Made by a program: the position numbers and the translations under genes | In this document: positions 1-63,181 of the stretch, piece by piece | How the letters are laid out: each line of letters opens with the position of its first letter | Position numbering within the stretch: position 1 is the first letter of the stretch | Notes under the pieces: generated by a model | What the model was told of the DNA's origin: nothing | The model's database searches: none | Seen by the model: the letters and a program-made list of their open reading frames with translations, nothing else | Assembly (NCBI RefSeq): GCF_025460835.1 | Contig: NZ_JAMXAY010000026.1 | Span: 1-63,181 of the forward strand | Source: Parapedobacter soli | Lineage (GTDB): Bacteria > Bacteroidota > Bacteroidia > Sphingobacteriales > Sphingobacteriaceae | DNA length: 63,181 nucleotides | Direction of reading: 5' to 3'

Positions 1-77
1 CTGACTGTTAGTGTGTTGTACAGAATTTAAGGGATGACTAAATACTCCCGCGTTGTATGTGGAACAAGGCGCACCAT

Positions 78-145
78 AAAAAACGAAAGGTCTCCAAACG
101 GGGAGAATGGAGACCTTTACTAACCAATTATAAACCTAAATTATG
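78..145 (-). terminator. Conserved-loop hairpin element, copy 1 (terminator of mrp-rdx)
   Basis: Stem arms 86-95 (AAAGGTCTCC) and 109-118 (GGAGACCTTT) enclose the 13-nt loop AAACGGGGAGAAT (plus-strand reading). On the minus strand the stem is followed by a run of six T, so it reads as an intrinsic terminator about 80 bp past the end of the mrp-rdx operon. The plus-strand 3' side carries a segment containing CAATTATAAACCTAA that also occurs at 23794-23820 and, inverted, near 36777-36805. Seen directly: the loop and flank are invariant while the stem differs. Inferred: a structured RNA element rather than only a terminator. Confidence 0.75.
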
Positions 146-200
146 ATGACACAAAGATAGTGTATTTTTTACACTATGCAAAACTTTTTTTTATTTATTG

Positions 201-482
201 CTATTTGGCCTTATCTGAGTGCCCCAGCGGCTTATCGGGAGCTATGCGGTCGCGCACCAACCGTTTCAACGCTGTTATCTCGGGGAAGCCTCCATCGGCT
301 TTCCGATCTACCACCCGCTCATCGCCGATAAAAACCCGGAACTCTCCGGCCGTCTCCGCCGGTTTCAGCAGCACGCCGCCCAGATCATCGGCAAACGTGG
401 TGAGCAGCTCTGATGCAAAATAAGATGCCCGCAACAGCCACCCGCACTTGGGGCAATAGGTAATGGTTATCGTGGGTCTCAT
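201..482 (-). CDS. SelT/SelW/SelH (Rdx) family thioredoxin-like protein
   Basis: This 93-residue protein matches the short Rdx family, the cysteine-containing relatives of selenoprotein W. The motif CPKC (C10 and C13) sits after the first beta strand, and the GGFPE and RDRIAP segments near the end are family hallmarks. Both redox positions are cysteine, so no selenocysteine is involved. The family is thought to act in thiol redox chemistry, with substrate unknown. The start was placed at the ATG at 482, which fits family length; a GTG at 488 is also in frame. The gene begins about 10 bp after the mrp stop, so the two are probably cotranscribed. Confidence 0.85.
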   Translation of the reverse strand: MRPTITITYCPKCGWLLRASYFASELLTTFADDLGGVLLKPAETAGEFRVFIGDERVVDRKADGGFPEITALKRLVRDRIAPDKPLGHSDKAK

Positions 483-492
483 CGCCACCTAC

Positions 493-1554
493 TTATACCA
501 CTGCCTGTTTGATGGCTAGCTGCTGCGCAACCTTGCCGGCAATTTCCAGGAATGCCTCGCGTGCCGGGTTTTCCTCGTCCATCATCACGGGCAGGCCATT
601 GTCGCCCGAGTCGCTGATGTTCTTCACCAGCGGGATCTCGCCGAGAAAGGGTGCGTCGAAACGCTCTGCCAACCGTTTACCGCCATCCTTACCGAAGATG
701 TAATATTTATTATCGGGCAGTTCGGCCGGTGTGAAGTACGCCATGTTCTCCACTACACCCAATAAAGGGATGTTGATGGAGTCCATCAGGAACATGCCGA
801 TTCCACGGACAGCATCGGATAATGCCACATTCTGGGGGGTGGTTACCACAACGGCCCCCGAGATGGGGAATCCTTGAGCCACGGTAATGTGCACGTCGCC
901 CGTACCCGGCGGCAAGTCCACCACCAGGTAGTCCAATTCACCCCACTCGGCATCGTTAAACAGCTGTTTCACCGCGGTGCTGACCATCGGGCCCCGCCAG
1001 GGCACAGGTTGGTTGGGGTCTGTGAAGAAACCGATCGAAAGTAACTTCAAGCCATATTTCGTTACCGGTTCGATTTTTGTTTTACCGTCTGCGGTTTTGG
1101 TGGCCCTAGGCCGAGCGCCTTCCACCCCAAACATGATAGGTACGGACGGGCCGTATATATCTGCGTCGATAAGTCCGGTTTTGGCTCCGGTGGCCTGCAA
1201 CGCCAACGCGAGGTTGGCTGCTACCGTGGACTTGCCAACGCCGCCTTTTCCAGAGGCTACTAGGATAATGTTTTTGATAGTGGGCAATTGGTTGCTCTGC
1301 GTTCCAATTACCCGGGAGGTCATATTGATGTTAACAGTGATGTCTTTATCCACGAACAAAGCAATGGCATTGCGGCAAGCATGCTCGATGTGGCCCTTCA
1401 TCGGGCAGGCCGGGGTGGTGAGCACCACTTCAAAGCTAATGGCCGATGGGGTGATGTCCACATTCTTGATCATATTGAGGGTAACTAAATCTTTTTTGAG
1501 GTCGGGATCATCTACATGGCTCAATGCATGCAATACCTGTTCTTTCGTAATCAT
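493..1554 (-). CDS. mrp: Mrp/NBP35/ApbC-family P-loop ATPase (Fe-S cluster carrier)
   Basis: This 353-residue cytoplasmic ATPase has an N-terminal MIP18/DUF59 domain (about residues 1-85) fused to a deviant-Walker P-loop domain with GKGGVGKST at about 102-110. Family members carry Fe-S clusters to apo-proteins. Unlike Escherichia coli Mrp, the region after VVENM reads YFTPAELPDN and contains no CxxC pair, the usual ligands of the bridging cluster. The ATG at 1554 was chosen because AAGGA lies just upstream; a GTG at 1566 would add four residues. It leads a minus-strand operon with the Rdx gene. Confidence 0.92.
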   Translation of the reverse strand: MITKEQVLHALSHVDDPDLKKDLVTLNMIKNVDITPSAISFEVVLTTPACPMKGHIEHACRNAIALFVDKDITVNINMTSRVIGTQSNQLPTIKNIILVASGKGGVGKSTVAANLALALQATGAKTGLIDADIYGPSVPIMFGVEGARPRATKTADGKTKIEPVTKYGLKLLSIGFFTDPNQPVPWRGPMVSTAVKQLFNDAEWGELDYLVVDLPPGTGDVHITVAQGFPISGAVVVTTPQNVALSDAVRGIGMFLMDSINIPLLGVVENMAYFTPAELPDNKYYIFGKDGGKRLAERFDAPFLGEIPLVKNISDSGDNGLPVMMDEENPAREAFLEIAGKVAQQLAIKQAVV

Positions 1555-1616
1555 CTGTCCTTGCACTATATATTATACTGTTACAAAACTAGCGAAAGCC
1601 GAACACAAACTTGTCA

Positions 1617-1624
1617 TATCTTTG
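1617..1624 (+). promoter_or_regulatory. Candidate -7 box (TATCTTTG)
   Basis: TATCTTTG matches the Bacteroidota -7 consensus TAnnTTTG. It lies 46 bp before the TTG start of the transglycosylase gene at 1671 and fires away from mrp, so it probably drives the transglycosylase-hpt pair. No clear -33 TTTG was seen. Confidence 0.5.
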
Positions 1625-1670
1625 TTTTTAATCATAATTATCCCTTATTTGGACTCCAAGTAAATTCGTT

Positions 1671-3752
1671 TTGACAGCAATCGATCACGTTAGGCAATTT
1701 TTGAACAAGATTACCCGGAAGCAGTTTATCATCGGTGGCACCATCCTCGTCCTAGCGGTGGCGGTGTGTGTCACTGCCGGTGCTATCGCCTACCACAAGC
1801 GGGAGGCATTGCTGGCATCCACCATAGCACGTGTCCAATCCAAGCTGGCCGACGACCACCAGATTGACCTCCGCATCGAGCGGGCCTATTTCTCGGGGTT
1901 CACCACTGTGACCTTCGAAAATACGGAACTCGTACCCCAGGGCCGCGACCAGCTGGCCGGCATCGAAGAGCTTTCGGTAAGTATCAAATTACTCCCGCTG
2001 CTTACCGGCGATGTCCGTTTCGGTCGACTGCGGGGCCACCATGCCGCCATACAGCTCATCAAAAAAGACAGCACTAGCAACTACGACTTTCTCTTCAGGG
2101 GTATGGACACGCTGCAAGCAGCCGAGGTAACCACAAAAGAACCGGACGAAGCCCGGGCCATCAACCTCGCACAGACCGCAAACAACATGCTCAACAATAT
2201 ATTGTATAAGATCCCGGAGGATATGGATCTGCATGAATTCACCGTTACCTACCGAGACGATAGCATCGAGCAACGCATCACCGTGCCCCAAGTTGTCATC
2301 GATGACGGCAACCTCACGACGGCGGTATACCTCAACGACAACGAAGCAGCTTGGCAGGTGGAGGGGAAAGTCAACCCTAACCGCCGCCAGCTCCATATAA
2401 AAGCGCATGCCAATGGCCAGCGCATAGCCCTGCCGCTGCTAGAACGGAAGTTTGGCCTCAAGCTGAGCTTCGACACCATCGAAACACGGCTGCGGGAAGT
2501 TTACTGGACCCAAAATGAGCTATTACACATCAAGGGGGAGTGGGCCGTCAAAAACCTCCATATCAACCATTGGCGCATCGCGCAGGAAGACGTGGCCTTG
2601 CCCGATGCGCACATTGACGCCGAAGTAATCGTGGGCGGCAGCCATGTAGAGCTGTCCAATACTTCTACCATCACCGTGAAGAAACTGGTCGTACACCCGT
2701 CCATCCATTACTCAACCCTCCCGAATAAAACCTATGCCCTGGGCCTCGAAACCCCCGAGATGGATGCACAGGACCTATTCGACGCCTTCCCGAAAGGGCT
2801 GTTCGAATCGCTCGAAGGGATACGGGTATCGGGCCGCATCAAGTACAAGCTCGACGCCTTGCTCGACACCACCAACCCCGACAGCGTGCGGTTCGATTCG
2901 CACATGGAGCAGCGCGATTTCAAGGTGAATACCTGGGGTAAGGCAAGCATCCCCAAAATAAACACCACCTTCACCTATACGCCCTACGAGGACGGGGAGC
3001 CCGTACGCGATATCATCGTAGGACCGGAAAATCCGAATTTCATCCCGTTGGCCCAGATATCGCCATACCTCAAAAATGCCATCCTTACCACCGAAGACCC
3101 TTCCTTCTTCAGCCACAACGGCTTCGTGGAAGAAGCCATACGGTCATCTATCGCCACCAACTTCAAGGAAAAAGCGTTTAAACGCGGTGGAAGCACCATT
3201 TCCATGCAGCTGGTCAAAAACGTATTCCTCAACCGCAACAAAACCATCGTCCGCAAGCTGGAAGAAATACTGATCGTATGGCTGATGGAAAGCACCGACG
3301 CCGTGAGCAAAGACCGGATATACGAGGTTTACCTCAACATCATCGAGTGGGGCCGCAATGTATATGGTATTGCCGAAGCCGCGCGCTATTACTTCGGTAA
3401 ATACCCTTCAGCACTCAGCCTCGGCGAGAGCATTTACCTGGCCAGTATCGTGCCGCGCCCGAAAACAGGGCTATATTCATTCAACTACGACGGTAACCTC
3501 AAGCCCTACATCTCGTCCTACTTCAATTATATCGGCAATATCATGGCCCGGCGCGGCCTGGCCCCAGCCGACTCATCGGGCAGCTACGGGTTTCATACGG
3601 TGAGCCTGCGCGAGGCCCTACGTCCCGACCCGCCCGCCACCGATACGCTCCGGCTGGAATTGCCACCCGTGGATTTTGAAAAACAAATGGAAGAGGTACG
3701 CAGCCTACTAGGCCGTATCTTCAATTCGTCAAAAAATAATGATGAGCCATAA
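1671..3752 (+). CDS. AsmA-like / GT51 peptidoglycan transglycosylase fusion
   Basis: This 693-residue envelope protein has one N-terminal membrane segment (about residues 19-42), a long periplasmic region of about 400 residues resembling AsmA-type repeats, and a C-terminal GT51 domain. The GT51 signatures are EDPSFFSHNGF near residue 475, GGSTISMQL near 506 and EVYLNIIEWG near 555. GT51 enzymes polymerise lipid II into glycan strands. No transpeptidase domain follows, so this is a monofunctional polymerase. The start is a TTG at 1671; a second TTG lies about 30 bp inside. Its last codons overlap the start region of hpt, suggesting translational coupling. The AsmA-like assignment is weaker than the GT51 one. 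Confidence 0.85.
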   Translation: MTAIDHVRQFLNKITRKQFIIGGTILVLAVAVCVTAGAIAYHKREALLASTIARVQSKLADDHQIDLRIERAYFSGFTTVTFENTELVPQGRDQLAGIEELSVSIKLLPLLTGDVRFGRLRGHHAAIQLIKKDSTSNYDFLFRGMDTLQAAEVTTKEPDEARAINLAQTANNMLNNILYKIPEDMDLHEFTVTYRDDSIEQRITVPQVVIDDGNLTTAVYLNDNEAAWQVEGKVNPNRRQLHIKAHANGQRIALPLLERKFGLKLSFDTIETRLREVYWTQNELLHIKGEWAVKNLHINHWRIAQEDVALPDAHIDAEVIVGGSHVELSNTSTITVKKLVVHPSIHYSTLPNKTYALGLETPEMDAQDLFDAFPKGLFESLEGIRVSGRIKYKLDALLDTTNPDSVRFDSHMEQRDFKVNTWGKASIPKINTTFTYTPYEDGEPVRDIIVGPENPNFIPLAQISPYLKNAILTTEDPSFFSHNGFVEEAIRSSIATNFKEKAFKRGGSTISMQLVKNVFLNRNKTIVRKLEEILIVWLMESTDAVSKDRIYEVYLNIIEWGRNVYGIAEAARYYFGKYPSALSLGESIYLASIVPRPKTGLYSFNYDGNLKPYISSYFNYIGNIMARRGLAPADSSGSYGFHTVSLREALRPDPPATDTLRLELPPVDFEKQMEEVRSLLGRIFNSSKNNDEP

Positions 3753-3759
3753 CGAACGG

Positions 3760-4305
3760 ATGAAAATAACAATCAATCATAAACAATTTGAGCGCATTAT
3801 TGACTACAGCCAGATCAAGAAGCGCATCCGCCTTATCGGCATTCAGCTCAATCTGGCGTACGAAAACCAGCACCCCATTTTCATCGGTGTACTCAACGGC
3901 TGCTTCATGGTAATGGCCGACCTGATGAAACAAATCCACATCGCCAGCGAGATATCCTTCATCAAGCTCTCGTCTTACGAGGGCACTGCCCGCCGCGACC
4001 GGGTTAGCGAGCTCATTGGCCTCGACCACAACCTCGAAGGCCGCGACGTCATCGTCGTGGAAGACATCGTAGACACCGGCCATTCATTGAAGCATACGCT
4101 CGATGCCATCTATGCCCAGAACCCGGCATCCGTGGCCGTATGCACTCTCTTGCTAAAGCCTAACGCCCTGCAACACACATTCGACAACATCGCCTACGTC
4201 GGCTTCGAAATCGACAATGAATTCGTCGTCGGATACGGATTGGATTATCAGGGCCTCGGGCGCACACTGCCCGACATCTACCGGGAAATCCCTCCGGGAC
4301 CGTGA
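3760..4305 (+). CDS. hpt: Hypoxanthine phosphoribosyltransferase
   Basis: This 181-residue type I phosphoribosyltransferase converts hypoxanthine or guanine plus PRPP to the nucleotide in purine salvage. The PRPP-binding loop VVEDIVDTGHS lies near residues 98-108, and FIGVLNGCF and the C-terminal GYGLDYQG segment are typical of the family. Start choice is uncertain. The ATG at 3760 gives the usual family N-terminus, while ATGs at 3739 and 3742 would overlap the preceding stop at 3750-3752. It is probably cotranscribed with the transglycosylase gene and faces the alkyltransferase-like gene tail to tail. Confidence 0.9.
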   Translation: MKITINHKQFERIIDYSQIKKRIRLIGIQLNLAYENQHPIFIGVLNGCFMVMADLMKQIHIASEISFIKLSSYEGTARRDRVSELIGLDHNLEGRDVIVVEDIVDTGHSLKHTLDAIYAQNPASVAVCTLLLKPNALQHTFDNIAYVGFEIDNEFVVGYGLDYQGLGRTLPDIYREIPPGP

Positions 4306-4308
4306 TGG

Positions 4309-4644
4309 TCAGCCGCCTAATACGCCCCCTGGATCCCAGAACAGCCGGTCAAAATCGACAACCTGGTCATCGGTTACCGACACCCCTTCATTCTCGAGCA
4401 GCTGGGCCATCATCGTGGGGCTTCCAAACGCCCGTTTACCGGTAAGCAGCCCCACGCGGTTCACCACCCGGTGGGCCGGCACCGGAGGATATGCGCCGCC
4501 GCACACCTGAAGGGCATAACCCACCATGCGCGACGACCCACCTGCACCCAGCGCACGCGCAATCGCACCGTAAGAGGTTACACGCCCTTCCGGGATCTGC
4601 CGCACAATGTCATACACCCGTTCATAAAAATTGTTGCTATTCAT
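4309..4644 (-). CDS. Alkyltransferase-like (ATL) DNA-binding protein
   Basis: This 111-residue protein is the DNA-binding half of the O6-alkylguanine methyltransferase family. The active site PCHRV of true methyltransferases is replaced by PAHRV at residues 56-60, so it lacks the acceptor cysteine. That substitution defines ATL proteins, which bind alkylated guanine and hand it to nucleotide excision repair without removing the alkyl group. The helix-turn-helix region with the ARALGAGG segment is intact. The stop codon lies 4 bp from the hpt stop, so the genes converge. Confidence 0.88.
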   Translation of the reverse strand: MNSNNFYERVYDIVRQIPEGRVTSYGAIARALGAGGSSRMVGYALQVCGGAYPPVPAHRVVNRVGLLTGKRAFGSPTMMAQLLENEGVSVTDDQVVDFDRLFWDPGGVLGG

Positions 4645-4817
4645 CCTGTTCAGCGAGGTTACGACATCGTTTTCGTAAAAAAAGAAGTACCTCCAATACC
4701 ATTATCTACAATAAAGCCGTATAATTGGCGCTTAAATCACTTATATTTAATGATACAAAGCTAACAGTTTAGGTCAGAAAGCACCAATTTGTTTGCTTGG
4801 TGTCGACAATCCTCAGT

Positions 4818-6215
4818 ATGATGACAACACGTACAATTTACAAGACCGCAACCGCGGGCAAACCGTTGGCAGCACTGCTGCTTGCCCTTGCTTTAGGCTC
4901 ATGCAACGCTCCGGCCGACAATTGGCAGCCGCTATTCGACGGCGAAAGCCTCGACGGGTGGAAAGTCGTAGGGGGCGAAGCGCCCTATACTATCGAAGAC
5001 GGTGCCATTGTAGGCACCATGACAGCGGGTACACCCAATTCTTTCCTGATAACCGAGCAGGAATACGGCGATTTCATCCTCGAGCTGGATATCAAGTTGG
5101 AAGGGGAGACCACCAACTCGGGTGTCCAGACGCGGAGCCACCTGGACCAAGCCGCCAATGAAGGCCGCGGACGCGTTTACGGCCGGCAGGTGGAGATAGA
5201 CCCCACCGAGCGCGCATGGACGGGCGGCATTTACGATGAAGCACGCCGCGGCTGGCTCTATCCGCTCGACCTCAATGCCGAAGCCAAATCGGCCTATAAA
5301 AAGGAAGAATTCAACCATATCCGCATCGAAGCTATTGGCAACGAAACCAAAACGTGGGTAAACGGCACCCCTGTGGCTTACGTAGTGGATACAGTCGATG
5401 CATCCGGCTTCATCGGATTGCAGGTACATAGCATCCGCGATGAGGCCCTGGCTGGCAAGAAGGTCTATTTCAAAAACATACGCATACAAACCGAAAACCT
5501 GCAGCCGCAGGAGTTCCCAGCCGGTATTTACACGGTAAACCTCACGCCAAATAGCCTCACGGCATACGAAGAGCAAAACGGATATAAACTGCTGTTCGAC
5601 GGCCAGACCAGCACAGGCTGGGTGGGCGCCTATAAGGATGCGTTCCCCGCCAGCGGGTGGGAAATCGAAGACGGTATCATCACGGTATTGCCAGCCGACG
5701 GCGGTGAGTCTACCAATGGCGGTGATATTGTGACGGTCGACAAATACAGTGCGTTCGACCTCTCTTTCGAGTTCAGGCTAACCGAAGGGGCCAACAGTGG
5801 GGTGAAATATTTCGTGACGCTCTCCGAGCACAACACCGGGTCGGCCATCGGCCTGGAATACCAGGTACTCGACGATGAGCGGCACCCCGACGCCAAGATG
5901 GGCCGCGATGGCAACCGCACGCTGGCTTCCCTTTATGACCTGATTAAGGCCGAGAAGCCCAAACGGGCATTGCGCAAAATAGGCGAGTGGAACAAGGGGC
6001 GTATCGTTGTGCAGCCCGACAACACTGTGACCCACTACCTCAATGGCGAAAAGGTGGTGCAGTACGAGCGTGGCTCGGAAGCCTACAGGAAGCTGGTAGC
6101 CGAAAGCAAGTATAAGGATTGGGATAATTTCGGCGAAGCCGAAAGCGGCCACATCTTACTGCAGGACCATGGCGACCGCGTCAGTTTCCGCAACCTTAAA
6201 ATTAAGGAGCTATAA
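4818..6215 (+). CDS. Double DUF1080 (3-keto-disaccharide hydrolase-like) lipoprotein
   Basis: This protein of about 465 residues is a secreted lipoprotein with lipobox LGSC (acceptor Cys about residue 29) and two tandem DUF1080 concanavalin-like domains, about residues 35-220 and 250-460. Each starts with the family phrase around LFDG and W (LFDGESLDGW, LFDGQTSTGW). Some DUF1080 members hydrolyse 3-ketoglycosides. No partner oxidoreductase is adjacent, so the substrate is open. Two consecutive ATGs at 4818 and 4821 are the likely starts; an in-frame TTG at 4797 would put extra residues before the signal peptide. Confidence 0.82.
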   Translation: MMTTRTIYKTATAGKPLAALLLALALGSCNAPADNWQPLFDGESLDGWKVVGGEAPYTIEDGAIVGTMTAGTPNSFLITEQEYGDFILELDIKLEGETTNSGVQTRSHLDQAANEGRGRVYGRQVEIDPTERAWTGGIYDEARRGWLYPLDLNAEAKSAYKKEEFNHIRIEAIGNETKTWVNGTPVAYVVDTVDASGFIGLQVHSIRDEALAGKKVYFKNIRIQTENLQPQEFPAGIYTVNLTPNSLTAYEEQNGYKLLFDGQTSTGWVGAYKDAFPASGWEIEDGIITVLPADGGESTNGGDIVTVDKYSAFDLSFEFRLTEGANSGVKYFVTLSEHNTGSAIGLEYQVLDDERHPDAKMGRDGNRTLASLYDLIKAEKPKRALRKIGEWNKGRIVVQPDNTVTHYLNGEKVVQYERGSEAYRKLVAESKYKDWDNFGEAESGHILLQDHGDRVSFRNLKIKEL

Positions 6216-6231
6216 CCACCTGATTTTTGCC

Positions 6232-6239
6232 TACCTTTG
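6232..6239 (+). promoter_or_regulatory. Candidate -7 box (TACCTTTG)
   Basis: TACCTTTG fits TAnnTTTG and lies 21 bp before the ATG at 6260 of the DUF4271 gene, just after the DUF1080 stop at 6213-6215. This supports an independent transcript for DUF4271-hemD and argues against the longer in-frame start at 6227. Confidence 0.5.
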
Positions 6240-6259
6240 ATGGTTCATTGACTAGGCAG

Positions 6260-7228
6260 ATGAAGCATTGGATGTTACTGTTGGCCGGGGTGTTATTCGG
6301 GGTTGCCGTAGCACAGGCAACCCCGGCTATGGACTTACAACAAACACGCTACCGGTCCGTCCAGGATTCAATCAGGCAAGCCCAACAGGCCGAAAAAATA
6401 AGGCTGGCCGATTCCATCAAGCGGGTGGGCGACTCGCTAGCCATGCAATACATCGGCCTGCCCGATCCCCACCGGCCCAATCTATTTGCCGACAGCCTGC
6501 GGCAGCGGGTCATCGTGCAAAACGGCGATTTCATGGCGTGGCTGGCGTTCGCACGGGACTTGGAGGAAGAAGCCGATGCCGTGCGGCATATACGGGACCA
6601 ATGGGTACCCATCGCCATTGGTCTGCTGCTCCTGCTGCTGGGCATTGTGCGCATTTCATTCCCCAATGAGGTGCTATCCATTATCCAGGCCTTTTACAAC
6701 GACCGCATGCTGCTGCAAATCAACAAAGAAGATACCCTTTACAGCTCATGGCCCTTTGTTTTCCTTTACGTCCTGTTCGGCTTTGCGGTAGGACTGTTCG
6801 TTTACCTGTGCAACGTGCATTATGCCGGCAAGGGCTACAGCAATGGCCTGGAACGGTTCCTGGGCATCTCGTTTTTCGTAATGACCCTGTTTATCCTTAA
6901 AATAATCACCACACGGCTACTGGGTTATATATTTGAACTGCAGCGCGTGGTGCGCGAATACGTATCGATCCTATACCTCAGCTATTTCAACGCGGCGCTG
7001 GTGTTCCTTCCCATCGTGGTGGTGCTGAGCCTGGTACCCCGTATATACGCGGTATGGGTGGTGCCCGCGGCGCTCGTTGTGGTGCTATGCTTATTTGTAT
7101 TCCGCTTCGGGAAAACCGCCCGCAACCTGCTTACGAACTATCCATTTTCAAAGTTTTATTTATTTATGTATCTTTGCTGCCTCGAAATCGCACCCATACT
7201 TATCTTGGTAAAAGTATTGGGTAATTAA
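6260..7228 (+). CDS. DUF4271 multi-span membrane protein
   Basis: This protein of about 322 residues has a signal peptide, a charged periplasmic segment (about residues 25-105) and several membrane helices beginning with IAIGLLLLLLGIV near residue 118. This is the pattern of DUF4271, a Bacteroidota family of unknown function commonly found beside hemD, as here (10 bp gap). The ATG at 6260 directly precedes the hydrophobic signal sequence. A further TAnnTTTG box near its 3' end may give hemD its own promoter. No catalytic motif is visible. Confidence 0.78.
   Translation: MKHWMLLLAGVLFGVAVAQATPAMDLQQTRYRSVQDSIRQAQQAEKIRLADSIKRVGDSLAMQYIGLPDPHRPNLFADSLRQRVIVQNGDFMAWLAFARDLEEEADAVRHIRDQWVPIAIGLLLLLLGIVRISFPNEVLSIIQAFYNDRMLLQINKEDTLYSSWPFVFLYVLFGFAVGLFVYLCNVHYAGKGYSNGLERFLGISFFVMTLFILKIITTRLLGYIFELQRVVREYVSILYLSYFNAALVFLPIVVVLSLVPRIYAVWVVPAALVVVLCLFVFRFGKTARNLLTNYPFSKFYLFMYLCCLEIAPILILVKVLGN
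7169..7176 (+). promoter_or_regulatory. Candidate -7 box for hemD (TATCTTTG)
   Basis: A TATCTTTG box lies inside the 3' end of the DUF4271 gene, 62 bp before the hemD ATG. It may be an internal promoter. The match is exact to TAnnTTTG but could be chance within coding sequence. Confidence 0.35.
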
Positions 7229-7238
7229 CAAAAAAAAC

Positions 7239-8012
7239 ATGCAGGTGCCAGAAGCAGACAGAGCAAAGAAAGTAAAAAGCATATTAGTAACGTTGCCCAA
7301 GCCAGAGAATGAAAAATCGCCTTACTTCGCTTTGGCAGAGAAATACAACCTTAAGCTTGATTTCCGGGGTTTCATCCACGTTGAGGGTGTGTCGGGCCGT
7401 GATGTCCGCAAAGAACAACGGATTAACTTAGCTGATTTCACCGCGGTAATCTTCACCAGCCGCAATGCAGCCGACCATTTCTTCCGGGTTTGCGAGGAAA
7501 TGCGCTACGATGTGCCGGCAGACCTGAAGTACTTCTGCCTGTCCGAGACCATAGCACTATACCTTCAGAAATACATCCAGTACCGCAAGCGGAAGATTTT
7601 CTTCGGCAAGCAGACGGCAAAGGACCTCTCTGACGTGTTGAAAAAGCACGCCAAAGAGAAGTTCCTGTACCCGTGCTCGGACGTGGCCAACGAAGAAACA
7701 TACAACTGGCTCCAAGACAACGGGTATAACGTTACACCAGCGGTGCTTTTCCGTACCGTGGTGAGTGACCTGTCGGACCTTAAAGATGTTTTTTACGATA
7801 TTATCGTCTTCTTCAGCCCTTCCAGTGTGCAGTCGCTCTTTGAGAATTTTCCCGACTTCAAACAGAACGACACGCGGCTCGCGGCTTTCGGCCCTACCAC
7901 CCACCAGGCCATCCTGGACCGGGGGTTATTGCTGGATATCGCCGCCCCCACGCCGGAGGCACCCAGTATGACCATGGCTGTAGAACAGTACATCAAGGTG
8001 GCAAATAAGTAG
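7239..8012 (+). CDS. hemD: Uroporphyrinogen-III synthase
   Basis: This 257-residue cytoplasmic protein is a HemD-type enzyme that closes and inverts ring D of hydroxymethylbilane in heme/tetrapyrrole synthesis. Features are an N-terminal domain with FTSRNAADHF near residue 70, a second domain with YPCSD near 145, and the conserved FFSPSSVQ near 192 followed by AAFGPTT near 222. HemD is poorly conserved in general, so these short motifs and the DUF4271 neighbour are the main support. The ATG at 7239 follows an A-rich leader. Confidence 0.85.
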   Translation: MQVPEADRAKKVKSILVTLPKPENEKSPYFALAEKYNLKLDFRGFIHVEGVSGRDVRKEQRINLADFTAVIFTSRNAADHFFRVCEEMRYDVPADLKYFCLSETIALYLQKYIQYRKRKIFFGKQTAKDLSDVLKKHAKEKFLYPCSDVANEETYNWLQDNGYNVTPAVLFRTVVSDLSDLKDVFYDIIVFFSPSSVQSLFENFPDFKQNDTRLAAFGPTTHQAILDRGLLLDIAAPTPEAPSMTMAVEQYIKVANK

Positions 8013-8323
8013 CACGATTTAAAATTTTCGTCACTTTTTTCGCTAAATCTCTGTTTATTTCATAGTTTTAGGCCCGCTTTCCGGCTTTGGATAGTCTTAT
8101 CATCGGCATCTACCTCCGGGAAAGCGTTGTTTTGGAATGATGATAACTGGTACAAGACATTTGTTATCCGTTGGATATAATGGTCATGAGAGGCTTTTGG
8201 TCTAAAATTTGCTATCAAAACAGATTGTTAATCATGGGCTTTAACGAAGCGCAACAGACATGCCGCTATGCATCCGGTAATGAGTCTCGTTGTGTGGGTG
8301 TTGCCAGCCAAAGATAGAACTAA
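8013..8323 (+). other. Intergenic region between hemD and gldK
   Basis: No gene was seen. It contains an inverted repeat, CGCTTTCCGG at 8075-8084 and CCGGGAAAGCG at 8116-8126 (one bulged C). The T-containing stretch after it may help end the hemD transcript. TAAAATTTG near 8200 resembles a -7 box with one extra spacer base and may contribute to gldK transcription. Confidence 0.4.
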
Positions 8324-9637
8324 ATGAATAGAGCATATTTACCAATAATATTGGTTTGTATATCGTCGCTAATGCTTTCCAGTTGCGGCCGGTTCGGTAG
8401 TAGTGGCGGCGAACTGGTCGGCGTAAAGCGGGCACACCTCAAAACCAGCCGGGTTCCACACGGCATGGTACTTGTCCCGGGCGGCACGTTCATCATGGGC
8501 CAGTCTGACGAGGACATCACGTTCTCACAGATTGCCCAAAACCGACAAGTCACCATTTCGTCGTTCTACATGGACGAAACCGAGATATCCAACAGCGAGT
8601 ACCGGCAATTCGTCCATTGGGTGCGCGACTCCCTCCTCATCTACAACTACTTGCAAGACGACAGTTATTTCATCGAGGTGGAAGGCACCGGCGAACGGTA
8701 TATCGATTGGCAAAAGGTAAACAGCGGCAAGCGCTCGCTCTGGAACTCCAAAGACCAGGCCGTGCGCGAACGTACGCGCCAGATGTACTACCAGGGCGAA
8801 GACCGCATTTTTGGCAAAGACGAGATCGATGTCCGCCTATTGCGCTACCATTACGACTGGTACGACCTCCGCGCAGCCACCGCAGCTAGACACGACCCCA
8901 CCAAGGTGCGGTCTGATTTCATCCGGCGCGACACCATCCTCGTATATCCCGACACTACGGTGTGGCTCAACGACTTCAGCTATGCCCAGAATGAGCCGAT
9001 GGTGGAGGGCTACTTCTCGCACCCTTCGTTTGACGAATACCCTGTGGTGGGTGTCACCTGGCGGCAGGCAAACGCATTCAACACGTGGCGCTCACGCTTA
9101 TTTGAAAACCACCAGCGCACACGAAAAAACAATAGCCGCGAAATGCGGCAACCTTACATGCTTCCTTCCGAAGCGGAGTGGGAATACGCCGCCCGCGGTG
9201 GCAGGGTGGGCACCCAATACCCGTGGGGCGGACCGTCAGCACGCAACGCGAAAGGCTGCCTTATGGCCAATTTCAAACCCGGCCGGGGCAATTATATCGA
9301 CGATGGGGCAGCTTATACCGCACCGGTATATTCATACTTCCCCAACGATTTCGGCCTTTATAACATGGCCGGAAATGTGGCGGAATGGACCTCCTCCTCA
9401 TTCAATGAGTCGGCATCGTCGTTTGTACATGACATGAACCCCACCTACCGGTACGATGCAGCCGCGGGCGACCCCGAGTCGTTGAAGCGCAAGGTGGTGC
9501 GGGGCGGCTCCTGGAAAGACATCGGCTATTTCCTGCAGAATGGCGCGCGTGCCTACGAGTACCAAGATACCGCCAAGTCTTACATCGGCTTCCGCAGTGT
9601 ATCCGCATACCCGGGCGTAGATCCAATGAACAACTAG
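8324..9637 (+). CDS. gldK: T9SS/gliding motility lipoprotein GldK
   Basis: This 437-residue outer-membrane lipoprotein (lipobox ending at C21, LMLSSC) has a formylglycine-generating-enzyme-like fold. MVLVPGGTFIMG lies near residue 48, and the C-terminal half shows SEAEWEYAARGG, YNMAGNVAEWT and VRGGSW. GldK (PorK in Porphyromonas) forms the periplasmic ring of the type IX secretion system with GldN, needed for gliding and for export of CTD-bearing proteins. It is the first gene of a colinear gldK-gldL-gldM-gldN block with short gaps, which makes the identification secure. Confidence 0.95.
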   Translation: MNRAYLPIILVCISSLMLSSCGRFGSSGGELVGVKRAHLKTSRVPHGMVLVPGGTFIMGQSDEDITFSQIAQNRQVTISSFYMDETEISNSEYRQFVHWVRDSLLIYNYLQDDSYFIEVEGTGERYIDWQKVNSGKRSLWNSKDQAVRERTRQMYYQGEDRIFGKDEIDVRLLRYHYDWYDLRAATAARHDPTKVRSDFIRRDTILVYPDTTVWLNDFSYAQNEPMVEGYFSHPSFDEYPVVGVTWRQANAFNTWRSRLFENHQRTRKNNSREMRQPYMLPSEAEWEYAARGGRVGTQYPWGGPSARNAKGCLMANFKPGRGNYIDDGAAYTAPVYSYFPNDFGLYNMAGNVAEWTSSSFNESASSFVHDMNPTYRYDAAAGDPESLKRKVVRGGSWKDIGYFLQNGARAYEYQDTAKSYIGFRSVSAYPGVDPMNN

Positions 9638-9673
9638 TATAGCTATATAGACAGAAGCACAACACACAATATC

Positions 9674-10471
9674 ATGGCAGAGAAACGCAAATTCAAAATT
9701 GGTATCAACAACATCATCTCTTGGGGAGCTACGGTAGTTATCATCGGGTTGATGGCCAAGCTGCAGCACTGGCCGGCCGGTGATTGGCTCATCGTGGTAG
9801 GCCTCGGCACCGAAGCACTGCTCTTCTTCCTACTCGGTTTCCAGAGAGAAGACAACGACGTGGATTGGACCCGCGTGTACCCCGAGTTGGCGGAAAACTT
9901 CGAAGGTGAACTGCCCAAGGCCTCTGCGCGGCCTGTAGCCGCTACCGGCAGCACGGCCGCACTCGACAAGATGCTGGCCGATGCGAACATCAGCCCCCAA
10001 CTAATCGGCAACCTGGGCGATGGACTCCGCACCTTTGGCGATAAGGTAGCAGCCATTGCCAACGTATCCGACGCCTCCCTGGCCACCAATCGCTTCACCG
10101 AACGGCTGAATGGCGCCACCGGCAGCGTCGAGAAACTAAATGCCGCCTTCGAGAAGGCGTCGACCGACCTCGCCAGCATCAGCACGAGTGGCAGCGACGT
10201 AACCGCATACCACGAGCAGGTAAACAAGCTGGCCAACAACTTGCAGCACCTCAACGCGGTCTACGAAGTTGAGCTGCAAGATACGGGCAAGAAGCTGCAA
10301 ACCATCTCGCAGCATTACGACAGCATCGCCCAGACCCTGCAGAACTTCAACGACTCCGTGGTGGATACGCAGCAATTCAAAGACCAAGTAGCCCACCTCA
10401 ATAAGAACCTGGCATCGCTCAATGCCGTGTACGGAAATATGCTGGCGGCCATGAATCAACCGCGTGTGTAA
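9674..10471 (+). CDS. gldL: T9SS motor protein GldL
   Basis: This 265-residue inner-membrane protein has two adjacent N-terminal transmembrane helices (about residues 11-31 and 34-54) followed by a long cytoplasmic tail predicted to be helical. This is the standard GldL/PorL layout. GldL surrounds the GldM dimer and converts proton motive force into rotation that powers type IX secretion and gliding. The gene lies 36 bp after gldK and 43 bp before gldM. Confidence 0.95.
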   Translation: MAEKRKFKIGINNIISWGATVVIIGLMAKLQHWPAGDWLIVVGLGTEALLFFLLGFQREDNDVDWTRVYPELAENFEGELPKASARPVAATGSTAALDKMLADANISPQLIGNLGDGLRTFGDKVAAIANVSDASLATNRFTERLNGATGSVEKLNAAFEKASTDLASISTSGSDVTAYHEQVNKLANNLQHLNAVYEVELQDTGKKLQTISQHYDSIAQTLQNFNDSVVDTQQFKDQVAHLNKNLASLNAVYGNMLAAMNQPRV

Positions 10472-10514
10472 TTTATTTTTAAGATACTGGTACCTTAACG
10501 AATAGCATTACAGC

Positions 10515-12050
10515 ATGGCAGGAGGAAAACAGACCCCAAGGCAACGGATGATCGGTATCCTATACCTCGTGTTATTGGGATTAGTGGCGATGAATGTTAG
10601 TGATTCTGTGCTCGACGCCTTCAGGAATCTGGCGGCAAGCCTCAACACATCGACCCAGAACACGCAGGAGGGGATAGACAACATGTTCAATGCCTTCCGG
10701 GCAACCAAACTGAAAGATGAGCCCGAGCGTGCCCGCCCCATATTGGAACGTGCCGAGCAGGCGAGCCAACTGGCCGATGACCTGTCGGGATATATCGACT
10801 CACTCAAAACCATACTCGAGGCGGAAGGCGGTGGATTTAACGAAACAACGGGCGACGTGCGCAAGCGCGACAACCTGAGCATCAGCCCCCGCGTGATGAT
10901 CAAGCAGAAGGAAAACGGGGTAGCCCGGGCAGCACAGCTGCGGAGCCGTATAAACGATACACGCGAACAGCTATTGGCACTGGCAAACAATGAGGTGTCT
11001 TTTTCGCTGGATGCGGAAGATCCCCCCACGCGTGCCGGTATCAGTAAGTCGTGGGAACAAGCCAACTTCGGTGATGGTACCCCACTGACGGCCGCAATGA
11101 CGGCATTGGAAAAAATCAAGGCCGACGTGAAAAATGCTGAGGCCGTGGTTGTAAAACATATCTTCGGCGAGATGGACATGGCCGTGGTAAACCTCGACAG
11201 GTTTGCCGCCGTGGCCGTTGCGCCGTCATCTTACGTAATCCAGGGGCAACCCTACACGGCAAAGGTATTCCTCACCGCCTACGATTCGAAATCGACCCCC
11301 GAAATTTCTGTGGGGGGCAACGTCCTGCCCGTTACTGATGGACAGGCAGTCTATACAGTCAACACATCCAGCGAAGGGATATTCAACTGGACCGGTACCA
11401 TCCGTGTTAAGCAGACCGACGGCACCGTTAAAGAATACTTTACCGAGCCACAAACCTATCAGGTTGCACGGCCGTCGGCTGTAGTCTCGCCCGATGCCAT
11501 GAACGTGCTGTATATCGGTGTAGACAACCCCATCTCGGTATCGGCCCCCGGCATCCCGAAAGAAAGCCTGCAGGTGAGCGGCAAAGGGGTTAGTATCTCC
11601 GGCTCGAATGGCAAGTTCGTGGCGCGGGCAACCCAGCCCGGCACCGCCAGTATACACGTATCTGCCCGTATCGGTGACCAGACCCAGTCGCTCAGCTCTA
11701 CCGAATTCCGCGTGAAGCGAATCCCGAAACCGCAGGCCCGCGTGGCAGGGCGCCCGGGCGGGACGGTCGCCGCAGCGCAGATCCGCGGCCAAAACCGCAT
11801 CTTTGCCGCACTGGAAGACTTTGAATTCGATGCCAAGTTCAACATATCGCGCTTTTCGATGTTGATACAGAAACCACGGGTAGACCCGATGGGGCCGTAC
11901 CAAGGCACGAACGGAACCTTCTCCGGCCCGATGCAAAACGCACTAGGTTCGGTTTCGCCGGGATCGTTCGTGTTTTTCTATAATATCATTGCCGTAGGTC
12001 CGGATGGTGTACAGCAGGAACTGGATCCGATTTCATTCCGGGTCAACTAA
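10515..12050 (+). CDS. gldM: T9SS motor protein GldM
   Basis: This 511-residue protein has one N-terminal membrane helix (about residues 14-32, beginning with the conserved PRQRMIGILYLVL) and a large periplasmic part of four successive domains that reaches the outer-membrane GldK/GldN ring. The N-terminal half is helical with a coiled-coil character, and the C-terminal half is beta-rich, as in GldM/PorM. Length matches the family. It lies 17 bp before gldN. Confidence 0.95.
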   Translation: MAGGKQTPRQRMIGILYLVLLGLVAMNVSDSVLDAFRNLAASLNTSTQNTQEGIDNMFNAFRATKLKDEPERARPILERAEQASQLADDLSGYIDSLKTILEAEGGGFNETTGDVRKRDNLSISPRVMIKQKENGVARAAQLRSRINDTREQLLALANNEVSFSLDAEDPPTRAGISKSWEQANFGDGTPLTAAMTALEKIKADVKNAEAVVVKHIFGEMDMAVVNLDRFAAVAVAPSSYVIQGQPYTAKVFLTAYDSKSTPEISVGGNVLPVTDGQAVYTVNTSSEGIFNWTGTIRVKQTDGTVKEYFTEPQTYQVARPSAVVSPDAMNVLYIGVDNPISVSAPGIPKESLQVSGKGVSISGSNGKFVARATQPGTASIHVSARIGDQTQSLSSTEFRVKRIPKPQARVAGRPGGTVAAAQIRGQNRIFAALEDFEFDAKFNISRFSMLIQKPRVDPMGPYQGTNGTFSGPMQNALGSVSPGSFVFFYNIIAVGPDGVQQELDPISFRVN

Positions 12051-12067
12051 CAAACAAGGAGGTAACG

Positions 12068-13027
12068 ATGAAAATGTATGGATTTTTGGTTATGATGGGG
12101 GTTGGGCTTTCGGCATACGCCCAGCAAGGCAACCTGTCCAACAGTACCACGCCTATTGCTGCAGAAGAACCGCCGGTGGATGGCTACTACGTCAAATCCG
12201 ACATACTGGACCGCGAAGTGGTCCCCTATTCGAATATCCGTCCTACCGATGTGGCGTATGTGAAGCGCATCTGGCGGGAATTTGATGTGCGCGAAAAGAT
12301 GAACACCCTATACGCCTCACCCAAATCGCGGCTCATCGATGTGATCATGGAAGCCGTAATGGCTGGCGAGCTCACGGCCTACGACCCAACCCCGACGGAT
12401 GATGACCCTACGGGCGACAGCTTCAAAACACGCCTATCGCCCGACCAGGTGTTGGGCCGGTTCGGTGCCGATAGTACACTGGTAGAGGAGTACGACGAAG
12501 AGGGCAACGTCATCGCCTCGCATTTCGAAGCCTCCGCTTTCAACCCTGATGATGTGGTTCGTTTCCGGATCAAGGAAGACTGGATTTTCGATAAGCAGCG
12601 TTCCGTTTTCGAGCCGCGTATCATCGGTATCGCACCGCTGGTAACACCCAAGATAGACGAGATCATGGGCGGGGCAGACATGGGAACGGAAGGACTGGAT
12701 GCCGTTGAAGATATCCCCGGATTCGATATGGCCGATAACACGCCGGCCGTCGCTGCAGACGCATACCCCGCCTTCTGGATTTACTTTCCCGAGGCACGGC
12801 ACATCTTCGTCAACAAGGAAGTACCCTCCCGGCACAACGACGCTACAGGACTGAGCTATGACGATGTATTCATCAAACGGCTCTTCTCGAGCTATATCGT
12901 TAAACAATCGAACCCTGAGGACCTACGCATCCGCGACTATGTAGACAACGGGATAGATCGCCTCTACGAGGCAGAGCGGATCAAAAAGACCATCATCGAC
13001 TTCGAGCAGGACCTGTGGTCGTATTAA
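12068..13027 (+). CDS. gldN: T9SS/gliding motility protein GldN
   Basis: This 319-residue periplasmic protein has a signal peptide (cleavage near residue 17, AYAQQ). It contains the GldN/PorN phrases KRIWREFDVREKMN near residue 75 and YFPEARHIFVNKE near residue 240. GldN associates with GldK to form the type IX secretion periplasmic ring. It has an unusually good ribosome-binding site for this genome (GGAGG at 12058-12062, 5 bp before the ATG). It ends the gldKLMN block. Confidence 0.93.
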   Translation: MKMYGFLVMMGVGLSAYAQQGNLSNSTTPIAAEEPPVDGYYVKSDILDREVVPYSNIRPTDVAYVKRIWREFDVREKMNTLYASPKSRLIDVIMEAVMAGELTAYDPTPTDDDPTGDSFKTRLSPDQVLGRFGADSTLVEEYDEEGNVIASHFEASAFNPDDVVRFRIKEDWIFDKQRSVFEPRIIGIAPLVTPKIDEIMGGADMGTEGLDAVEDIPGFDMADNTPAVAADAYPAFWIYFPEARHIFVNKEVPSRHNDATGLSYDDVFIKRLFSSYIVKQSNPEDLRIRDYVDNGIDRLYEAERIKKTIIDFEQDLWSY

Positions 13028-13154
13028 CCACAAAAAAGTGATTTTCGTCAAGCCATTGGCTATTTCGTTTTTTTGGCACGTAAATCGTTATGTCTCTAAT
13101 TATAATGCAAATGTAAAATTGATTTACGGCGTGTGGGCTCACATGAAGATTACT

Positions 13155-13162
13155 TAAGTTTG
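13155..13162 (+). promoter_or_regulatory. Candidate -7 box (TAAGTTTG)
   Basis: TAAGTTTG fits TAnnTTTG and lies 39 bp before the GTG start of the cupin-like gene, in an AT-rich 174-bp gap after gldN. Confidence 0.5.
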
Positions 13163-13201
13163 CATTAGCATAATTAACAGTTTCAAATTAGCTTTTAAGT
13201 C

Positions 13202-14068
13202 GTGCAACTCAAAAAAGTTAACAAAATCTCTGGAATCAGCTCGGCTGACTTCATCAAGGATTACCTCAATAAGGGGGTACCCGTAATCATGGATGATTTC
13301 GTTGCCAAAGACAGTCCGGCTTGGACCAAGTGGAGCTATGACTATTTCAAGGAAATAGCCGGAGATACCGTCATTTCTTTGCATGGGCGCGAAGATGCGT
13401 CTAATGACCGCGCAGCCAGCGCACCCGTGGCCAAGATGAGATTCGGTGAGTATTTGGACATGATCGAACGCGAGCCGACCGATCTGCGGATCTTCCTGTT
13501 CAACCTCATGAAGCTCAAACCCGAACTCAACCACGACCTGGTGTACAACGATGTGACCGGCGGCAAGGTATTGCAGTGGCTCCCTTACCTTTTCTTCGGC
13601 GGCGAGGGGTCCAGTACCCGCAACCACTTCGACATCGACATGTCACATGTCTTCATCACCCAGTACAAGGGGGTCAAGAAAATCTGGCTATTCCCACTGG
13701 AGCAATCGGATTTGATGTATAAATTGCCGTACAACTTCCACAGTATCGCAAACATCAAAAATCCCGACTATGAGAAGTTCCCTGCCCTAAAGTACCTCAA
13801 CGGCTATGAGGCAGAGATCCATCCGGGAGAGACGCTGTTCATGCCGTCGGGCTGGTGGCATTACATCCAATATGTCACCGAAGGGTATTCCATCAGCGTG
13901 CGGGCACTGCCTTCCAAGGTGTACGATAAATGGCGTGGCTTCCGCAACCTGGTCATTACGCGCAATTTCGACAATACCATGCGCAAAATCTTTAAGGACC
14001 GTTGGTTCAACTACAAAATAAGCGAAGCCAACAAACGTGCCGAGCGTGCCCTGAAACGGGTACAGTAG
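13202..14068 (+). CDS. JmjC/cupin-like 2-oxoglutarate oxygenase-type protein
   Basis: This 288-residue cytoplasmic protein resembles the cupin_8/JmjC family of Fe(II)- and 2-oxoglutarate-dependent oxygenases. The facial triad is visible as HFD within NHFDIDMSHVF near residue 142 and the distal histidine in SGWWHYI near residue 220. Members hydroxylate proteins or small molecules; no substrate can be inferred here. The start is GTG at 13202, which directly opens the conserved N-terminus. It is followed 8 bp later by a 46-residue membrane protein, probably in the same transcript. Confidence 0.82.
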   Translation: MQLKKVNKISGISSADFIKDYLNKGVPVIMDDFVAKDSPAWTKWSYDYFKEIAGDTVISLHGREDASNDRAASAPVAKMRFGEYLDMIEREPTDLRIFLFNLMKLKPELNHDLVYNDVTGGKVLQWLPYLFFGGEGSSTRNHFDIDMSHVFITQYKGVKKIWLFPLEQSDLMYKLPYNFHSIANIKNPDYEKFPALKYLNGYEAEIHPGETLFMPSGWWHYIQYVTEGYSISVRALPSKVYDKWRGFRNLVITRNFDNTMRKIFKDRWFNYKISEANKRAERALKRVQ

Positions 14069-14076
14069 GAGATATC

Positions 14077-14217
14077 ATGTATTTTTTCAGAAAAAAAGAT
14101 CCCAACAGACCCACCAGCTTCAACTTACGCGTGATGCATGTTATCAATGCGACCGCCATCATCCTGTTTTTGCTGGCTATCCTCTACAAGATCGTCGATT
14201 GGCTTTTTTTCAATTAA
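14077..14217 (+). CDS. Small single-span membrane protein
   Basis: This 46-residue protein has a charged N-terminus (MYFFRKKDPNRP) and one transmembrane helix (about residues 22-42). The ATG at 14077 is preceded by AGGAGA at 14068-14072 with suitable spacing. It follows the cupin-like gene by 8 bp. It resembles a short Bacteroidota family of unknown function (possibly DUF6728), but that name is from memory and unverified. An in-frame extension upstream would overlap the cupin gene and is unlikely. Confidence 0.65.
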   Translation: MYFFRKKDPNRPTSFNLRVMHVINATAIILFLLAILYKIVDWLFFN

Positions 14218-14239
14218 ATATTTTGCTTTTAATGGCATT

Positions 14240-14293
14240 GAAGCCTGCATGAATTATTAAGCTCATATATGAAGGGTAATTCATGTAGGTTTC
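14240..14293. repeat. 17-bp near-perfect inverted repeat
   Basis: The arms are 14240-14256 and 14277-14293. They are complementary at 15 of 17 positions and the other two would be G-U pairs in RNA. The 20-nt loop contains the perfect palindrome TCATATATGA (14263-14272). No T-run follows on the plus strand. It could be a large operator for ridA, an RNA structure or a small palindromic repeat element. Confidence 0.6.
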
Positions 14294-14315
14294 AGCTGAT
14301 ATTAATCCACATGTT

Positions 14316-14705
14316 ATGTCTACAAGCAAGGAAATAATCAATACAGTAAAAGCTCCCGCCCCGATCGGCCCATACAACCAGGCCGTGAGAGCGGGCAATA
14401 CGTTATACGTATCGGGGCAGATAGCCCTATCGCCGCAAACCGGCGAGCTGGTTACCGGTTCGGTAGCCGGAGAGGCCCGGCAGGTACTGGATAACCTCGC
14501 AGCCATTCTGGCCGAAGCAGGCTACGCCTTTGCGGATGTGGTGAAAACCACCATCTTCCTGCGCGACATGGCCGATTTTGCCACCGTCAACGAGGTGTAT
14601 GGCACATATTTCACCGGGCAGGCCCCCGCACGCGAAACCGTAGCAGTAGCGGGGTTGCCCAAAAATGTCAATGTCGAGATTTCTGTCATCGCCTGGAAAG
14701 CCTAA
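14316..14705 (+). CDS. ridA: RidA-family reactive imine deaminase
   Basis: This 129-residue cytoplasmic protein belongs to the RidA/YjgF/UK114 family, which hydrolyses reactive 2-aminoacrylate/imine intermediates from PLP enzymes. The active-site arginine lies in PARETVAV near residue 107, and GPYNQAV near residue 20 and LYVSGQI near residue 31 are typical. Length is normal for a RidA trimer subunit. It is separated from the small membrane protein by a palindrome and stands 60 bp before recG. Confidence 0.92.
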   Translation: MSTSKEIINTVKAPAPIGPYNQAVRAGNTLYVSGQIALSPQTGELVTGSVAGEARQVLDNLAAILAEAGYAFADVVKTTIFLRDMADFATVNEVYGTYFTGQAPARETVAVAGLPKNVNVEISVIAWKA

Positions 14706-14765
14706 ATGCAGACCGGCAAGGGTAGCATTCAGAAAGTTTTCCATAAATTCGCACAAAACCGATGA

Positions 14766-16886
14766 TTGCAGGAACTCCCAGTGGCACCACTCAGCACCAT
14801 AACCCCCATTGAATACCTCAAAGGTGTGGGTCCTGCCCGTGCCGCCGTGCTCAACGATGAATTGGGCATACATACGTTTGGGGACCTGCTGAAACACTAC
14901 CCCTTCCGTTACATCGACCGCACGCAATTCCACAAAATAAAGCAGCTCCACCCTGATATGGCGGCAGCGCAGGTTATCGGGCGGCTGATGCATATCGACG
15001 AGGTGGGCGAGCGCCGCGGCAAGCGGCTTGTGGGCCTCTTCAGAGACGACACGGGAACAATGGAGCTAGTGTGGTTCCAAAGTATCGGCTGGCTGAAAAA
15101 AGCATTGCAGGTAGGCGCAGCCTATACCATATACGGCAAGCCCAATGTATTCAATGGCCAGCTCTCCATGACACACCCCGAAATGGAAGTGTACAAGTCC
15201 GGCAGTCCTCAACAGGGCAATATGAGCCTGCAGCCCGTATACAGCAGCACCGAAAAACTACGGAAATTCGCGCTGGACAGTAAAGGCATCCAAAAGTTAC
15301 AGGTTGCCCTGTTAGAGAGTATCGGCTCCCAGCTTACGGAAACGCTGCCCGACTATATCGTGCAGCAGCACCGCCTCATGCCGCTGCCCAGGGCCCTGGC
15401 CGCCATACATTTCCCACGCAGCAACGAGGAGCTGGCACAGGCCGTACACCGCCTCAAATTCGATGAGCTGTTCTTCATCCAGCTCAAGCTGCTCAAAAAC
15501 AAGCTACTCAACACCCAGAAATTCAAGGGTCACCGCTTTGATACCGTTGGCGACAGGTTCAACACGTTCTACCACAAGCAACTCCCTTTCGCGCTCACCA
15601 ATGCCCAGAAGCGGGTAATCAGGGAAATCCGCCGGGATACCGCCTCGGGGGCACAGCTCAACCGGCTGGTGCAGGGCGACGTGGGCAGCGGAAAAACCGT
15701 GGTGGCACTCATGTGCATGCTCCTGGCTATCGACAATGGCTTCCAGGCGTGCCTCATGGCGCCCACGGAAATCCTCGCGCAGCAGCATTACCACAGTATC
15801 ACCAAGCTCTTGGGTGGCGGCATCGCCTCCGTGCAACTCCTTACCGGCTCCACACCCAAGAAAGACCGCCGCATTATCCACACCCAGCTCGAAGACGGCA
15901 CGCTCGATATCCTTGTGGGTACCCACGCGCTCATCGAAGACACCGTGCGTTTCCACAACCTCGGCTTTGTGGTCATCGATGAGCAACACCGCTTCGGCGT
16001 GGAGCAGCGCGCCAAGCTGTGGCGCAAGAACCGTATCCCGCCGCACATGCTGGTAATGACCGCCACCCCCATCCCGCGCACACTCGCCATGACACTGTAT
16101 GGCGACCTGGATATCTCGGTGATCGACGAACTCCCCGCCGGGCGGAAGCCCATCAAAACGATGCACCTCTACGAGAGCAGCCGCCTCCGCATGTTCGGGT
16201 TCATGAAAGAAGAAATCGCCAAAGGCCGGCAGGTGTACATCGTTTACCCCCTCATCAGCGAGAGCGAAAAGATGGACCTGCTGTACCTCGAAGCAGGCCT
16301 GGAAACGTTGCAGGAAGAATTCCCCCTGCCTGGATACCGCATCAGCATTGTACACGGCAAAATGCCGGTAAAAGACAAAGAATTTGAGATGCAGCGGTTT
16401 GTGAAAGGTGAAACCCAGATCATGGTGGCCACCACGGTAATCGAGGTGGGTGTCGACGTGCCCAACGCCTCGGTGATGGTTATCGAGAATGCCGAGCGCT
16501 TCGGCCTGTCGCAGCTGCACCAACTGCGGGGGCGTGTCGGGCGCGGAGCAGAGCAGTCGTACTGCATCCTCATGTCGGGCAGGAAGCTGGGCAAGGACAG
16601 TAAGCTGCGGCTGGAGACCATGGTCCGTACCAACGACGGGTTTGAGATTGCCGAGGTAGACCTCCAGCTGCGCGGCCCGGGCGACCTGGCAGGCACCCAG
16701 CAAAGCGGCGTGCTCGACCTCAAACTGGCTGACCTCACCACCGACCAGGCCCTACTCGCGGCGATACGGCAACTGGTGATTGCCCTCTTCGACGCCGACC
16801 CCCAGCTAGCCAAGGCCGAACATAGCCGCCTGCGCGACTACCTTACCCAAACCGAACCGGGTATCGGCTGGGAAAAAATATCGTAG
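14766..16886 (+). CDS. recG: ATP-dependent DNA helicase RecG
   Basis: This 706-residue superfamily 2 helicase remodels stalled replication forks and branched DNA. It has an N-terminal wedge/OB domain (residues about 10-200), Walker A GDVGSGKT near 302, the DEQH box VIDEQHRFG near 402, and TATPIPRTL near 430. The C-terminal RecG phrases TTVIEVGVDVPNA, QLHQLRGRVGRG and LRGPGDLAGTQQSG are intact. The start is the TTG at 14766, followed by the expected ITPIEYLKGVGP N-terminus. A hairpin ending the next, opposing gene follows. Confidence 0.95.
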   Translation: MQELPVAPLSTITPIEYLKGVGPARAAVLNDELGIHTFGDLLKHYPFRYIDRTQFHKIKQLHPDMAAAQVIGRLMHIDEVGERRGKRLVGLFRDDTGTMELVWFQSIGWLKKALQVGAAYTIYGKPNVFNGQLSMTHPEMEVYKSGSPQQGNMSLQPVYSSTEKLRKFALDSKGIQKLQVALLESIGSQLTETLPDYIVQQHRLMPLPRALAAIHFPRSNEELAQAVHRLKFDELFFIQLKLLKNKLLNTQKFKGHRFDTVGDRFNTFYHKQLPFALTNAQKRVIREIRRDTASGAQLNRLVQGDVGSGKTVVALMCMLLAIDNGFQACLMAPTEILAQQHYHSITKLLGGGIASVQLLTGSTPKKDRRIIHTQLEDGTLDILVGTHALIEDTVRFHNLGFVVIDEQHRFGVEQRAKLWRKNRIPPHMLVMTATPIPRTLAMTLYGDLDISVIDELPAGRKPIKTMHLYESSRLRMFGFMKEEIAKGRQVYIVYPLISESEKMDLLYLEAGLETLQEEFPLPGYRISIVHGKMPVKDKEFEMQRFVKGETQIMVATTVIEVGVDVPNASVMVIENAERFGLSQLHQLRGRVGRGAEQSYCILMSGRKLGKDSKLRLETMVRTNDGFEIAEVDLQLRGPGDLAGTQQSGVLDLKLADLTTDQALLAAIRQLVIALFDADPQLAKAEHSRLRDYLTQTEPGIGWEKIS

Positions 16887-16895
16887 GGATCCCAC

Positions 16896-16928
16896 AAAAA
16901 AAACAGCCCGCTTCGACGAAGGGGCTGT
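16896..16928 (-). terminator. Intrinsic terminator of the coiled-coil protein gene
   Basis: Stem arms are 16903-16909 (ACAGCCC) and 16922-16928 (GGGCTGT). On the minus strand the hairpin is followed by eight T (A-run at 16896-16903 on the plus strand). It lies between convergent recG and the minus-strand gene ending at 16965. Confidence 0.8.
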
Positions 16929-16964
16929 CCGGATATATATAGACGCTGCTGCGTATGTTGCTGC

Positions 16965-17549
16965 CTACCTAAGTGCCATGGTCATGTGGGCCACCTCGCC
17001 ACGGCTCGCGCGGGCAATCGCATTGGCAAAATACCGCTCAGCTTGTTGCAGTAACGGACGGGTCTCGTCGTTTACGAAACCAGCATATTTGCGCTTCGCT
17101 TTCTTAAACTGCCGTTGTTCCCGCTTCAACTCGGTCTGGAGCTGCTCCCTCAGCTTGGCAATTTTTGCCGCCTCATAGGCGTCGCGCTCCTCATGCTTCT
17201 TTGCATATTGGGCTTCAATTTCGGCGATGGCCCTTTTACCCGATTCCACCCGCACCCCCCGGTTGATGTCGTCTTGGTAAACCTTGATGAAGAAAGCCCT
17301 GTCGCGCTCCAGTTCGGCATGGTTGCCCCGGCTTCCACGCACGTGCTCGCTGGCCATTTGGAACTGATTGAACAACACATCCACGTTATGCTGGTGGAAT
17401 GCGATAGCCTGCTTGAAAGCTGCTACGCTCTTCTGCTCGCTGACATGTTCTTTTTTCACTTTTTCGACAGGACGTGGTGCATTTGTGCTGGCAACACTGG
17501 TTCCTACTACGGCTGCGCAAATCATGGCGCTTAATACTAACGATTTCAT
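16965..17549 (-). CDS. Secreted coiled-coil protein of unknown function
   Basis: This 194-residue protein has a signal peptide (about residues 1-20, MKSLVLSAMICAAVVGTSVA). The rest is highly charged, rich in Lys, Glu, Gln and Arg, and almost certainly long helices or coiled coil. There is no recognisable domain or catalytic motif. It is monocistronic, with a terminator at 16896-16928. I do not recognise a family. The composition suggests a periplasmic structural or chaperone-like helix bundle, which is inference only. Confidence 0.7.
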   Translation of the reverse strand: MKSLVLSAMICAAVVGTSVASTNAPRPVEKVKKEHVSEQKSVAAFKQAIAFHQHNVDVLFNQFQMASEHVRGSRGNHAELERDRAFFIKVYQDDINRGVRVESGKRAIAEIEAQYAKKHEERDAYEAAKIAKLREQLQTELKREQRQFKKAKRKYAGFVNDETRPLLQQAERYFANAIARASRGEVAHMTMALR

Positions 17550-17774
17550 AACTTTACGATTTTATTTTTTACTTTTTCCTTTTCGTTTCTATGGATAAGA
17601 CGACGAAGGGTGAAAAACGTTGCACTACCCTGGTGGGATAATAGACAAACCGCCGATAATCATCGACCAACGGAAACCGAATTAGACGAAAAGGCTCATT
17701 TTATAGATAAACGGGCGTGGACAGGCCGCAAAAAATCACCGAAAACCAGTATTTACAGCGCAGCGGGGATACCG
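17550..17774. other. Intergenic region upstream of the small-RNA candidate
   Basis: This stretch lies between two minus-strand genes and contains no convincing gene. A plus-strand open frame (17610-17867) runs through the terminator hairpin at 17807-17837 and shows no family resemblance, so it was not called. Confidence 0.5.
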
Positions 17775-17843
17775 TACTTTTGTTTATATATGGCTGCACA
17801 CGGCACAAGCCGCCCGGCTAGGATGCCGAGGCGGCTTTTATTT
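17775..17843 (+). ncRNA. Candidate small RNA with its own promoter and terminator
   Basis: TACTTTTG at 17775-17782 matches the -7 box, with TTTA at 17752-17755 at about the right -33 spacing. About 25 bp downstream is a strong hairpin: AAGCCGCC (17807-17814) with GGCGGCTT (17830-17837) and an inner CGGC/GCCG, then TTTTATTT. The predicted transcript is about 55 nt, starting near 17788. No plus-strand gene lies upstream that would need this terminator. Expression and function are unknown. Confidence 0.5.
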
Positions 17844-17863
17844 GACCTCGTTATGGGCTGTGC

Positions 17864-19435
17864 TTAGTCTACATACCCATGGTATAGGTATAATGCCCCA
17901 TACGTCCAGTTCGGACCTACCAGCCCGGGGTAGTTGAACCGGTCCATCATCAGCGCCACATACCGGAATGGGTAGCCCTCAGGCAGTTCCACCACATTGG
18001 GCCAAACGCGGGTGCCCGACTCATCGTCCCACGGAGGGAGGTCCATTTTCAGGGTACCCACTACAGTCAAATCGGGATAGGAATAGATGAAAATTTCCCG
18101 CTCGCTACTGCCCGAAAAGCAGTATGGCACGCCGCCGATCCGTTGGATGGATGTTCCGGTTGAGTTGTGGGCCACCGGGCCGGCGATGCGCCGGTAGCCG
18201 CTATTCCACGAGGTCGATTCCAATAATACGGCTTTATACCCATCGTTTATATTCTCACACGTGAGGATACGCCATTTCGCGGCAGCGGCATCATATAGGA
18301 TATGCGGGTCCTCGATGTCACCCACCACACCGAAAGGTTCGGCCCGCATAACGGAAAAACCGAAGCGGGGGTCTTTGGTGCTTTCCACGGCCAGCAACTG
18401 CTTCTGCTCCCGCGGGTTGGCGTAGGCACTGAACCCTGTAGTGGTCCCCCGCCACACCTGGTCCCGCCGGTCGTAGAAAATATGGGAGGCCACCTCGTTG
18501 CGGAGTATGCCGTCTGCCCGGTCAAACACGATAACCCCTTCAAAGCGGAGGTCGAACGCAGTCGGATCCATACTGAATACCCCCTGCACATGGTGTGGCA
18601 GCGCGCGCCCGCGGATGGTCATGGTATACCAAAGCCGGCCCTGGTCTAGCAGAGGGCTGCCGTCTTCATACGTCATGGCCCGGATATCGGCAAGGCCCAT
18701 ACCGCTGGTCAGTGCAGCTGTAGCTTCTTTTATCCCCACTACACCACGCTCCAATTGTACCGATACGCGCGATTGGAAGCGTTGCAGATAACGTTTTTCG
18801 CGCAGGTCGAGTTGCTGGCTGAAATCCGCTTGGGCAATTGGCTGGGGCAAGCCATCGTGCTGGGTATAGACGGTCAAACCGCTGCCCAACAGTTGGAGAA
18901 TGATTTTCCCCTGCAACTTGGTCCCTGCGGGAATGTTCGTTGCGATCGATTCGCTGGTAACCCCTGTTCCCGCTTTCTTGATGCCTAACTCCACATCAAC
19001 AATGTGTTGCCCACTGTATGTGACCACCACGGCAAACCGTTCGGTGTTGGCAGCATCGGCAAATTCAAATCCCACCGCTCCCGCTCCCTCGGTCGAATCG
19101 ACCACTAAGGTATATGTGGCGAACGGATTGAACCCGCCGAACCAAACAGCCGTATGGGTCGTGGTGTCGGAACTGACAAGCAGTTGGCCCTTATGAACCG
19201 TTACCCGTGCATGGGTATCCGAATAATAGCTTACCGGATACATGGCCGTCATACCGATTACTTCTGCAGGTTTTAAAGCAGCTAACGGAATGGTATGCCG
19301 ATCATCAAAAACAAACCTCCGCACACCCTGCCGGGTGAAATTGATATCAGTAGGGGTCGGCTGAGCCTGGGCCCAGCACGGCAGCGCAGCAACTGCGAAA
19401 AGAAAACAGAAAAACAAGCGGGCTAAAGCAACCAT
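17864..19435 (-). CDS. Secreted beta-rich (propeller-like) protein of unknown function
   Basis: This 523-residue protein has a signal peptide (about residues 1-24, ending PCWAQAQ). The N-terminal half (about 30-210) looks like a carbohydrate-binding or concanavalin-like beta sandwich. The C-terminal half (about 240-520) has repeated bladed features such as IEDPHILYDAAAAKWR and phrases reminiscent of GH43/GH117-type five-bladed propellers. A glycoside-related function is plausible but I cannot assign a family. It stands alone, outside any SusC/SusD locus. A minus-strand promoter was not identified with confidence. Confidence 0.65.
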   Translation of the reverse strand: MVALARLFFCFLFAVAALPCWAQAQPTPTDINFTRQGVRRFVFDDRHTIPLAALKPAEVIGMTAMYPVSYYSDTHARVTVHKGQLLVSSDTTTHTAVWFGGFNPFATYTLVVDSTEGAGAVGFEFADAANTERFAVVVTYSGQHIVDVELGIKKAGTGVTSESIATNIPAGTKLQGKIILQLLGSGLTVYTQHDGLPQPIAQADFSQQLDLREKRYLQRFQSRVSVQLERGVVGIKEATAALTSGMGLADIRAMTYEDGSPLLDQGRLWYTMTIRGRALPHHVQGVFSMDPTAFDLRFEGVIVFDRADGILRNEVASHIFYDRRDQVWRGTTTGFSAYANPREQKQLLAVESTKDPRFGFSVMRAEPFGVVGDIEDPHILYDAAAAKWRILTCENINDGYKAVLLESTSWNSGYRRIAGPVAHNSTGTSIQRIGGVPYCFSGSSEREIFIYSYPDLTVVGTLKMDLPPWDDESGTRVWPNVVELPEGYPFRYVALMMDRFNYPGLVGPNWTYGALYLYHGYVD

Positions 19436-19536
19436 ATCAAATATATTGGGGCTTCTAATATAGCTAATCTGGCCTATTTACACACTCCCGCCGCCCAGCA
19501 GCAATCGATAAAGTTGCATATCAACCCAACAATGGC

Positions 19537-19544
19537 TATGTTTG
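19537..19544 (+). promoter_or_regulatory. Promoter of the TPP-riboswitch operon (TATGTTTG)
   Basis: TATGTTTG matches TAnnTTTG, with TTGC at 19514-19517 near the -33 position. The predicted start near 19550 places the riboswitch aptamer at the very 5' end of the transcript, as expected. Confidence 0.6.
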
Positions 19545-19556
19545 CGGCGGTACACA

Positions 19557-19630
19557 GCAAGGGGTGCCCCGATAGGGGCTGAGATTAAACCCTAATTACC
19601 TGATTTGGATTATGCCAACGTAGGGATGCA
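19557..19630 (+). ncRNA. TPP riboswitch (THI element)
   Basis: All conserved blocks of the thiamine pyrophosphate aptamer are present in order: GGGGTGCC at 19561-19568, GGCTGAGAT at 19577-19585, ACCTGATTTGG at 19598-19608, and ATGCCAACGTAGGGA at 19612-19626. The aptamer senses TPP and normally represses expression. The segment GCCAACG (19614-19620) is exactly complementary to CGTTGGC at 19668-19674 in the leader, giving a plausible alternative pairing for switching. No U-rich terminator is seen before the ATG at 19710, so translational control is more likely. Confidence 0.95.
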
Positions 19631-19709
19631 GACCATACAAGACCCATACCGATCTTGTTCCGCGCGCCGTTGGCTCTTCCGCTGAGGGGGCTGTCTAAAC
19701 AAAGACAAT

Positions 19710-20435
19710 ATGATGGAACAGGAAAAAACAACGCTCGAACTCATCCCCCGACAGCAGCAGAACTGGCAGGGCCGCCCGGAATGGTTCTTCAACAGGGAAC
19801 ATACCGATACCTATGAGCAATGGTACGAAGGACGCTACAAGCGCGCCGAAATCTGGCAGAAAAAGGTGATGGAGCAGCTGGTGTCGAAAGACAGCCGCGT
19901 GAAAACGCTGCTTGAATTCGGCTGCGGCACCACGCGCTTCACGCGGTGGTGGAAAGAGATTGGCATCGAAGCTACCGGCGGCGACATATCGCCGCTGATG
20001 CTATCGCAAGCGATGCATCTCTTTGAAGGGGACCTAGTGATGGCCGACTCGCACCACATGCCGTTCAAAGACCATACGTTCGATTCGCTGGCCTTCATCA
20101 CCACATTTGAATATTACCACGATCCCGTGCGCGTGATCCGCGAGGCCGCCCGTGTGGGCCGTTACGGCATCGCCATGGGCATGATGAACCGTAATTCGCC
20201 CAAGGTGCTGCGGCGCAGGGTGCAGGAGCTATTTGGCAAAAACCCATTTTACCTTACGGCCACGTTTTATACCCCACAACGACTGAGTGCTATCATCCAT
20301 AAAGCTCTCCAAGGGCGCGAATACACCATCGAGTGGACGTGCACGGGCCTACCACGGTGGTTTCCTGTGCAGCAGTGGGGTCTCCCCTATGGTGACTTCT
20401 TCGGGCTGTATGTACGGTTCAACGACGTAGATTAA
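19710..20435 (+). CDS. Class I SAM-dependent methyltransferase (TPP-riboswitch operon gene 1)
   Basis: This 241-residue cytoplasmic protein has the Rossmann methyltransferase fold. Motif I is LLEFGCGTTRF near residues 67-77, the acidic residue binding SAM ribose is in GGDISPLM near 93, and MPFKDHTFD near 116 is typical of Methyltransf_11. The substrate cannot be read from sequence. ATGs at 19710 and 19713 are both possible. It is the first gene after a TPP riboswitch and lies 7 bp before the PurM-like gene. The last gene of the operon is a Trm112-like protein, the family that partners SAM methyltransferases in archaea and eukaryotes. Confidence 0.85.
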   Translation: MMEQEKTTLELIPRQQQNWQGRPEWFFNREHTDTYEQWYEGRYKRAEIWQKKVMEQLVSKDSRVKTLLEFGCGTTRFTRWWKEIGIEATGGDISPLMLSQAMHLFEGDLVMADSHHMPFKDHTFDSLAFITTFEYYHDPVRVIREAARVGRYGIAMGMMNRNSPKVLRRRVQELFGKNPFYLTATFYTPQRLSAIIHKALQGREYTIEWTCTGLPRWFPVQQWGLPYGDFFGLYVRFNDVD

Positions 20436-20442
20436 CAGATCA

Positions 20443-21498
20443 ATGGAAAAGCAACTTGGCAAAATCGGCATACCCCTGTTTAACGGCACCATTGCCATGC
20501 AGTGCGGCCACCCGCGCGCTGAGGTACGCACCGGCCCACGTTTCGGCGTGGATGTATCGGTGGTGGACCTCCCCGGCGGCATGGCCATGGCCTTGGCGAG
20601 CGACCCGCTGTCGCTCATTCCTTCACTAGGGCTGGAAGCGTCCGCGTGGCTGTCGGTACACCTCATGGCCAACGACATTGCCACCACCGGCCACGGTCCC
20701 ATGTACGGCCAATTTGTATTGAACCTGCCCGACACCTTAAGCAGTGCGGATTTCAAGCAATACTGGGCATACATCCACCGGTTCTGTTCGGACATCGGCG
20801 TAGCTATCACCGGGGGCCACACCGGATTCATCGCGCACCAACATTCCACCATCTCCGGTGGCGGCACGCTGGTTACCGTGGCCGCGCAGAACACCCTGCT
20901 TACGGCCTCGGCGGCCCGCGCCGGCGACGTAATCCTGGTTACCAAACAGTGCGCACTATCGTCGGCAGCCATCCTGGCCATGAGTTTCCCCGAGACGGTA
21001 AAGAATAAAGCCGGTACGGAGATACATCAGTTGGCTTGCGATACTTTCTACGATACTTCTGCGCTCCAAGATGCATTGGTGGCCGTAGGAGGCGCGGCAG
21101 ACGCGGGACAAGTGAGCGCCCTGCACGACGTTACGGAAGGTGGTGTGCTCGGCGCTATCTATGAGTTGGCGGTCGCCTCGGGCCAGGGCGCCGTTATCGA
21201 TAGTGATAAGCTACCTGTACACCCGGTGCAGCAACAGGTATGCGGTATTTTCGGGCTCGACACGCGCTACTGCGTGGGGGCAGGTTCCATGGTGATGGCT
21301 TGCCGGCCCGACGCCGCAGCCGCCGTGGTGGGACGCTTGGGAGCTGCCGGCATCCCCTGCGCGGAGGTGGGCCAGCTGACGGACGCGGCAAGCGGCATCA
21401 AGCTGGTAGAAGACGGCAGGGCAGCGGACATGCCCTACCACGAGGTAGACCCCTATTGGGCCGCATTTCACAACGCTTATCAAAACGGATGGAAATAA
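20443..21498 (+). CDS. PurM/HypE/ThiL-fold ATP-dependent enzyme (TPP-riboswitch operon gene 2)
   Basis: This 351-residue protein belongs to the AIR synthase (PurM)-like superfamily that includes PurM, HypE, SelD and ThiL. The N-terminal domain has LMANDIATTGHGP near residue 75 and an ITGGHTG loop near 122. The C-terminal domain has the HypE-like HDVTEGGVLGA near 228. The C-terminal cysteine of true HypE is absent (it ends NGWK) and no hydrogenase genes are nearby. Because the operon is under TPP control, a kinase-like step related to ThiL is an attractive guess, unproven. Its stop overlaps the next start (TAATG at 21496-21500). Confidence 0.82.
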   Translation: MEKQLGKIGIPLFNGTIAMQCGHPRAEVRTGPRFGVDVSVVDLPGGMAMALASDPLSLIPSLGLEASAWLSVHLMANDIATTGHGPMYGQFVLNLPDTLSSADFKQYWAYIHRFCSDIGVAITGGHTGFIAHQHSTISGGGTLVTVAAQNTLLTASAARAGDVILVTKQCALSSAAILAMSFPETVKNKAGTEIHQLACDTFYDTSALQDALVAVGGAADAGQVSALHDVTEGGVLGAIYELAVASGQGAVIDSDKLPVHPVQQQVCGIFGLDTRYCVGAGSMVMACRPDAAAAVVGRLGAAGIPCAEVGQLTDAASGIKLVEDGRAADMPYHEVDPYWAAFHNAYQNGWK

Positions 21499-22148
21499 TG
21501 GAAACACCACGCCCTATCGGCACCGGCATTTACCTGGTCATCGACCCTTCGATGCCCAAGCCCCAACTGTACGATAAACTGGATGCGGTACTAGGCGAAA
21601 GTATCGCCGCCCTGCAGATCTGGGACCATTTCCGCAAGGGGGAAGATATCCCCGCGCTCATCGGCGAGATATGCCGCCGCTGCCATGCCAGAAACGTACC
21701 CGTGCTGATCAACAACAGGTGGAGTTACTTGGTAGATACACCACTGGACGGCGTGCATTTTGATACCATCCCCCACGGCTACAAGGCCGTCCAGGCAGCC
21801 ATAGACCGGCCCTTCCGCTGCGGCATCACCTGTACCAACGATATGGAGCCGGTATGCTGGGCGCGCGACCACGGAGCAGATTATATTTCATTCTGCTCGA
21901 TGTTCCCATCCAAGACGGTAAGCAGCTGCGAACTGGTCACTCCCGGGTCGGTGCGCCAAGCAAGGGCCATCTATGGCGGCCCCGTGTTTTTGGCTGGCGG
22001 CATTTTGCCCGGGAATGTCCGGGAACTCCATGAACTCCATTATGCGGGCATTGCCCTCATCTCGGGCATCATGGGCAGCGACTCGCCTGCCGAAGCCATC
22101 CGCGAATACAAAAAACACATCCAAATCACGAAAACCCAATTGCCATGA
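21498..22148 (+). CDS. Divergent thiamine-phosphate-synthase-like (ThiE/TenI) protein (TPP-riboswitch operon gene 3)
   Basis: This 216-residue TIM-barrel protein follows the ThiE pattern: VLINNRWSYL near residue 73 (canonical INDR), DGVHFD near 88, GADYISFCSMFPSKT near 130 and FLAGGI near 161. However, the ThiE phosphate-binding signature QxRxK is replaced by QIWDHF near residue 36. This suggests a changed substrate or reaction within the ThiE/TenI family. The start is the ATG overlapping the upstream stop; an in-frame ATG at 21489 would add three residues. It overlaps the Trm112-like gene by 4 bp. Confidence 0.82.
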   Translation: METPRPIGTGIYLVIDPSMPKPQLYDKLDAVLGESIAALQIWDHFRKGEDIPALIGEICRRCHARNVPVLINNRWSYLVDTPLDGVHFDTIPHGYKAVQAAIDRPFRCGITCTNDMEPVCWARDHGADYISFCSMFPSKTVSSCELVTPGSVRQARAIYGGPVFLAGGILPGNVRELHELHYAGIALISGIMGSDSPAEAIREYKKHIQITKTQLP

Positions 22149-22417
22149 ACATTGAGACCATCAACAAGCTATGCTGCCCGTTCGACCGGGCAGACCTCAC
22201 GCTCACCCCTATCCACACCACCGTTGCCGGCAACGTCGACGAGGGGTACCTCAGCTGTGGGCAGTGTGACCGCATCTACCCCATTGTGCGGGGCATCCCG
22301 ATTATGAGCCCCGACGAGTACCGCGAATTCGAGCTGGAGAAGCCTTTGCTCGACCGCTGGAAAGCGCACCTCAAGGGCAAAACCATTGAGCATTTTCGCT
22401 TGGTAGATGAAACTTAG
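22145..22417 (+). CDS. Trm112-like zinc-ribbon protein (TPP-riboswitch operon gene 4)
   Basis: This 90-residue protein resembles the Trm112/YcaR family. The second metal pair is a clear CGQC near residue 38, followed by YPIVRGIPIM. The first pair is degenerate: LCCPFDRADL near residue 8 keeps CCP but has no CxxC. Trm112 proteins stabilise and activate SAM methyltransferases, so pairing with operon gene 1 is a natural hypothesis. It overlaps the ThiE-like stop by 4 bp (ATGA), showing tight translational coupling. Confidence 0.8.
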   Translation: MNIETINKLCCPFDRADLTLTPIHTTVAGNVDEGYLSCGQCDRIYPIVRGIPIMSPDEYREFELEKPLLDRWKAHLKGKTIEHFRLVDET

Positions 22418-22429
22418 CCTAACTTTCAT

Positions 22430-22437
22430 TACGTTTG
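22430..22437 (+). promoter_or_regulatory. Candidate -7 box (TACGTTTG) for the CE15-like gene
   Basis: TACGTTTG matches TAnnTTTG but lies only 4 bp before the ATG at 22442. If used, the mRNA would be leaderless or nearly so. It would separate the esterase from the TPP operon. Confidence 0.35.
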
Positions 22438-22441
22438 TGAT

Positions 22442-23722
22442 ATGAAGATCCATTTCAAACCCATCTGTACCACCATGGTCATATTGTCGATGGCTGGTAC
22501 CCATGGACGGGCACAGCAACGAGACGTCAACTATGACGAATCAAAAGTAGGGACCTACACGCTTCCGCCGCTGCTCACCACCGAAGGCGGCCAGTCGGTA
22601 ACCACCTCGGCGCAATGGGAACAGCAGCGACGGCCCGAGCTACTCGAACTTTTCAGCTCGCAGATGTACGGGCGCACACCCGACGATTCGGGCATTACGG
22701 TCCGTTACGAACTGTTGACCGAAAACGCCGCTGCGCTGGGGGGTAAAGCCACCAGTAAGCAGGTTAAGTTTATTTTCAGTAACGGCAAAAAAGAGCTGGA
22801 GGCACTGCTATTGATGTACCTGCCCAACAACGGTGCTGAGCAGGTGCCGGTTTTTGTGGGCTATAATTTCAAGGGCAACCACAGCACCACAACGGACACG
22901 ACCATTTTATATTCCAAGAACTTTGCCTTGGTAAAGGAGGCAGGCCACCCCGATTGGGAGCGGGGGTGCCAATCCAGCCGGTGGTCGTACGACGATATCA
23001 TCGACCGCGGTTATGGCGTGGCAACCATGTGCTACCATGATATATTCCCCGATAAACCCGGATTGAAAGACCACAGCATCGTTTCGCTTTTCCCGGGCTA
23101 CAGCCCCGATAGTGAGGCCCCCGACGAATGGCAGGCCATCGGTGCGTGGGCGTGGGGGTCGAGCCGGATAGTGGATTACCTGGCCACCGAGCCCCGGGTG
23201 GATACAGCCCAAGTCGCCATCATGGGCCATTCGCGCCAGGGCAAGGCAGCCCTTTGGGCAGGTGCGCAGGATACGCGGTTCAAGGTTGTCATATCCAACA
23301 ATTCGGGCGAGGGCGGAGCCGCGCTGTCGCGCCGTGACTATGGCGAAACATTGGCTATCGTGAGTTCCATCAAGCCGGCTTGGTTCTGTCCGGCGTATGA
23401 TGCCTATCATGGGCGAGCAGACGAGCTGCCATTCGACCAACATGCGCTGATAGCGCTGATGGCCCCCCGGGCAGTTTATGTAGCCAGCGCCGAAGAAGAC
23501 CGTTGGGCCGACCCGAAAGGTGAATACCTAGGGGCATACCACGCCGGCCCCGTATATGAACTTTACGGACTACAGGGCCTGCCGTCGGCCACACCCCCCG
23601 CCATCCACCAGCCCATCATGCACGATGTCGGCTACCACATCCGGGCAGGAAAACACGATGTGACCCAATACGACTGGCTGGCGTTTCTGGATTTTGCTGA
23701 TAAGCATTTCAAGCAGGACTGA
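22442..23722 (+). CDS. CE15-like glucuronoyl/acyl esterase, secreted
   Basis: This 426-residue alpha/beta hydrolase has a signal peptide (cleavage near residue 24, GRAQQ). The nucleophile motif is GHSRQGK near residues 261-267, corresponding to GCSRxGK of CE15 4-O-methyl-glucuronoyl methylesterases. The SNNSGEGGAAL segment and a C-terminal histidine in GYHIRAGKHDV also fit. CE15 enzymes cleave ester links between glucuronoxylan and lignin alcohols. It starts 24 bp after the Trm112-like stop, but a possible own promoter suggests it is not part of that pathway. Confidence 0.82.
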   Translation: MKIHFKPICTTMVILSMAGTHGRAQQRDVNYDESKVGTYTLPPLLTTEGGQSVTTSAQWEQQRRPELLELFSSQMYGRTPDDSGITVRYELLTENAAALGGKATSKQVKFIFSNGKKELEALLLMYLPNNGAEQVPVFVGYNFKGNHSTTTDTTILYSKNFALVKEAGHPDWERGCQSSRWSYDDIIDRGYGVATMCYHDIFPDKPGLKDHSIVSLFPGYSPDSEAPDEWQAIGAWAWGSSRIVDYLATEPRVDTAQVAIMGHSRQGKAALWAGAQDTRFKVVISNNSGEGGAALSRRDYGETLAIVSSIKPAWFCPAYDAYHGRADELPFDQHALIALMAPRAVYVASAEEDRWADPKGEYLGAYHAGPVYELYGLQGLPSATPPAIHQPIMHDVGYHIRAGKHDVTQYDWLAFLDFADKHFKQD

Positions 23723-23752
23723 TTGGCGATACGGCCAAAACCAAAAGAAGAT

Positions 23753-23820
23753 AAAAAAAGAAAGGTTTCCAAACGGGGAGAATGGAAACCTTTACTAATC
23801 AATTATAAACCTAAATTATG
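23753..23820 (-). terminator. Conserved-loop hairpin element, copy 2
   Basis: Stem arms are 23761-23770 (AAAGGTTTCC) and 23784-23793 (GGAAACCTTT), with loop AAACGGGGAGAAT at 23771-23783. Compared with copy 1 the stem has one compensatory C-G to T-A change. On the minus strand a seven-T run follows. The conserved flank occupies 23794-23820. In terminator orientation it would end a minus-strand transcript from the right; the only candidate is lacI, read antisense through the Smr and lipoprotein genes. Confidence 0.7.
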
Positions 23821-23914
23821 AAGCCACAAATGTCTGGATATTTTTCCAAACAACTGTACTGCACTCTCCTGCTCCATATTTTTTCGTATCATTGTATGTC
23901 AAAGCTGATGTACC

Positions 23915-24262
23915 ATGTATATTAATCCGTCGTTGCCCAAGCTTGTCCGCACCTTACTCATCGCTGCTACGTTCACCTTCCACGCCTGCAAGACGGTTTC
24001 GTACGTCGGCGACCGCTATCAGCCGACGGAGCAAGTAGACGTGTACTATGCAGAGCGGGATATCAAACAAGAGTACCGTGTCATCGGACACCTTTCGGAA
24101 GAAGTTAAGGGTATCAACGGTGAGGAACGTGCGAAACAGCAGATTATTGCCAAATGCCGTGAAGTTGGGGCCGATGGCGTTATTATCCTCGGGTTTGACT
24201 ATGGAGGCACCAAAGAAACCGAGCAATACCAGAAAGCCCAAGCGATCAAGTATATCGAATAG
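23915..24262 (+). CDS. Small lipoprotein of unknown function
   Basis: This 115-residue protein has a hydrophobic signal (about residues 10-24) ending in a lipobox-like HAC with acceptor Cys about residue 25. The mature part contains YRVIGHL and a C-terminal GADGVIILGFDYGG reminiscent of YbjQ-type oligomerising proteins, but I cannot assign a family. It stands upstream of the Smr gene with a 20-bp gap and probably shares its transcript. The start is somewhat uncertain. Confidence 0.6.
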   Translation: MYINPSLPKLVRTLLIAATFTFHACKTVSYVGDRYQPTEQVDVYYAERDIKQEYRVIGHLSEEVKGINGEERAKQQIIAKCREVGADGVIILGFDYGGTKETEQYQKAQAIKYIE

Positions 24263-24282
24263 CAAAACAGTATCACGGCATC

Positions 24283-24573
24283 ATGGCACCAGTACAGGAA
24301 GTGGACTTACATCTCGAGGCGTTCGTACGTGACGCATCGGGGCTCAGCAACGAACACATGGTGCGGTTGAGCATTGATCGTATGCGGACCGCTCTCGATA
24401 AGGCCATTGAACAGGGCCAGCGGGAAATCCGCTTCATCCATGGCCACGGTATGGGCACGCTGCGTGAGCGGGTATACCATGAATTGCGGGTGTACCAGCA
24501 AAATGGTCTCATCGAATCATTTGAGCCCTCGTTTTTTAACACCGGAGTGGTCAATGTGATCATCCATTATTGA
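24283..24573 (+). CDS. Smr-domain protein
   Basis: This 96-residue protein is almost entirely one Smr (MutS2 C-terminal) domain: VDLHLEAF near residue 8 and the signature FIHGHGMGTLRERVY near residues 47-61. Smr domains are endonucleases or bind nicked or branched nucleic acid. Standalone Smr proteins in Bacteroidota are usually longer, so this is a minimal version. It converges on lacI, whose stop is 18 bp away, with no terminator between them. Confidence 0.82.
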   Translation: MAPVQEVDLHLEAFVRDASGLSNEHMVRLSIDRMRTALDKAIEQGQREIRFIHGHGMGTLRERVYHELRVYQQNGLIESFEPSFFNTGVVNVIIHY

Positions 24574-24591
24574 TACCCGCTACCCTTCCAT

Positions 24592-25608
24592 TTACCCTGA
24601 GGATCCTCGGACGACCAGACTACCGGTGGATATTGTCATTTCGGACGGGATGGTTGTAAATCGCTTTTTTAGTAAATCGAGCATGTTTTTTCCGGCAACC
24701 AAGCCGATATCATAAGGTTTTTGTTCGTATGTAGTAAGTCCGGGCACCACAAGGCATGCCGCCGGGTCGTTGCCAAAACCAGTTACCGCGATGTCTGCTG
24801 GCACCTGTATTCCCTTTTCTTTAAGGATCTCCATAAGCTGTATGGCACCGGCATCATAGATTGTACATATCGCATCGGGTGGTTCGGGCAATGCCAGCCA
24901 TTGGTCGATTGCGGCTTTCACATGTTCGTGGAGAAACCGGGTGTGTGCCACATATTCGGACCTATAGGTTATCCCGTGCTGGCGTAACGCAGCCATGTAA
25001 CCCTGCTGGCGCAGCTTACTGGCCAGCAGATGCTTCGGGCCGGCCAGCAAAGCGATACGCCGCCTGCCGCAGTCGATAAGGTGTTGGGTTGTTGTATACA
25101 AGCCATTGAAATCATCTTCAACCACTTTCGGAATGGGTAGTTCCTGGCATATCCGGGCGAACGACACCAACGGGAACCCTTTTTGGTAAAGCATCTTGAT
25201 CTGGTCGAAATTCCGCGTATCACGCGTGTGGCATATCAAGAATCCGTCCACACGGCTCAGCATGAGCGCTTGGATATTTTCCTTTTCGATTTGTGGTGAT
25301 TCGTCCGACTGCGCAATAATGGTACGGTACCCCATCCGTGCCACCGCGTGCTGTATACCACTCACTATGGCAGCAAAAAATGGTTTCTGGATGTCAGGGA
25401 TGATGACCCCCAACATACGGGTTTCGTTCTTGATGAGGCCGAGGGCTAGCATGTTCGGCTGGTAGTCCAACTCTTTAGCCACTTCAAGAACAGCTTTCCT
25501 GGTTTCCGGGCTGACATTCGGGTTATTGGTCAGGGCCCGCGAAACCGTAGATTTCGATATGCCTAATTTCTTGGCAATATCAATGATGGTAATTTGGCGT
25601 TTCTGCAT
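24592..25608 (-). CDS. LacI-family transcriptional regulator of the arabinoside locus
   Basis: This 338-residue repressor has an N-terminal LacI helix-turn-helix (ITIIDIAKKLGISKSTVSRA, residues about 5-24), a hinge and a periplasmic-binding-protein-like effector domain from LGVIIPDI near 63. The start is the ATG at 25608; a longer in-frame start would place codons over the likely operator. It is divergent from the FAD oxidoreductase/MFS/SusC/SusD/GH51 genes and is the obvious regulator, with the palindrome at 25662-25688 just upstream. No terminator separates its 3' end from the convergent Smr gene. Confidence 0.92.
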   Translation of the reverse strand: MQKRQITIIDIAKKLGISKSTVSRALTNNPNVSPETRKAVLEVAKELDYQPNMLALGLIKNETRMLGVIIPDIQKPFFAAIVSGIQHAVARMGYRTIIAQSDESPQIEKENIQALMLSRVDGFLICHTRDTRNFDQIKMLYQKGFPLVSFARICQELPIPKVVEDDFNGLYTTTQHLIDCGRRRIALLAGPKHLLASKLRQQGYMAALRQHGITYRSEYVAHTRFLHEHVKAAIDQWLALPEPPDAICTIYDAGAIQLMEILKEKGIQVPADIAVTGFGNDPAACLVVPGLTTYEQKPYDIGLVAGKNMLDLLKKRFTTIPSEMTISTGSLVVRGSSG

Positions 25609-25661
25609 AACAGGGTCTATCCCGCAAAGATGTGAAAAAATATTTTTAAATAAAAACATCA

Positions 25662-25688
25662 TTGGGAACGGTTGTGGGAATGTTCCCA
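25662..25688. promoter_or_regulatory. Candidate LacI-family operator
   Basis: The sequence holds a 14-bp LacI-like near-palindrome, TGGGAATGTTCCCA (25675-25688). A third half-site, TTGGGAAC at 25662-25669, is also an exact inverted copy of GTTCCCAA (25682-25689). It lies 54-80 bp upstream of the regulator start and 214-240 bp upstream of the FAD oxidoreductase start. A second weaker palindrome, ATCAT-AA-ATGAT, lies at 25775-25786. Confidence 0.65.
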
Positions 25689-25901
25689 ATATATAAATGA
25701 AAATTTTAACAACATAATCACTTGTTTATCAATAAAAAATGATATAGATTCGCTTTTGATTATGAAACTAATTTATCATAAATGATGATATTTAAACAAC
25801 TAATTACACAGGTCTTTAATCCGTCGAAGACCGTCCCAGCCAGTGAAGGCACACGTCAAGCCGGACATCATACTCGACACCATTTACTTTAAGATTTATA
25901 T

Positions 25902-27395
25902 ATGCAGTTTATTGAAGAAGCACCGAAGAAACTTCCTATTTATGCCTCACCCGATGTATTGGTGGTAGGGGCAGGTCCTGCCGGAATTGGCGCGGCTATA
26001 TCCGCGGCCCGCAATGGCGCCAAGGTCATGCTTTTAGAACGCTACGGCTTTTTGGGAGGGAACCTTACCATCGCCATGGTCAACCCGATGTTCACGTTCC
26101 ATGACGTGAAAGGCAAACAGGTAATCCGCGGGATCGCCGGCGAACTCGTTGACCGCCTCGTGCAGCTTAAGTCGTCGCAGGGCCACGTTACAGACCTCAC
26201 GTTCGATAACGCGTCGATGACGCCGTTCGATCCTGAAGGGATGAAGTATTTGCTTTTCCGGATGGTGACCGAAGCCGGCGTGGAGCTATTACTCCATTCG
26301 TGGGCTGTGGGGGTTACCCGCGAAGGCAGCCGCGTATCGTCGGTTATCATTGAGAACAAATCCGGGAGGCAGGCCATTGTTCCCAAGTACGTCATCGATT
26401 GCTCTGCCGATGCCGACATTGCAGCCATGGCAGGCGCTCCTTTCGTAAAAGGGCGGGAAGAAGATGGTGCCATGCAACCGGTAACCTTATTTTTCCGGAT
26501 CGGCGGGATAGACATGGGAAACCTACGCCATTGGATGAAAAACAACCGGGACCTACTGAAAGACTCCCCTACCGACGAGGAAATCGATTCCAGTAAGGCC
26601 ATCGCTTTCCTTGGTTTGAACCAATTGGTGAAGATGGGCATGGAAAAGGGGGAGTTTCCGAAAGATGCTGCCCCCCGGATCCTATTTTACGAGTTGCCGC
26701 AGGAAGGCCAGATTGCCGTGAACGCCACGCGGTTGCAGGGCATAGACGGCACCAATGCAGCCGACCTGACACGGGCCGAAGTAGAAACACGCGTACAAGC
26801 GTGGGAAATCCACAAATTCTTACAGAAGTATGTGGGTGGGTTCGAACGATCATATATCCTGGACACCGGGGCCCAGGTCGGGGTACGCGAAACACGCCAT
26901 ATCCGTGGCGACTACCAGCTCACCGAGCAAGATGTGCTGGCCAACCGCGCTTTTGACGATGGTATCGCCTGTGGGACATTCGCCATCGACATCCACCCGC
27001 CCGAGGGCGAACAACAGGTTTTCACGGGGTCGGGCAAAGCCGTTTATGAGGTGCCTTATCGCACATTGCTCCCCCAGGGCCTCGACAATGTGCTGGTGGC
27101 CGGAAGGAGCATTTCGGCTACGCATGCCGCTTTCGGATCATCGCGGGTGATGGCCACTTGCATGGCGATCGGCCAAGGGGCCGGTATTGCCATTGCCAAT
27201 CTCATCCCTAAAGGCGGCGACGTACGCAGTGTAAATGTGGGCGATGTACGGGCAAAATTAATCGCGCAGGGGCAGTATCTGTTGGGCATGGCCGACGACC
27301 AGCCAGCAGACCCTACGCTCGCACTCAATAAAGGCGAAGGCTCGGGCGCGGCGGCATCCCACTACAATCCATTCAAAGACCAAACGCATGGTTAA
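25902..27395 (+). CDS. FAD-dependent oxidoreductase (PF12831-like)
   Basis: This 497-residue flavoprotein has an N-terminal Rossmann motif VVGAGPAGIGAA near residue 22 and an ERYGFLGGNLT segment typical of FAD_oxidored (PF12831) proteins. The C-terminal LVAGRSISATHAAFGSSRVM near residue 395 is the family's FAD-binding closing motif. No signal peptide is seen, so it is cytoplasmic. Family members oxidise sugars or related hydroxyl compounds, and this one probably acts on a product of the adjacent arabinoside locus. It overlaps the MFS gene by 8 bp, so the two are translationally coupled. Confidence 0.85.
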   Translation: MQFIEEAPKKLPIYASPDVLVVGAGPAGIGAAISAARNGAKVMLLERYGFLGGNLTIAMVNPMFTFHDVKGKQVIRGIAGELVDRLVQLKSSQGHVTDLTFDNASMTPFDPEGMKYLLFRMVTEAGVELLLHSWAVGVTREGSRVSSVIIENKSGRQAIVPKYVIDCSADADIAAMAGAPFVKGREEDGAMQPVTLFFRIGGIDMGNLRHWMKNNRDLLKDSPTDEEIDSSKAIAFLGLNQLVKMGMEKGEFPKDAAPRILFYELPQEGQIAVNATRLQGIDGTNAADLTRAEVETRVQAWEIHKFLQKYVGGFERSYILDTGAQVGVRETRHIRGDYQLTEQDVLANRAFDDGIACGTFAIDIHPPEGEQQVFTGSGKAVYEVPYRTLLPQGLDNVLVAGRSISATHAAFGSSRVMATCMAIGQGAGIAIANLIPKGGDVRSVNVGDVRAKLIAQGQYLLGMADDQPADPTLALNKGEGSGAAASHYNPFKDQTHG

Positions 27396-28653
27396 GCAAT
27401 CAGGCAACATCCGGTGGGGTGTGGCAGCCCTGTTGTTTTTCGCGTCCACGCTCAATTACCTGGATCGGCAGGTACTTTCGGTATTGGCGCCCACGATCCA
27501 AGCCGAATTGGGGTTGACCGATGTGGATTATTCCTTTATTACCTCATCGTTTCTGTTGAGTTACACCGTGATGTATGCCATCAGCGGCGCATTGGTAGAC
27601 CGCCTGGGTACCCGCAAAAGTTTCCTATGGGCCGTGGGCGGCTGGTCCATTGCCAACATCCTTCACGCGTTTGCGAAGACGGCGATGCAATTCTCGGCAT
27701 TCCGGTTCCTATTGGGCATTGCCGAGTCGGCCAATTTCCCGGCTGGTGTCAAAGCGGCTTCCGAGTGGTTCCCCCTTCGCGAACGCGCCCTTGCTATCGG
27801 CATGCTCAACGCAGGGTCGTCGGCAGGCGCAGCCATCGCCATCCCCCTGGTATCGGTAATTGCCATCCAGTTCAACTGGCAGGCCGCTTTCGTGGCTACC
27901 GGGCTTCTGGGTTTGATCTGGATGTTCTTCTGGCGGCGGCAATTCTACCTTCCACAAGACCACCCACGTATTTCGGAGGCCGAGCGGGAGTTGATCTTGG
28001 ACGGGCAACCGCCGCAGGCCGCTACCACTGAGAAAACAAGTATCTGGCGCCTGCTGCGTATGCGGCAAGCCTGGGGGTGCCTTTGCGCACGTATCTTCAT
28101 CGACCCGGTGACCTATTTCCTCATTTTCTGGATACCCAAATACCTGCAGGAGCAGCAGGGCCTTACCCTCGACCAGATGGGGTACTTCGCCTGGATTCCG
28201 TTCGTAATCCTCGCTGTAGGCACGTTGTTGGGCGGCATCATCCCCAAATGGTTCATCACCAAATGGGGCTGGTCGCTCAACCGCTCACGCAAATCGGTCA
28301 TGCTTTTTGCGTCTTTGCTTGTACCGGTGTGCTGCGTTGCCTTGTTCTACGCACCAGGCATGGGGGTAGCATTGATTGCCATCGCGGGTGTCATGCTCGG
28401 TCACGGGCTTTGGGGCAACATCACCATTCCAGCCGAAGTATTCCCCCGCCACGTACAGGGCACCCTCACCGGTATCGGCGGCACCTTGGGTGGCATCGCG
28501 GGTATACTTTCACAGCTTTCGGTAGGATGGACGGTCCAGCACCTTTCCTATGTGCCCATCTTCGTTGCCATTGGTGTCGCCTACTTATTTACGCTGGGAT
28601 GCGTGCAGTTGTTCACCGGAAAATTGGGTGAGATCATCACGATAGACCCATAG
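27388..28653 (+). CDS. MFS transporter, ACS/hexuronate-like
   Basis: This 421-residue 12-helix inner-membrane carrier has TLNYLDRQVLSVLAP near residue 20 and RFLLGIAESANFPAGVK near residue 107, both hallmarks of the anion:cation symporter branch (ExuT-like). These carriers import sugar acids or related organic acids. Coupling to the FAD oxidoreductase (8-bp overlap) suggests the transported compound and the oxidoreductase belong to one pathway. Confidence 0.88.
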   Translation: MVKQSGNIRWGVAALLFFASTLNYLDRQVLSVLAPTIQAELGLTDVDYSFITSSFLLSYTVMYAISGALVDRLGTRKSFLWAVGGWSIANILHAFAKTAMQFSAFRFLLGIAESANFPAGVKAASEWFPLRERALAIGMLNAGSSAGAAIAIPLVSVIAIQFNWQAAFVATGLLGLIWMFFWRRQFYLPQDHPRISEAERELILDGQPPQAATTEKTSIWRLLRMRQAWGCLCARIFIDPVTYFLIFWIPKYLQEQQGLTLDQMGYFAWIPFVILAVGTLLGGIIPKWFITKWGWSLNRSRKSVMLFASLLVPVCCVALFYAPGMGVALIAIAGVMLGHGLWGNITIPAEVFPRHVQGTLTGIGGTLGGIAGILSQLSVGWTVQHLSYVPIFVAIGVAYLFTLGCVQLFTGKLGEIITIDP

Positions 28654-28703
28654 ACCATAACCAACATAGAAAGTACAAATTATTTAACCAAACAATAAAG
28701 CTA

Positions 28704-31700
28704 ATGAACACATTAAAACTAATCCAGTATCTAAGTATCAGGGGCCGCTGGGTGCTCCTGTTACTCGCTGTTGCAGGCATATCGCGTGCACAGCAACAGG
28801 TTGATGTGTCCGGAACGGTCCGCGATCTCGAAGGCAATGCACTTGCAGGCGTTACCGTGAGTCAGAAAGGTGCTGGCCAAGCCCTCGCCGTGACCAACCC
28901 CGACGGCACATTTTCCCTCCGCTCGCCGGCAGACGCAACACTCGTTTTCTCATTGATCGGGTACGGCAATGAGGAGGCCAGTGTGACGGGCCGTCCGCTA
29001 AACGTGGTCATGACCGCCGTGGTGGCCAACCTTGACGAGGTGGTCGTGGTTGGCTTCGGCACCACCAAAAAGGTGAATCTTACCGGATCCGTTGCCTCCG
29101 TGTCGGGCGAAGAAATCGCTAAGCGGCAGGTGGGCCAGAGCTCCATGGCCTTACAGGGCATTGTTCCCGGCGTAACCGTGACACAGAGCACCGGTCAGCC
29201 CGGCGTTGACGGCGGCTCCATCCGCGTGCGGGGGGTCGGTACGCTTAATAATTCCAACCCACTGGTGTTGGTGGATGGCGTGGTGATGTCGCTGGACCAT
29301 GTGGATGTATCATCCATCGAGTCAATATCGGTACTCAAGGACGCAGCATCTTCAGCCATCTATGGCTCGCGGGCAGCCAATGGGGTTATCCTTATTACCA
29401 CCAAGCGCGGGCGCGAAGGGCAGTTTTCCTTTTCGTATGACGCCTACCTGGGTAAGCAGTCGCCCACCAATATGATTAAACCGGTCAACGGTCTCGACCA
29501 CATGAACCTGATCAACGAAGCACACACCAACGTCGGCCGCTCACCGCTTTTCCCCGCCGATTACATCCAAAATTACATCGCCAATAAAGACACCGACCCG
29601 GACACCTATCCCGATTCGGACTGGCAGGACGCCCTGCTTACCGGCAGTGGTCTGCAACAGAACCACGTGCTGAGCGTGACAGGCGGCACGGAGCGCGTCA
29701 AATTTTTTGGATCTTTCGGCTACCTCAACCAAGCGGGGCTCATCGATAACGTCAATTTCCAGCGTTACTATTTCCGGCTCAATACCAATGTAAAGCTATC
29801 CGAAAAGTTGAGTGGATCGTTCGATTTATACATCCGCAATCAGGACCGCAAATCCGTCACCAATGCCGGACCATTCTCCGGGCCGGCAGCCTTTTCACCG
29901 TCGACCTCCACAGGTATGATCTTTGGCTTAATCAATAAGCTGCCGGCTACACAAGCCATCAAGTACACAAACGGATTATGGGGCGAAGGTCAGAATGGCG
30001 CCAACCCTGCAGCGATTGTGGAGGAAGGAGGTTGGTGGCGGCAAACCAGTTTCCCCCTTGCCGGAAACTTCTCGCTGGATTATAAGCCATTCGAGTTCCT
30101 TACGGCTCGAGTGACATATGCGCCTACCTATTCGCAGCCGGTTACCCGTTCGTTCAACAACGTAGTCAAAACGTACGACCCTGCGGGCAACCCCCGGTTT
30201 TCCGTACCTTCTATCAATGAGCTGAATGAGGATATGGCTACCGAGCGTGAAGACCAGGTGGACGTCACACTCACGTTCGCCGAAGACTACGGCAACCATT
30301 CAGTCAGCGCCATGGGCGGATACCAGTACCTGAATGCAGCCTACAGCGGCTTCAGTGCATTCCGCGACAATTTCCTGTTTCCCGATTATACGGTGCTTTC
30401 AGCCGGGTCATCGGACAACATGCGCAATGGAGGTTATGCAGGCGCATGGTCACTGATATCCTATTTCGGCCGCGCCAATTATGCGTTCGCCGGTAAATAC
30501 CTGTTCGAGGCCAATATCCGGCACGACGGGTCATCGCGTTTCGCAGAAGGCAACAAGTGGGGTACATTCCCGTCGTTCTCGGCCGGATGGCGCCTCTCTG
30601 AAGAACCGTTTATGGCAGGCACACGCAGTTACCTCGACGATTTGAAAATCCGCGCTTCATGGGGTCTTTTGGGCAACCAGCAAATCGGCAGCGATTACCC
30701 CTTTGCACCCACCGTCTCACTCAGCCCACGTTATGTTTCCAACGACCAGGTGGTCAATGGGGCCGCCATACTCGACTTGGCCAACACCGATATCACGTGG
30801 GAAACCACCGAGATGACGAACATCGGATTAGACGTACGGCTGCTGCGTAAACTATCCGTTTCCTTCGACTATTACCAAAAAGAAACACGGGGGATCCTGC
30901 TGCAACTCAGCATCCCGAGAACAATGGGTGTCACGGCACCTTACCAGAATGCCGGTGTGGTTGAAAACAAAGGCTGGGATCTGCAGCTCGACTATTCCGA
31001 TTACAGCAAGCCATTCAAATATGCGGCTACGGTGGTGCTGTCGGACGTACGCAATAAGGTGGTCGACCTCAAGGGCATCCAGCAAACCGGCACCATCGTA
31101 AATCGCGAGGGTTACCCAATAAACTCGTTGTTCCTTTTGCGGTCGGCAGGTTTGCTTTCGCCGGCCGATTTTGATAGTGAGGGCAATTACCTCCATACCC
31201 CTACGCAATTTGGCGTCGTAGCACCCGGTGACATCCGGTATCTGAACACCAACGACGATAATGTCGTCAACGCCGGCGACCGCGAAGTGTTGGGAAGTAC
31301 CATTCCACGCTACACCTACAGCTTCAACCTGTACCTGGGCTACCGGAATTTTGATTTTTCAACCCTGCTACAAGGCGTGGGTAAGGTGGATGGTTACCTC
31401 ACCAGTAACGCCATCACTCCTTTCTTGCTTGGCGGCACCGCATACGAATACCAGAAGGACCGTTGGACCCCCGACAATCCCAATGCGGTATTCCCCCGGC
31501 TCGCATTCGGCGAAAGCCACAACACACAGCAGTCGGACTATTGGATGCGTAGTGCCGCGTACTTACGTGTAAAAAACATCCAACTGGGCTATACGCTCCC
31601 CACAGCGGTAGCCAACAGCATGCGCATACAGAAAGCCCGCCTATACATTTCGGGCGAAAATTTGTTTACGTTCGACAATTTCTGGGAGGGGTGGGATCCT

Positions 31701-31778
31701 GAAATCTCCGCGGCCAGCAACGGGGCTTATTACCCGCAGGTAAAAACATTCAATGTCGGACTGAACCTCAAATTTTAA
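28704..31778 (+). CDS. SusC-like TonB-dependent outer-membrane transporter (arabinoside locus)
   Basis: This 1024-residue protein has a signal peptide ending near residue 30 (SRAQQQ), a carboxypeptidase-D-like regulatory domain (about 33-105), a TonB-box-like LDEVVVVGFGT near 109, a plug domain (about 120-230) and a 22-strand barrel. There is no STN domain, so control is by the LacI regulator and not by FecI/FecR signalling. It pairs with the SusD gene 11 bp downstream to import oligosaccharides released at the surface. Confidence 0.93.
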   Translation: MNTLKLIQYLSIRGRWVLLLLAVAGISRAQQQVDVSGTVRDLEGNALAGVTVSQKGAGQALAVTNPDGTFSLRSPADATLVFSLIGYGNEEASVTGRPLNVVMTAVVANLDEVVVVGFGTTKKVNLTGSVASVSGEEIAKRQVGQSSMALQGIVPGVTVTQSTGQPGVDGGSIRVRGVGTLNNSNPLVLVDGVVMSLDHVDVSSIESISVLKDAASSAIYGSRAANGVILITTKRGREGQFSFSYDAYLGKQSPTNMIKPVNGLDHMNLINEAHTNVGRSPLFPADYIQNYIANKDTDPDTYPDSDWQDALLTGSGLQQNHVLSVTGGTERVKFFGSFGYLNQAGLIDNVNFQRYYFRLNTNVKLSEKLSGSFDLYIRNQDRKSVTNAGPFSGPAAFSPSTSTGMIFGLINKLPATQAIKYTNGLWGEGQNGANPAAIVEEGGWWRQTSFPLAGNFSLDYKPFEFLTARVTYAPTYSQPVTRSFNNVVKTYDPAGNPRFSVPSINELNEDMATEREDQVDVTLTFAEDYGNHSVSAMGGYQYLNAAYSGFSAFRDNFLFPDYTVLSAGSSDNMRNGGYAGAWSLISYFGRANYAFAGKYLFEANIRHDGSSRFAEGNKWGTFPSFSAGWRLSEEPFMAGTRSYLDDLKIRASWGLLGNQQIGSDYPFAPTVSLSPRYVSNDQVVNGAAILDLANTDITWETTEMTNIGLDVRLLRKLSVSFDYYQKETRGILLQLSIPRTMGVTAPYQNAGVVENKGWDLQLDYSDYSKPFKYAATVVLSDVRNKVVDLKGIQQTGTIVNREGYPINSLFLLRSAGLLSPADFDSEGNYLHTPTQFGVVAPGDIRYLNTNDDNVVNAGDREVLGSTIPRYTYSFNLYLGYRNFDFSTLLQGVGKVDGYLTSNAITPFLLGGTAYEYQKDRWTPDNPNAVFPRLAFGESHNTQQSDYWMRSAAYLRVKNIQLGYTLPTAVANSMRIQKARLYISGENLFTFDNFWEGWDPEISAASNGAYYPQVKTFNVGLNLKF

Positions 31779-31789
31779 AACGATAGATC

Positions 31790-33424
31790 ATGAAAAAGAT
31801 AATCTTCATCGCAATATGTGTATTACTGCTAGGATGTAGCAAGCAGCTGGATAAGTTCCCCCTCGATGCTCCCTCAACGGGCACATTTCTAAAGACCGAG
31901 GCAGAGCTCCGTGCCGCAATCGCGGGCTGTTTCTCCCCCTTATCGTTTCGATTTGGTGAAAACCCCTTCGCAATCTGGTTCGACATGTATTCAGACATCG
32001 CAGCCAATCGCGACGCCACACCACACTCGTATTGGGGCACACCCACCGCAGGAAATGTCAATACCATCTGGAATAATATGTACACCGTTATCGCACGATG
32101 CAACTTCGTGCTTGACAACATCGACCGTGTGACCGGTACTTCCGAGGTAGTCATCAACCAGTCTAAGGGTGAGGCTAAGTTTCTACGTGCTTACGCCTAT
32201 TCGCTGCTTTCGCAGTTCTATGGCGACGTGCCTTTGGTGACCACCACATTAGAGCTCTCTGACGCCTACGTATCGCGCGACGCGAAGAGCTTGGTTGTTG
32301 ACTTCATTTTATCGGAGCTGACCGAGGCAGCAGGTCTCTTGCCGGCTACGAATGCGCCGAACACCATGGCCATTTCGGGCGGTGCAGCCAATGCGTTGGC
32401 GTCACGTGTAGCGCTCTATAACGAGCGCTGGTCCGAAGCCATCGCAGCCGCAGAAGCGGTAATGGCACTAGAAGGAACACAGTTCGAGCTTAACCCCGAC
32501 TACGAAGGCATCACCCACCGCGCCGGTAAAACGTCCAAGGAAATCATCTGGGCGATCCAATTCAACTATAACGACGTAATCCACGAAACACCCGTATCAT
32601 TCCGCTCGCGGATGTCGGGGGGCTACAGCAACCGAATGCCTGTACAAGCACTGATCGATTCGTACCTGAGTATTGACGGACTCCCCATCGATGAATCGCC
32701 ATTATACAATCCGGCGAAACCTTTTGAAAACCGCGACCCCCGGCTAGCCATGTCCATCGCGCTACCGGGGAGCGTATACTACGGCTACCAGTTCGAAACC
32801 CACAAAGACAGCTTGATGTGCTGGAACTACAACGTGAGCCCGGCGGTACGCGTACCGAATCTCGACGCGACCCATACCTTTGCCAGCTTCGCCGGGTATT
32901 GCTGGCGGAAATACGCCGATCCGACCGAGGAGCATGCCACCCGTTCGGATATCAACCCCATCATCCTGCGGTATGCCGAGGTGCTGCTCAATTACGCGGA
33001 AGCCAAACTCGAAGCCAACCAATTGGATGCAACGGCTTATGAAGCAATTAATAAGTTAAGGCGACGTGTTGGCATGCCCGAAGTTGCCGCTGGATTGAGT
33101 TCCGATGCATTCCGCACGGTCGTCCGCACGGAACGCAAGATTGAACTCGCCGGTGAGGGCTTACGCTACTTCGATATCATCCGGTGGCGCATTGCCGAAG
33201 ACGTACTGAGCGGGCCATGTTACGGTCGTATACCGCGAGGCTTTTTAGCCGCTGCCCCAGCTATCGATGAGAATGGAACACCGGATTACAGCAATGTGTC
33301 GAATGCCGATCAGATGCGCGTCATCCAAACCCGCATCTTCGACCCCGGGGCCAATTATTTATGGCCAATCCCTGATATTGAAATCCAGACAAATGACAAT
33401 CTCGTTCCCAATCCGGGTTATTAA
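31790..33424 (+). CDS. SusD/RagB-like glycan-binding lipoprotein (arabinoside locus)
   Basis: This 544-residue outer-membrane lipoprotein has a lipobox LLLGC with acceptor Cys at residue 16. The SusD fold is shown by the TPR-like first half (FLRAYAYSLLSQFYGDVPLV near 127) and the C-terminal RyXX-type region with ELAGEGLRYFDIIRWR near 455. It caps the SusC channel and delivers glycan. It is followed by two GH51 enzymes. Confidence 0.93.
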   Translation: MKKIIFIAICVLLLGCSKQLDKFPLDAPSTGTFLKTEAELRAAIAGCFSPLSFRFGENPFAIWFDMYSDIAANRDATPHSYWGTPTAGNVNTIWNNMYTVIARCNFVLDNIDRVTGTSEVVINQSKGEAKFLRAYAYSLLSQFYGDVPLVTTTLELSDAYVSRDAKSLVVDFILSELTEAAGLLPATNAPNTMAISGGAANALASRVALYNERWSEAIAAAEAVMALEGTQFELNPDYEGITHRAGKTSKEIIWAIQFNYNDVIHETPVSFRSRMSGGYSNRMPVQALIDSYLSIDGLPIDESPLYNPAKPFENRDPRLAMSIALPGSVYYGYQFETHKDSLMCWNYNVSPAVRVPNLDATHTFASFAGYCWRKYADPTEEHATRSDINPIILRYAEVLLNYAEAKLEANQLDATAYEAINKLRRRVGMPEVAAGLSSDAFRTVVRTERKIELAGEGLRYFDIIRWRIAEDVLSGPCYGRIPRGFLAAAPAIDENGTPDYSNVSNADQMRVIQTRIFDPGANYLWPIPDIEIQTNDNLVPNPGY

Positions 33425-33453
33425 CGGCTAGAAACAAATAAACAACACCATAA

Positions 33454-35064
33454 ATGATGAGAGATATTGTTATCAAGTCGATATTTCTAACCCTGGTGGG
33501 CGGGTTAACCCTGCACCCCCTTTGCGGGCAGCAGACACAGGTGACCTATGTAACAATTGCCATACCCGATAAGCTGATACAAGTTGACCCAATGATCTAT
33601 GGGCAGATGCTGGAAAATGTCAATGATAGCATGATCTATGGCGGCGTAGCGGATCTCCGCGGGAATGTGCGACAGCACCTTATCCCCCATCTACAGGATT
33701 TGCAAATCCCCGTAATGCGCTGGCCGGGCGGCACCGTAGTTTACGAGTACCATTGGCAGAACGGGGTTGGCCCCAGAGACAAGCGGCCCACCGTACCGAC
33801 CCTAGCCTGGGGGGGTGTAGAAAACTATCAATTCGGCACCGATGAGTTCTTGCAATGGTGCAAGGAGGTGGGTACTATGCCTTACATCAATCTGAATATG
33901 AGCCTCCATCCCGATTACGAAGGGACGCTGGAAGAGGCACTAAACTGGATGGCTTATGTGAATGAGGATGCGAGTAACGGATATGGCAAGCTCAGGGCGG
34001 CAAACGGCCATCCTGAACCCTATGGTGTCAGATTTTGGTGTATCGGCAACGAAAACTATCTCACCAGCCGCTCAGCCCGCGTTCAGGAGTCGGACGAGCA
34101 GTACGCAAAACGGTTGAATGTATGGGCCAGTGCCATCCGTCGCCATCATCCGGATGTAGAGTTGTTGGGCATTGGTCATACCGAGAGTTGGAACCAAACA
34201 ATTCTCAGCGAAAACGGGCATCTGATCGACTTCCTCACCCAACATTATTATGTTAATAGCCTGGTGAAAGATGGGGAAATCCAAGACCCGCTGAACACGT
34301 TGTTTGCCCCCCTTAAAATGGAGGCCCATTTGGCCCGGCTAGGGATGCAATTGGCAACCGTAAACAGCAAGTTCGGCCGTTCAGATCGTCCTATACGCCT
34401 TAGCGTGGACGAATGGAACAACAGGCATTCCGTTGAAAGTGGTAATGGGTACCGATTCAGCCGGCAGTCACCACGGCGGCAATTCGACGTTGTGGTGGTG
34501 AGCGGCATGCTCAATGCATTCATCCGGCAAAGCCCCCACGTGGGCATGGCCAATTACATCTTCCCTGTCAACGCCCATGGATTGATCCGTACCGTTGGTA
34601 ACAGCGACGCCTACCAAACCCCCATTTATCATGTCTTCAAGCAGTACCGCCAACAAATGGTCGGGACTAAATTAGAAGCTACGGTCCAAGGGCCGACCGT
34701 CGATATCGAAGCGCTTAACCTCACGATAGATGGTGATACCCGATACGACAGCATTGCGATGTTGGAAACGCATGTTCCATTTATCGATGCGGCGGCGGTG
34801 CACAACGCTGATGGCAACATCTATGTCTCATTGATTAACCGTTGTCCGGATAAAACACATCGGGTGAGCCTTGCCGTACCCGACGGTTATCGGAGTGAGT
34901 CGGTATGGATGCTTGGTGATGGTGATATCAACGCCCGGAACAGTTCCGAGAACCGAAAGGAAATCGTACCTTCGGTCAAGCCCATTAGTACCAAGCGAGG
35001 CAAAGTGGATATTGAAATCCCAGCCTGTGGGTTGAAACTAGTCAAATTGACACCGACCGGTTAG
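33454..35064 (+). CDS. GH51 alpha-L-arabinofuranosidase, copy 1
   Basis: This 536-residue enzyme has a signal peptide (about residues 1-26, PLCGQQ) and a (beta/alpha)8 barrel of family GH51. The acid/base glutamate lies in CIGNEN near residue 200 and the nucleophile in SVDEWNNRH near 319. MRWPGGTV near 87 is another GH51 signature. The C-terminal 150 residues form the family's beta domain. It removes terminal arabinofuranose from arabinan or arabinoxylan side chains. It is closely similar to the next gene, so it arose by tandem duplication. Confidence 0.9.
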   Translation: MMRDIVIKSIFLTLVGGLTLHPLCGQQTQVTYVTIAIPDKLIQVDPMIYGQMLENVNDSMIYGGVADLRGNVRQHLIPHLQDLQIPVMRWPGGTVVYEYHWQNGVGPRDKRPTVPTLAWGGVENYQFGTDEFLQWCKEVGTMPYINLNMSLHPDYEGTLEEALNWMAYVNEDASNGYGKLRAANGHPEPYGVRFWCIGNENYLTSRSARVQESDEQYAKRLNVWASAIRRHHPDVELLGIGHTESWNQTILSENGHLIDFLTQHYYVNSLVKDGEIQDPLNTLFAPLKMEAHLARLGMQLATVNSKFGRSDRPIRLSVDEWNNRHSVESGNGYRFSRQSPRRQFDVVVVSGMLNAFIRQSPHVGMANYIFPVNAHGLIRTVGNSDAYQTPIYHVFKQYRQQMVGTKLEATVQGPTVDIEALNLTIDGDTRYDSIAMLETHVPFIDAAAVHNADGNIYVSLINRCPDKTHRVSLAVPDGYRSESVWMLGDGDINARNSSENRKEIVPSVKPISTKRGKVDIEIPACGLKLVKLTPTG

Positions 35065-35108
35065 GTCAATGTATCGGCACTATCGATTAATCTTAAATTT
35101 ATCACGAA

Positions 35109-36701
35109 ATGAAACCTTTTTTTTGCAAAATCGCTTTCCTCGCCTTCATCGCACTAATGGGGAGTATCCATCCGATCCAGGCACAACTCACCACCGTTGA
35201 AATCGATTTGGCGGCCACACCGGTACAGATTAACCCGATGATATACGGGCAGATGCTGGAGAATGTAAACGATAGCATGATTTATGGCGGCATCGCCGAC
35301 CTGCAGGGCAATGTCCGCCATCACCTCACCCCCAGCCTTCGCGACCTCCAGATACCGGTGATGCGGTGGCCGGGGGGTACGGTTATACACGAATACCGCT
35401 GGCGGCATGGAATCGGCCCAAAGCCCCTCCGGCCAACGGTCGAAAACCACCATTGGGGTGGCGTTGAAAACTACCAATTCGGTACCGACGAATTCCTGCA
35501 ATGGTGCCGGGAAATCGGTACGGAGCCCTATATCAATTTCAATATGGGCAATGATCCCGAGTTTGCCGGCGCCCTCTGGGAAGCGTTGGAGTGGATTGAA
35601 TACGTCAATGGCGACCCGTCATCAAATTTCGGCAAGCTCCGGGCGCATCACGGACATGCTGCACCCTACCGTGTCAAATATTGGTGCATTGGTAACGAAA
35701 ATTACGGGCCTTGGGGCAAACACACGGCCGAGACCGAGACAGCCTACGCAACCAAGCTGCGTAAATGGGCGAGCGCGATAAAACAGCGACATCCAGACCT
35801 GCACCTCCTCGGCATCGGCCGCTCACTCAAGTGGAACCAGACCGTGTTGGATTCCTGCGGCGAGTTCCTGGACTTCCTTACCCAGCACTATTATGTCACA
35901 TCGCGCGTGAAAGACGGTGAAATCCAAAACCCGATAAGCACGTTGTTTGCGCCCGCCAAGATGGAAGCACATTTAACTATGCTCGGTGCGCAGCTTGAGA
36001 CGATAAACAAGCAGTTGGGACGGGCAGACCAACCGATCCGCCTCAGCGTGGATGAATGGAATAACCGGCATTCTGTCAACCATGGCGATAAATTCACGTT
36101 CACCCGCCATGATGACCGTCGGCAATTCGACGTAGCCGTGGTGGGCGGTATGCTCAATGCGTTCATCCGGCAAAGCCCCCATGTGGGCATGGCCAACTAC
36201 ATTTTTCCGGTCAATGCCCATGGGCTGATCCGTACCGTTGGCGATGACGATGCTTACCACACACCCATTTACTACGTATTTAAGCAATACCGCGAGCAGA
36301 TGGTCGGCAGTAAACTCACTGTTGCCGTGGCAGGACCATCCATCGCCACGGATGCCATCAAACCTACGATTGATGGCGACAGCCGGGAGGCTGATATCGT
36401 TGCGGAGTCAATCCCTTTTATCGATGCCGCGGCGGTACGCCACGAAGACGGGAGCATCTATGTATCTCTGGTCAATCGGTCGCCCGATGCCACGCACCAG
36501 GTACGTATCGACATCCCAGCCGGATACCGGAGCGAGACTGTCTGGGTACTCGAACACCCGGATATCAATGCGCGGAACGACGAACGGAACCGTACGGAAA
36601 TCACACCATCCATCCAACCCGCCAAAGCAAGGGGAGGCAAGTTCAGTACGGAAGTGTTGGCTTGTGGGCTCCAGATTGTCAAATTGGTGCCGTTGCGTTA
36701 A
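35109..36701 (+). CDS. GH51 alpha-L-arabinofuranosidase, copy 2
   Basis: This 530-residue GH51 enzyme has a signal peptide (about residues 1-25, HPIQAQ). CIGNENYG lies near residue 195 and the nucleophile segment SVDEWNNRH near 315. Long stretches match copy 1 almost exactly, such as FIRQSPHVGMANYIFPVNAH, while loops around residues 140-170 and 200-215 differ and may change side-chain specificity. It ends the LacI-controlled locus; a conserved-loop hairpin follows at 36806-36838. Confidence 0.9.
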   Translation: MKPFFCKIAFLAFIALMGSIHPIQAQLTTVEIDLAATPVQINPMIYGQMLENVNDSMIYGGIADLQGNVRHHLTPSLRDLQIPVMRWPGGTVIHEYRWRHGIGPKPLRPTVENHHWGGVENYQFGTDEFLQWCREIGTEPYINFNMGNDPEFAGALWEALEWIEYVNGDPSSNFGKLRAHHGHAAPYRVKYWCIGNENYGPWGKHTAETETAYATKLRKWASAIKQRHPDLHLLGIGRSLKWNQTVLDSCGEFLDFLTQHYYVTSRVKDGEIQNPISTLFAPAKMEAHLTMLGAQLETINKQLGRADQPIRLSVDEWNNRHSVNHGDKFTFTRHDDRRQFDVAVVGGMLNAFIRQSPHVGMANYIFPVNAHGLIRTVGDDDAYHTPIYYVFKQYREQMVGSKLTVAVAGPSIATDAIKPTIDGDSREADIVAESIPFIDAAAVRHEDGSIYVSLVNRSPDATHQVRIDIPAGYRSETVWVLEHPDINARNDERNRTEITPSIQPAKARGGKFSTEVLACGLQIVKLVPLR

Positions 36702-37055
36702 TCATCACCTTAACTATTTAACAATTATTAACAAACTTCACACAACAAAACAGGGGCGGCATGCGTTATATAGATTCATAATTAGGTTTATAATTGGTTA
36801 GTTTAGAAAGCCCCGATTCTCCCCGTTTCGGGGCTTTCGTTTATAGTATAAAGCGTTGAAGCGAAATAAAATTAAGCAACCGATTGCGTGCAAATGCCCC
36901 TTGTCAAATCGAATTTCTTTTCTTAACGTTGCATTACGTTACATACGCCAATTGTAAAAACGAAATCGAGATTGAGGTTGTGTGTTCAGTGTTTGGCAGC
37001 GGCTCATTGGGGTCGGCGCTAAAGGGTTAGAGCGATTAACAAAAGTGAAAGGCCC
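36702..37055 (+). other. Intergenic region between the arabinoside locus and the FecI-type sigma gene
   Basis: The region contains the conserved-loop hairpin copy 3 and no gene. No exact TAnnTTTG box was found before the sigma factor; TGTTTGGC near 36992 is a poor match. Confidence 0.5.
36777..36843 (+). terminator. Conserved-loop hairpin element, copy 3 (end of arabinoside locus)
   Basis: Stem arms are 36806-36815 (GAAAGCCCCG) and 36829-36838 (CGGGGCTTTC). The loop at 36816-36828 is the exact reverse complement of AAACGGGGAGAAT. On the plus strand it ends CTTTCGTTTATAG and would terminate the GH51 transcript. The conserved flank lies at 36777-36805 (TTTATAATTGGTTAGT readable on plus). The stem sequence differs strongly from copies 1 and 2 yet is fully paired. 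Confidence 0.75.
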
Positions 37056-37640
37056 ATGGAACAAACGGATTTGCTACACCGGATCAGTAGGGGCGACGAG
37101 GATGCGTTCAACGCACTCTATCAAACATACCAGCCCGGAATGCGCGACTTTTTCGGGCGATATGTCCATTCTGATTCACTGGCTGACGATCTCTGCCAGG
37201 AGCTGTTCATCAAGCTATGGGACAACCGGCGGCAGCTTGCGGGAATACGTGAGTTCCGGCCCTACCTATACGTCATTGCCCGCAACCTCGCCCTCAACTC
37301 CCTCAAGCACATTGCAATCTCCCAACGTGCCATGGGCGAACTGCTCCGGCACTATCCCGTGCAGCAGGAGGTCACCGAGCAGACGGTAATAGACCGCGAA
37401 TACCGGCTACTGCTTGACCAAGTTCTCTCCCGGCTGCCCCGACGGTCGCGCGAAATCTTCGCACTATGCCGCGAGCAGGGTAAAAGCTACGACGAGGCGG
37501 CCCGCGTACTCGGCATCTCCCGCAATGCCATCAAAAACCACATGGTAAGCACCCTGAAGGTATTGAAATCCTTCGCTGAGAAGCAGTTGGGGGTGACGAT
37601 CGCGCTGTTGATCGGAATAATGAAATTTCTGCTACCCTAA
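37056..37640 (+). CDS. FecI-like ECF sigma factor
   Basis: This 194-residue sigma-70-family factor has region 2 (DEDAFNALYQTYQP near residue 15, DDLCQELFIKLWDNR near 48) and region 4 (LPRRSREIFALCREQGKSYDEAARVLGIS near 127-155; the recognition helix follows). The C-terminal hydrophobic tail is common in Bacteroidota FecI-type sigmas. It is followed 50 bp later by its FecR anti-sigma and an STN-type SusC, the three-part envelope signalling system that turns on a PUL when its glycan is bound. Confidence 0.92.
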   Translation: MEQTDLLHRISRGDEDAFNALYQTYQPGMRDFFGRYVHSDSLADDLCQELFIKLWDNRRQLAGIREFRPYLYVIARNLALNSLKHIAISQRAMGELLRHYPVQQEVTEQTVIDREYRLLLDQVLSRLPRRSREIFALCREQGKSYDEAARVLGISRNAIKNHMVSTLKVLKSFAEKQLGVTIALLIGIMKFLLP

Positions 37641-37690
37641 ATCCCACTTGAGTTGTCCTTCTATCAAAGGAAGGAATATGACAACCCAAG

Positions 37691-38812
37691 ATGGACAAAA
37701 CTGAATTTTATAAATTGCTTATCCAGCGGTATAAAAACAAAACCGCGACGGATGAAGAAATCGAGGTGTTTTTCCAGCTGATCCGCGAAGGGGCGCTCGA
37801 GGCCTCCCTCATGGATGAAATGGGGATCGATCTGGGCGATATCGTGGAGAAGAAACCGCGTGCCCGCCGCATTCGACCCTATTATGCTGCAGCCGCCGTG
37901 CTGTTGATCGGACTGGGTATCGCCTACTTCTTGCTGGATCGCCCATCCACGGCGTTAACGGAGTCTTCCTTGCCACTTGCGGCAAATGACGTACCTGCCG
38001 GTGGCAACCACGCCACGCTGACCCTGCCGGATGGCTCGCGCATCGCGTTGGACGACGTGGGGATCGGTGAATTGGTACAGGAGGCGGGGGTGCGGATAGC
38101 CAAAACCGAAGACGGGCAGCTGGTTTACCAAACAACACCGTATGCAGCTACCGGCGCCGACCGCGGGAGTGAGCATGCCCTTCACGAAATCAGTACCCCC
38201 CGGGGTGGCCAGTATCAGGTAGTGCTGCCCGATGGCAGCAAGGTTTGGCTCAATGCCGGCTCGCGCCTCCGGTTTCCAGCGGTTTTTGCCGCCGGTAGCC
38301 GGGAGGTGTTCCTCGAGGGCGAAGGTTTTTTTTCCGTGGCACACAACGACCAGCGGTTTATCGTCCGCACCGACGGCCAGCAGATCACCGTATTGGGCAC
38401 CGAATTCAATGTGCGCGCACATCCGGATGAGCCGATGGTGCAGACCACCTTGTTACGAGGAAGCGTACAAGTCGACCTGAACAACCAGGGGGCAAGCCAC
38501 ATCCTTAAGCCCAATCAACAAGCGGTGGTAGACCGGCAAGCCCAGACGGTCCGTATTGAAGAGGTCGTCACATCCGAATACGCCGCTTGGAAAGACGGGT
38601 ACTTCACCTTCCGCAACACGCCGTTGGCTACCGTGATGCAGGATGTCGCCCGATGGTACGACGTGAGCATTGATGCCGGCTCCTTACCAGACAAACGGCT
38701 GTACGCCGTGCTTCCCCGTGATGTTTCGCTGGCAACATTGCTCGAGATGATCGGGCTCACCAGCGGCATCGAGTTTGACTTAAAAGAAGGGAGGGTGTCT
38801 TTGGAACGATAA
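37691..38812 (+). CDS. FecR-like anti-sigma factor
   Basis: This 373-residue inner-membrane protein has a cytoplasmic N-terminus (about residues 1-60, sigma binding), one membrane helix (about 62-82, AAAVLLIGLGIAYFLL) and a periplasmic FecR domain with STPRGGQYQVVLPDGSKVWL near 165 and a C-terminal domain contacting the SusC STN region. It holds the adjacent sigma factor inactive until the SusC partner signals. Confidence 0.92.
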   Translation: MDKTEFYKLLIQRYKNKTATDEEIEVFFQLIREGALEASLMDEMGIDLGDIVEKKPRARRIRPYYAAAAVLLIGLGIAYFLLDRPSTALTESSLPLAANDVPAGGNHATLTLPDGSRIALDDVGIGELVQEAGVRIAKTEDGQLVYQTTPYAATGADRGSEHALHEISTPRGGQYQVVLPDGSKVWLNAGSRLRFPAVFAAGSREVFLEGEGFFSVAHNDQRFIVRTDGQQITVLGTEFNVRAHPDEPMVQTTLLRGSVQVDLNNQGASHILKPNQQAVVDRQAQTVRIEEVVTSEYAAWKDGYFTFRNTPLATVMQDVARWYDVSIDAGSLPDKRLYAVLPRDVSLATLLEMIGLTSGIEFDLKEGRVSLER

Positions 38813-38931
38813 TACAACCAAGGCAGGGGCCATAAAAACCGGAAGTGCGCGAACACCCCCGGTATGCATTAGGCAATCCCTGTCATCTGAATAGCAATCA
38901 TTAACAAATAAACCACCTAATTCACAAATGT

Positions 38932-41900
38932 ATGAAATTTAGCAAACATGCTTGTAGCATTTTCCTTGCCATGAAATTGACCCTTTTCTTTGTGCTTTGG
39001 TTCAGTCTGTATGCGTCTGCCGAAGCCCTGTCGCAGGAAGTCAGCCTGCGGGTGAAGAATGCTTCCCTGGAGGAGGTCCTGCAGGAAATCCGGAGCAAAA
39101 CCGGGTTCACGTTCATCTATGACGCACAGTACCTGAGCCAGGCGACCCCCATTACGCTGAACCTCCGGGACCAGCCGGTGGAAGAAGCGCTTAAGGCCGT
39201 CTTTTCGGACCAGCCCTTCCGTTATGTCGTTCGGGAGAAGACCATCATCATTGTGCCGCGCGACGAAAGCTCTTCGGCCCAGCTTACCGTTACCGGCACC
39301 GTTACGGATGAGCGGGGCGAACCGATGCAGGGGGTAAGCGTGCTGGAGAAAGGCACCACCAACGGGACCTCCACCAATGAGCGAGGCGAATTCGCTCTCA
39401 CCCTGCGTGGGCAAGGAGCCACGCTGGTTATCCAATCCATCGGGTATACCCCTCAAGAAGTCGCCGCCGGCGAATCCCCGTTGCACATCGTGCTGCAAAG
39501 CGCGGAGGAGCTCTTGGAAGAAGTGGTGGTCAGCGTTGGCTACAGCCAAGTGAAGGCCGAGGAGCTCACCAGTGCGGTGAGTGTGATAAAGGCCGACCAG
39601 CTGCAAGACGTTACGGCCAACAATGTGGGCACCATGCTCCAGGGCAAAATCCCCGGCCTGCAGGTCATCAACAGTTCGGGCCAGCCGGGGGCGGCACCCG
39701 AAATCCGGCTGCGGGGCGTTTCCTCCATCAATGCCTCCCAGCAACCGCTCGTGGTGGTAGACGGCATCATCGGCGGTAACTACGACCCCAACGACGTGGA
39801 GAGCGTCACCGTGCTGAAAGACGCAGGTGCCACCGCCATGTACGGCTCGCAGGCCAATGCCGGTGTACTGATCGTGACCACCAAGACGGCCACCCAAGAC
39901 AAAAACATTTTTGAAGCCCGGTTGACCACCGGGGTCAAAACCGCCGATTTTGGCACCATGGAAATGATGGGTGGCGCCGAACTCTACGAACACCAGAAAC
40001 AATTTTACCGCGACTACATCGTCGGCGGCGAAAACAACTCGTTCAAAATCGACCTCCTGAAATTCTACAACGAACGGCCGCTCGGACTCCGTGACCAGAA
40101 TTTCAATTGGTTGAAAGAATCTTTCCGTCCGGCGCCGACCACCAATGCGTATGTATCGGTACGCGGAAAAACGGAGAAGAACAGCTACTATGCAGCAGTT
40201 TCCTACTACGACGAAACCGGTAGCTTTTTAAACACGGATTACAAGCGGCTCAACCTGCGGGCAAATACCGAATACCGGTTTTCGGAGCGGCTGAAGGTTC
40301 GCAATAACCTCAACCTGAGCGCCAGCATGGGCAGGAGCTACGACTATATGGATATGTACTACACCTTCCTCAACCTCCCGTGGGACGATCCCTATGACGA
40401 GGATGGCGCGGCGCGCTATGTAGACGGCAATGTCCCGTTCCGCTGGTGGTCGCGGGACAAAATCAATCCCGTGCATACCATTGAAAACTCCGACCATCCG
40501 TATAAGGGGTTTGATGCCAATTACGATTTTGTGCTGGAATATAAAATCATGCCGTGGCTTACGTTTTCATCGTCCAACCGGTTATCGGCCGGATACAACA
40601 AGGGCACCAACTATTTTTCACCCCTTGTTGCGGGTCAGTACCACGGCAGCGGCTTCCTGGATGAGACCAACTCGCTGTTCTACGGGGGCATCACCAACAA
40701 CTTGCTCCGGTTCGATACCGCTTTCGGCCGCCATCACCTCAATGGCTTGGCAGGCGTTGCGTTGGAAGGCGGGCGCAGTGAATATTCCGGTGGTTCCGGC
40801 CGCGGGCTTCCCGAAGGCCTCCGTGTGCTCAACGTGGTCTCCAACAGCCAGATGTTGAACGGTTATTTTGACCGCTCCGCGCTCCAGTCGCTCATTTCAC
40901 AGGTCAATTACAACTACGACGGCCGGTACTTCCTTACGGCATCTTACCGGGTAGACGGCTCATCGGCCTTCCCCGAAGGCAACCAATACGCCGGTTTCCC
41001 GGCCGTTTCCGGCGCCTGGTTTGTGAGCAACGAGCCATTTCTGGAAAACCACCCGGTGGTCAGCGCGCTGAAGCTGCGTGCCAGTTACGGGGTCACCGGT
41101 ACGCAGGATATCGGCAGCACCCGGTTTCTGGGGCTATTTGCGCTGTCCAGCCAATATAATTCGGCTGTAGCCGCCATTCCTTACCAGCTGGCCAATCCCG
41201 GCCTCACCTGGGAAGGCAAGCACCAGTACAATGTGGGGCTGGACCTCTCGCTCTTCAAGCGGGTCAACTTAACGGTCGATGCCTACCGTAACGTCACCAA
41301 AGACCTGCTGCTGCAGGTATCCCAGCCGCCGTCCATCGGCTTTGAGGTCCGCTGGGAGAATGCGGGTAATGTAATCAACAAAGGGTTGGAAATCGGCATC
41401 GACGCCACTCCCGTGCAATCCAGCGATTGGGATTGGAACACGGGGCTGGTTGTCAGCTTCAACGACAACACCTTGTCGGGATTACCCAGTGAAATCATCC
41501 GCACCACGTCGCGCAGCGTTTCGCAGATTTACCGCAACGGTGGCCAGTTGTATGAATTTTACATGCCCAAGTGGGCCGGTGTGGATCCGCAGACGGGGGC
41601 GCCCTTGTGGGAAAAGCTGGTGTATGATACCGATGGTGCGGCCGTGGGCCGTGAGCTGACCTCCAATTACGCCGAAGCTACGCACCAAGAGGCCGGATCG
41701 GCATTGCCGCGCTACCAGGGCGGGTTCAACAACCTCCTGCGTTACCGCAATGTCAGTCTGCAGGTAAATACCGCGTTCAGCTATGGCAACCAAGTGTTCA
41801 GCAACGACCTGCGGTATGTCTTCAACGACGGGCACGAGCCCTACTATAACCAGATCAAGCGGCCCGAGGGCACGGTAATCTGGTCGAAGCCGGGAGACAT

Positions 41901-42213
41901 CGCCACCGAGCCCAGCCCGCAGAATGCAGCCAATTCAGCGGAACCTTCATCCCGGTTCCTGATGGATGCGAGCTATTTCCGTATCCGAAACATTGCGCTT
42001 TCATACGACCTGCCCGGCACCACGGCCGGAAAACTCGGCCTTGCCGGGTTAACTGTGTCGTTGACCGCAGATAACGTATATACGTTTACCAATTTCCTGG
42101 GTCAGGACCCCCAGACATCCATTGTTTCAGAAAGCTGGACCATGCCCGGCGTTGCCGACTTCAAGTACCCGAACAACCGGCAGTTTCTGATCAGCATCAA
42201 TTGTAGGTTTTAA
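38932..42213 (+). CDS. SusC-like TonB-dependent transducer with STN domain (FecI/FecR locus)
   Basis: This 1093-residue outer-membrane protein has a signal peptide, an STN signalling domain (about residues 35-105, with NASLEEVLQEIRSKTGF), a carboxypeptidase-D-like domain (about 120-190), a TonB-box-like EEVVVSVGY near 200, a plug and a barrel. The STN domain contacts FecR, so this protein both imports glycan and triggers the upstream sigma factor. It is followed by SusD 11 bp later. Confidence 0.93.
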   Translation: MKFSKHACSIFLAMKLTLFFVLWFSLYASAEALSQEVSLRVKNASLEEVLQEIRSKTGFTFIYDAQYLSQATPITLNLRDQPVEEALKAVFSDQPFRYVVREKTIIIVPRDESSSAQLTVTGTVTDERGEPMQGVSVLEKGTTNGTSTNERGEFALTLRGQGATLVIQSIGYTPQEVAAGESPLHIVLQSAEELLEEVVVSVGYSQVKAEELTSAVSVIKADQLQDVTANNVGTMLQGKIPGLQVINSSGQPGAAPEIRLRGVSSINASQQPLVVVDGIIGGNYDPNDVESVTVLKDAGATAMYGSQANAGVLIVTTKTATQDKNIFEARLTTGVKTADFGTMEMMGGAELYEHQKQFYRDYIVGGENNSFKIDLLKFYNERPLGLRDQNFNWLKESFRPAPTTNAYVSVRGKTEKNSYYAAVSYYDETGSFLNTDYKRLNLRANTEYRFSERLKVRNNLNLSASMGRSYDYMDMYYTFLNLPWDDPYDEDGAARYVDGNVPFRWWSRDKINPVHTIENSDHPYKGFDANYDFVLEYKIMPWLTFSSSNRLSAGYNKGTNYFSPLVAGQYHGSGFLDETNSLFYGGITNNLLRFDTAFGRHHLNGLAGVALEGGRSEYSGGSGRGLPEGLRVLNVVSNSQMLNGYFDRSALQSLISQVNYNYDGRYFLTASYRVDGSSAFPEGNQYAGFPAVSGAWFVSNEPFLENHPVVSALKLRASYGVTGTQDIGSTRFLGLFALSSQYNSAVAAIPYQLANPGLTWEGKHQYNVGLDLSLFKRVNLTVDAYRNVTKDLLLQVSQPPSIGFEVRWENAGNVINKGLEIGIDATPVQSSDWDWNTGLVVSFNDNTLSGLPSEIIRTTSRSVSQIYRNGGQLYEFYMPKWAGVDPQTGAPLWEKLVYDTDGAAVGRELTSNYAEATHQEAGSALPRYQGGFNNLLRYRNVSLQVNTAFSYGNQVFSNDLRYVFNDGHEPYYNQIKRPEGTVIWSKPGDIATEPSPQNAANSAEPSSRFLMDASYFRIRNIALSYDLPGTTAGKLGLAGLTVSLTADNVYTFTNFLGQDPQTSIVSESWTMPGVADFKYPNNRQFLISINCRF

Positions 42214-42224
42214 CGATAACGAAC

Positions 42225-43736
42225 ATGAAAATCCGTAATTATATCTTCGGCTTACTCTGCTGCCTGCTCGGCAGCAGCTGCGACCTCGTGGTGGAGCCCT
42301 CAGACTCCCTGACCACCGGCACCCTCGTTACCACCAGCGATGGCCTCCGGAATGCCCTGAACGGGGCATACTCCCTCTTCAAGGACCATGTTGAATTCAA
42401 CGGGGTGGTCAGTGCCAACAACATGTACCTGCGCCAGTATTTCCAGCTATCCGACTTTGCCAGTGACGACATCGTGTGCGGCCAGGTGACCACCGATCCG
42501 CTGTGGTACAGTTTCACCCAAGACCACACCCCTACCCAGGCCAACACCCGGTTCTTCTGGTATATTTCATACAAAATCATCAATACGGTCAACACCGTCA
42601 TCGACGCCGTTGAGCAGCAGGGTGAAACCAATGCCGAAACCGAGCAATTACTCGGCGAGTGTTACTTTCTACGCGCCCTCGCCCATTTCAACCTGGTGCG
42701 GCTGTTTGCAAAACCCTATACCCACGATCCGGGGGCTCCGGGTGTTATCCTTCGGCTATCGCTCGATGACCCTGCCGCCAAGGAACGCGCCACGGTGGAT
42801 GAGGTATACCAGTCGGTCATCGCCGATGCCGAGCGGGGCGCTTCGCTGATGAACAGCCCACGTGGCACTCAATATGCTTCGAAAGAAGCTGCATGGGCGT
42901 TGCTTTCGCGGATATACCTGTATATGGAAGACCATGAGCAAACCATCCATTACGCCAACGAAGTCATCAATTCCGGCCGGTTTACGCTGGCGACATCTGA
43001 TCAATACCCCACCCTGTTTCCCAATGCGGTTTCCGCCAGCGAGACCATTTTCTGTGTGGCTTTCACCAGCGTGGACGACTACGGCCGTGGGTCTATCGCT
43101 TCGATGGTCTACTCCGATGGCAACTCGGGATGGGGCGAGGAGTTTGCCTCCGCATCGCTACGTGCACTCATGGAAGGTACGCCCGAAGACATACGGTGGT
43201 CGTATATCGAGCCCTCTACAGATGAGTCCGGTGCGGTCCGTCTCCTGAACGGCATCCCCATTTATTACATCCGTAAATTCTCTTACCAGGATGGCAATCC
43301 CAACCTGAGTTCGCCCATCATGTTCCGCCTTGCGGAGCTCTACCTCAACCGGGCTGAAGCCTATGCCAAGAGCAATCGCGCTACCGAGGCGCTTGATGAC
43401 CTTGACGCGATCCGCACCAACCGCGGCCTAGCTGACCACCTGTATAACGGGCAGACGCCCGGCGGCATGAGTGCGCTGGAAGCCGTGTGGCAGGAGCGGC
43501 GCATCGAGCTGGCATTCGAAGGGCACCGCGTGTTTGACCTTTACCGCAACAAGCAGGACCTGGTGCGCGATTACTGGGGGTACCACCTGGTGGGGTTGAG
43601 CGAGTCTGATATCGACCTATCGCGGAAACCCACCGGTTACGGCAATATCCGCCTGGACTGGCAGCATCCGCGGAGCATCTACCATATCCCTATCGACGAA
43701 GTATTGAGCAACCCTTCCATTACCCAAAATCCTTAA
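42225..43736 (+). CDS. SusD/RagB-like glycan-binding lipoprotein (FecI/FecR locus)
   Basis: This 503-residue lipoprotein has a lipobox LLGSSC with acceptor Cys about residue 19. TPR-like helices include YFLRALAHFNLVRLFAKPY near 147, and the conserved WQERRIELAFEGHRVFDLYR near 424 is a SusD hallmark. It binds glycan at the cell surface with the STN-type SusC encoded just upstream. The gap to the next gene is 11 bp. Confidence 0.93.
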   Translation: MKIRNYIFGLLCCLLGSSCDLVVEPSDSLTTGTLVTTSDGLRNALNGAYSLFKDHVEFNGVVSANNMYLRQYFQLSDFASDDIVCGQVTTDPLWYSFTQDHTPTQANTRFFWYISYKIINTVNTVIDAVEQQGETNAETEQLLGECYFLRALAHFNLVRLFAKPYTHDPGAPGVILRLSLDDPAAKERATVDEVYQSVIADAERGASLMNSPRGTQYASKEAAWALLSRIYLYMEDHEQTIHYANEVINSGRFTLATSDQYPTLFPNAVSASETIFCVAFTSVDDYGRGSIASMVYSDGNSGWGEEFASASLRALMEGTPEDIRWSYIEPSTDESGAVRLLNGIPIYYIRKFSYQDGNPNLSSPIMFRLAELYLNRAEAYAKSNRATEALDDLDAIRTNRGLADHLYNGQTPGGMSALEAVWQERRIELAFEGHRVFDLYRNKQDLVRDYWGYHLVGLSESDIDLSRKPTGYGNIRLDWQHPRSIYHIPIDEVLSNPSITQNP

Positions 43737-43747
43737 TCGCAATTCCG

Positions 43748-44611
43748 ATGAAAAAAATCAATCACATCATAGCAGTGCTTGCCATCGGGCTGATGGCGGG
43801 CGGCTGCACCAAGCTCCAGACCGTGCCGATGCCGGAAATAGATATATTGTTTGAGCTGGAGGTTGACGGGAACGAGGTCACTTTCACCAATAAGACCGTG
43901 GGTGCCGAAAACTACCGTTGGGAGTTCGGCGATGGCAACGAATCGGCCGAAGCGAACCCTACCCACCAGTATCCGGGCAAAGGCAAATACGTGGCCACGC
44001 TATACGCGTCACTTCCGGGCGGGAAAACCTACGAAGGCTCCACGGTGATCAACATTGCCAAAACATCGCCGGTACGGATGGATGACGGCGTGCTTACCGA
44101 CTGGGATGCCGTTACGCAGCATGTGATCGACCCCGGTACAACGGGCGGTATCGTCAACGAGGTCAAGCTGGATTACGACGGCAACTATGTTTACCTGTAC
44201 ATCGACCTGGACACCCGGCCTGCCTCGGGAGATATTTTCGATTTTTACCTCGATACCGACAACAGCGGCGCTACGGGCCTGCTTACGGGTTCCTTCCCCG
44301 AAGGCGGCTATGATGTGCTGCTGGAAGGGCCGCTGCTGGCAGGTGGCCTCGATGTATTTTACCACGTCGGCGAACAGTCGGCATTCAGTTTTTCCCAGCA
44401 GACCATCGCTGATTATTACCTGCTGGGTGCGGTAGAAACATCAGGCACCAACACCCGTTTCGAAATGCGCCTCGAGCGTGGCAAGCTCAAATTCCTTACC
44501 GGCGCGGGCCTACGGCTGGGTATTACCGTCACCAAGAGCGACTGGTCTGCCACGCTCGGGCGGGCACCCGGCGAAGGGCAAGCAGGTTACGAGCTAACTA
44601 TGGACGAATAA
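43748..44611 (+). CDS. PKD-domain surface lipoprotein (SusE/F-position)
   Basis: This 287-residue lipoprotein has a lipobox MAGGC with acceptor Cys about residue 20. One PKD domain spans about residues 35-100, with the signature YRWEFGDGNES and NPTHQYPGKGKY. The C-terminal part (about 110-287) is beta-rich with FDFYLDTDNSGATG, resembling a DOMON-like or carbohydrate-binding sandwich. Its position after SusD suggests a surface glycan-binding protein. Binding specificity cannot be inferred. Confidence 0.8.
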   Translation: MKKINHIIAVLAIGLMAGGCTKLQTVPMPEIDILFELEVDGNEVTFTNKTVGAENYRWEFGDGNESAEANPTHQYPGKGKYVATLYASLPGGKTYEGSTVINIAKTSPVRMDDGVLTDWDAVTQHVIDPGTTGGIVNEVKLDYDGNYVYLYIDLDTRPASGDIFDFYLDTDNSGATGLLTGSFPEGGYDVLLEGPLLAGGLDVFYHVGEQSAFSFSQQTIADYYLLGAVETSGTNTRFEMRLERGKLKFLTGAGLRLGITVTKSDWSATLGRAPGEGQAGYELTMDE

Positions 44612-44627
44612 CAACAGAAACACACCC

Positions 44628-45743
44628 ATGGAACCAACAACCGCAAAACCACACGCCTCCCGGGTCGTATCGCTGGATGTGATGCGGGGACTGATCATGC
44701 TGCTGCTCGCGGCGGAAGCCTGCGGTGTATACGAGGCATTGGCCCACGTGTTCACCAGCGGGCCCGCGCATGCCCTGGTGGGCCAGTTTTTCCACCACGA
44801 GTGGCATGGGCTACTCGCGTGGGATCTGGTGCAACCCGGCTTCATGCTGATTGCCGGCACGTCGCTCTACTTATCGTGGAGCCGCAAATCCCAGCAGGGC
44901 ATCAGCTGGTCAACCCATTTACGCGCCGTTGCGTGGCGGTCGCTCAAGCTATTTGCCTGCGGTGTGGCGCTCCATTGCGTCTACTCCGGGCAGCTTGTCT
45001 GGGAGCTGTGGAACGTATTGACCCAGCTTGCCGCCACCACGCTGATCGCCTACCTGATTATCCGGTGGCCCACAATGGGACAATTGCTGTTCAGCGTGGG
45101 GCTGCTCGTACTTACCGAGTGCCTGTACCGCTTTATTACCGCACCCGGCTTTGAGCAGCCCTTCGTTAAGGGCGAGAACTTCGGTGCTTATTTCGACCAC
45201 CTCATCATGGGCAAGCACAACAGTGGCGGATGGGCCGCCATCAACTTCATCCCTACGGCGGCCCATACCATTTGGGGCGTGCTGGCCGGCAAGCTCATCG
45301 CGAGCAGCCAGCCAGCGGCCGCCCAAATCCGGAAACTGGTTTGGGCAGGGCTAGCCGGCCTACTGGTGGGTTACCTGCTCGACTGGTCGGCCGTTACCCC
45401 AATCATCAAGCGCATCAGCACCTCATCGTTCGTGCTCGTTTCGGGCGGCTACATCCTGCTGCTTATGGCCTTTTTGCGGTGGCTGGTAGACGTACGCGGG
45501 TACAACCGGTATGCATGGGTGTTCGTAGTTATCGGTATGAACCCGATTTTTATTTACCTGTTTTTCGAAACCGTTGGCAAGCAATGGTTCAACGGCACCG
45601 TCGGCATTTTCGTCGGTGGCGGGCTGGAGCTGCTTGCCGCACCGTCCGGACTCATTTCGATTGCGGTAGCGTTGGTTGCCCTGTTTTTAGAATGGCTGCT
45701 CTGCTACTGGCTGTACCAACGACGGATCTTTTTTAAACTTTAA
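44628..45743 (+). CDS. HGSNAT-like membrane acyltransferase (COG4299/DUF5009)
   Basis: This 371-residue inner-membrane protein has about 10 helices and the family N-terminus SRVVSLDVMRGLIMLLL near residue 11, matching the heparan-alpha-glucosaminide N-acetyltransferase group. Family members move acetyl groups across the membrane onto amino or hydroxyl groups of sugars. In this PUL it may acetylate or de-protect imported oligosaccharide, which is inference. It lies 16 bp after the PKD lipoprotein and 4 bp before the DUF4832 gene. Confidence 0.82.
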   Translation: MEPTTAKPHASRVVSLDVMRGLIMLLLAAEACGVYEALAHVFTSGPAHALVGQFFHHEWHGLLAWDLVQPGFMLIAGTSLYLSWSRKSQQGISWSTHLRAVAWRSLKLFACGVALHCVYSGQLVWELWNVLTQLAATTLIAYLIIRWPTMGQLLFSVGLLVLTECLYRFITAPGFEQPFVKGENFGAYFDHLIMGKHNSGGWAAINFIPTAAHTIWGVLAGKLIASSQPAAAQIRKLVWAGLAGLLVGYLLDWSAVTPIIKRISTSSFVLVSGGYILLLMAFLRWLVDVRGYNRYAWVFVVIGMNPIFIYLFFETVGKQWFNGTVGIFVGGGLELLAAPSGLISIAVALVALFLEWLLCYWLYQRRIFFKL

Positions 45744-45747
45744 CCCC

Positions 45748-47304
45748 ATGAGCAAATCACTCATCCTACCCATCATTGCCGGCATTGCGCTGCTGGTCGG
45801 CACCTTCCTGCTTTACGCCTGCACGCGGTCATCCGGCGAATTGCCGTTGGTACGTGGTGTCCGTGTTACCTATACTGAAAGCGACGCAGATTTCACCAAC
45901 CCCGAACGCGGTTTTTACCGGTATTCCGAAACGCGCACCAGCCAGTTCACCCCGCTGGATGCCACGGAGCTGCGCGGGTACCGCAGCCCGCAGCAGCTCC
46001 CTTCTGCCAATTACGAAGTAGCCAGCACACTGGTATTCCGTTATTACATCCTGGATAATTTCCGCGATGGGCCCATTTCGGATGTCGTCCTCTCAGCATT
46101 GGGTACCGATATGGACGCGGTGCGGAGCGCGGGCGTCAAGATCATCCCCCGGTTTGTATATACCGTTACATCCATGGCAGGTGATTGCCCCGAAGGTTTC
46201 ATCTGCCCCCCGTATGGCGATGCTCCCAAGGCCGTCGTCCTGGGCCAAATCGAGCAACTCAAACCCTTTTTCGAGCAGCATGCCGATGTGATCGCAAGCG
46301 TGCAGATGGGTTTCATCGGCACGTGGGGTGAACAGTATTATTCCGATTATTTCGGTGATCCTTCGGGCAACGGCGGGCAGGACTACCGCCTTACGGATAC
46401 CAATTGGCAGGACCGTCTGGATGTGCTGCGGGCACTTCTGGAGGCCGTTCCGGACGACCGCATGGTGCAGGTACGTTATCCGCAGATCAAGCAACGCTAT
46501 GTGTACGGCATCGATGCGCCTGTCGGTTCGGAACCCCTGTCGGCCGCCGAAGCTTTTACCGCTACCGATAAGGCGCGTATCGGCTTGCACAACGATTGCT
46601 TCCTTTCGGGGCCGAATGACATCGACACGTATGAAGACTATGGCAATAGTAGCCGTCCACGCAGTTCGGATGCAGCGGTGGTGACCACGTTGCGCAACTA
46701 CATGAAAGAAGAGGGCCGATATGTTGTGGTCGGTGGCGAAACCTGCAGTGACGACTATGGCCCGCAGAACGACTGCGAATCGGCTGGCATCGCCCAACAG
46801 GAATTTGCAGACATGCATTACAGTTACCTCAACGCCCATTACAACAACGCGGTAAACAACGACTGGCAGGACGGCGGATGTATGGACGCCATCAAACGAA
46901 ACCTCGGCTACCGGTTGGTGCTGAAAGAAGCTACCTTACCCGACCGGGCGTTCCGCGGTGCGGAAAGCCGGATCAGCCTACAACTCGTGAACAACGGGTA
47001 TGCCGCGCCGTTCAATGCCCGGCCCCTGCGGTTGATATTGCGCAACCGGGCCGACGGATCGGCGATTTCGGTTCCCGTGCAACAGGATGTGCGTACCTGG
47101 CATACGGGCGCGGTACAGTTCACCGCGCAGGTGTTGATTCCGGATGACATCCCCGCGGGCACCTATGAATTACTGCTGCACCTGCCCGATGCGTACGAAA
47201 GCCTGGCAGACAAGCCCGAATACGCCATCAGACTGGCCAACGAAGAGGTGTGGGAAGAAGACACGGGGTATAACCGGCTGCATCACGATGTCGTGGTAAA
47301 GTAG
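45748..47304 (+). CDS. DUF4874/DUF4832 lipoprotein, putative glycosidase-like
   Basis: This 518-residue lipoprotein has a lipobox LLYAC with acceptor Cys about residue 25. The N-terminal DUF4874 domain begins with FTNPERGFYRYSETRTS near residue 50 and includes AGVKIIPRFVYT near 131. The C-terminal DUF4832 domain includes GFIGTWGEQYYSD near 190 and a final beta domain. The layout suggests a TIM-barrel, possibly hydrolytic, but no activity is established. Because the PUL lacks any recognised glycoside hydrolase, this is the best candidate for its catalytic surface enzyme. Confidence 0.78.
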   Translation: MSKSLILPIIAGIALLVGTFLLYACTRSSGELPLVRGVRVTYTESDADFTNPERGFYRYSETRTSQFTPLDATELRGYRSPQQLPSANYEVASTLVFRYYILDNFRDGPISDVVLSALGTDMDAVRSAGVKIIPRFVYTVTSMAGDCPEGFICPPYGDAPKAVVLGQIEQLKPFFEQHADVIASVQMGFIGTWGEQYYSDYFGDPSGNGGQDYRLTDTNWQDRLDVLRALLEAVPDDRMVQVRYPQIKQRYVYGIDAPVGSEPLSAAEAFTATDKARIGLHNDCFLSGPNDIDTYEDYGNSSRPRSSDAAVVTTLRNYMKEEGRYVVVGGETCSDDYGPQNDCESAGIAQQEFADMHYSYLNAHYNNAVNNDWQDGGCMDAIKRNLGYRLVLKEATLPDRAFRGAESRISLQLVNNGYAAPFNARPLRLILRNRADGSAISVPVQQDVRTWHTGAVQFTAQVLIPDDIPAGTYELLLHLPDAYESLADKPEYAIRLANEEVWEEDTGYNRLHHDVVVK

Positions 47305-47350
47305 TCTTTCTTTGGGTTTAAGAGGCACGATGTCAATTCGATGGGAATGA

Positions 47351-47419
47351 TTTGTATGGCGGCACTGCCCGACGCAGCAGTCCCCGGACCCCTCCGTGGA
47401 CTGCGCGTGGGCATACAAA
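47351..47419. repeat. 22-bp bulged hairpin
   Basis: The 3' arm is continuous: GGACTGC (47398-47404), GCGT, GGGC, ATACAAA (to 47419). It pairs with the 5' arm blocks TTTGTAT (47351-47357), GCCC (47367-47370), ACGC (47372-47375) and GCAGTCC (47377-47383), interrupted by bulges of 9, 1 and 1 nt. The loop is 14 nt. No T-run follows on either strand, so it is not a normal terminator. Confidence 0.6.
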
Positions 47420-47657
47420 CCCATGGTCTTTAAGACAGCTAATAGGCTGTTATATCTTGGTTTTCCACGGTTAAAGGTACGAATATTTTGGATAAGTAGC
47501 CCTCAATCGTAAATTTCGCGCCAACCGACACCAACACCAAGTGAGAATCTCAGCAAAAAACTCGCGACTGCGGGGTCAAGCATCTACTTTTAGCGTAAAT
47601 CGAACAACGATGAAAATAGCTGGGGATTAATGGTTCGACGGCTTGCCAGTCTTTTCT

Positions 47658-47665
47658 TATCTTTA
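47658..47665 (+). promoter_or_regulatory. Candidate -7 box (TATCTTTA) for the DUF6377 gene
   Basis: The sequence matches seven of eight positions of the pattern TAnnTTTG (final G is A). It lies 20 bp before the ATG at 47686, which also has AAAGGAG at 47673-47679 as ribosome-binding site. Confidence 0.4.
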
Positions 47666-47685
47666 GCAGCTCAAAGGAGCCTAGT

Positions 47686-49296
47686 ATGATTTCTAAAACG
47701 CTTTCCTCGATTTGCGGTTTGCTGGTCGTTTCCACGACATTCGGTACGCCGTCCAAGCTTGACTCCTTATTGAAGGAGCTCGATCGGACTATCCACGCTG
47801 AAAAACAGTTGATGTCGACTAAAGAAAAACGAATCAACCGGCTGAAGCAATTGCTGCATTCAAGTACCAGTGTTGAAGCCAAGTTTAATATCTATGACCA
47901 GATTTTCGACGAGTATGAAGTATACATCTGCGACTCGGCATACCACTATGCCCAACTGATTTCTGAACTGGCCGGCCGGCACGGCAGTCAGCACTGGGCA
48001 AACGAAAGCAAACTGCAAACCTCCAGCATACTGACCACTTCGGGGATGTATCCGGAAGCTGTCGACATCCTTCGATCCGTTGGCAAAGGCCAGCTCTCGG
48101 GTGACCAACTAACCGACTACTACACCAATTTTTATCATGCCTACAATGAGTGGGGAGAATACGCCGAGTACGGTTATCGGCAGCAATACAAAAGCTTGGG
48201 CAGGGCCTATCAGGACTCGCTCCTGGCCATATTGCAGCCCGAGCACCGGTCCTACGCGTTTGAACATGCCTGGCGCGCCATCGAGAACGGGGATTATGAA
48301 CGGGCCAACTCGCTCCTGTTCCAGCGGCTGCCCGTTACCGAGCCCAATACACGGGACTATTCCATCCTCACTTCCATGATCGGCATTTTGTTTTGGTACC
48401 TGGATGACATCGACCGGCACAAGGAGTATCTTGCTGTTTCGGCCATATCCGACATCAATGCGTCCATCATGGAAAACACCTCGTTACGGAGTTTAGCAAA
48501 CGTGCTGTTTGGTGAAGGGGATTTGTCTCGTGCCAATGCTTACATCAAGAAGAGTCTGAACGATGCCAACTTCTATAATGCCCGGCTGCGCAGCATCCAG
48601 ATTTCCAAGCTGTATCCCATCATTGAAAATGCCTATCAATTGGAGCGGCAGCAACGGCAGCGCGAGCTACAGACCCTGCTGGCGGTAATCAGCGTGCTCT
48701 CGGTCCTGTTGGCACTCACGGTGGTCTATATCATTATCCAATTCCGGAAACTTGCAGAGGCCCGGAAGCAAACCCTGTTGGCCAATGATCAACTCAAGGA
48801 CAATAACCGATCACTTGCCGAAGCCAACCACATCAAGGAAGAATACCTGGGCCGGTTCCTTAACCTGTGTTCCACATACATTGAAAAAATGGAAACCCAC
48901 CACCGCAGGCTGTATAAAACGGCCAAGGAGGGCAACCTGGCCGCCCTCACCGAAAAATTGAAGTCCAACACATTTATCGAGGAAGAGCTTGCCGAGTTTT
49001 ACCAAAACTTCGACCACGCGTTCCTGAAGATATTTCCGCGTTTCATCGAACAGTTCAACGCGCTTTTGCACCGGGAAGACCACGTGATGCCCAAGCAGGG
49101 CGAAATCCTCAACGCCGAATTGCGGACGTTTGCCTTAATCCGGTTAGGCATCACGGATAGCCAGCGTATTGCGGAGTTTCTGCGGTACTCCATCACTACC
49201 ATTTACAACTACCGGTCGAAGTTTCGGAACAAGGCCACCGTGCCACGCGAGCAATTCGAGGCCGCTGTCATGAAAATCAGCTCGTTTAATGCCTGA
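47686..49296 (+). CDS. DUF6377-type membrane-anchored PUL transcription regulator
   Basis: This 536-residue protein has a signal-like N-terminus, a periplasmic helical TPR-like region (about residues 25-325), one transmembrane helix (about 332-354, LLAVISVLSVLLALTVVYII), a coiled coil (about 356-390) and a cytoplasmic C-terminal domain. The last includes ALIRLGITDSQRIAEFLRYS near 485, resembling the helix-turn-helix of Bacteroidota regulators of this type. It probably senses a periplasmic sugar and activates the SusC/SusD/GH27 genes that follow. The start is supported by the AAAGGAG ribosome-binding site. Confidence 0.82.
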   Translation: MISKTLSSICGLLVVSTTFGTPSKLDSLLKELDRTIHAEKQLMSTKEKRINRLKQLLHSSTSVEAKFNIYDQIFDEYEVYICDSAYHYAQLISELAGRHGSQHWANESKLQTSSILTTSGMYPEAVDILRSVGKGQLSGDQLTDYYTNFYHAYNEWGEYAEYGYRQQYKSLGRAYQDSLLAILQPEHRSYAFEHAWRAIENGDYERANSLLFQRLPVTEPNTRDYSILTSMIGILFWYLDDIDRHKEYLAVSAISDINASIMENTSLRSLANVLFGEGDLSRANAYIKKSLNDANFYNARLRSIQISKLYPIIENAYQLERQQRQRELQTLLAVISVLSVLLALTVVYIIIQFRKLAEARKQTLLANDQLKDNNRSLAEANHIKEEYLGRFLNLCSTYIEKMETHHRRLYKTAKEGNLAALTEKLKSNTFIEEELAEFYQNFDHAFLKIFPRFIEQFNALLHREDHVMPKQGEILNAELRTFALIRLGITDSQRIAEFLRYSITTIYNYRSKFRNKATVPREQFEAAVMKISSFNA

Positions 49297-49387
49297 AATC
49301 TCATCGATGGTTTACTTTTTACACCGCACGTAACTTTACACACACCTAATAATCAACTATTTAAAGTTGATACAATCTTAATCGATT

Positions 49388-49395
49388 TACTTTTG
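49388..49395 (+). promoter_or_regulatory. Upstream -7 box (TACTTTTG) of tandem pair
   Basis: TACTTTTG is an exact TAnnTTTG match, 110 bp before the SusC ATG and 43 bp before a second match. A G/C-rich inverted stretch (CCCC...GGGG near 49405-49419) lies between them. Confidence 0.45.
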
Positions 49396-49430
49396 ACCTC
49401 ACCGCCCCCAAAGCGGGGTGAACGTTTATA

Positions 49431-49438
49431 TACCTTTG
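49431..49438 (+). promoter_or_regulatory. Downstream -7 box (TACCTTTG) of tandem pair
   Basis: TACCTTTG is an exact TAnnTTTG match, 59 bp before the SusC start at 49498. It is the better placed of the two candidates. Confidence 0.5.
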
Positions 49439-49497
49439 TCAGCAGCGATGCGAAGCCATCTGAGCTAACCAAAAGCGATTCATAAAACTATTTTACG

Positions 49498-52416
49498 ATG
49501 AACAAAAACATTTATTTTTCCATTCTATTTTTCGTGGCCGTTTGGTTCCATGCCGTACCCGTCGTTGCGCAGACAGCTGTCAGCGGCCGGGTAACCGATG
49601 CGGCCAACGAACCCATCGGCGGGGCTACGATATCCGTGCAGGGAAGCACCATGCGGACCCTCAGTGACGACGCCGGGAATTTCGTCCTCCGCGATGCCGC
49701 CCCCGGAGCGGTGCTGCTTGTTTCTGCTGTGGGGTACGCCCCGTACGAGGCGACCGTGCCGTCCAGCGGCACTTTGCACATCACGCTCAGCCAGCAGGAG
49801 ACGCTGTTGGACGAGATTGTCGTGGTGGGGTATGGCAGCATGGAGAAGAGCAAGATCACCAGTGCTATTACCAATGTCAAGGCCGAGGAGTTCAATCTGG
49901 GCAACATCAACAACCCGGCACAGCTGCTGCAGGGCAAGGTGGCGGGGCTCAGTATTGTGGCGCCGCAGGGCAACCCCAACGGCGAGTTCAACATCCGGCT
50001 CCGGGGCCTGTCTACCCTGGGTGCCAACACGCAGCCGCTGGTAATCATCGATGGCGTGGTCGGTGCAGACCTCAACAGCGTAGATCCCAATGACATCGCC
50101 ACCATGGACGTATTGAAAGACGGCGGTGCCGCCGCCATCTATGGCACCCGCGGCTCCAGCGGTGTAATCATCATCACCACCAAGACCGGCAGCCGCGAGC
50201 ACGCCAGCATCACGTACAACACCTATGGTGCTGCCGAGCAGATGGACCGGTCGCTGCCCATCATGAGCCGCAGCGAATACCTGGCCAATGGCGGCACAGA
50301 CTATGGGGGCGATACCGACTGGATGGACGCCATTACCCGCACCGCATACTCCCATGTACACAACGTGTCGCTTTCGGGCGGCACCCCGCAGTTTACCTAC
50401 ATGGGGTCGCTCAATTACCGGAATATCAACGGCATTGTCAACCGTACGGGTAATGAGCAATTGAACGGCCGGCTGAACCTCACCCAACGGGCGTGGGACG
50501 ACCGACTGACCCTCAACCTCAACCTCTCGCTCAATTCGCGTGACGCCCAACTGGGGTTTGACGATGTCTTCCGTTCGGCGATTATCATGCCACCCACGGC
50601 ACCGGTGACGAGCACCGACCCCGAGTATGCCGCCTACGGGGGATATTTCCAGAACCGTGCCCACGAGCTTTTCAACCCTGTCGCTATCATCGATCAAAAC
50701 ACGCGCGACCAGCGCAGCACGCGGGCCCTCTACAACCTGCAGGGCGACCTGAAGATCGTTGACGGGCTTACGGCCAGTGCCCGCGTTGCCCGCACGGACG
50801 AAAAGATCGACGGGGGCAGCTACATCAGCCGCTACAGCCTGTATGGCAGCGGCCTGGACCGGACGGGGCTTGCTTCGCAGAGTGCCTATCAAAACCAAAG
50901 CGACCTGTTTGAGCTGACGGGCAATTACATCCGCCGTTTCGACCGGTTGGATTTCAACCTGCTCGGCGGCTACTCGTACCAGCAGTTCTCTTCGCAGCAT
51001 GCTTTTACTGAGGCGGGTAATTTCCTGACGGACGAGTTTTCGTATCACAACATCGCCGCCGCACGGGATTTTGCCGATGGCCTTGCCAAGGGCGAAAGCT
51101 TCAAGGAGAGCAGCAAGCTGATTGCATTCTTCGCGCGGGCCAACCTGAACTATGCCGACACCTACTTCCTCTCGGCCACCCTGCGCAGGGAGGGGTCGTC
51201 GCGGTTTGGCGCGGGCAACCAATGGGGCAACTTTGTGGGGCTGAGCGGCGGCATAGATGTGAGTCGGCTCGTTTCCATTCCACGTGTGAACCAGTTGAAA
51301 GTACGGGGCAGCTACGGTGTAACGGGTGCTCTCCCTGAGCAAAGCTACCTGTCGCAGCAGATTTACGGGCCGGGTTCTACGCTCACCTACTTCCTCTTCA
51401 ACGACCGCTTCACTCCGGTATATTCGCCTCAGAGTAACCCCAATCCCAACCTCAAGTGGGAGAAGAAAGAAGAGATTAACCTTGGAGTGGATGTCGGCCT
51501 GTTCGATTCACGCCTCATCGCCACCCTGGATGTATACAATCGGCGTACAACCGATGCCCTGATCCGGCTGAATGTGCCTGTACCCCCCAACCTGTATCCC
51601 ACCACGGTACTCAACGCGGGCGAGCTCCGCAACCGGGGTTTGGAAGTATCGGTTGTGGGCGATATCATCCGCCGGCCTGATTTCAGCTGGCAGAGCCGCA
51701 TCACCTATGCGACCAACAGTGCCCGTGTCATATCCCTCTCACTGGGTGATATCCGCTACGGTACGCGTGACGTCGGTGGACTGCCCGCACCCCTCACCGG
51801 CAATGTGGTACGCGTACAGGAGGGCCGCCCCATCGGGCAGATGATCGGCTGGATATACGAAGGCGTAGCCGACGACGGCAGTTACATCATCCGGGACCTC
51901 GATAACAGCGGCGATATCAACGAGCAGGATTTCGGGATCATCGGCCGGGGTCTGCCCAAGGGCGAGTTCGGCTTCGGCAACAACTTCCGATACAAGCACC
52001 TCGATTTGAACATCTTTTTCAGGGGTGTGTATGGCCACGACCTGGTCAACCTGCACCGCACCATGTTTGAGCAGGTATCGCGCATCACTACCTACAACCT
52101 GATCAAGACGAAGCACTTCGATCCGGCGTATACCGGCCCGGTAGCCTACAACAGCCACTACGTGGAAAACGGGTCGTTCATCAAGTTGGACCACCTGTCG
52201 CTGGGCTACACCATCCAACTGCCGGCGCGGTCACTGATCTCTTCTGCGCGTATCCAACTTACGGGGCAGAACCTGTTCTACATCACCGGCTATTCGGGCG
52301 TCGATCCCGAGCCACGCTACAGCTACGACAACAATGTGCTGGCCCCGGGTGTGGAGCCGCTGAACAGCTGGGTTACCACCCGTACATTCACCCTTGGCGC
52401 AAACTTCACCTTTTAA
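49498..52416 (+). CDS. SusC-like TonB-dependent transporter (alpha-galactoside locus)
   Basis: This 972-residue outer-membrane protein has a signal peptide (cleavage near residue 25, VVAQT), a carboxypeptidase-D-like domain (about 27-100), a TonB-box-like LDEIVVVGYGS near 104, a plug and a barrel. It has no STN domain, consistent with control by the adjacent DUF6377 regulator instead of a FecI/FecR pair. SusD follows after 10 bp. Confidence 0.93.
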   Translation: MNKNIYFSILFFVAVWFHAVPVVAQTAVSGRVTDAANEPIGGATISVQGSTMRTLSDDAGNFVLRDAAPGAVLLVSAVGYAPYEATVPSSGTLHITLSQQETLLDEIVVVGYGSMEKSKITSAITNVKAEEFNLGNINNPAQLLQGKVAGLSIVAPQGNPNGEFNIRLRGLSTLGANTQPLVIIDGVVGADLNSVDPNDIATMDVLKDGGAAAIYGTRGSSGVIIITTKTGSREHASITYNTYGAAEQMDRSLPIMSRSEYLANGGTDYGGDTDWMDAITRTAYSHVHNVSLSGGTPQFTYMGSLNYRNINGIVNRTGNEQLNGRLNLTQRAWDDRLTLNLNLSLNSRDAQLGFDDVFRSAIIMPPTAPVTSTDPEYAAYGGYFQNRAHELFNPVAIIDQNTRDQRSTRALYNLQGDLKIVDGLTASARVARTDEKIDGGSYISRYSLYGSGLDRTGLASQSAYQNQSDLFELTGNYIRRFDRLDFNLLGGYSYQQFSSQHAFTEAGNFLTDEFSYHNIAAARDFADGLAKGESFKESSKLIAFFARANLNYADTYFLSATLRREGSSRFGAGNQWGNFVGLSGGIDVSRLVSIPRVNQLKVRGSYGVTGALPEQSYLSQQIYGPGSTLTYFLFNDRFTPVYSPQSNPNPNLKWEKKEEINLGVDVGLFDSRLIATLDVYNRRTTDALIRLNVPVPPNLYPTTVLNAGELRNRGLEVSVVGDIIRRPDFSWQSRITYATNSARVISLSLGDIRYGTRDVGGLPAPLTGNVVRVQEGRPIGQMIGWIYEGVADDGSYIIRDLDNSGDINEQDFGIIGRGLPKGEFGFGNNFRYKHLDLNIFFRGVYGHDLVNLHRTMFEQVSRITTYNLIKTKHFDPAYTGPVAYNSHYVENGSFIKLDHLSLGYTIQLPARSLISSARIQLTGQNLFYITGYSGVDPEPRYSYDNNVLAPGVEPLNSWVTTRTFTLGANFTF

Positions 52417-52426
52417 ATCCACGATC

Positions 52427-53992
52427 ATGAAATGTACCAACTATCTACACCATATCATCCACACCAAGGCTGCCCTGCGGGCACTGCTGCTGGGTGCCTT
52501 CCTTTGTCCGGTGGTGTCTTGCACCGACCTTGATGAACAGCTCTACAGCCAACTGAACAACGAAAATTTCCTTAAGAACGAAGAGGAAGTCCTATCTGCG
52601 CTGGGCGCTGCTTACAGTGGCCTGCGCACCTTCCAGAAGTTTGACAACATGTGGACGGTCTACTGCACGGGCGACGAAGCCGTGGTACCCGGCCGTACCG
52701 GGGGCGATTGGGCCGGCGATGGGCAGGACCAGCAGATGACGGACCATAAGTGGACGGTCAACAACCGCTTCTTCCGGGGATCCTGGGAGCAGTTTTTTGC
52801 GCAGGTGAACGCCTGCAACCGGCTCATCTACCAGCTGGAACAACTCGATGCCACGGCCTATGCGAGCTACATCTCCGAGGTCAAGGTTGTCCGGGCGCTC
52901 TGGTACCTCTGGCTCATCGATTTCTGGGGCAATGTGCCCATCGTAGACCGCTTTGACGTGGCTCAGGACTATCTTCCTGCTACAAGTACCCGTAGCGAGG
53001 TTTTCGATTTCATCGAAAGTGAAATCGTGGGCAACCTCGCCAACCTGAGCAAGGAAAAGAGCAGCACCACCTATGCCCGGGCCGACTATTGGACGGCGCA
53101 AGCCATCCTGGCCAAGCTCTACCTCAATGCCGAGGTCTACACCGGCACTGCGCAGTGGCAGAAAGCATTGGCCGCGTGCAATGAAATCATCGGGTCGGGG
53201 CAGTTCAACATGTCCAACACCTATGGCGAGAATTTCATTTCGAAGAATGAGAATTCGCCGGAGGCCATCTTCGCAATCCCGTTTGATGCCATCTATACCC
53301 AATGGGAATGGATCCTCCCGATCGTATCCCTCCATTATTCCAGCCAGCAGACGTTCAATATAACCAATGGGCCGTGGAACGGGCTATCCGTGCAGACCGA
53401 TTTCTTCTTTTTGTACGAAGACGCCGATGTGCGCAAGGAGCACAACTTCCTGTGGGGGCCGCAGTACACGGCTACCGGTGCTCCCTTGCTCGACCCCGGC
53501 TACGAGCGTGACCCGGCCGTAGATCCCGATGGCGCGCAGATCCATTTCACTCCCACATTCAACTCGCTGTACAACACCGCACGCCAATCCGGCGTACGCA
53601 TCAAGAAATGGGAAATCGAAATGGGGGGCAATGGATTCCCCAGCAGCGATTTCGCCGTGTTCCGCTATTCAGACATCCTGCTCATGAAAGCCGAGATCCT
53701 GTGGCGCCTCAATGCGGCGGATGCGGAGGCCCTTGCGCTGGTGAACCAAATCCGGGAGCGTGCGGGCGTCGAACCCTTTGCATCGCTCAACGCGGAGCGC
53801 GTGCTCAACGAGCGCGGCCGCGAGCTTTTCCTTGAGGGGTGGCGCCGGTCGGACCTCATCCGTTTCGGGCGGTACAATGATGCCACCGTTTTGAGGCCTT
53901 ACGTCAGCGAGCCCTACAAACAGCTTTATCCCATACCGCAAGATCAGATTGCGGCCAACCCCAATCTCAAACAGAACCCAGGTTATAACTAA
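52427..53992 (+). CDS. SusD/RagB-like glycan-binding lipoprotein (alpha-galactoside locus)
   Basis: This 521-residue lipoprotein has a lipobox PVVSC with acceptor Cys about residue 28. The SusD fold is indicated by VVRALWYLWLIDFWGNVPIV near 149 and RGRELFLEGWRRSDLIRFG near 463. The start is the ATG at 52427, 10 bp after the SusC stop; an in-frame start at 52394 would overlap SusC and spoil the signal peptide. It is cotranscribed with the GH27/36-like gene. Confidence 0.93.
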   Translation: MKCTNYLHHIIHTKAALRALLLGAFLCPVVSCTDLDEQLYSQLNNENFLKNEEEVLSALGAAYSGLRTFQKFDNMWTVYCTGDEAVVPGRTGGDWAGDGQDQQMTDHKWTVNNRFFRGSWEQFFAQVNACNRLIYQLEQLDATAYASYISEVKVVRALWYLWLIDFWGNVPIVDRFDVAQDYLPATSTRSEVFDFIESEIVGNLANLSKEKSSTTYARADYWTAQAILAKLYLNAEVYTGTAQWQKALAACNEIIGSGQFNMSNTYGENFISKNENSPEAIFAIPFDAIYTQWEWILPIVSLHYSSQQTFNITNGPWNGLSVQTDFFFLYEDADVRKEHNFLWGPQYTATGAPLLDPGYERDPAVDPDGAQIHFTPTFNSLYNTARQSGVRIKKWEIEMGGNGFPSSDFAVFRYSDILLMKAEILWRLNAADAEALALVNQIRERAGVEPFASLNAERVLNERGRELFLEGWRRSDLIRFGRYNDATVLRPYVSEPYKQLYPIPQDQIAANPNLKQNPGYN

Positions 53993-54018
53993 TTTTCATA
54001 AGTTACACATTCCCTACT

Positions 54019-55743
54019 ATGCGTCATTTCCATTATTTCTTCCGCTTTTCCTTTTTAGCCGTACTTTTCATGGTCCATCAGGGGGCCATCGCCCACGACA
54101 GCCCGCACACCCGCAAGGGTGCGGGGCCCAAATACTGGATTGCCTATGAGCAGTGCTGGATCACCAACAGCCCAATCACCGAAGACCGCTGGCAGAAAAA
54201 CATCGACTGGATGGCCCAGACGTTCAAGGCATATGGGTTTGATATGATCTGCAACGACGGATGGATAGAAGCCGCACAGACGATCGATGCCAATGGTTAC
54301 ATCACCAAATACAACGACGATTGGGAACATACCTTTTCGCACTGGTCGCGGTACGTGCAGCAAAAGGGCATGAAACTGGGCGTTTACTACAACCCCATGT
54401 GGATGACCAAGGCGGCCTATGATCAAAATGTGACTGTCCAGGGCACCTCCTACAAAGCACAGGACATTGCCGGCAGCATTTCATTCAACGAACCCCTGTA
54501 TTGGGTAGATACGGACAAGCCCGGGGCCAAGGAGTGGATACAGGGGTACGTGCAGCATTTCATCGACATCGGTGCCACATACCTCCGCATCGATTTCCTG
54601 GAAAACTACGAGCGCAACTACGGTACCACCAAATACCGGCAGGCCCTCGCCTGGATCAAGGAGGCCGCAGGTGACCAGCTGTTTCTCAGCTTGGTCATGC
54701 CCAACTGTTACCACCACGGGGAGACCGAGCTGGCATACGGTGATATGATCCGCATCGATGACGATTGCTTCGATGGTGGTTGGGATTTCGTGAGCGGCCG
54801 GCGGCGTGGAGAACAGCGGCCCATCTGGCCGCAATACGGCAATGCGTTCGACGGGTTCATCGGTTTTTCGGATATCGGTGGCCGCGGGCAGCTGATCCTG
54901 GATGGCGATTTCATGCGCATGAACACGATGGCGACCGATGAGGAGCGTAAATTTATGATTTCGCTTATGGTAATAGGCGGTTCCGCACTGGCCATTGCCG
55001 ACCAATACGATACCATCGACGGGCACGAGTGGGTGTACCAAAACGAAGAACTGCTGGTGCTCAACGAGCAGGGGTTGGTCTGCAAACCGCTGAGCAACGA
55101 CCCGAAAGACGTCGCTGCAAGCTCCACGTGGATAGGGCAGCTGCCCAACGGGGATTGGATCGTGGGCTTGTTCAACCGCGAGGACACCCCTCAGTTGCGC
55201 AAGGTGGATTTCGCCCGTGATCTGGGGCTGGCAGCCGGGGAAGTGACCCGCATCCGCGACCTTTGGGCGCATACCGATCTGGATAGCGCCGCAGGTGGAT
55301 TTGCGAATACACTGGCGCCGCATTCCTGCCAGATCCTCCGCATTACGGCTGTCGGGCAGCGCTACGAGGCCGAGGTAGCCTCCCATATTGGCGGTGCACG
55401 CAAAGGTAGCACCCATTTCGGCCATAGCGGTATAGCGTATGTGGATATACTTGCTGCTGACGACGCCCAAACACTGTTTGCCATCGAGGTGGCCGACGGT
55501 GGTACCCATACCCTTGGCCTGCGTTATGGTACCAGCACCGCTGAGGCGGCTGCCTGCATGGTTACCGTCAACGACGGAAAATCCCATCGATTGGCGCTGC
55601 CAGCATCGCTGCTGCCCGGCACGTGGCAGCACGCAACCCACGAGATTATGCTTCGACCCGGGGTCAATTACCTCAGCGTAGCGAGCACCGGAGACCGTGG
55701 GCATACCTTCCTATTGGATTTCATAGAGGTAGATGCGAAGTAA
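54019..55743 (+). CDS. GH27/GH36-like alpha-galactosidase with C-terminal CBM35-like domain
   Basis: This 574-residue secreted enzyme has a signal peptide (about residues 1-26), a clan GH-D-like barrel (about 35-360), a beta domain (about 370-445) and a C-terminal sandwich (about 448-574) beginning RYEAEVASHIGGAR, typical of CBM35/CBM6. The likely nucleophile is the Asp in LRIDFLENY near 193 and the likely acid/base is in RIDDDCFDGGWDF near 245. The usual GH27 phrase KYDNC is not exact, so the precise substrate (galactoside or other alpha-glycoside) is uncertain. It is the only enzyme of this locus. Confidence 0.75.
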   Translation: MRHFHYFFRFSFLAVLFMVHQGAIAHDSPHTRKGAGPKYWIAYEQCWITNSPITEDRWQKNIDWMAQTFKAYGFDMICNDGWIEAAQTIDANGYITKYNDDWEHTFSHWSRYVQQKGMKLGVYYNPMWMTKAAYDQNVTVQGTSYKAQDIAGSISFNEPLYWVDTDKPGAKEWIQGYVQHFIDIGATYLRIDFLENYERNYGTTKYRQALAWIKEAAGDQLFLSLVMPNCYHHGETELAYGDMIRIDDDCFDGGWDFVSGRRRGEQRPIWPQYGNAFDGFIGFSDIGGRGQLILDGDFMRMNTMATDEERKFMISLMVIGGSALAIADQYDTIDGHEWVYQNEELLVLNEQGLVCKPLSNDPKDVAASSTWIGQLPNGDWIVGLFNREDTPQLRKVDFARDLGLAAGEVTRIRDLWAHTDLDSAAGGFANTLAPHSCQILRITAVGQRYEAEVASHIGGARKGSTHFGHSGIAYVDILAADDAQTLFAIEVADGGTHTLGLRYGTSTAEAAACMVTVNDGKSHRLALPASLLPGTWQHATHEIMLRPGVNYLSVASTGDRGHTFLLDFIEVDAK

Positions 55744-55991
55744 GATGCCGCCTTTTGGCCTTTTTACCGGGATATGGTGGTATATCGCCGGGGTAGGGCA
55801 CGGATGACGCGCGGGTGACGGATAAGGGAAGGTGCACTAGGCCATAACCCGGAGCGGAAAAACGGGGACGACAAAAGCGCCATTTTGCGAAATTTGCGCC
55901 ACCCGGCGACAGATGCGTCATCCGGCGACATCCGCGACAGGGGCCATTGCCGGGCTTCCGACCTTTGTACTGTTGTTTAAATGAAGTTATC
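55744..55991. other. Intergenic region at the edge of the accessory island
   Basis: No gene is seen. A 10-bp inverted repeat pairs CGGATGACGC (55801-55810) with GCGTCATCCG (55915-55924), and CCGGCGACA occurs twice close together (about 55904 and 55922). CCGACCTTTGT near 55957-55967 matches a segment before the gene at 61973. Confidence 0.45.
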
Positions 55992-56201
55992 ATGGCACAA
56001 CAGGAAAGTATCATTAAATTGAAAGGGAAGATCGGGGATCTGACCTTTTACGAAACCAAAAACGGGTACCAAGCACGGCAGGCGAAGGGGGTAAACCCCA
56101 GGCGCATCGCCACGGAACCCAACTACCAGCGTACCCGCGAGAACAACGCGGAGTTTGCCACCGGTGCGCTTTATGAAAAATTCGCAGCAGACTCCGAATA
56201 A
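55992..56201 (+). pseudogene. N-terminal fragment of a GKIGDLTFY-type family protein
   Basis: The 69-residue frame contains LKGKIGDLTFYETKNGYQAR and RTRENNAEF, which match from memory the start of a Bacteroidota hypothetical family normally about 200 or more residues long. The frame stops after NAEFATGALYEKFAADSE, and the remainder of the family is missing. A separate unrelated gene tail (56219-56323) follows at once. It looks like a truncated gene joined to another remnant by recombination. Confidence 0.65.
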
Positions 56202-56218
56202 AAAGTACTAACAACCCA

Positions 56219-56323
56219 ATCGAGCAACTTTATGGGCCGACACGCAAATTTCACCACCAACTGGGCCGGATACGGAACATGCTGGAGGACGAGCTCAAGT
56301 TCAGACCCACCGATAGCGGATAA
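56219..56323 (+). pseudogene. Gene-tail remnant, copy A
   Basis: Translation gives a 34-residue tail ending LEDELKFRPTDSG and a TAA stop. It matches the C-terminus of the 347-residue unknown gene (61973-63016 plus its continuation) and tail copy B, but is the most diverged of the three. There is no start codon or upstream body. It lies beside the AAA ATPase gene, whose other side carries copy B. Confidence 0.7.
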
Positions 56324-56362
56324 GAAAATCAGTAATAGTCTCCAAACCGGTCACGAGAAGCC

Positions 56363-57538
56363 TTAACCGTTTGACTCCATGCCGATATGTCGCCAACTTT
56401 GCACGGTATAATTCGTTCGTTGCTGATCTTCGTTGCCCCCATATATCAGCGTCTTTATTACGTTTGTTGGAGCAGCCACGTGGGCAAAGCGGTCTAGCCC
56501 CTTGAAGAGGTCGCGATTAATGGTCTGCGTAGCTTTCACTTCATAGGCTCGAAAGCTATCGGCCGTTTTCTGCAGGATATCGATCTCATTGGCGTTGCTA
56601 TCTTGCCAGAAGTAGTATTGCCGATGCAAATAGAGATGTTGATTTGCCTTGTGGAACTCAGCCACCACCATATTTTCGAACACATTGCCCTTTAGCCTAT
56701 TCAATTTAAGCTGGCTACCATCTGAGATGCCCAATAGGTGGCAAAGCAACCCGGTATCATAAAAATAGAGTTTCGGTGTTTTTACCAGCCGTTTTCCAAA
56801 GTTTTCGTGATACGGATATAGCAGGAATGTGATGTAACTGCTCTCCAGTATAGCCATCCAGGCTTTTGCCGTAGCATATGCGATGTCGCATTCGTTGGCC
56901 AATGCATTCACATTGAGCAACTGCCCGGCCCGGTTGGCACACAAACCGAGGAACGTGCGGAACGCCCGTACGTCTTTGATATTAATCAATTCGGTCACAT
57001 CCTTTTCGACGTATGTTTGTACGTAGTTGGTGTAGAAAATTGTTGAATCGATATCGCGATGGAAGAGGGCTGGGTAAAACCCCCGTACCGCTGCATCGGT
57101 ATATTCCTGTGGCAGCATCCCGGAAGCACTTAACTCCTGTAAATCCAATGGCAACAGTTTGAATAGCGCAACGCGGCCAGCCAGTGTCTGTGTAATGCTT
57201 TTCAGCAGGTGGAAATTTTGTGAGCCGGAGAGGATAAACTGCCCCATCTGTCCGCTTTCGTCTACGGCAGTTTGTATGTAAGAAAACAATTGAGGTGCGC
57301 GCTGCACCTCATCTAAAATAACGTTGTCCGCATATTCGGCGATAAAAGCTACAGGATCATCCTCGGCAAACGCTCTGATATCCGGATTTTCCAGGGAGAC
57401 ATACCTATAATCGGGAAATAGTGATTTCAGCAGGGTTGTTTTTCCGGATTGCCTTGGGCCGGTAACTGCAAGTACTGGGAATTTGCTACGTTGCGCGCCG
57501 ATATGCTCTGCTATCCGCCTGTTTATAAACGACTTCAT
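56363..57538 (-). CDS. AAA ATPase with DUF4143 domain
   Basis: This 391-residue protein has an AAA_14-type ATPase (Walker A GPRQSGKTT near residue 27, Walker B NVILDEVQR near 93, sensor SGSQNF near 122) and a C-terminal DUF4143 nuclease-like domain (about 190-380) containing EIDILQK and AYEVKATQ near 340, the PD-(D/E)xK-like pattern of this family. Function is unknown; such genes are mobile accessory genes scattered in Bacteroidota. It is intact and flanked by gene-tail copies A and B in the opposite orientation. Confidence 0.88.
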   Translation of the reverse strand: MKSFINRRIAEHIGAQRSKFPVLAVTGPRQSGKTTLLKSLFPDYRYVSLENPDIRAFAEDDPVAFIAEYADNVILDEVQRAPQLFSYIQTAVDESGQMGQFILSGSQNFHLLKSITQTLAGRVALFKLLPLDLQELSASGMLPQEYTDAAVRGFYPALFHRDIDSTIFYTNYVQTYVEKDVTELINIKDVRAFRTFLGLCANRAGQLLNVNALANECDIAYATAKAWMAILESSYITFLLYPYHENFGKRLVKTPKLYFYDTGLLCHLLGISDGSQLKLNRLKGNVFENMVVAEFHKANQHLYLHRQYYFWQDSNANEIDILQKTADSFRAYEVKATQTINRDLFKGLDRFAHVAAPTNVIKTLIYGGNEDQQRTNYTVQSWRHIGMESNG

Positions 57539-57639
57539 TCTACGAAAGTAGCTATAATTTTATAAATTACATAGCTTATTTATAGAAATTACATAGGTTG
57601 CACTTATGAAATAACATAACGTATACTCCTTAAACGGCC

Positions 57640-57765
57640 CACGGCCTCACCAAGTTTGACAAGAAGGCGCTGTACGCGCCAGCACGCCGATTCTACCGCC
57701 TACTGGGGCGGATGCGGAAAATGCTGGAGGAAGAATTCAAGTTCAAACCCACCGATATCGGGTAA
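57640..57765 (+). pseudogene. Gene-tail remnant, copy B
   Basis: This 41-residue tail begins HGLTKFDKKALYAPARR and ends KFKPTDIG with a TAA stop. Nucleotide identity with 62970-63093 is very high (a handful of differences over about 120 bp), so the duplication is recent. At the site of the nonsense codon in the 61973 gene, this copy has CGA (Arg). It has no start or upstream body. Confidence 0.75.
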
Positions 57766-57945
57766 ATTAGTTATCGCGCCTACGGAAAGAAGGCGTCCGA
57801 AGCAGATCGGAGATGCCGATCACACCTTAAAAATCGATGCATTTTAATGCTAGCTTCACTTTTCATCTCAAATTGTAATTAATCTGACCATACCACCTTA
57901 AAATAGACACATAATTAAGGTGTCCAAGCTTTAGTCGGTTATTCG

Positions 57946-58204
57946 CTAACTTCTTGACTCCTTAAGGAGCTGTATGATATCGTCTTTGAGTTCTGGAAGC
58001 TTTTCAACGATAATGTTCCATACTATTTCATAGTCTACCCCGAAATAGTCATGGATTAAACGGTGTCTGGTATTCGTTATTTTCCGCCAACTGTAGTCTG
58101 GGCGATTTCTTCAAGTCCGCTTTCAGTGGTGGGGTGATGTCCGTTGTATAGAGAAGGCGAATAATCCGGGCCGCGTCTGCCGACTTGGGTTGCGTTTTTT
58201 CCAT
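57946..58204 (-). pseudogene. hepT-like (DUF86) gene remnant, frameshifted
   Basis: The minus-strand reading SWRKITNTRHRLIHDYFGVD, ending in the stop at 57946-57948, is the C-terminal half of a HepT/DUF86 toxin; RxxxxHDYF is the catalytic motif. Upstream the frame is lost: a different frame reads ITPPLKADLKKS, which is what should precede it, so a single-base shift near 58100 is likely. About the first 25 residues were not recognised and no MntA partner is visible. It is probably inactive. Confidence 0.65.
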
Positions 58205-58320
58205 TGCGAGCGAAGCCATGACCATTCCATTGGCCGATAACCCCAAGAAAAAGATCGTACTGTTTGTGACGCAGGGAGTTGATCGGTTAAACACTCAAAA
58301 CAGAAAGGAGTAATCTTGGC
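58205..58320. other. Region before the Crp/Fnr-like gene
   Basis: A plus-strand frame of 31 codons (58218-58313) reads MTIPLADNPKKKIVLFVTQG and more, with no recognised family. Its end contains AAAGGAG at 58304-58310, which serves the next ATG at 58321. It is likely a remnant of another gene. Confidence 0.35.
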
Positions 58321-58899
58321 ATGGTGACGGATGTACTACTCGATTACTGGGCGTAATACTGCTCCCTGAACGATTCCCATCACGAATGGCTGCACACCTT
58401 TTCCCATTCAGTTACCGCCAAGCGCGGCACGCGGGTGTTCGAGCCGGGCGACCATGGCGACTACGTATACTTCATCGGTGAAGGGCTATTGGCCACCGTA
58501 TGGTGGGACGAGCAAGGCACCCGCCGCATCGACCGATTGCTGCCACCCCTGCACAGTGTACTGACCAAGGGCAACCTGTATGCCCACCACCAGATCTACT
58601 GTGAAGTGGCCGCGCTACGGCCTAGCAGGCTCATCCGCATCCCTGCCGATGCGTTCAAAGCGTATAAAGAAACTTGTGTAGAGGCAGACACCTTGGTGGA
58701 CGTGATGGAGCAGAAGAAGCTGAAACAATACCGCGCCAAGAACCGGCTGATGCTGATCAAGGACGAACAGAAGCGCTACCAGGAATTCGTGGCGGATAGC
58801 TACATGAAACCCTTCTGGCTCATCACCTCCCAGCAGGAGCAGGCAGATTACCTGAATATATCGCGGCGGACGATTACACGGGCTATGCGTGGGCTTTAA
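58321..58899 (+). pseudogene. Crp/Fnr-family regulator with in-frame stop at codon 12
   Basis: From the ATG at 58321, with ribosome-binding site AAAGGAG at 58304-58310, the frame reads MVTDVLLDYWA, then TAA (58354-58356). In the same frame it continues as a cyclic-nucleotide-binding domain (VFEPGDHGDYVYFIGEGLLA) and a C-terminal helix-turn-helix (EQADYLNISRRTITRAM). Total length with the stop read through is 192 residues, normal for this family. A C to T change of a CAA codon would explain the stop. Restart at the GTG at 58435 would give a 154-residue protein lacking the first strands. Confidence 0.75.
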
Positions 58900-59300
58900 G
58901 TGTCTATGATGAGAATGCCGTATTGTTTCTTGCTTCGCAGGAAGCCTCATACATACATGGAACGGAATTAACGGTGGACATAGGAATTTCAGTTAGCGTG
59001 ATTTTTTAGATAAAATACGGATAAGATACGGATAATGAGATTGAGTACATTGAAGAAAGAATTACAGTACTTACGAGGTAAGCAAGTCTTAACAATGATT
59101 AGAGCTCCGTATGCCACCCCCTATCCTATCACAGTGGCTTGTTTCACGGCGGTAGTCTTCTGTCGTAAACTGGGGAGGCAGGTAACCGTTGTTCGCTACC
59201 AGCGGAAATGTACCCATAAACCCGCAACGGTTCACCGGAGCAACCGCAAACTTGAGCCTCCAGGCGCAGGTGTACCTCTATCATCTGCCCGACCCCACCA
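58900..59300. other. Degenerate region
   Basis: No intact gene was recognised. A plus-strand frame near 59190-59295 contains ATANLSLQAQVYLYHLPD, matching a segment at 61861-61918 (58-nt direct repeat). Longer open frames here run into the YCII gene in antisense and are not credible. Confidence 0.5.
59237..59294 (+). repeat. 58-nt direct repeat, copy 1
   Basis: This copy is identical at 48 of 58 positions to 61861-61918. In frame it reads ATANLSLQAQVYLYHLPD. It is probably a remnant of a coding family shared at both ends of the segment that holds YCII, AraC, PIN and map. Confidence 0.65.
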
Positions 59301-59630
59301 TTACGGCCGTTCGCGCACTTCCACGGTACCGCCGTGGTCCAGAACAGGGCACCGTTTGGCCAGCTCCGTTGCCTGCTCCACGCTTTCTGCTTGCAGCACC
59401 ACGATGCTCACCACCTTCTGCCCGCCCCAGCTTATCATCCCCTTCTGAACCTGCCTGTCGCTGCCCGAGATTACGTGTCCCGGTTGCGGGAACGGAAAAC
59501 TCTCCACATACGCCCCCTGGCCTTTCCAGTATTCGATGGTCTTGTCCCACTCGGGCCCAACCTTCTTTGCCAGCTCGATATCGTAGGCCGATGGTACACG
59601 CACCACCAATACAATTTTTTTCATCATCAT
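59301..59630 (-). CDS. YCII-related domain protein
   Basis: This 109-residue protein matches the YCII-related fold: MKKIVLVVRVPSAYDIEL at the start, WGGQKVVSIVVLQAESVEQA near residue 68 and a terminal HGGTVEVRERP. Family function is unclear; small members are found beside regulators or sigma factors. Three successive ATGs (59630, 59627, 59624) are possible starts. It follows the AraC gene by about 60 bp on the same strand, so the two are probably cotranscribed. Confidence 0.78.
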   Translation of the reverse strand: MMMKKIVLVVRVPSAYDIELAKKVGPEWDKTIEYWKGQGAYVESFPFPQPGHVISGSDRQVQKGMISWGGQKVVSIVVLQAESVEQATELAKRCPVLDHGGTVEVRERP

Positions 59631-59689
59631 ACTGTTTTTTTTACAAAGGTCGACCGTGAGCCATCGCCATCCTTGTAAAAAATCATTGA

Positions 59690-60475
59690 TTACCAGAAAT
59701 GCGGTTGGCTGAAGAATTGGCCCGGAGGTAGCCCGGTGAAGCGTTTGAAGGCCCGGTTGAAATGTGCCTGGTCGAAGTAATCGCCCTGCAAGGCGAGGTG
59801 CTGCATGGACCCGTGAGGTTGGTATGCATCGATAAGTGCCTTCAGGCGCACGGTATCGGCAAAAGGCTTGGGCGATATGCCTACGGCCCGGCGGAACCGC
59901 TTTTCGAACGCGTCCTGGCTCAGGCACATGGCGTCTGCCAGCGCCGCCATGGATAGCCGGCCTTTTGCCTGGCCAATCGCCGCTACGGCGCTTACCGCTA
60001 CGGGGTCGGGTTCGTGCGGTCGTAGTTTAGCCAGCAGGAAACGCTCCAGGGTGGCCAGCCGCATGCGATGATTGCGCGCGTCGAAGAGCTGCTCCCGTAC
60101 CCGTTCAATTTCGGAGGATGCGAAGAAGCTGTCGAGGCCCAAGGTAAGGCCTTTCATCTCGTAGAGCGGCTCGCGGAAAAAGGCAGGAGCCATCCCTTCC
60201 TTCAGCAACGCTACAATGGTACCCGATTGGGGCTTATAGTTGATGAAGCGGGCGGATTGGCGCAGGCCGGCAAGCGATGCCTCGGGAATGATGGCATGTT
60301 GATGGCCATGCCCGCTGGCCACCTGCCCGCCAAAGCGGAAGGCCAGTGCCAATGCCGTATCGGGCAGCACCCGGTTTTCGAGCGGCAGCCCCTGGCTCTC
60401 AATGATGTGAAACACCTTGATATACGGCTGCAACGCTGCGCAGGGGATATGGGTTTCCATGTTGATAAATGCCAT
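59690..60475 (-). CDS. AraC-family transcriptional regulator
   Basis: This 261-residue regulator has an N-terminal domain (about residues 1-150) of the type seen with DUF6597-like sensors, and a C-terminal AraC helix-turn-helix pair: LADAMCLSQDAFEKRFRRAV near 186 and DYFDQAHFNRAFKRFTGLPP near 230. It is likely cotranscribed with the YCII gene. The start is the ATG at 60475; a second ATG occurs five codons inside. Confidence 0.85.
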   Translation of the reverse strand: MAFINMETHIPCAALQPYIKVFHIIESQGLPLENRVLPDTALALAFRFGGQVASGHGHQHAIIPEASLAGLRQSARFINYKPQSGTIVALLKEGMAPAFFREPLYEMKGLTLGLDSFFASSEIERVREQLFDARNHRMRLATLERFLLAKLRPHEPDPVAVSAVAAIGQAKGRLSMAALADAMCLSQDAFEKRFRRAVGISPKPFADTVRLKALIDAYQPHGSMQHLALQGDYFDQAHFNRAFKRFTGLPPGQFFSQPHFW

Positions 60476-60489
60476 GGATTAGACACAAG

Positions 60490-60918
60490 CTAAATTAAAG
60501 TAGATTTAAACCGTAATGCAAATTCATCGTATTTCAACACGGCGATTTGGGGAAATTCGTTCGTTTTGATGCTATGAATATGCTTATCATTGCTAATTAA
60601 ATAATCAGCTTGTGACGAAATATAGCAATCGACAAATTTATTGTCGTCTCCGTCGCTTTCAACTAGATTCCAAAGATAATAGGGTTCACTTAAAATGACA
60701 TTTGGCAATAATAACAGAAAGTCGAGCGACGCGTCCGTTTTGCCTAATCCGTATCTAAGTGATAATTGTTCCTGATATTCAAGCAGTACTTCGTTTGATA
60801 TGGCAAGTTCAAACTTATCCGCAAACAACGCGTCAAAAATCCAGCTGTATTTAGTATTAGGTGCGAAGGATACAATGAGGACATTGGTATCGATAACTAA
60901 CCGAAGTTTGTTACTCAT
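60490..60918 (-). CDS. PIN-domain toxin
   Basis: This 142-residue PIN-domain nuclease has the first acidic residue in LVIDTNVLI near residue 8, a Glu in SNEVLLEYQ near 44, and the Asp cluster in [16 protein letters not shown] near 86-101. PIN toxins cleave RNA. The start overlaps the stop region of the small upstream gene by 8 bp, the usual toxin-antitoxin layout. Base composition is more AT-rich than the core genes, suggesting acquisition. Confidence 0.88.
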
Positions 60919-61108
60919 CGATCCATTTGTCTAAATCCGCTTCCGAAAGATTTTTATCCTGCATAGCTTGGCCAATATTAGCACGAAGTTTATCTGCGAA
61001 ATATTGCGCCATAAGCCTTTTTATTGCCATCAAGTCTTCTTCTTTCGGCTGAAAAGAATAGACTTTCAATAATTCCAATTGCAACGGACTTAACTTCTGA
61101 GCTTGCAT
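60911..61108 (-). CDS. Putative antitoxin of the PIN pair
   Basis: This 65-residue helical protein ends [12 protein letters not shown] and immediately precedes and overlaps the PIN toxin gene. No classic DNA-binding fold is obvious; it resembles short antitoxins linked to PIN toxins in Bacteroidota. Upstream are a strong ribosome-binding site (AAAGGAGGA read on minus, 61116-61124) and a -7 box (TACTTTTG on minus, 61130-61137). Confidence 0.78.
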
Positions 61109-61129
61109 ACTATTGTCCTCCTTTAACTA

Positions 61130-61137
61130 CAAAAGTA
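61130..61137 (-). promoter_or_regulatory. Promoter -7 box of the antitoxin-toxin operon (TACTTTTG)
   Basis: Read on the minus strand, TACTTTTG matches TAnnTTTG and lies about 22 bp before the antitoxin ATG at 61108, with an AAAGGAGGA ribosome-binding site between them. Confidence 0.55.
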
Positions 61138-61169
61138 GGCAGAAAAAGCCTTATCGCCAAACAGGCGAC

Positions 61170-61296
61170 TTAACCTTCACCTTTGCTATACCACGCCAAC
61201 GCGTTTTTATAAAAGATGTTTTCGAATTTATCGGCCGAAAAGTGATCCTTGACCAACTGCACATCCCGATCCGAAAAAGGAACTTTGGTCCTATTG
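61170..61296 (-). pseudogene. C-terminal fragment of an amidohydrolase-like gene
   Basis: On the minus strand a frame ending with TAA at 61170-61172 reads VPFSDRDVQLVKDHFSADKF and FENIFYKNALAWY. This pattern resembles the C-terminal helix of amidohydrolase-family enzymes. No start or body is present, and the map remnant adjoins it. Family assignment is weak. Confidence 0.4.
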
Positions 61297-61802
61297 TCAA
61301 TTAAATATTCCGTTCATCTCCGTAAGGATTATTGGATTTCCATCGGTCACTACAATGGTATGCTCATGCTGTGCCATATACCCTCCCTTGTTACCAACCA
61401 GCGTCCAGCCATCACTAAGTTCTTCTGTATAAGTCGACGAGGTCGATATAAACGTTTCAATAGCTACGACAGCGTTTTTTTTTAAATCGCCGCTGGTCAA
61501 ATCTATTTTTATAATTCATCAATTCATCAGGCTGTTCATGTAAACTTCTGCCGATTCCGTGTCCACCCAAATTTTTAATGACCTTAAACCCTCTTTTTTT
61601 TGCTTCGGTTTCCATTAGGTATCCTACGTCTGAGATTTTGACGCCGCCTTTAATATGATTTAGGGCTTTCCGCAAGATTTCCTTTGAAGCGTCCACCAAT
61701 TTTTGATGGTGATGAACATCCTCGCCAAGCACAAATGATGCATGCAACAGCGTTACTGGCTTTTTGCATGCCCAATAATTCTGATTTTTGTGTTATCGAC
61801 AT
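61297..61802 (-). pseudogene. map: Type I methionine aminopeptidase remnant (deleted and frameshifted)
   Basis: Three pieces of one gene are readable on the minus strand: MSITQKSELLGMQKASNAVA from the ATG at 61802; SFVLGEDVHHHQKLVDASKE through GGHGIGRSLHEQPDELMNY; and LKKNAVVAIETFISTSSTY to the stop at 61297. About 80 residues holding the first metal ligands are missing between the first two. The last two are separated by a frameshift at a run of nine A (T9 at 61475-61483 on plus); eight A would restore the frame. The protein cannot be a functional aminopeptidase. Confidence 0.8.
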
Positions 61803-61860
61803 CGTTTTTCGTCATTACGAATTCTCTGGCTAAATTAACAAAAAAGGTCATTGAGTAGTC

Positions 61861-61918
61861 GGGGCAATCGCAAACTTGCGCCTCCAGGCGCAGATGTACC
61901 TCTTCGGTCTAACCGACC
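61861..61918 (+). repeat. 58-nt direct repeat, copy 2
   Basis: This copy is identical at 48 of 58 positions to 59237-59294. In frame it reads AIANLRLQAQMYLFGLTD, with an upstream stop and no start codon. It lies 55 bp before the 347-residue unknown gene, and its 3' end overlaps the ACCTTTGT promoter-like motif. Confidence 0.65.
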
Positions 61919-61972
61919 TTTGTGATACGAATACAACAAAAGACATAAACGTAAAAACCAAGCCAAAGAACC

Positions 61973-63016
61973 ATGGTTGAACACGTACGTACACTCGAAA
62001 AGAAATTATCCGAATGGTCGCGGCTAGGCTCCGCAGACCGGCAAGACGGGGACCGGATACAAGAGATCGTCCGGCTTACGGAGGAGGTGTCAGCAGCCTT
62101 CCACCAAAGCCTGGCGCGCTGCGCAACGCCCGACATGCTGGCGCTCCAGTTTAACCAATACCACCATAAGGTAGACCGCCTCATCGACCGGCAGGCATGG
62201 CCAGCCCCAATACGGCAGGCCCTCGATCGGCTGCTCGGCGAGCTGCTGGACGGCCGCGCGGCATTAATCGACGCTGACCGCCCGCTACCGCGCCACGAGC
62301 GCGAGCGCCTCCAGGCGTTGGTAGACCGGCAGCTGCCGGTGATCTGCTCGGCGATCGAGCGGCACGGGCTTCCCGCCGTATACGGCCGGGAAATCCGGCA
62401 CGCCCTGCGCAACCTTTTTGACGAAAAGGCGCTGCCGGAGCTCACCTACCGCCACAAAACCTACGTGCCGTTGCTGATCGGCCAGGCGATGAAGCTGGAT
62501 GCCAAAAGCACCTCCTCCCGCAGGAAGCATCACCTCCTGGAGCTGCTGGTCAACTGCAACCTCAACTACATGGGCATCTTCGAGCGCTGGCGGGAGCGGC
62601 GTGAGGCAGAAATTGCCACAGCGGTGAAACAGGGCGCGGAGGAAACCTGCCTGCAGCAGTGGCAGCAAACGGTCGCACACTTCAACCCCAAGCCGGGCAT
62701 CGCCTTTGATCCGGACAACGGGTCGCTGCATGAACATATGCAAGTCTATCTCCGCGATTGCCGGGAGCGGGTGGATCAGCGGCAACACTTGCTTAGCACC
62801 AACAAACCGTGGGCGCGGCTACTCACAAAATTGCTTATCGGCGACCTAGCCGTGCGCTTCCGCTACTTCTTCCTTGCGGGCGACTTCGACTACCCCACGC
62901 AACAGGACGCTGCCGCCGCTTTCTGCGAGGTATATGAAGGCAAAGGTGGGAAACGGTTATCGGCGCACAGCCTCACCAAGTTCGACAAGGAAGCGCTGTA
63001 CGCGCCAGCACGCTGA
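61973..63016 (+). CDS. Unknown helical protein, truncated by a nonsense codon
   Basis: This 347-residue protein has no signal peptide or membrane segment and is rich in Arg, Leu and Gln, so largely helical. No known motif was recognised; a distant relation to RteC-type regulators of conjugative elements is possible but unsupported. The stop TGA at 63014-63016 replaces the CGA found in tail copy B. Reading through adds a tail beginning FYRLLGRMRKMLEEE and ending PTDSG with TAA at 63089-63091. CCGACCTTTGT precedes it, as before 55992. Confidence 0.65.
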   Translation: MVEHVRTLEKKLSEWSRLGSADRQDGDRIQEIVRLTEEVSAAFHQSLARCATPDMLALQFNQYHHKVDRLIDRQAWPAPIRQALDRLLGELLDGRAALIDADRPLPRHERERLQALVDRQLPVICSAIERHGLPAVYGREIRHALRNLFDEKALPELTYRHKTYVPLLIGQAMKLDAKSTSSRRKHHLLELLVNCNLNYMGIFERWRERREAEIATAVKQGAEETCLQQWQQTVAHFNPKPGIAFDPDNGSLHEHMQVYLRDCRERVDQRQHLLSTNKPWARLLTKLLIGDLAVRFRYFFLAGDFDYPTQQDAAAAFCEVYEGKGGKRLSAHSLTKFDKEALYAPAR

Positions 63017-63091
63017 TTCTACCGCCTACTGGGGCGGATGCGGAAAATGCTGGAGGAAGAATTCAAGTTCAAACCCACGGATAGCGGGTAA
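63017..63091 (+). pseudogene. Detached C-terminal tail (copy C) of the 61973 gene
   Basis: In frame with the 347-residue gene after the TGA, this segment encodes the same tail as copies A and B and ends at TAA (63089-63091). The coding pattern is preserved, so the nonsense change appears recent or the stop is suppressed. Confidence 0.7.
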
Positions 63092-63115
63092 AAAGGCACG
63101 AAAATGAAAAAATAT

Positions 63116-63146
63116 TGGGGAATGGTCGATTCCCCATTTTTTTTTT
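63116..63146 (+). terminator. Intrinsic terminator after the 61973 gene
   Basis: Perfect 8-bp stem TGGGGAAT (63116-63123) and ATTCCCCA (63129-63136) with a 5-nt loop, followed by ten T. It lies just after the natural end of the gene at 63091, showing that the original reading frame extended to that point. Confidence 0.9.
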
Positions 63147-63181
63147 GACCGAAAGCGTAGCAAAAACCGCCTCAAGCGCTC

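Follow-up and report, generated by a model that had tools for sequence, protein, structure and literature searches.

A four-gene cassette behind a TPP riboswitch: a possible undescribed route to the final precursor of active vitamin B1

In Bacteroides, the thiamine operons behind TPP riboswitches include thiSEGCHF-tenI, OMthi and pnuT-tnr3, according to the available part of one report (PMC5613172). The four-gene cassette that we describe here shares with these operons, as they appear in that part of the report, the TPP aptamer at the head, a protein of the ThiE/TenI family and a link to the supply of TPP. However, it has no ThiS, ThiG, ThiC, ThiH, ThiF, PnuT or Tnr3; instead it has an extra methyltransferase, a Trm112-like protein and an AIRS-fold protein, and its ThiE relative is without the HMP-PP residues. 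The wider background is that genome-based calls of vitamin B1 auxotrophy rest on ThiC and ThiG (for example in PMC9666465, as excerpted). In the same excerpt, a leaf collection includes 21 thiamine prototrophs, every one of which has both genes; whether any of these carries the cassette is not stated there. Thiamine biosynthesis is also given as common to the Mucilaginibacter strains of one study, whose available text does not name the genes (PMC12074574). In a search of the open-access literature, we found no description of the four-gene cassette.

The cassette lies on the forward strand of the window (the whole stretch of DNA that was analysed, 63,181 nucleotides). It begins with a TPP riboswitch aptamer (19550..19643), which matches the full RF00059 model (positions 1-105) at 72.5 bits (gathering threshold 54.3; E = 2.4e-12) and is the sole above-threshold Rfam match in the window. 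Four genes follow on the same strand: a class I SAM methyltransferase (19710..20435; PF08241, Methyltransf_11, 61.2 bits, cut-off 21.2), which starts with the ATG at either 19710 or 19713; an AIRS-fold relative of HypE and ThiL (20443..21498; PF00586, AIRS, 36.6 bits, and PF02769, AIRS_C, 68 bits); a ThiE-like TIM barrel (21498..22148; PF02581, TMP-TENI, 80.7 bits); and a Trm112-like zinc-knuckle protein (22145..22417; PF03966, Trm112p, 31.5 bits, cut-off 22). The Pfam matches of all four proteins are above the cut-offs. The first-pass annotation had named these four families and placed a TPP aptamer ahead of them, and these scores bear it out on both; the spacing of 7 bp and the two overlaps, TAATG and ATGA, by which it had coupled the genes can each be read straight from the sequence. 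The leader between the aptamer and the first gene (19644..19709) has a fold z-score of -0.50; it contains no terminator-like or promoter-like match, and no expression platform was recognised from its fold either.

A search for co-occurrence of the four families under TPP aptamers, which the first-pass annotation had suggested, found the cassette repeatedly. Of 300 genomes sampled from the host's order, 38 have it downstream of a TPP aptamer, and the gene order behind the TPP motif is identical at all 37 of the other strong carrier loci in this sample. We also found it behind a TPP motif at 80 or more named loci; among those listed, 77 are complete with this gene order and 3 are interrupted by contig ends, with the contig stopping 64-236 bases past the AIRS gene. 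No gene is missing from any cassette with flanking sequence on both sides, either in the order sample or among the listed named loci. Because the same order recurs behind a TPP motif elsewhere, the layout is more than chance. The operon's aptamer is above the Rfam cut-off in every order carrier (38/38) and at every named locus that was submitted to Rfam (24/24), and under strict filters no second TPP aptamer was found in 25 of the 38 order carriers. A phylogenetic tree shows repeated horizontal transfer of the cassette. In a plasmid collection we saw only relatives of single proteins and no cassette. A fifth gene is not conserved: outside the cassette, the most frequent neighbour family occurs at only 6 of the 80 named loci listed. 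Furthermore, we scanned about 5-6 kb around 117 loci (37 from the panel and 80 named, with 9 cassettes shared by both sets) for eleven kinds of thiamine gene, using twelve queries. Besides the cassette's own genes, the scan returned a ThiL at one locus (L212), a ThiF-like gene at another (L044) and a weak TonB match at a third (L057).

We compared the thiamine genes of carriers and non-carriers in a panel of 59 genomes from the order, comprising the 38 carriers and 21 non-carriers that happened to be listed out of 262 genomes without the cassette (a genome with one weak 39-bit match, G222, was counted among the latter). A second sample, from the phylum outside the order, had 22 genomes, of which 12 are carriers, counted without their Trm112 gene and aptamer; ThiC, ThiG and ThiD were counted in the order panel only. 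Ignoring kinship, ThiC plus ThiG is found in 2/38 carriers versus 8/21 non-carriers (Fisher p = 0.0025), ThiD is above its cut-off in 0/38 versus 10/21 (p = 5.6e-6), and a TMP-TENI protein other than the operon's is found in 10/38 versus 19/21 (p = 1.9e-6). Thus, in the order panel, the organisms that host the cassette are mostly without ThiC, ThiG, ThiD (which makes HMP-PP) and canonical ThiE. Neither ThiC nor ThiG was found in the genome of the host itself. The operon's ThiE-like protein is the only TMP-TENI protein in 28/38 order carriers and 12/12 phylum carriers. In contrast, a true ThiL is present throughout, in 59/59 panel genomes (38/38 carriers) and 22/22 phylum genomes (12/12 carriers); in the host genome it lies elsewhere (301.5 bits). 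TPK is absent from all 38 order carriers, so TPP there cannot come from thiamine by TPK.

The ThiE-like protein shares the TMP-TENI fold and the glycine-rich phosphate side with ThiE and TenI, and its nearest solved relative is ThiE from B. subtilis (3.7e-22). However, it misses the equivalog for canonical ThiE (TIGR00693, 79.0 versus 145.1 bits), and it has lost what we take to be the HMP-PP and Mg residues (R59, K61, D93, D112 and K159 in B. subtilis numbering), which together rule out an ordinary ThiE orthologue. Across 106 distinct sequences, the R59 position is always W, K61, D112 and K159 are never kept, and D93 is kept in two. The phosphate side is conserved, and two cysteines that set the protein apart from ThiE and TenI, C133 and C144, are invariant. 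The 6 TenI rows, in contrast, keep both R59 and K159. (This comparison used 15 ThiE-type rows, of which 13 are distinct because two genes were entered twice; a fused row, L107, was left out.)

The AIRS-fold protein is below every NCBIfam equivalog cut-off: it scores 66.3 bits against ThiL (TIGR01379, cut-off 184.15), 70.6 against HypE (TIGR02124, 251.6) and 43.2 against SelD (TIGR00476, 125). Its fold is similar to that of HypE (TM 0.78; profile E = 1.2e-19), with ThiL close behind. HypE is marked by a C-terminal cysteine, but 106 of 109 AIRS-fold sequences have no cysteine within the last 8 residues (3 do), and this absence together with the TIGR02124 score rules out the HypE of a hydrogenase. 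A ThiL orthologue is ruled out by the TIGR01379 score and by the separate ThiL (50/50 carriers tested). Because a true ThiL is present besides the cassette and the ThiE catalytic residues are lost, the four proteins are not ordinary ThiE and ThiL. Of the two outcomes that the first-pass annotation had named as refuting it, neither occurs: the four genes recur together in other genomes, and ordinary orthologues are ruled out.

Of the four proteins, the methyltransferase is the best conserved (mean pairwise identity 0.77 across 115 sets). Its fold matches include 6f5z_A/B (ranks 5 and 6), and it also matches Bud23, but the model is middling (mean pLDDT 69.5, with most of residues 1-41 low), so the fold matches tell little about its substrate. 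The solved chains nearest to the Trm112-like protein are 6zxw_H and 6f5z_C. Both cassette proteins therefore match halves of the Haloferax complex of Trm112 with Hvo_0019 (6f5z); unlike that complex, the cassette pair is bacterial and shares its operon with a ThiE-like and an AIRS gene. The Trm112-like protein misses the archaeal equivalog (NF038101, 47 versus 77), yet all 106 sequences have C11, D14, C38 and C41, in agreement with the short prokaryotic signature [C/D]PX[C/D]X19-36CX2C as given in the available part of PMC5372719. The distances of the methyltransferase and the Trm112-like protein are correlated at 0.80, the highest of the six pairs (all 115 rows, duplicates included). Judging from these comparisons, the Trm112-like protein is likely to be the partner of the cassette's methyltransferase.

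We lean, if only just, towards a TPP-controlled, horizontally moving cassette that supplies thiamine monophosphate (TMP) to an ordinary ThiL by a non-canonical route. Together, the methyltransferase and Trm112 would make up a holoenzyme for methylating a small precursor, and the AIRS-fold protein would activate or phosphorylate a precursor at the expense of ATP. The ThiE-like protein might hold a ligand of the thiazole-phosphate type at its glycine-rich phosphate side and complete TMP, drawing the pyrimidine from a donor that is not HMP-PP, with the invariant cysteines taking part; the operon would be turned down at high TPP. As to where the precursor comes from, we lean slightly towards salvage or conversion over synthesis. 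More tentatively, and with rather less confidence than we would need to expect it, the cassette could be a self-contained, horizontally acquired second way to TMP that is independent of ThiC, ThiG, ThiD and canonical ThiE, in which the methyltransferase-Trm112 pair and the AIRS protein ready a building block with a leaving group other than diphosphate and the cysteine-bearing ThiE relative joins the vitamin's two rings. The earlier view of a thiamine-linked operon of unusual content is supported; the methylated thiazole or pyrimidine product that went with that view fares less well, as the carriers' gene content points rather to TMP supply, with a methylation step somewhere in it.

TMP supply is favoured by the scarcity of the classical thiamine genes in order carriers, by a ThiL that no tested carrier lacks, and by L212, where ThiL (290.6 bits, cut-off 184.15) directly follows the Trm112 gene. 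Against it, L212 is the sole such locus among the 117 scanned, and two non-carriers (G007 and G014) have ThiL without a TMP-TENI protein, ThiC, ThiG or TPK, which implies that ThiL can be fed in another way (by imported TMP or a thiamine kinase). Two carriers (G057 and G177) have ThiC, ThiG and another ThiE as well as the cassette; TPK is present in 11/12 phylum carriers; some carriers have TPP-controlled importer genes (PnuT-type at L256-L258 and L263, and a TonB receptor in the host's own genome); and the leaf prototrophs all had ThiC and ThiG, as far as the excerpt of PMC9666465 goes. If the cassette does supply TMP, then carriers may be mis-scored when auxotrophy is called from ThiC and ThiG, its ThiE relative would mark out a subfamily in which the metal site is gone and cysteines have been gained, and the AIRS fold would gain a further job.

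In one improbable alternative, TMP is made in the ordinary way by the ThiE-like protein, which would bind HMP-PP via other residues, and the other three proteins are accessories. Its closeness to B. subtilis ThiE and its standing as the only TMP-TENI protein in most carriers would fit, but the presumed HMP-PP and Mg residues and the TIGR00693 match are lost, no order carrier has ThiD above the cut-off, and cassettes with both flanks are always complete. The cassette might instead make a thiamine analogue, either an antivitamin or a special cofactor, by analogy with bacimethrin, whose pathway also uses a methyltransferase in thiamine-related chemistry. The host genome differs from the bacimethrin cluster in having no ThiC-type match. 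A methyltransferase under a TPP aptamer and the horizontal movement are consistent with an analogue, but no gene for export, resistance or another fifth function is conserved, and the exclusion with main-pathway ThiE and ThiD suggests vitamin supply rather than an extra product; we would be surprised if an analogue were the answer. Scarcely more probable is a role outside small-molecule synthesis, in which low TPP prompts the methyltransferase and Trm112 to modify RNA or protein components of the translation machinery. The Trm112 partners in the available part of PMC5372719 do act on translation, and the methyltransferase is unusually conserved and matches Bud23; the strict linkage to the cassette's ThiE-like and AIRS genes, and the exclusion with ThiE, ThiD and ThiC, argue against it.

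A more serious alternative to TMP supply, although still an unlikely one, is salvage centred on the AIRS-fold protein, which would phosphorylate thiamine, HMP or hydroxyethylthiazole after import, with the other three proteins converting a damaged or modified vitamer. The absence of TPK from order carriers, the TPP-controlled PnuT or TonB genes in several carriers and the fold matches of the AIRS protein to ThiL with bound nucleotide are in its favour. On the other hand, a kinase alone leaves the ThiE-like protein and the methyltransferase unexplained, the cassette has no transporter gene as a conserved neighbour, and 25/38 carriers have no other TPP aptamer that we could find. The plasmid collection also bears on this. 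There, the closest relatives of the AIRS protein are from Haloarcula (33-34% identity over 95-96%), and on 3/3 Haloarcula plasmids they adjoin genes annotated as thiamine-binding or thiamine ABC transporter binding proteins, with PF01910 confirmed in two of these neighbours. In contrast, the more distant relatives that we examined from Halobacterium, Haloferax and Acaryochloris are without thiamine neighbours, and the one from Acaryochloris is near hypA and hypB.

The only Rfam match over threshold in the window is a complete TPP aptamer (19550-19643, forward strand), and four tightly coupled genes follow it on the same strand. By Pfam, these encode a class I methyltransferase (19713-20435), an AIRS-fold protein (20443-21498), a ThiE-like protein of the TMP-TENI family (21498-22148), and a Trm112-like protein (22145-22417). 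The first-pass annotation had described the junctions as a 7-bp spacing, a TAATG overlap, and an ATGA overlap, which is exactly what the sequence reads. The cassette is flanked by a gene of 523 residues on the opposite strand, for which a Pfam search gave no match at E 0.01, and by a glucuronoyl-esterase-like gene; neither looks related to it. Elsewhere, the window contains a sulfatase-modifying-factor-like gene and GldM (8324-12050) and a run of genes that includes an FAD oxidoreductase, a TonB receptor plug domain, and an arabinofuranosidase (25902-35064).

The four genes and the TPP aptamer are a fixed cassette. When we searched 300 genomes of the Sphingobacteriales with the AIRS protein, we obtained 39 matches: 38 strong ones (283 bits or more, counting P. 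soli itself) and a weak one in G222 (39 bits). All 38 carriers have an aptamer that exceeds the Rfam cut-off. The first-pass annotation had linked these four families to a TPP aptamer, and this arrangement recurs in other genomes: at each of the other 37 strong loci, the surrounding stretch has a TPP motif followed by the same four genes in unchanged order. A scan of a collection of species genomes with an alignment of AIRS proteins found at least 579 relatives, and the best 80 of these represent Balneolota as well as many Bacteroidota families. Among these best 80 of at least 579, the methyltransferase gene is upstream of the AIRS gene in all 80, and the ThiE-like and Trm112-like genes are downstream in 77; in the remaining three (L180, L210, and L218), the sequence stops 64-236 bases past the AIRS gene. 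A pattern search recognized the TPP motif in 78 of these loci, and Rfam recognized it in the two that remained (L226 and L232); all 24 loci that were submitted to Rfam passed. No additional neighbor family was conserved in more than 6 of the 80. A search of 395 genomes from across the phylum, seeded with the methyltransferase, identified 13 carriers including P. soli, all at 423 bits or more. In the 12 new carriers, AIRS-fold and TMP-TENI genes adjoin the methyltransferase gene (these three genes were examined).

We built a tree of 77 of the best 80 cassettes and that of the window by a quick method, with SH-aLRT support only; 21 of its 75 inner branches are open. Algoriphagus alkaliphilus groups with Arenibacter and is separated from three other Algoriphagus, and Ferruginibacter and Pedobacter chinensis are sisters (support 100). 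More than one position in the tree is occupied by each of Arenibacter, Emticicia, Runella, and the Sphingobacteriaceae. By this tree, the cassette moves horizontally between lineages. Across 115 complete sets (106 distinct), the distance correlation was highest for the methyltransferase and Trm112 (0.80), followed by AIRS and the ThiE-like protein (0.78); the other four pairs were at 0.67-0.73.

The nearest solved relatives of the ThiE-like protein are B. subtilis ThiE (3.7e-22) and TenI (1.5e-11). For comparison with 106 distinct cassette sequences, we used ThiE-type proteins of relatives (15 rows, representing 13 distinct genes) and TenI-type proteins of relatives (6 rows), and we examined R59, K61, D93, D112, and K159, the HMP-PP and Mg ligands of ThiE. 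In the cassette proteins, R59 is replaced by W in all 106, no sequence has K at K61 or K159 or D at D112 (95 have P there), and 2 keep D93. All of the sequences share W42, T111, C133, and C144, and the GG at the phosphate side is kept. Because the six TenI rows retain R59 and K159, both of which the cassette proteins have lost, the latter look like a third subfamily beside ThiE and TenI.

The AIRS protein is nearest to HypE by both profile (1.2e-19) and fold (TM 0.78; model pLDDT 92.4), with ThiL close behind, and it is below all of the NCBIfam equivalog cut-offs. Its closest plasmid relatives (33-34% identical) are on three Haloarcula plasmids (L266 5483-8008, L267 5487-8008, and L268 5487-8008). 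There, according to the annotations, the AIRS-family gene is head to head with genes for a thiamine-binding protein and a thiamine ABC transporter binding protein (family checks of these neighbors were made for L266 and L268). No thiamine genes neighbor the remoter relatives, which come from a single record each of Halobacterium, Haloferax, and Acaryochloris; the one from Acaryochloris is near hypA and hypB.

In all 106 sequences, the Trm112-like protein agrees with the short prokaryotic signature at its four ligand positions, and its best matches among solved structures are 6zxw_H and 6f5z_C. The methyltransferase has generic relatives; with a middling model, 6f5z_B and 6f5z_A from the Haloferax Trm112 complex rank fifth and sixth among its fold matches. 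The two proteins would likely form a heterodimer, and we have moderate confidence that the methyltransferase would work together with Trm112.

We then considered a panel of 59 genomes of the order, made up of all 38 carriers plus the 21 non-carriers that the AIRS search listed. ThiC is present in 2 of 38 carriers (G057 and G177) versus 8 of 21 non-carriers, and ThiG is present in the same ten genomes. ThiD is over the cut-off in 0 of 38 carriers versus 10 of 21 non-carriers (three carriers have sub-cut-off ThiD-like matches of 120-168 bits). Ten of the 38 carriers have a TMP-TENI protein besides the cassette's, and 19 of the 21 non-carriers have one of any kind. TPK, which converts thiamine to TPP, was found in none of the 59 genomes; true ThiL, which converts thiamine monophosphate (TMP) to TPP, was found in all 59. 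Given the absence of ThiC, ThiG, and TPK, 36 of the 38 carriers can make neither the pyrimidine via ThiC nor the thiazole via ThiG, nor TPP from thiamine by TPK. Among the 12 phylum carriers outside the order, all have ThiL, 11 have TPK, and the cassette's TMP-TENI protein is the sole one in all 12; 5 of 10 phylum non-carriers have such a protein. In a study of a leaf collection, all 21 thiamine prototrophs had ThiC and ThiG (PMC9666465); the main text of that study does not mention the carrier Pedobacter sp. Leaf176 (L198).

The best-supported reading is that the cassette supplies TMP to ThiL via a route without HMP-PP. We have strong confidence that the cassette is one functional unit under the TPP aptamer, and moderate confidence that it is linked to thiamine, with TMP as the end. 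The ThiE-like protein might be a joining or finishing enzyme that uses a donor other than HMP-PP (weak to moderate confidence). The reading also takes in a methylated and ATP-activated compound, on whose nature our confidence is lowest. Against the supply of TMP, G007 and G014 have ThiL and lack a TMP-TENI protein, ThiC, ThiG, TPK, and the cassette, which implies that ThiL can be fed by some other source. Also against it, G057 and G177 hold the cassette beside the classical genes, some carriers have TPP-controlled import genes (a TonB receptor in P. soli and PnuT-type genes at L256, L257, L258, and L263), and the thiamine prototrophs of the leaf collection all had ThiC and ThiG. As to how TMP would arise, salvage is slightly favored over synthesis because the cassette has no recognizable skeleton-building enzyme. 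Favoring synthesis, the cassette's aptamer is the sole TPP aptamer found in 25 of 38 carriers of the order (with strict filters), and no transporter is conserved beside the cassette.

In a Balneolales locus (L212), ThiL (290.6 bits, cut-off 184.15) lies 22 bp downstream of the Trm112 gene on the same strand. ThiL would be expected as the next gene of an operon that supplies TMP, and its presence beside the cassette shows that the AIRS protein and ThiL do not replace each other. This is one locus of the 117 scanned, so the adjacency could be due to chance.

The cassette differs from all of the TPP-controlled loci that are given for Bacteroides thetaiotaomicron in PMC5613172, namely thiSEGCHF-tenI, OMthi, and pnuT-tnr3. 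We found no description of it in the open-access literature (subscription papers were mostly outside the scope of our search). We regard the cassette as a probable TPP-controlled thiamine supply operon, and there is a real chance that it amounts to a new pathway.

P. soli has a second TPP aptamer (L071 7603-7730, reverse strand; G000:C118:25602-25729), which is sub-threshold (48.3 bits, cut-off 54.3) and directly precedes a TonB-receptor-like gene of 823 residues. At L256, L257, L258, and L263, a PnuT-type gene and then an acyl-CoA-dehydrogenase-like gene lie behind a TPP motif (Pfam was checked for L256); L246 has this gene pair without an aptamer. In two carriers from the genus of P. soli, a TPP aptamer lies just beyond the 3' end of a gcvP-like gene and is antisense into it (L254, about 4666-4762, forward strand; L255, near 5003, reverse strand), with no gene seen in the aptamer's direction over about 3 kb. 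Finally, three loci, in genomes without ThiC and without ThiD over the cut-off, encode a lone TMP-TENI protein of about 130 bits (L246 4530-5156 and L247 4534-5157, reverse strand; L265 4168-4791, forward strand), whose metal residues are partly changed and whose gene adjoins a phosphodiesterase-like gene.
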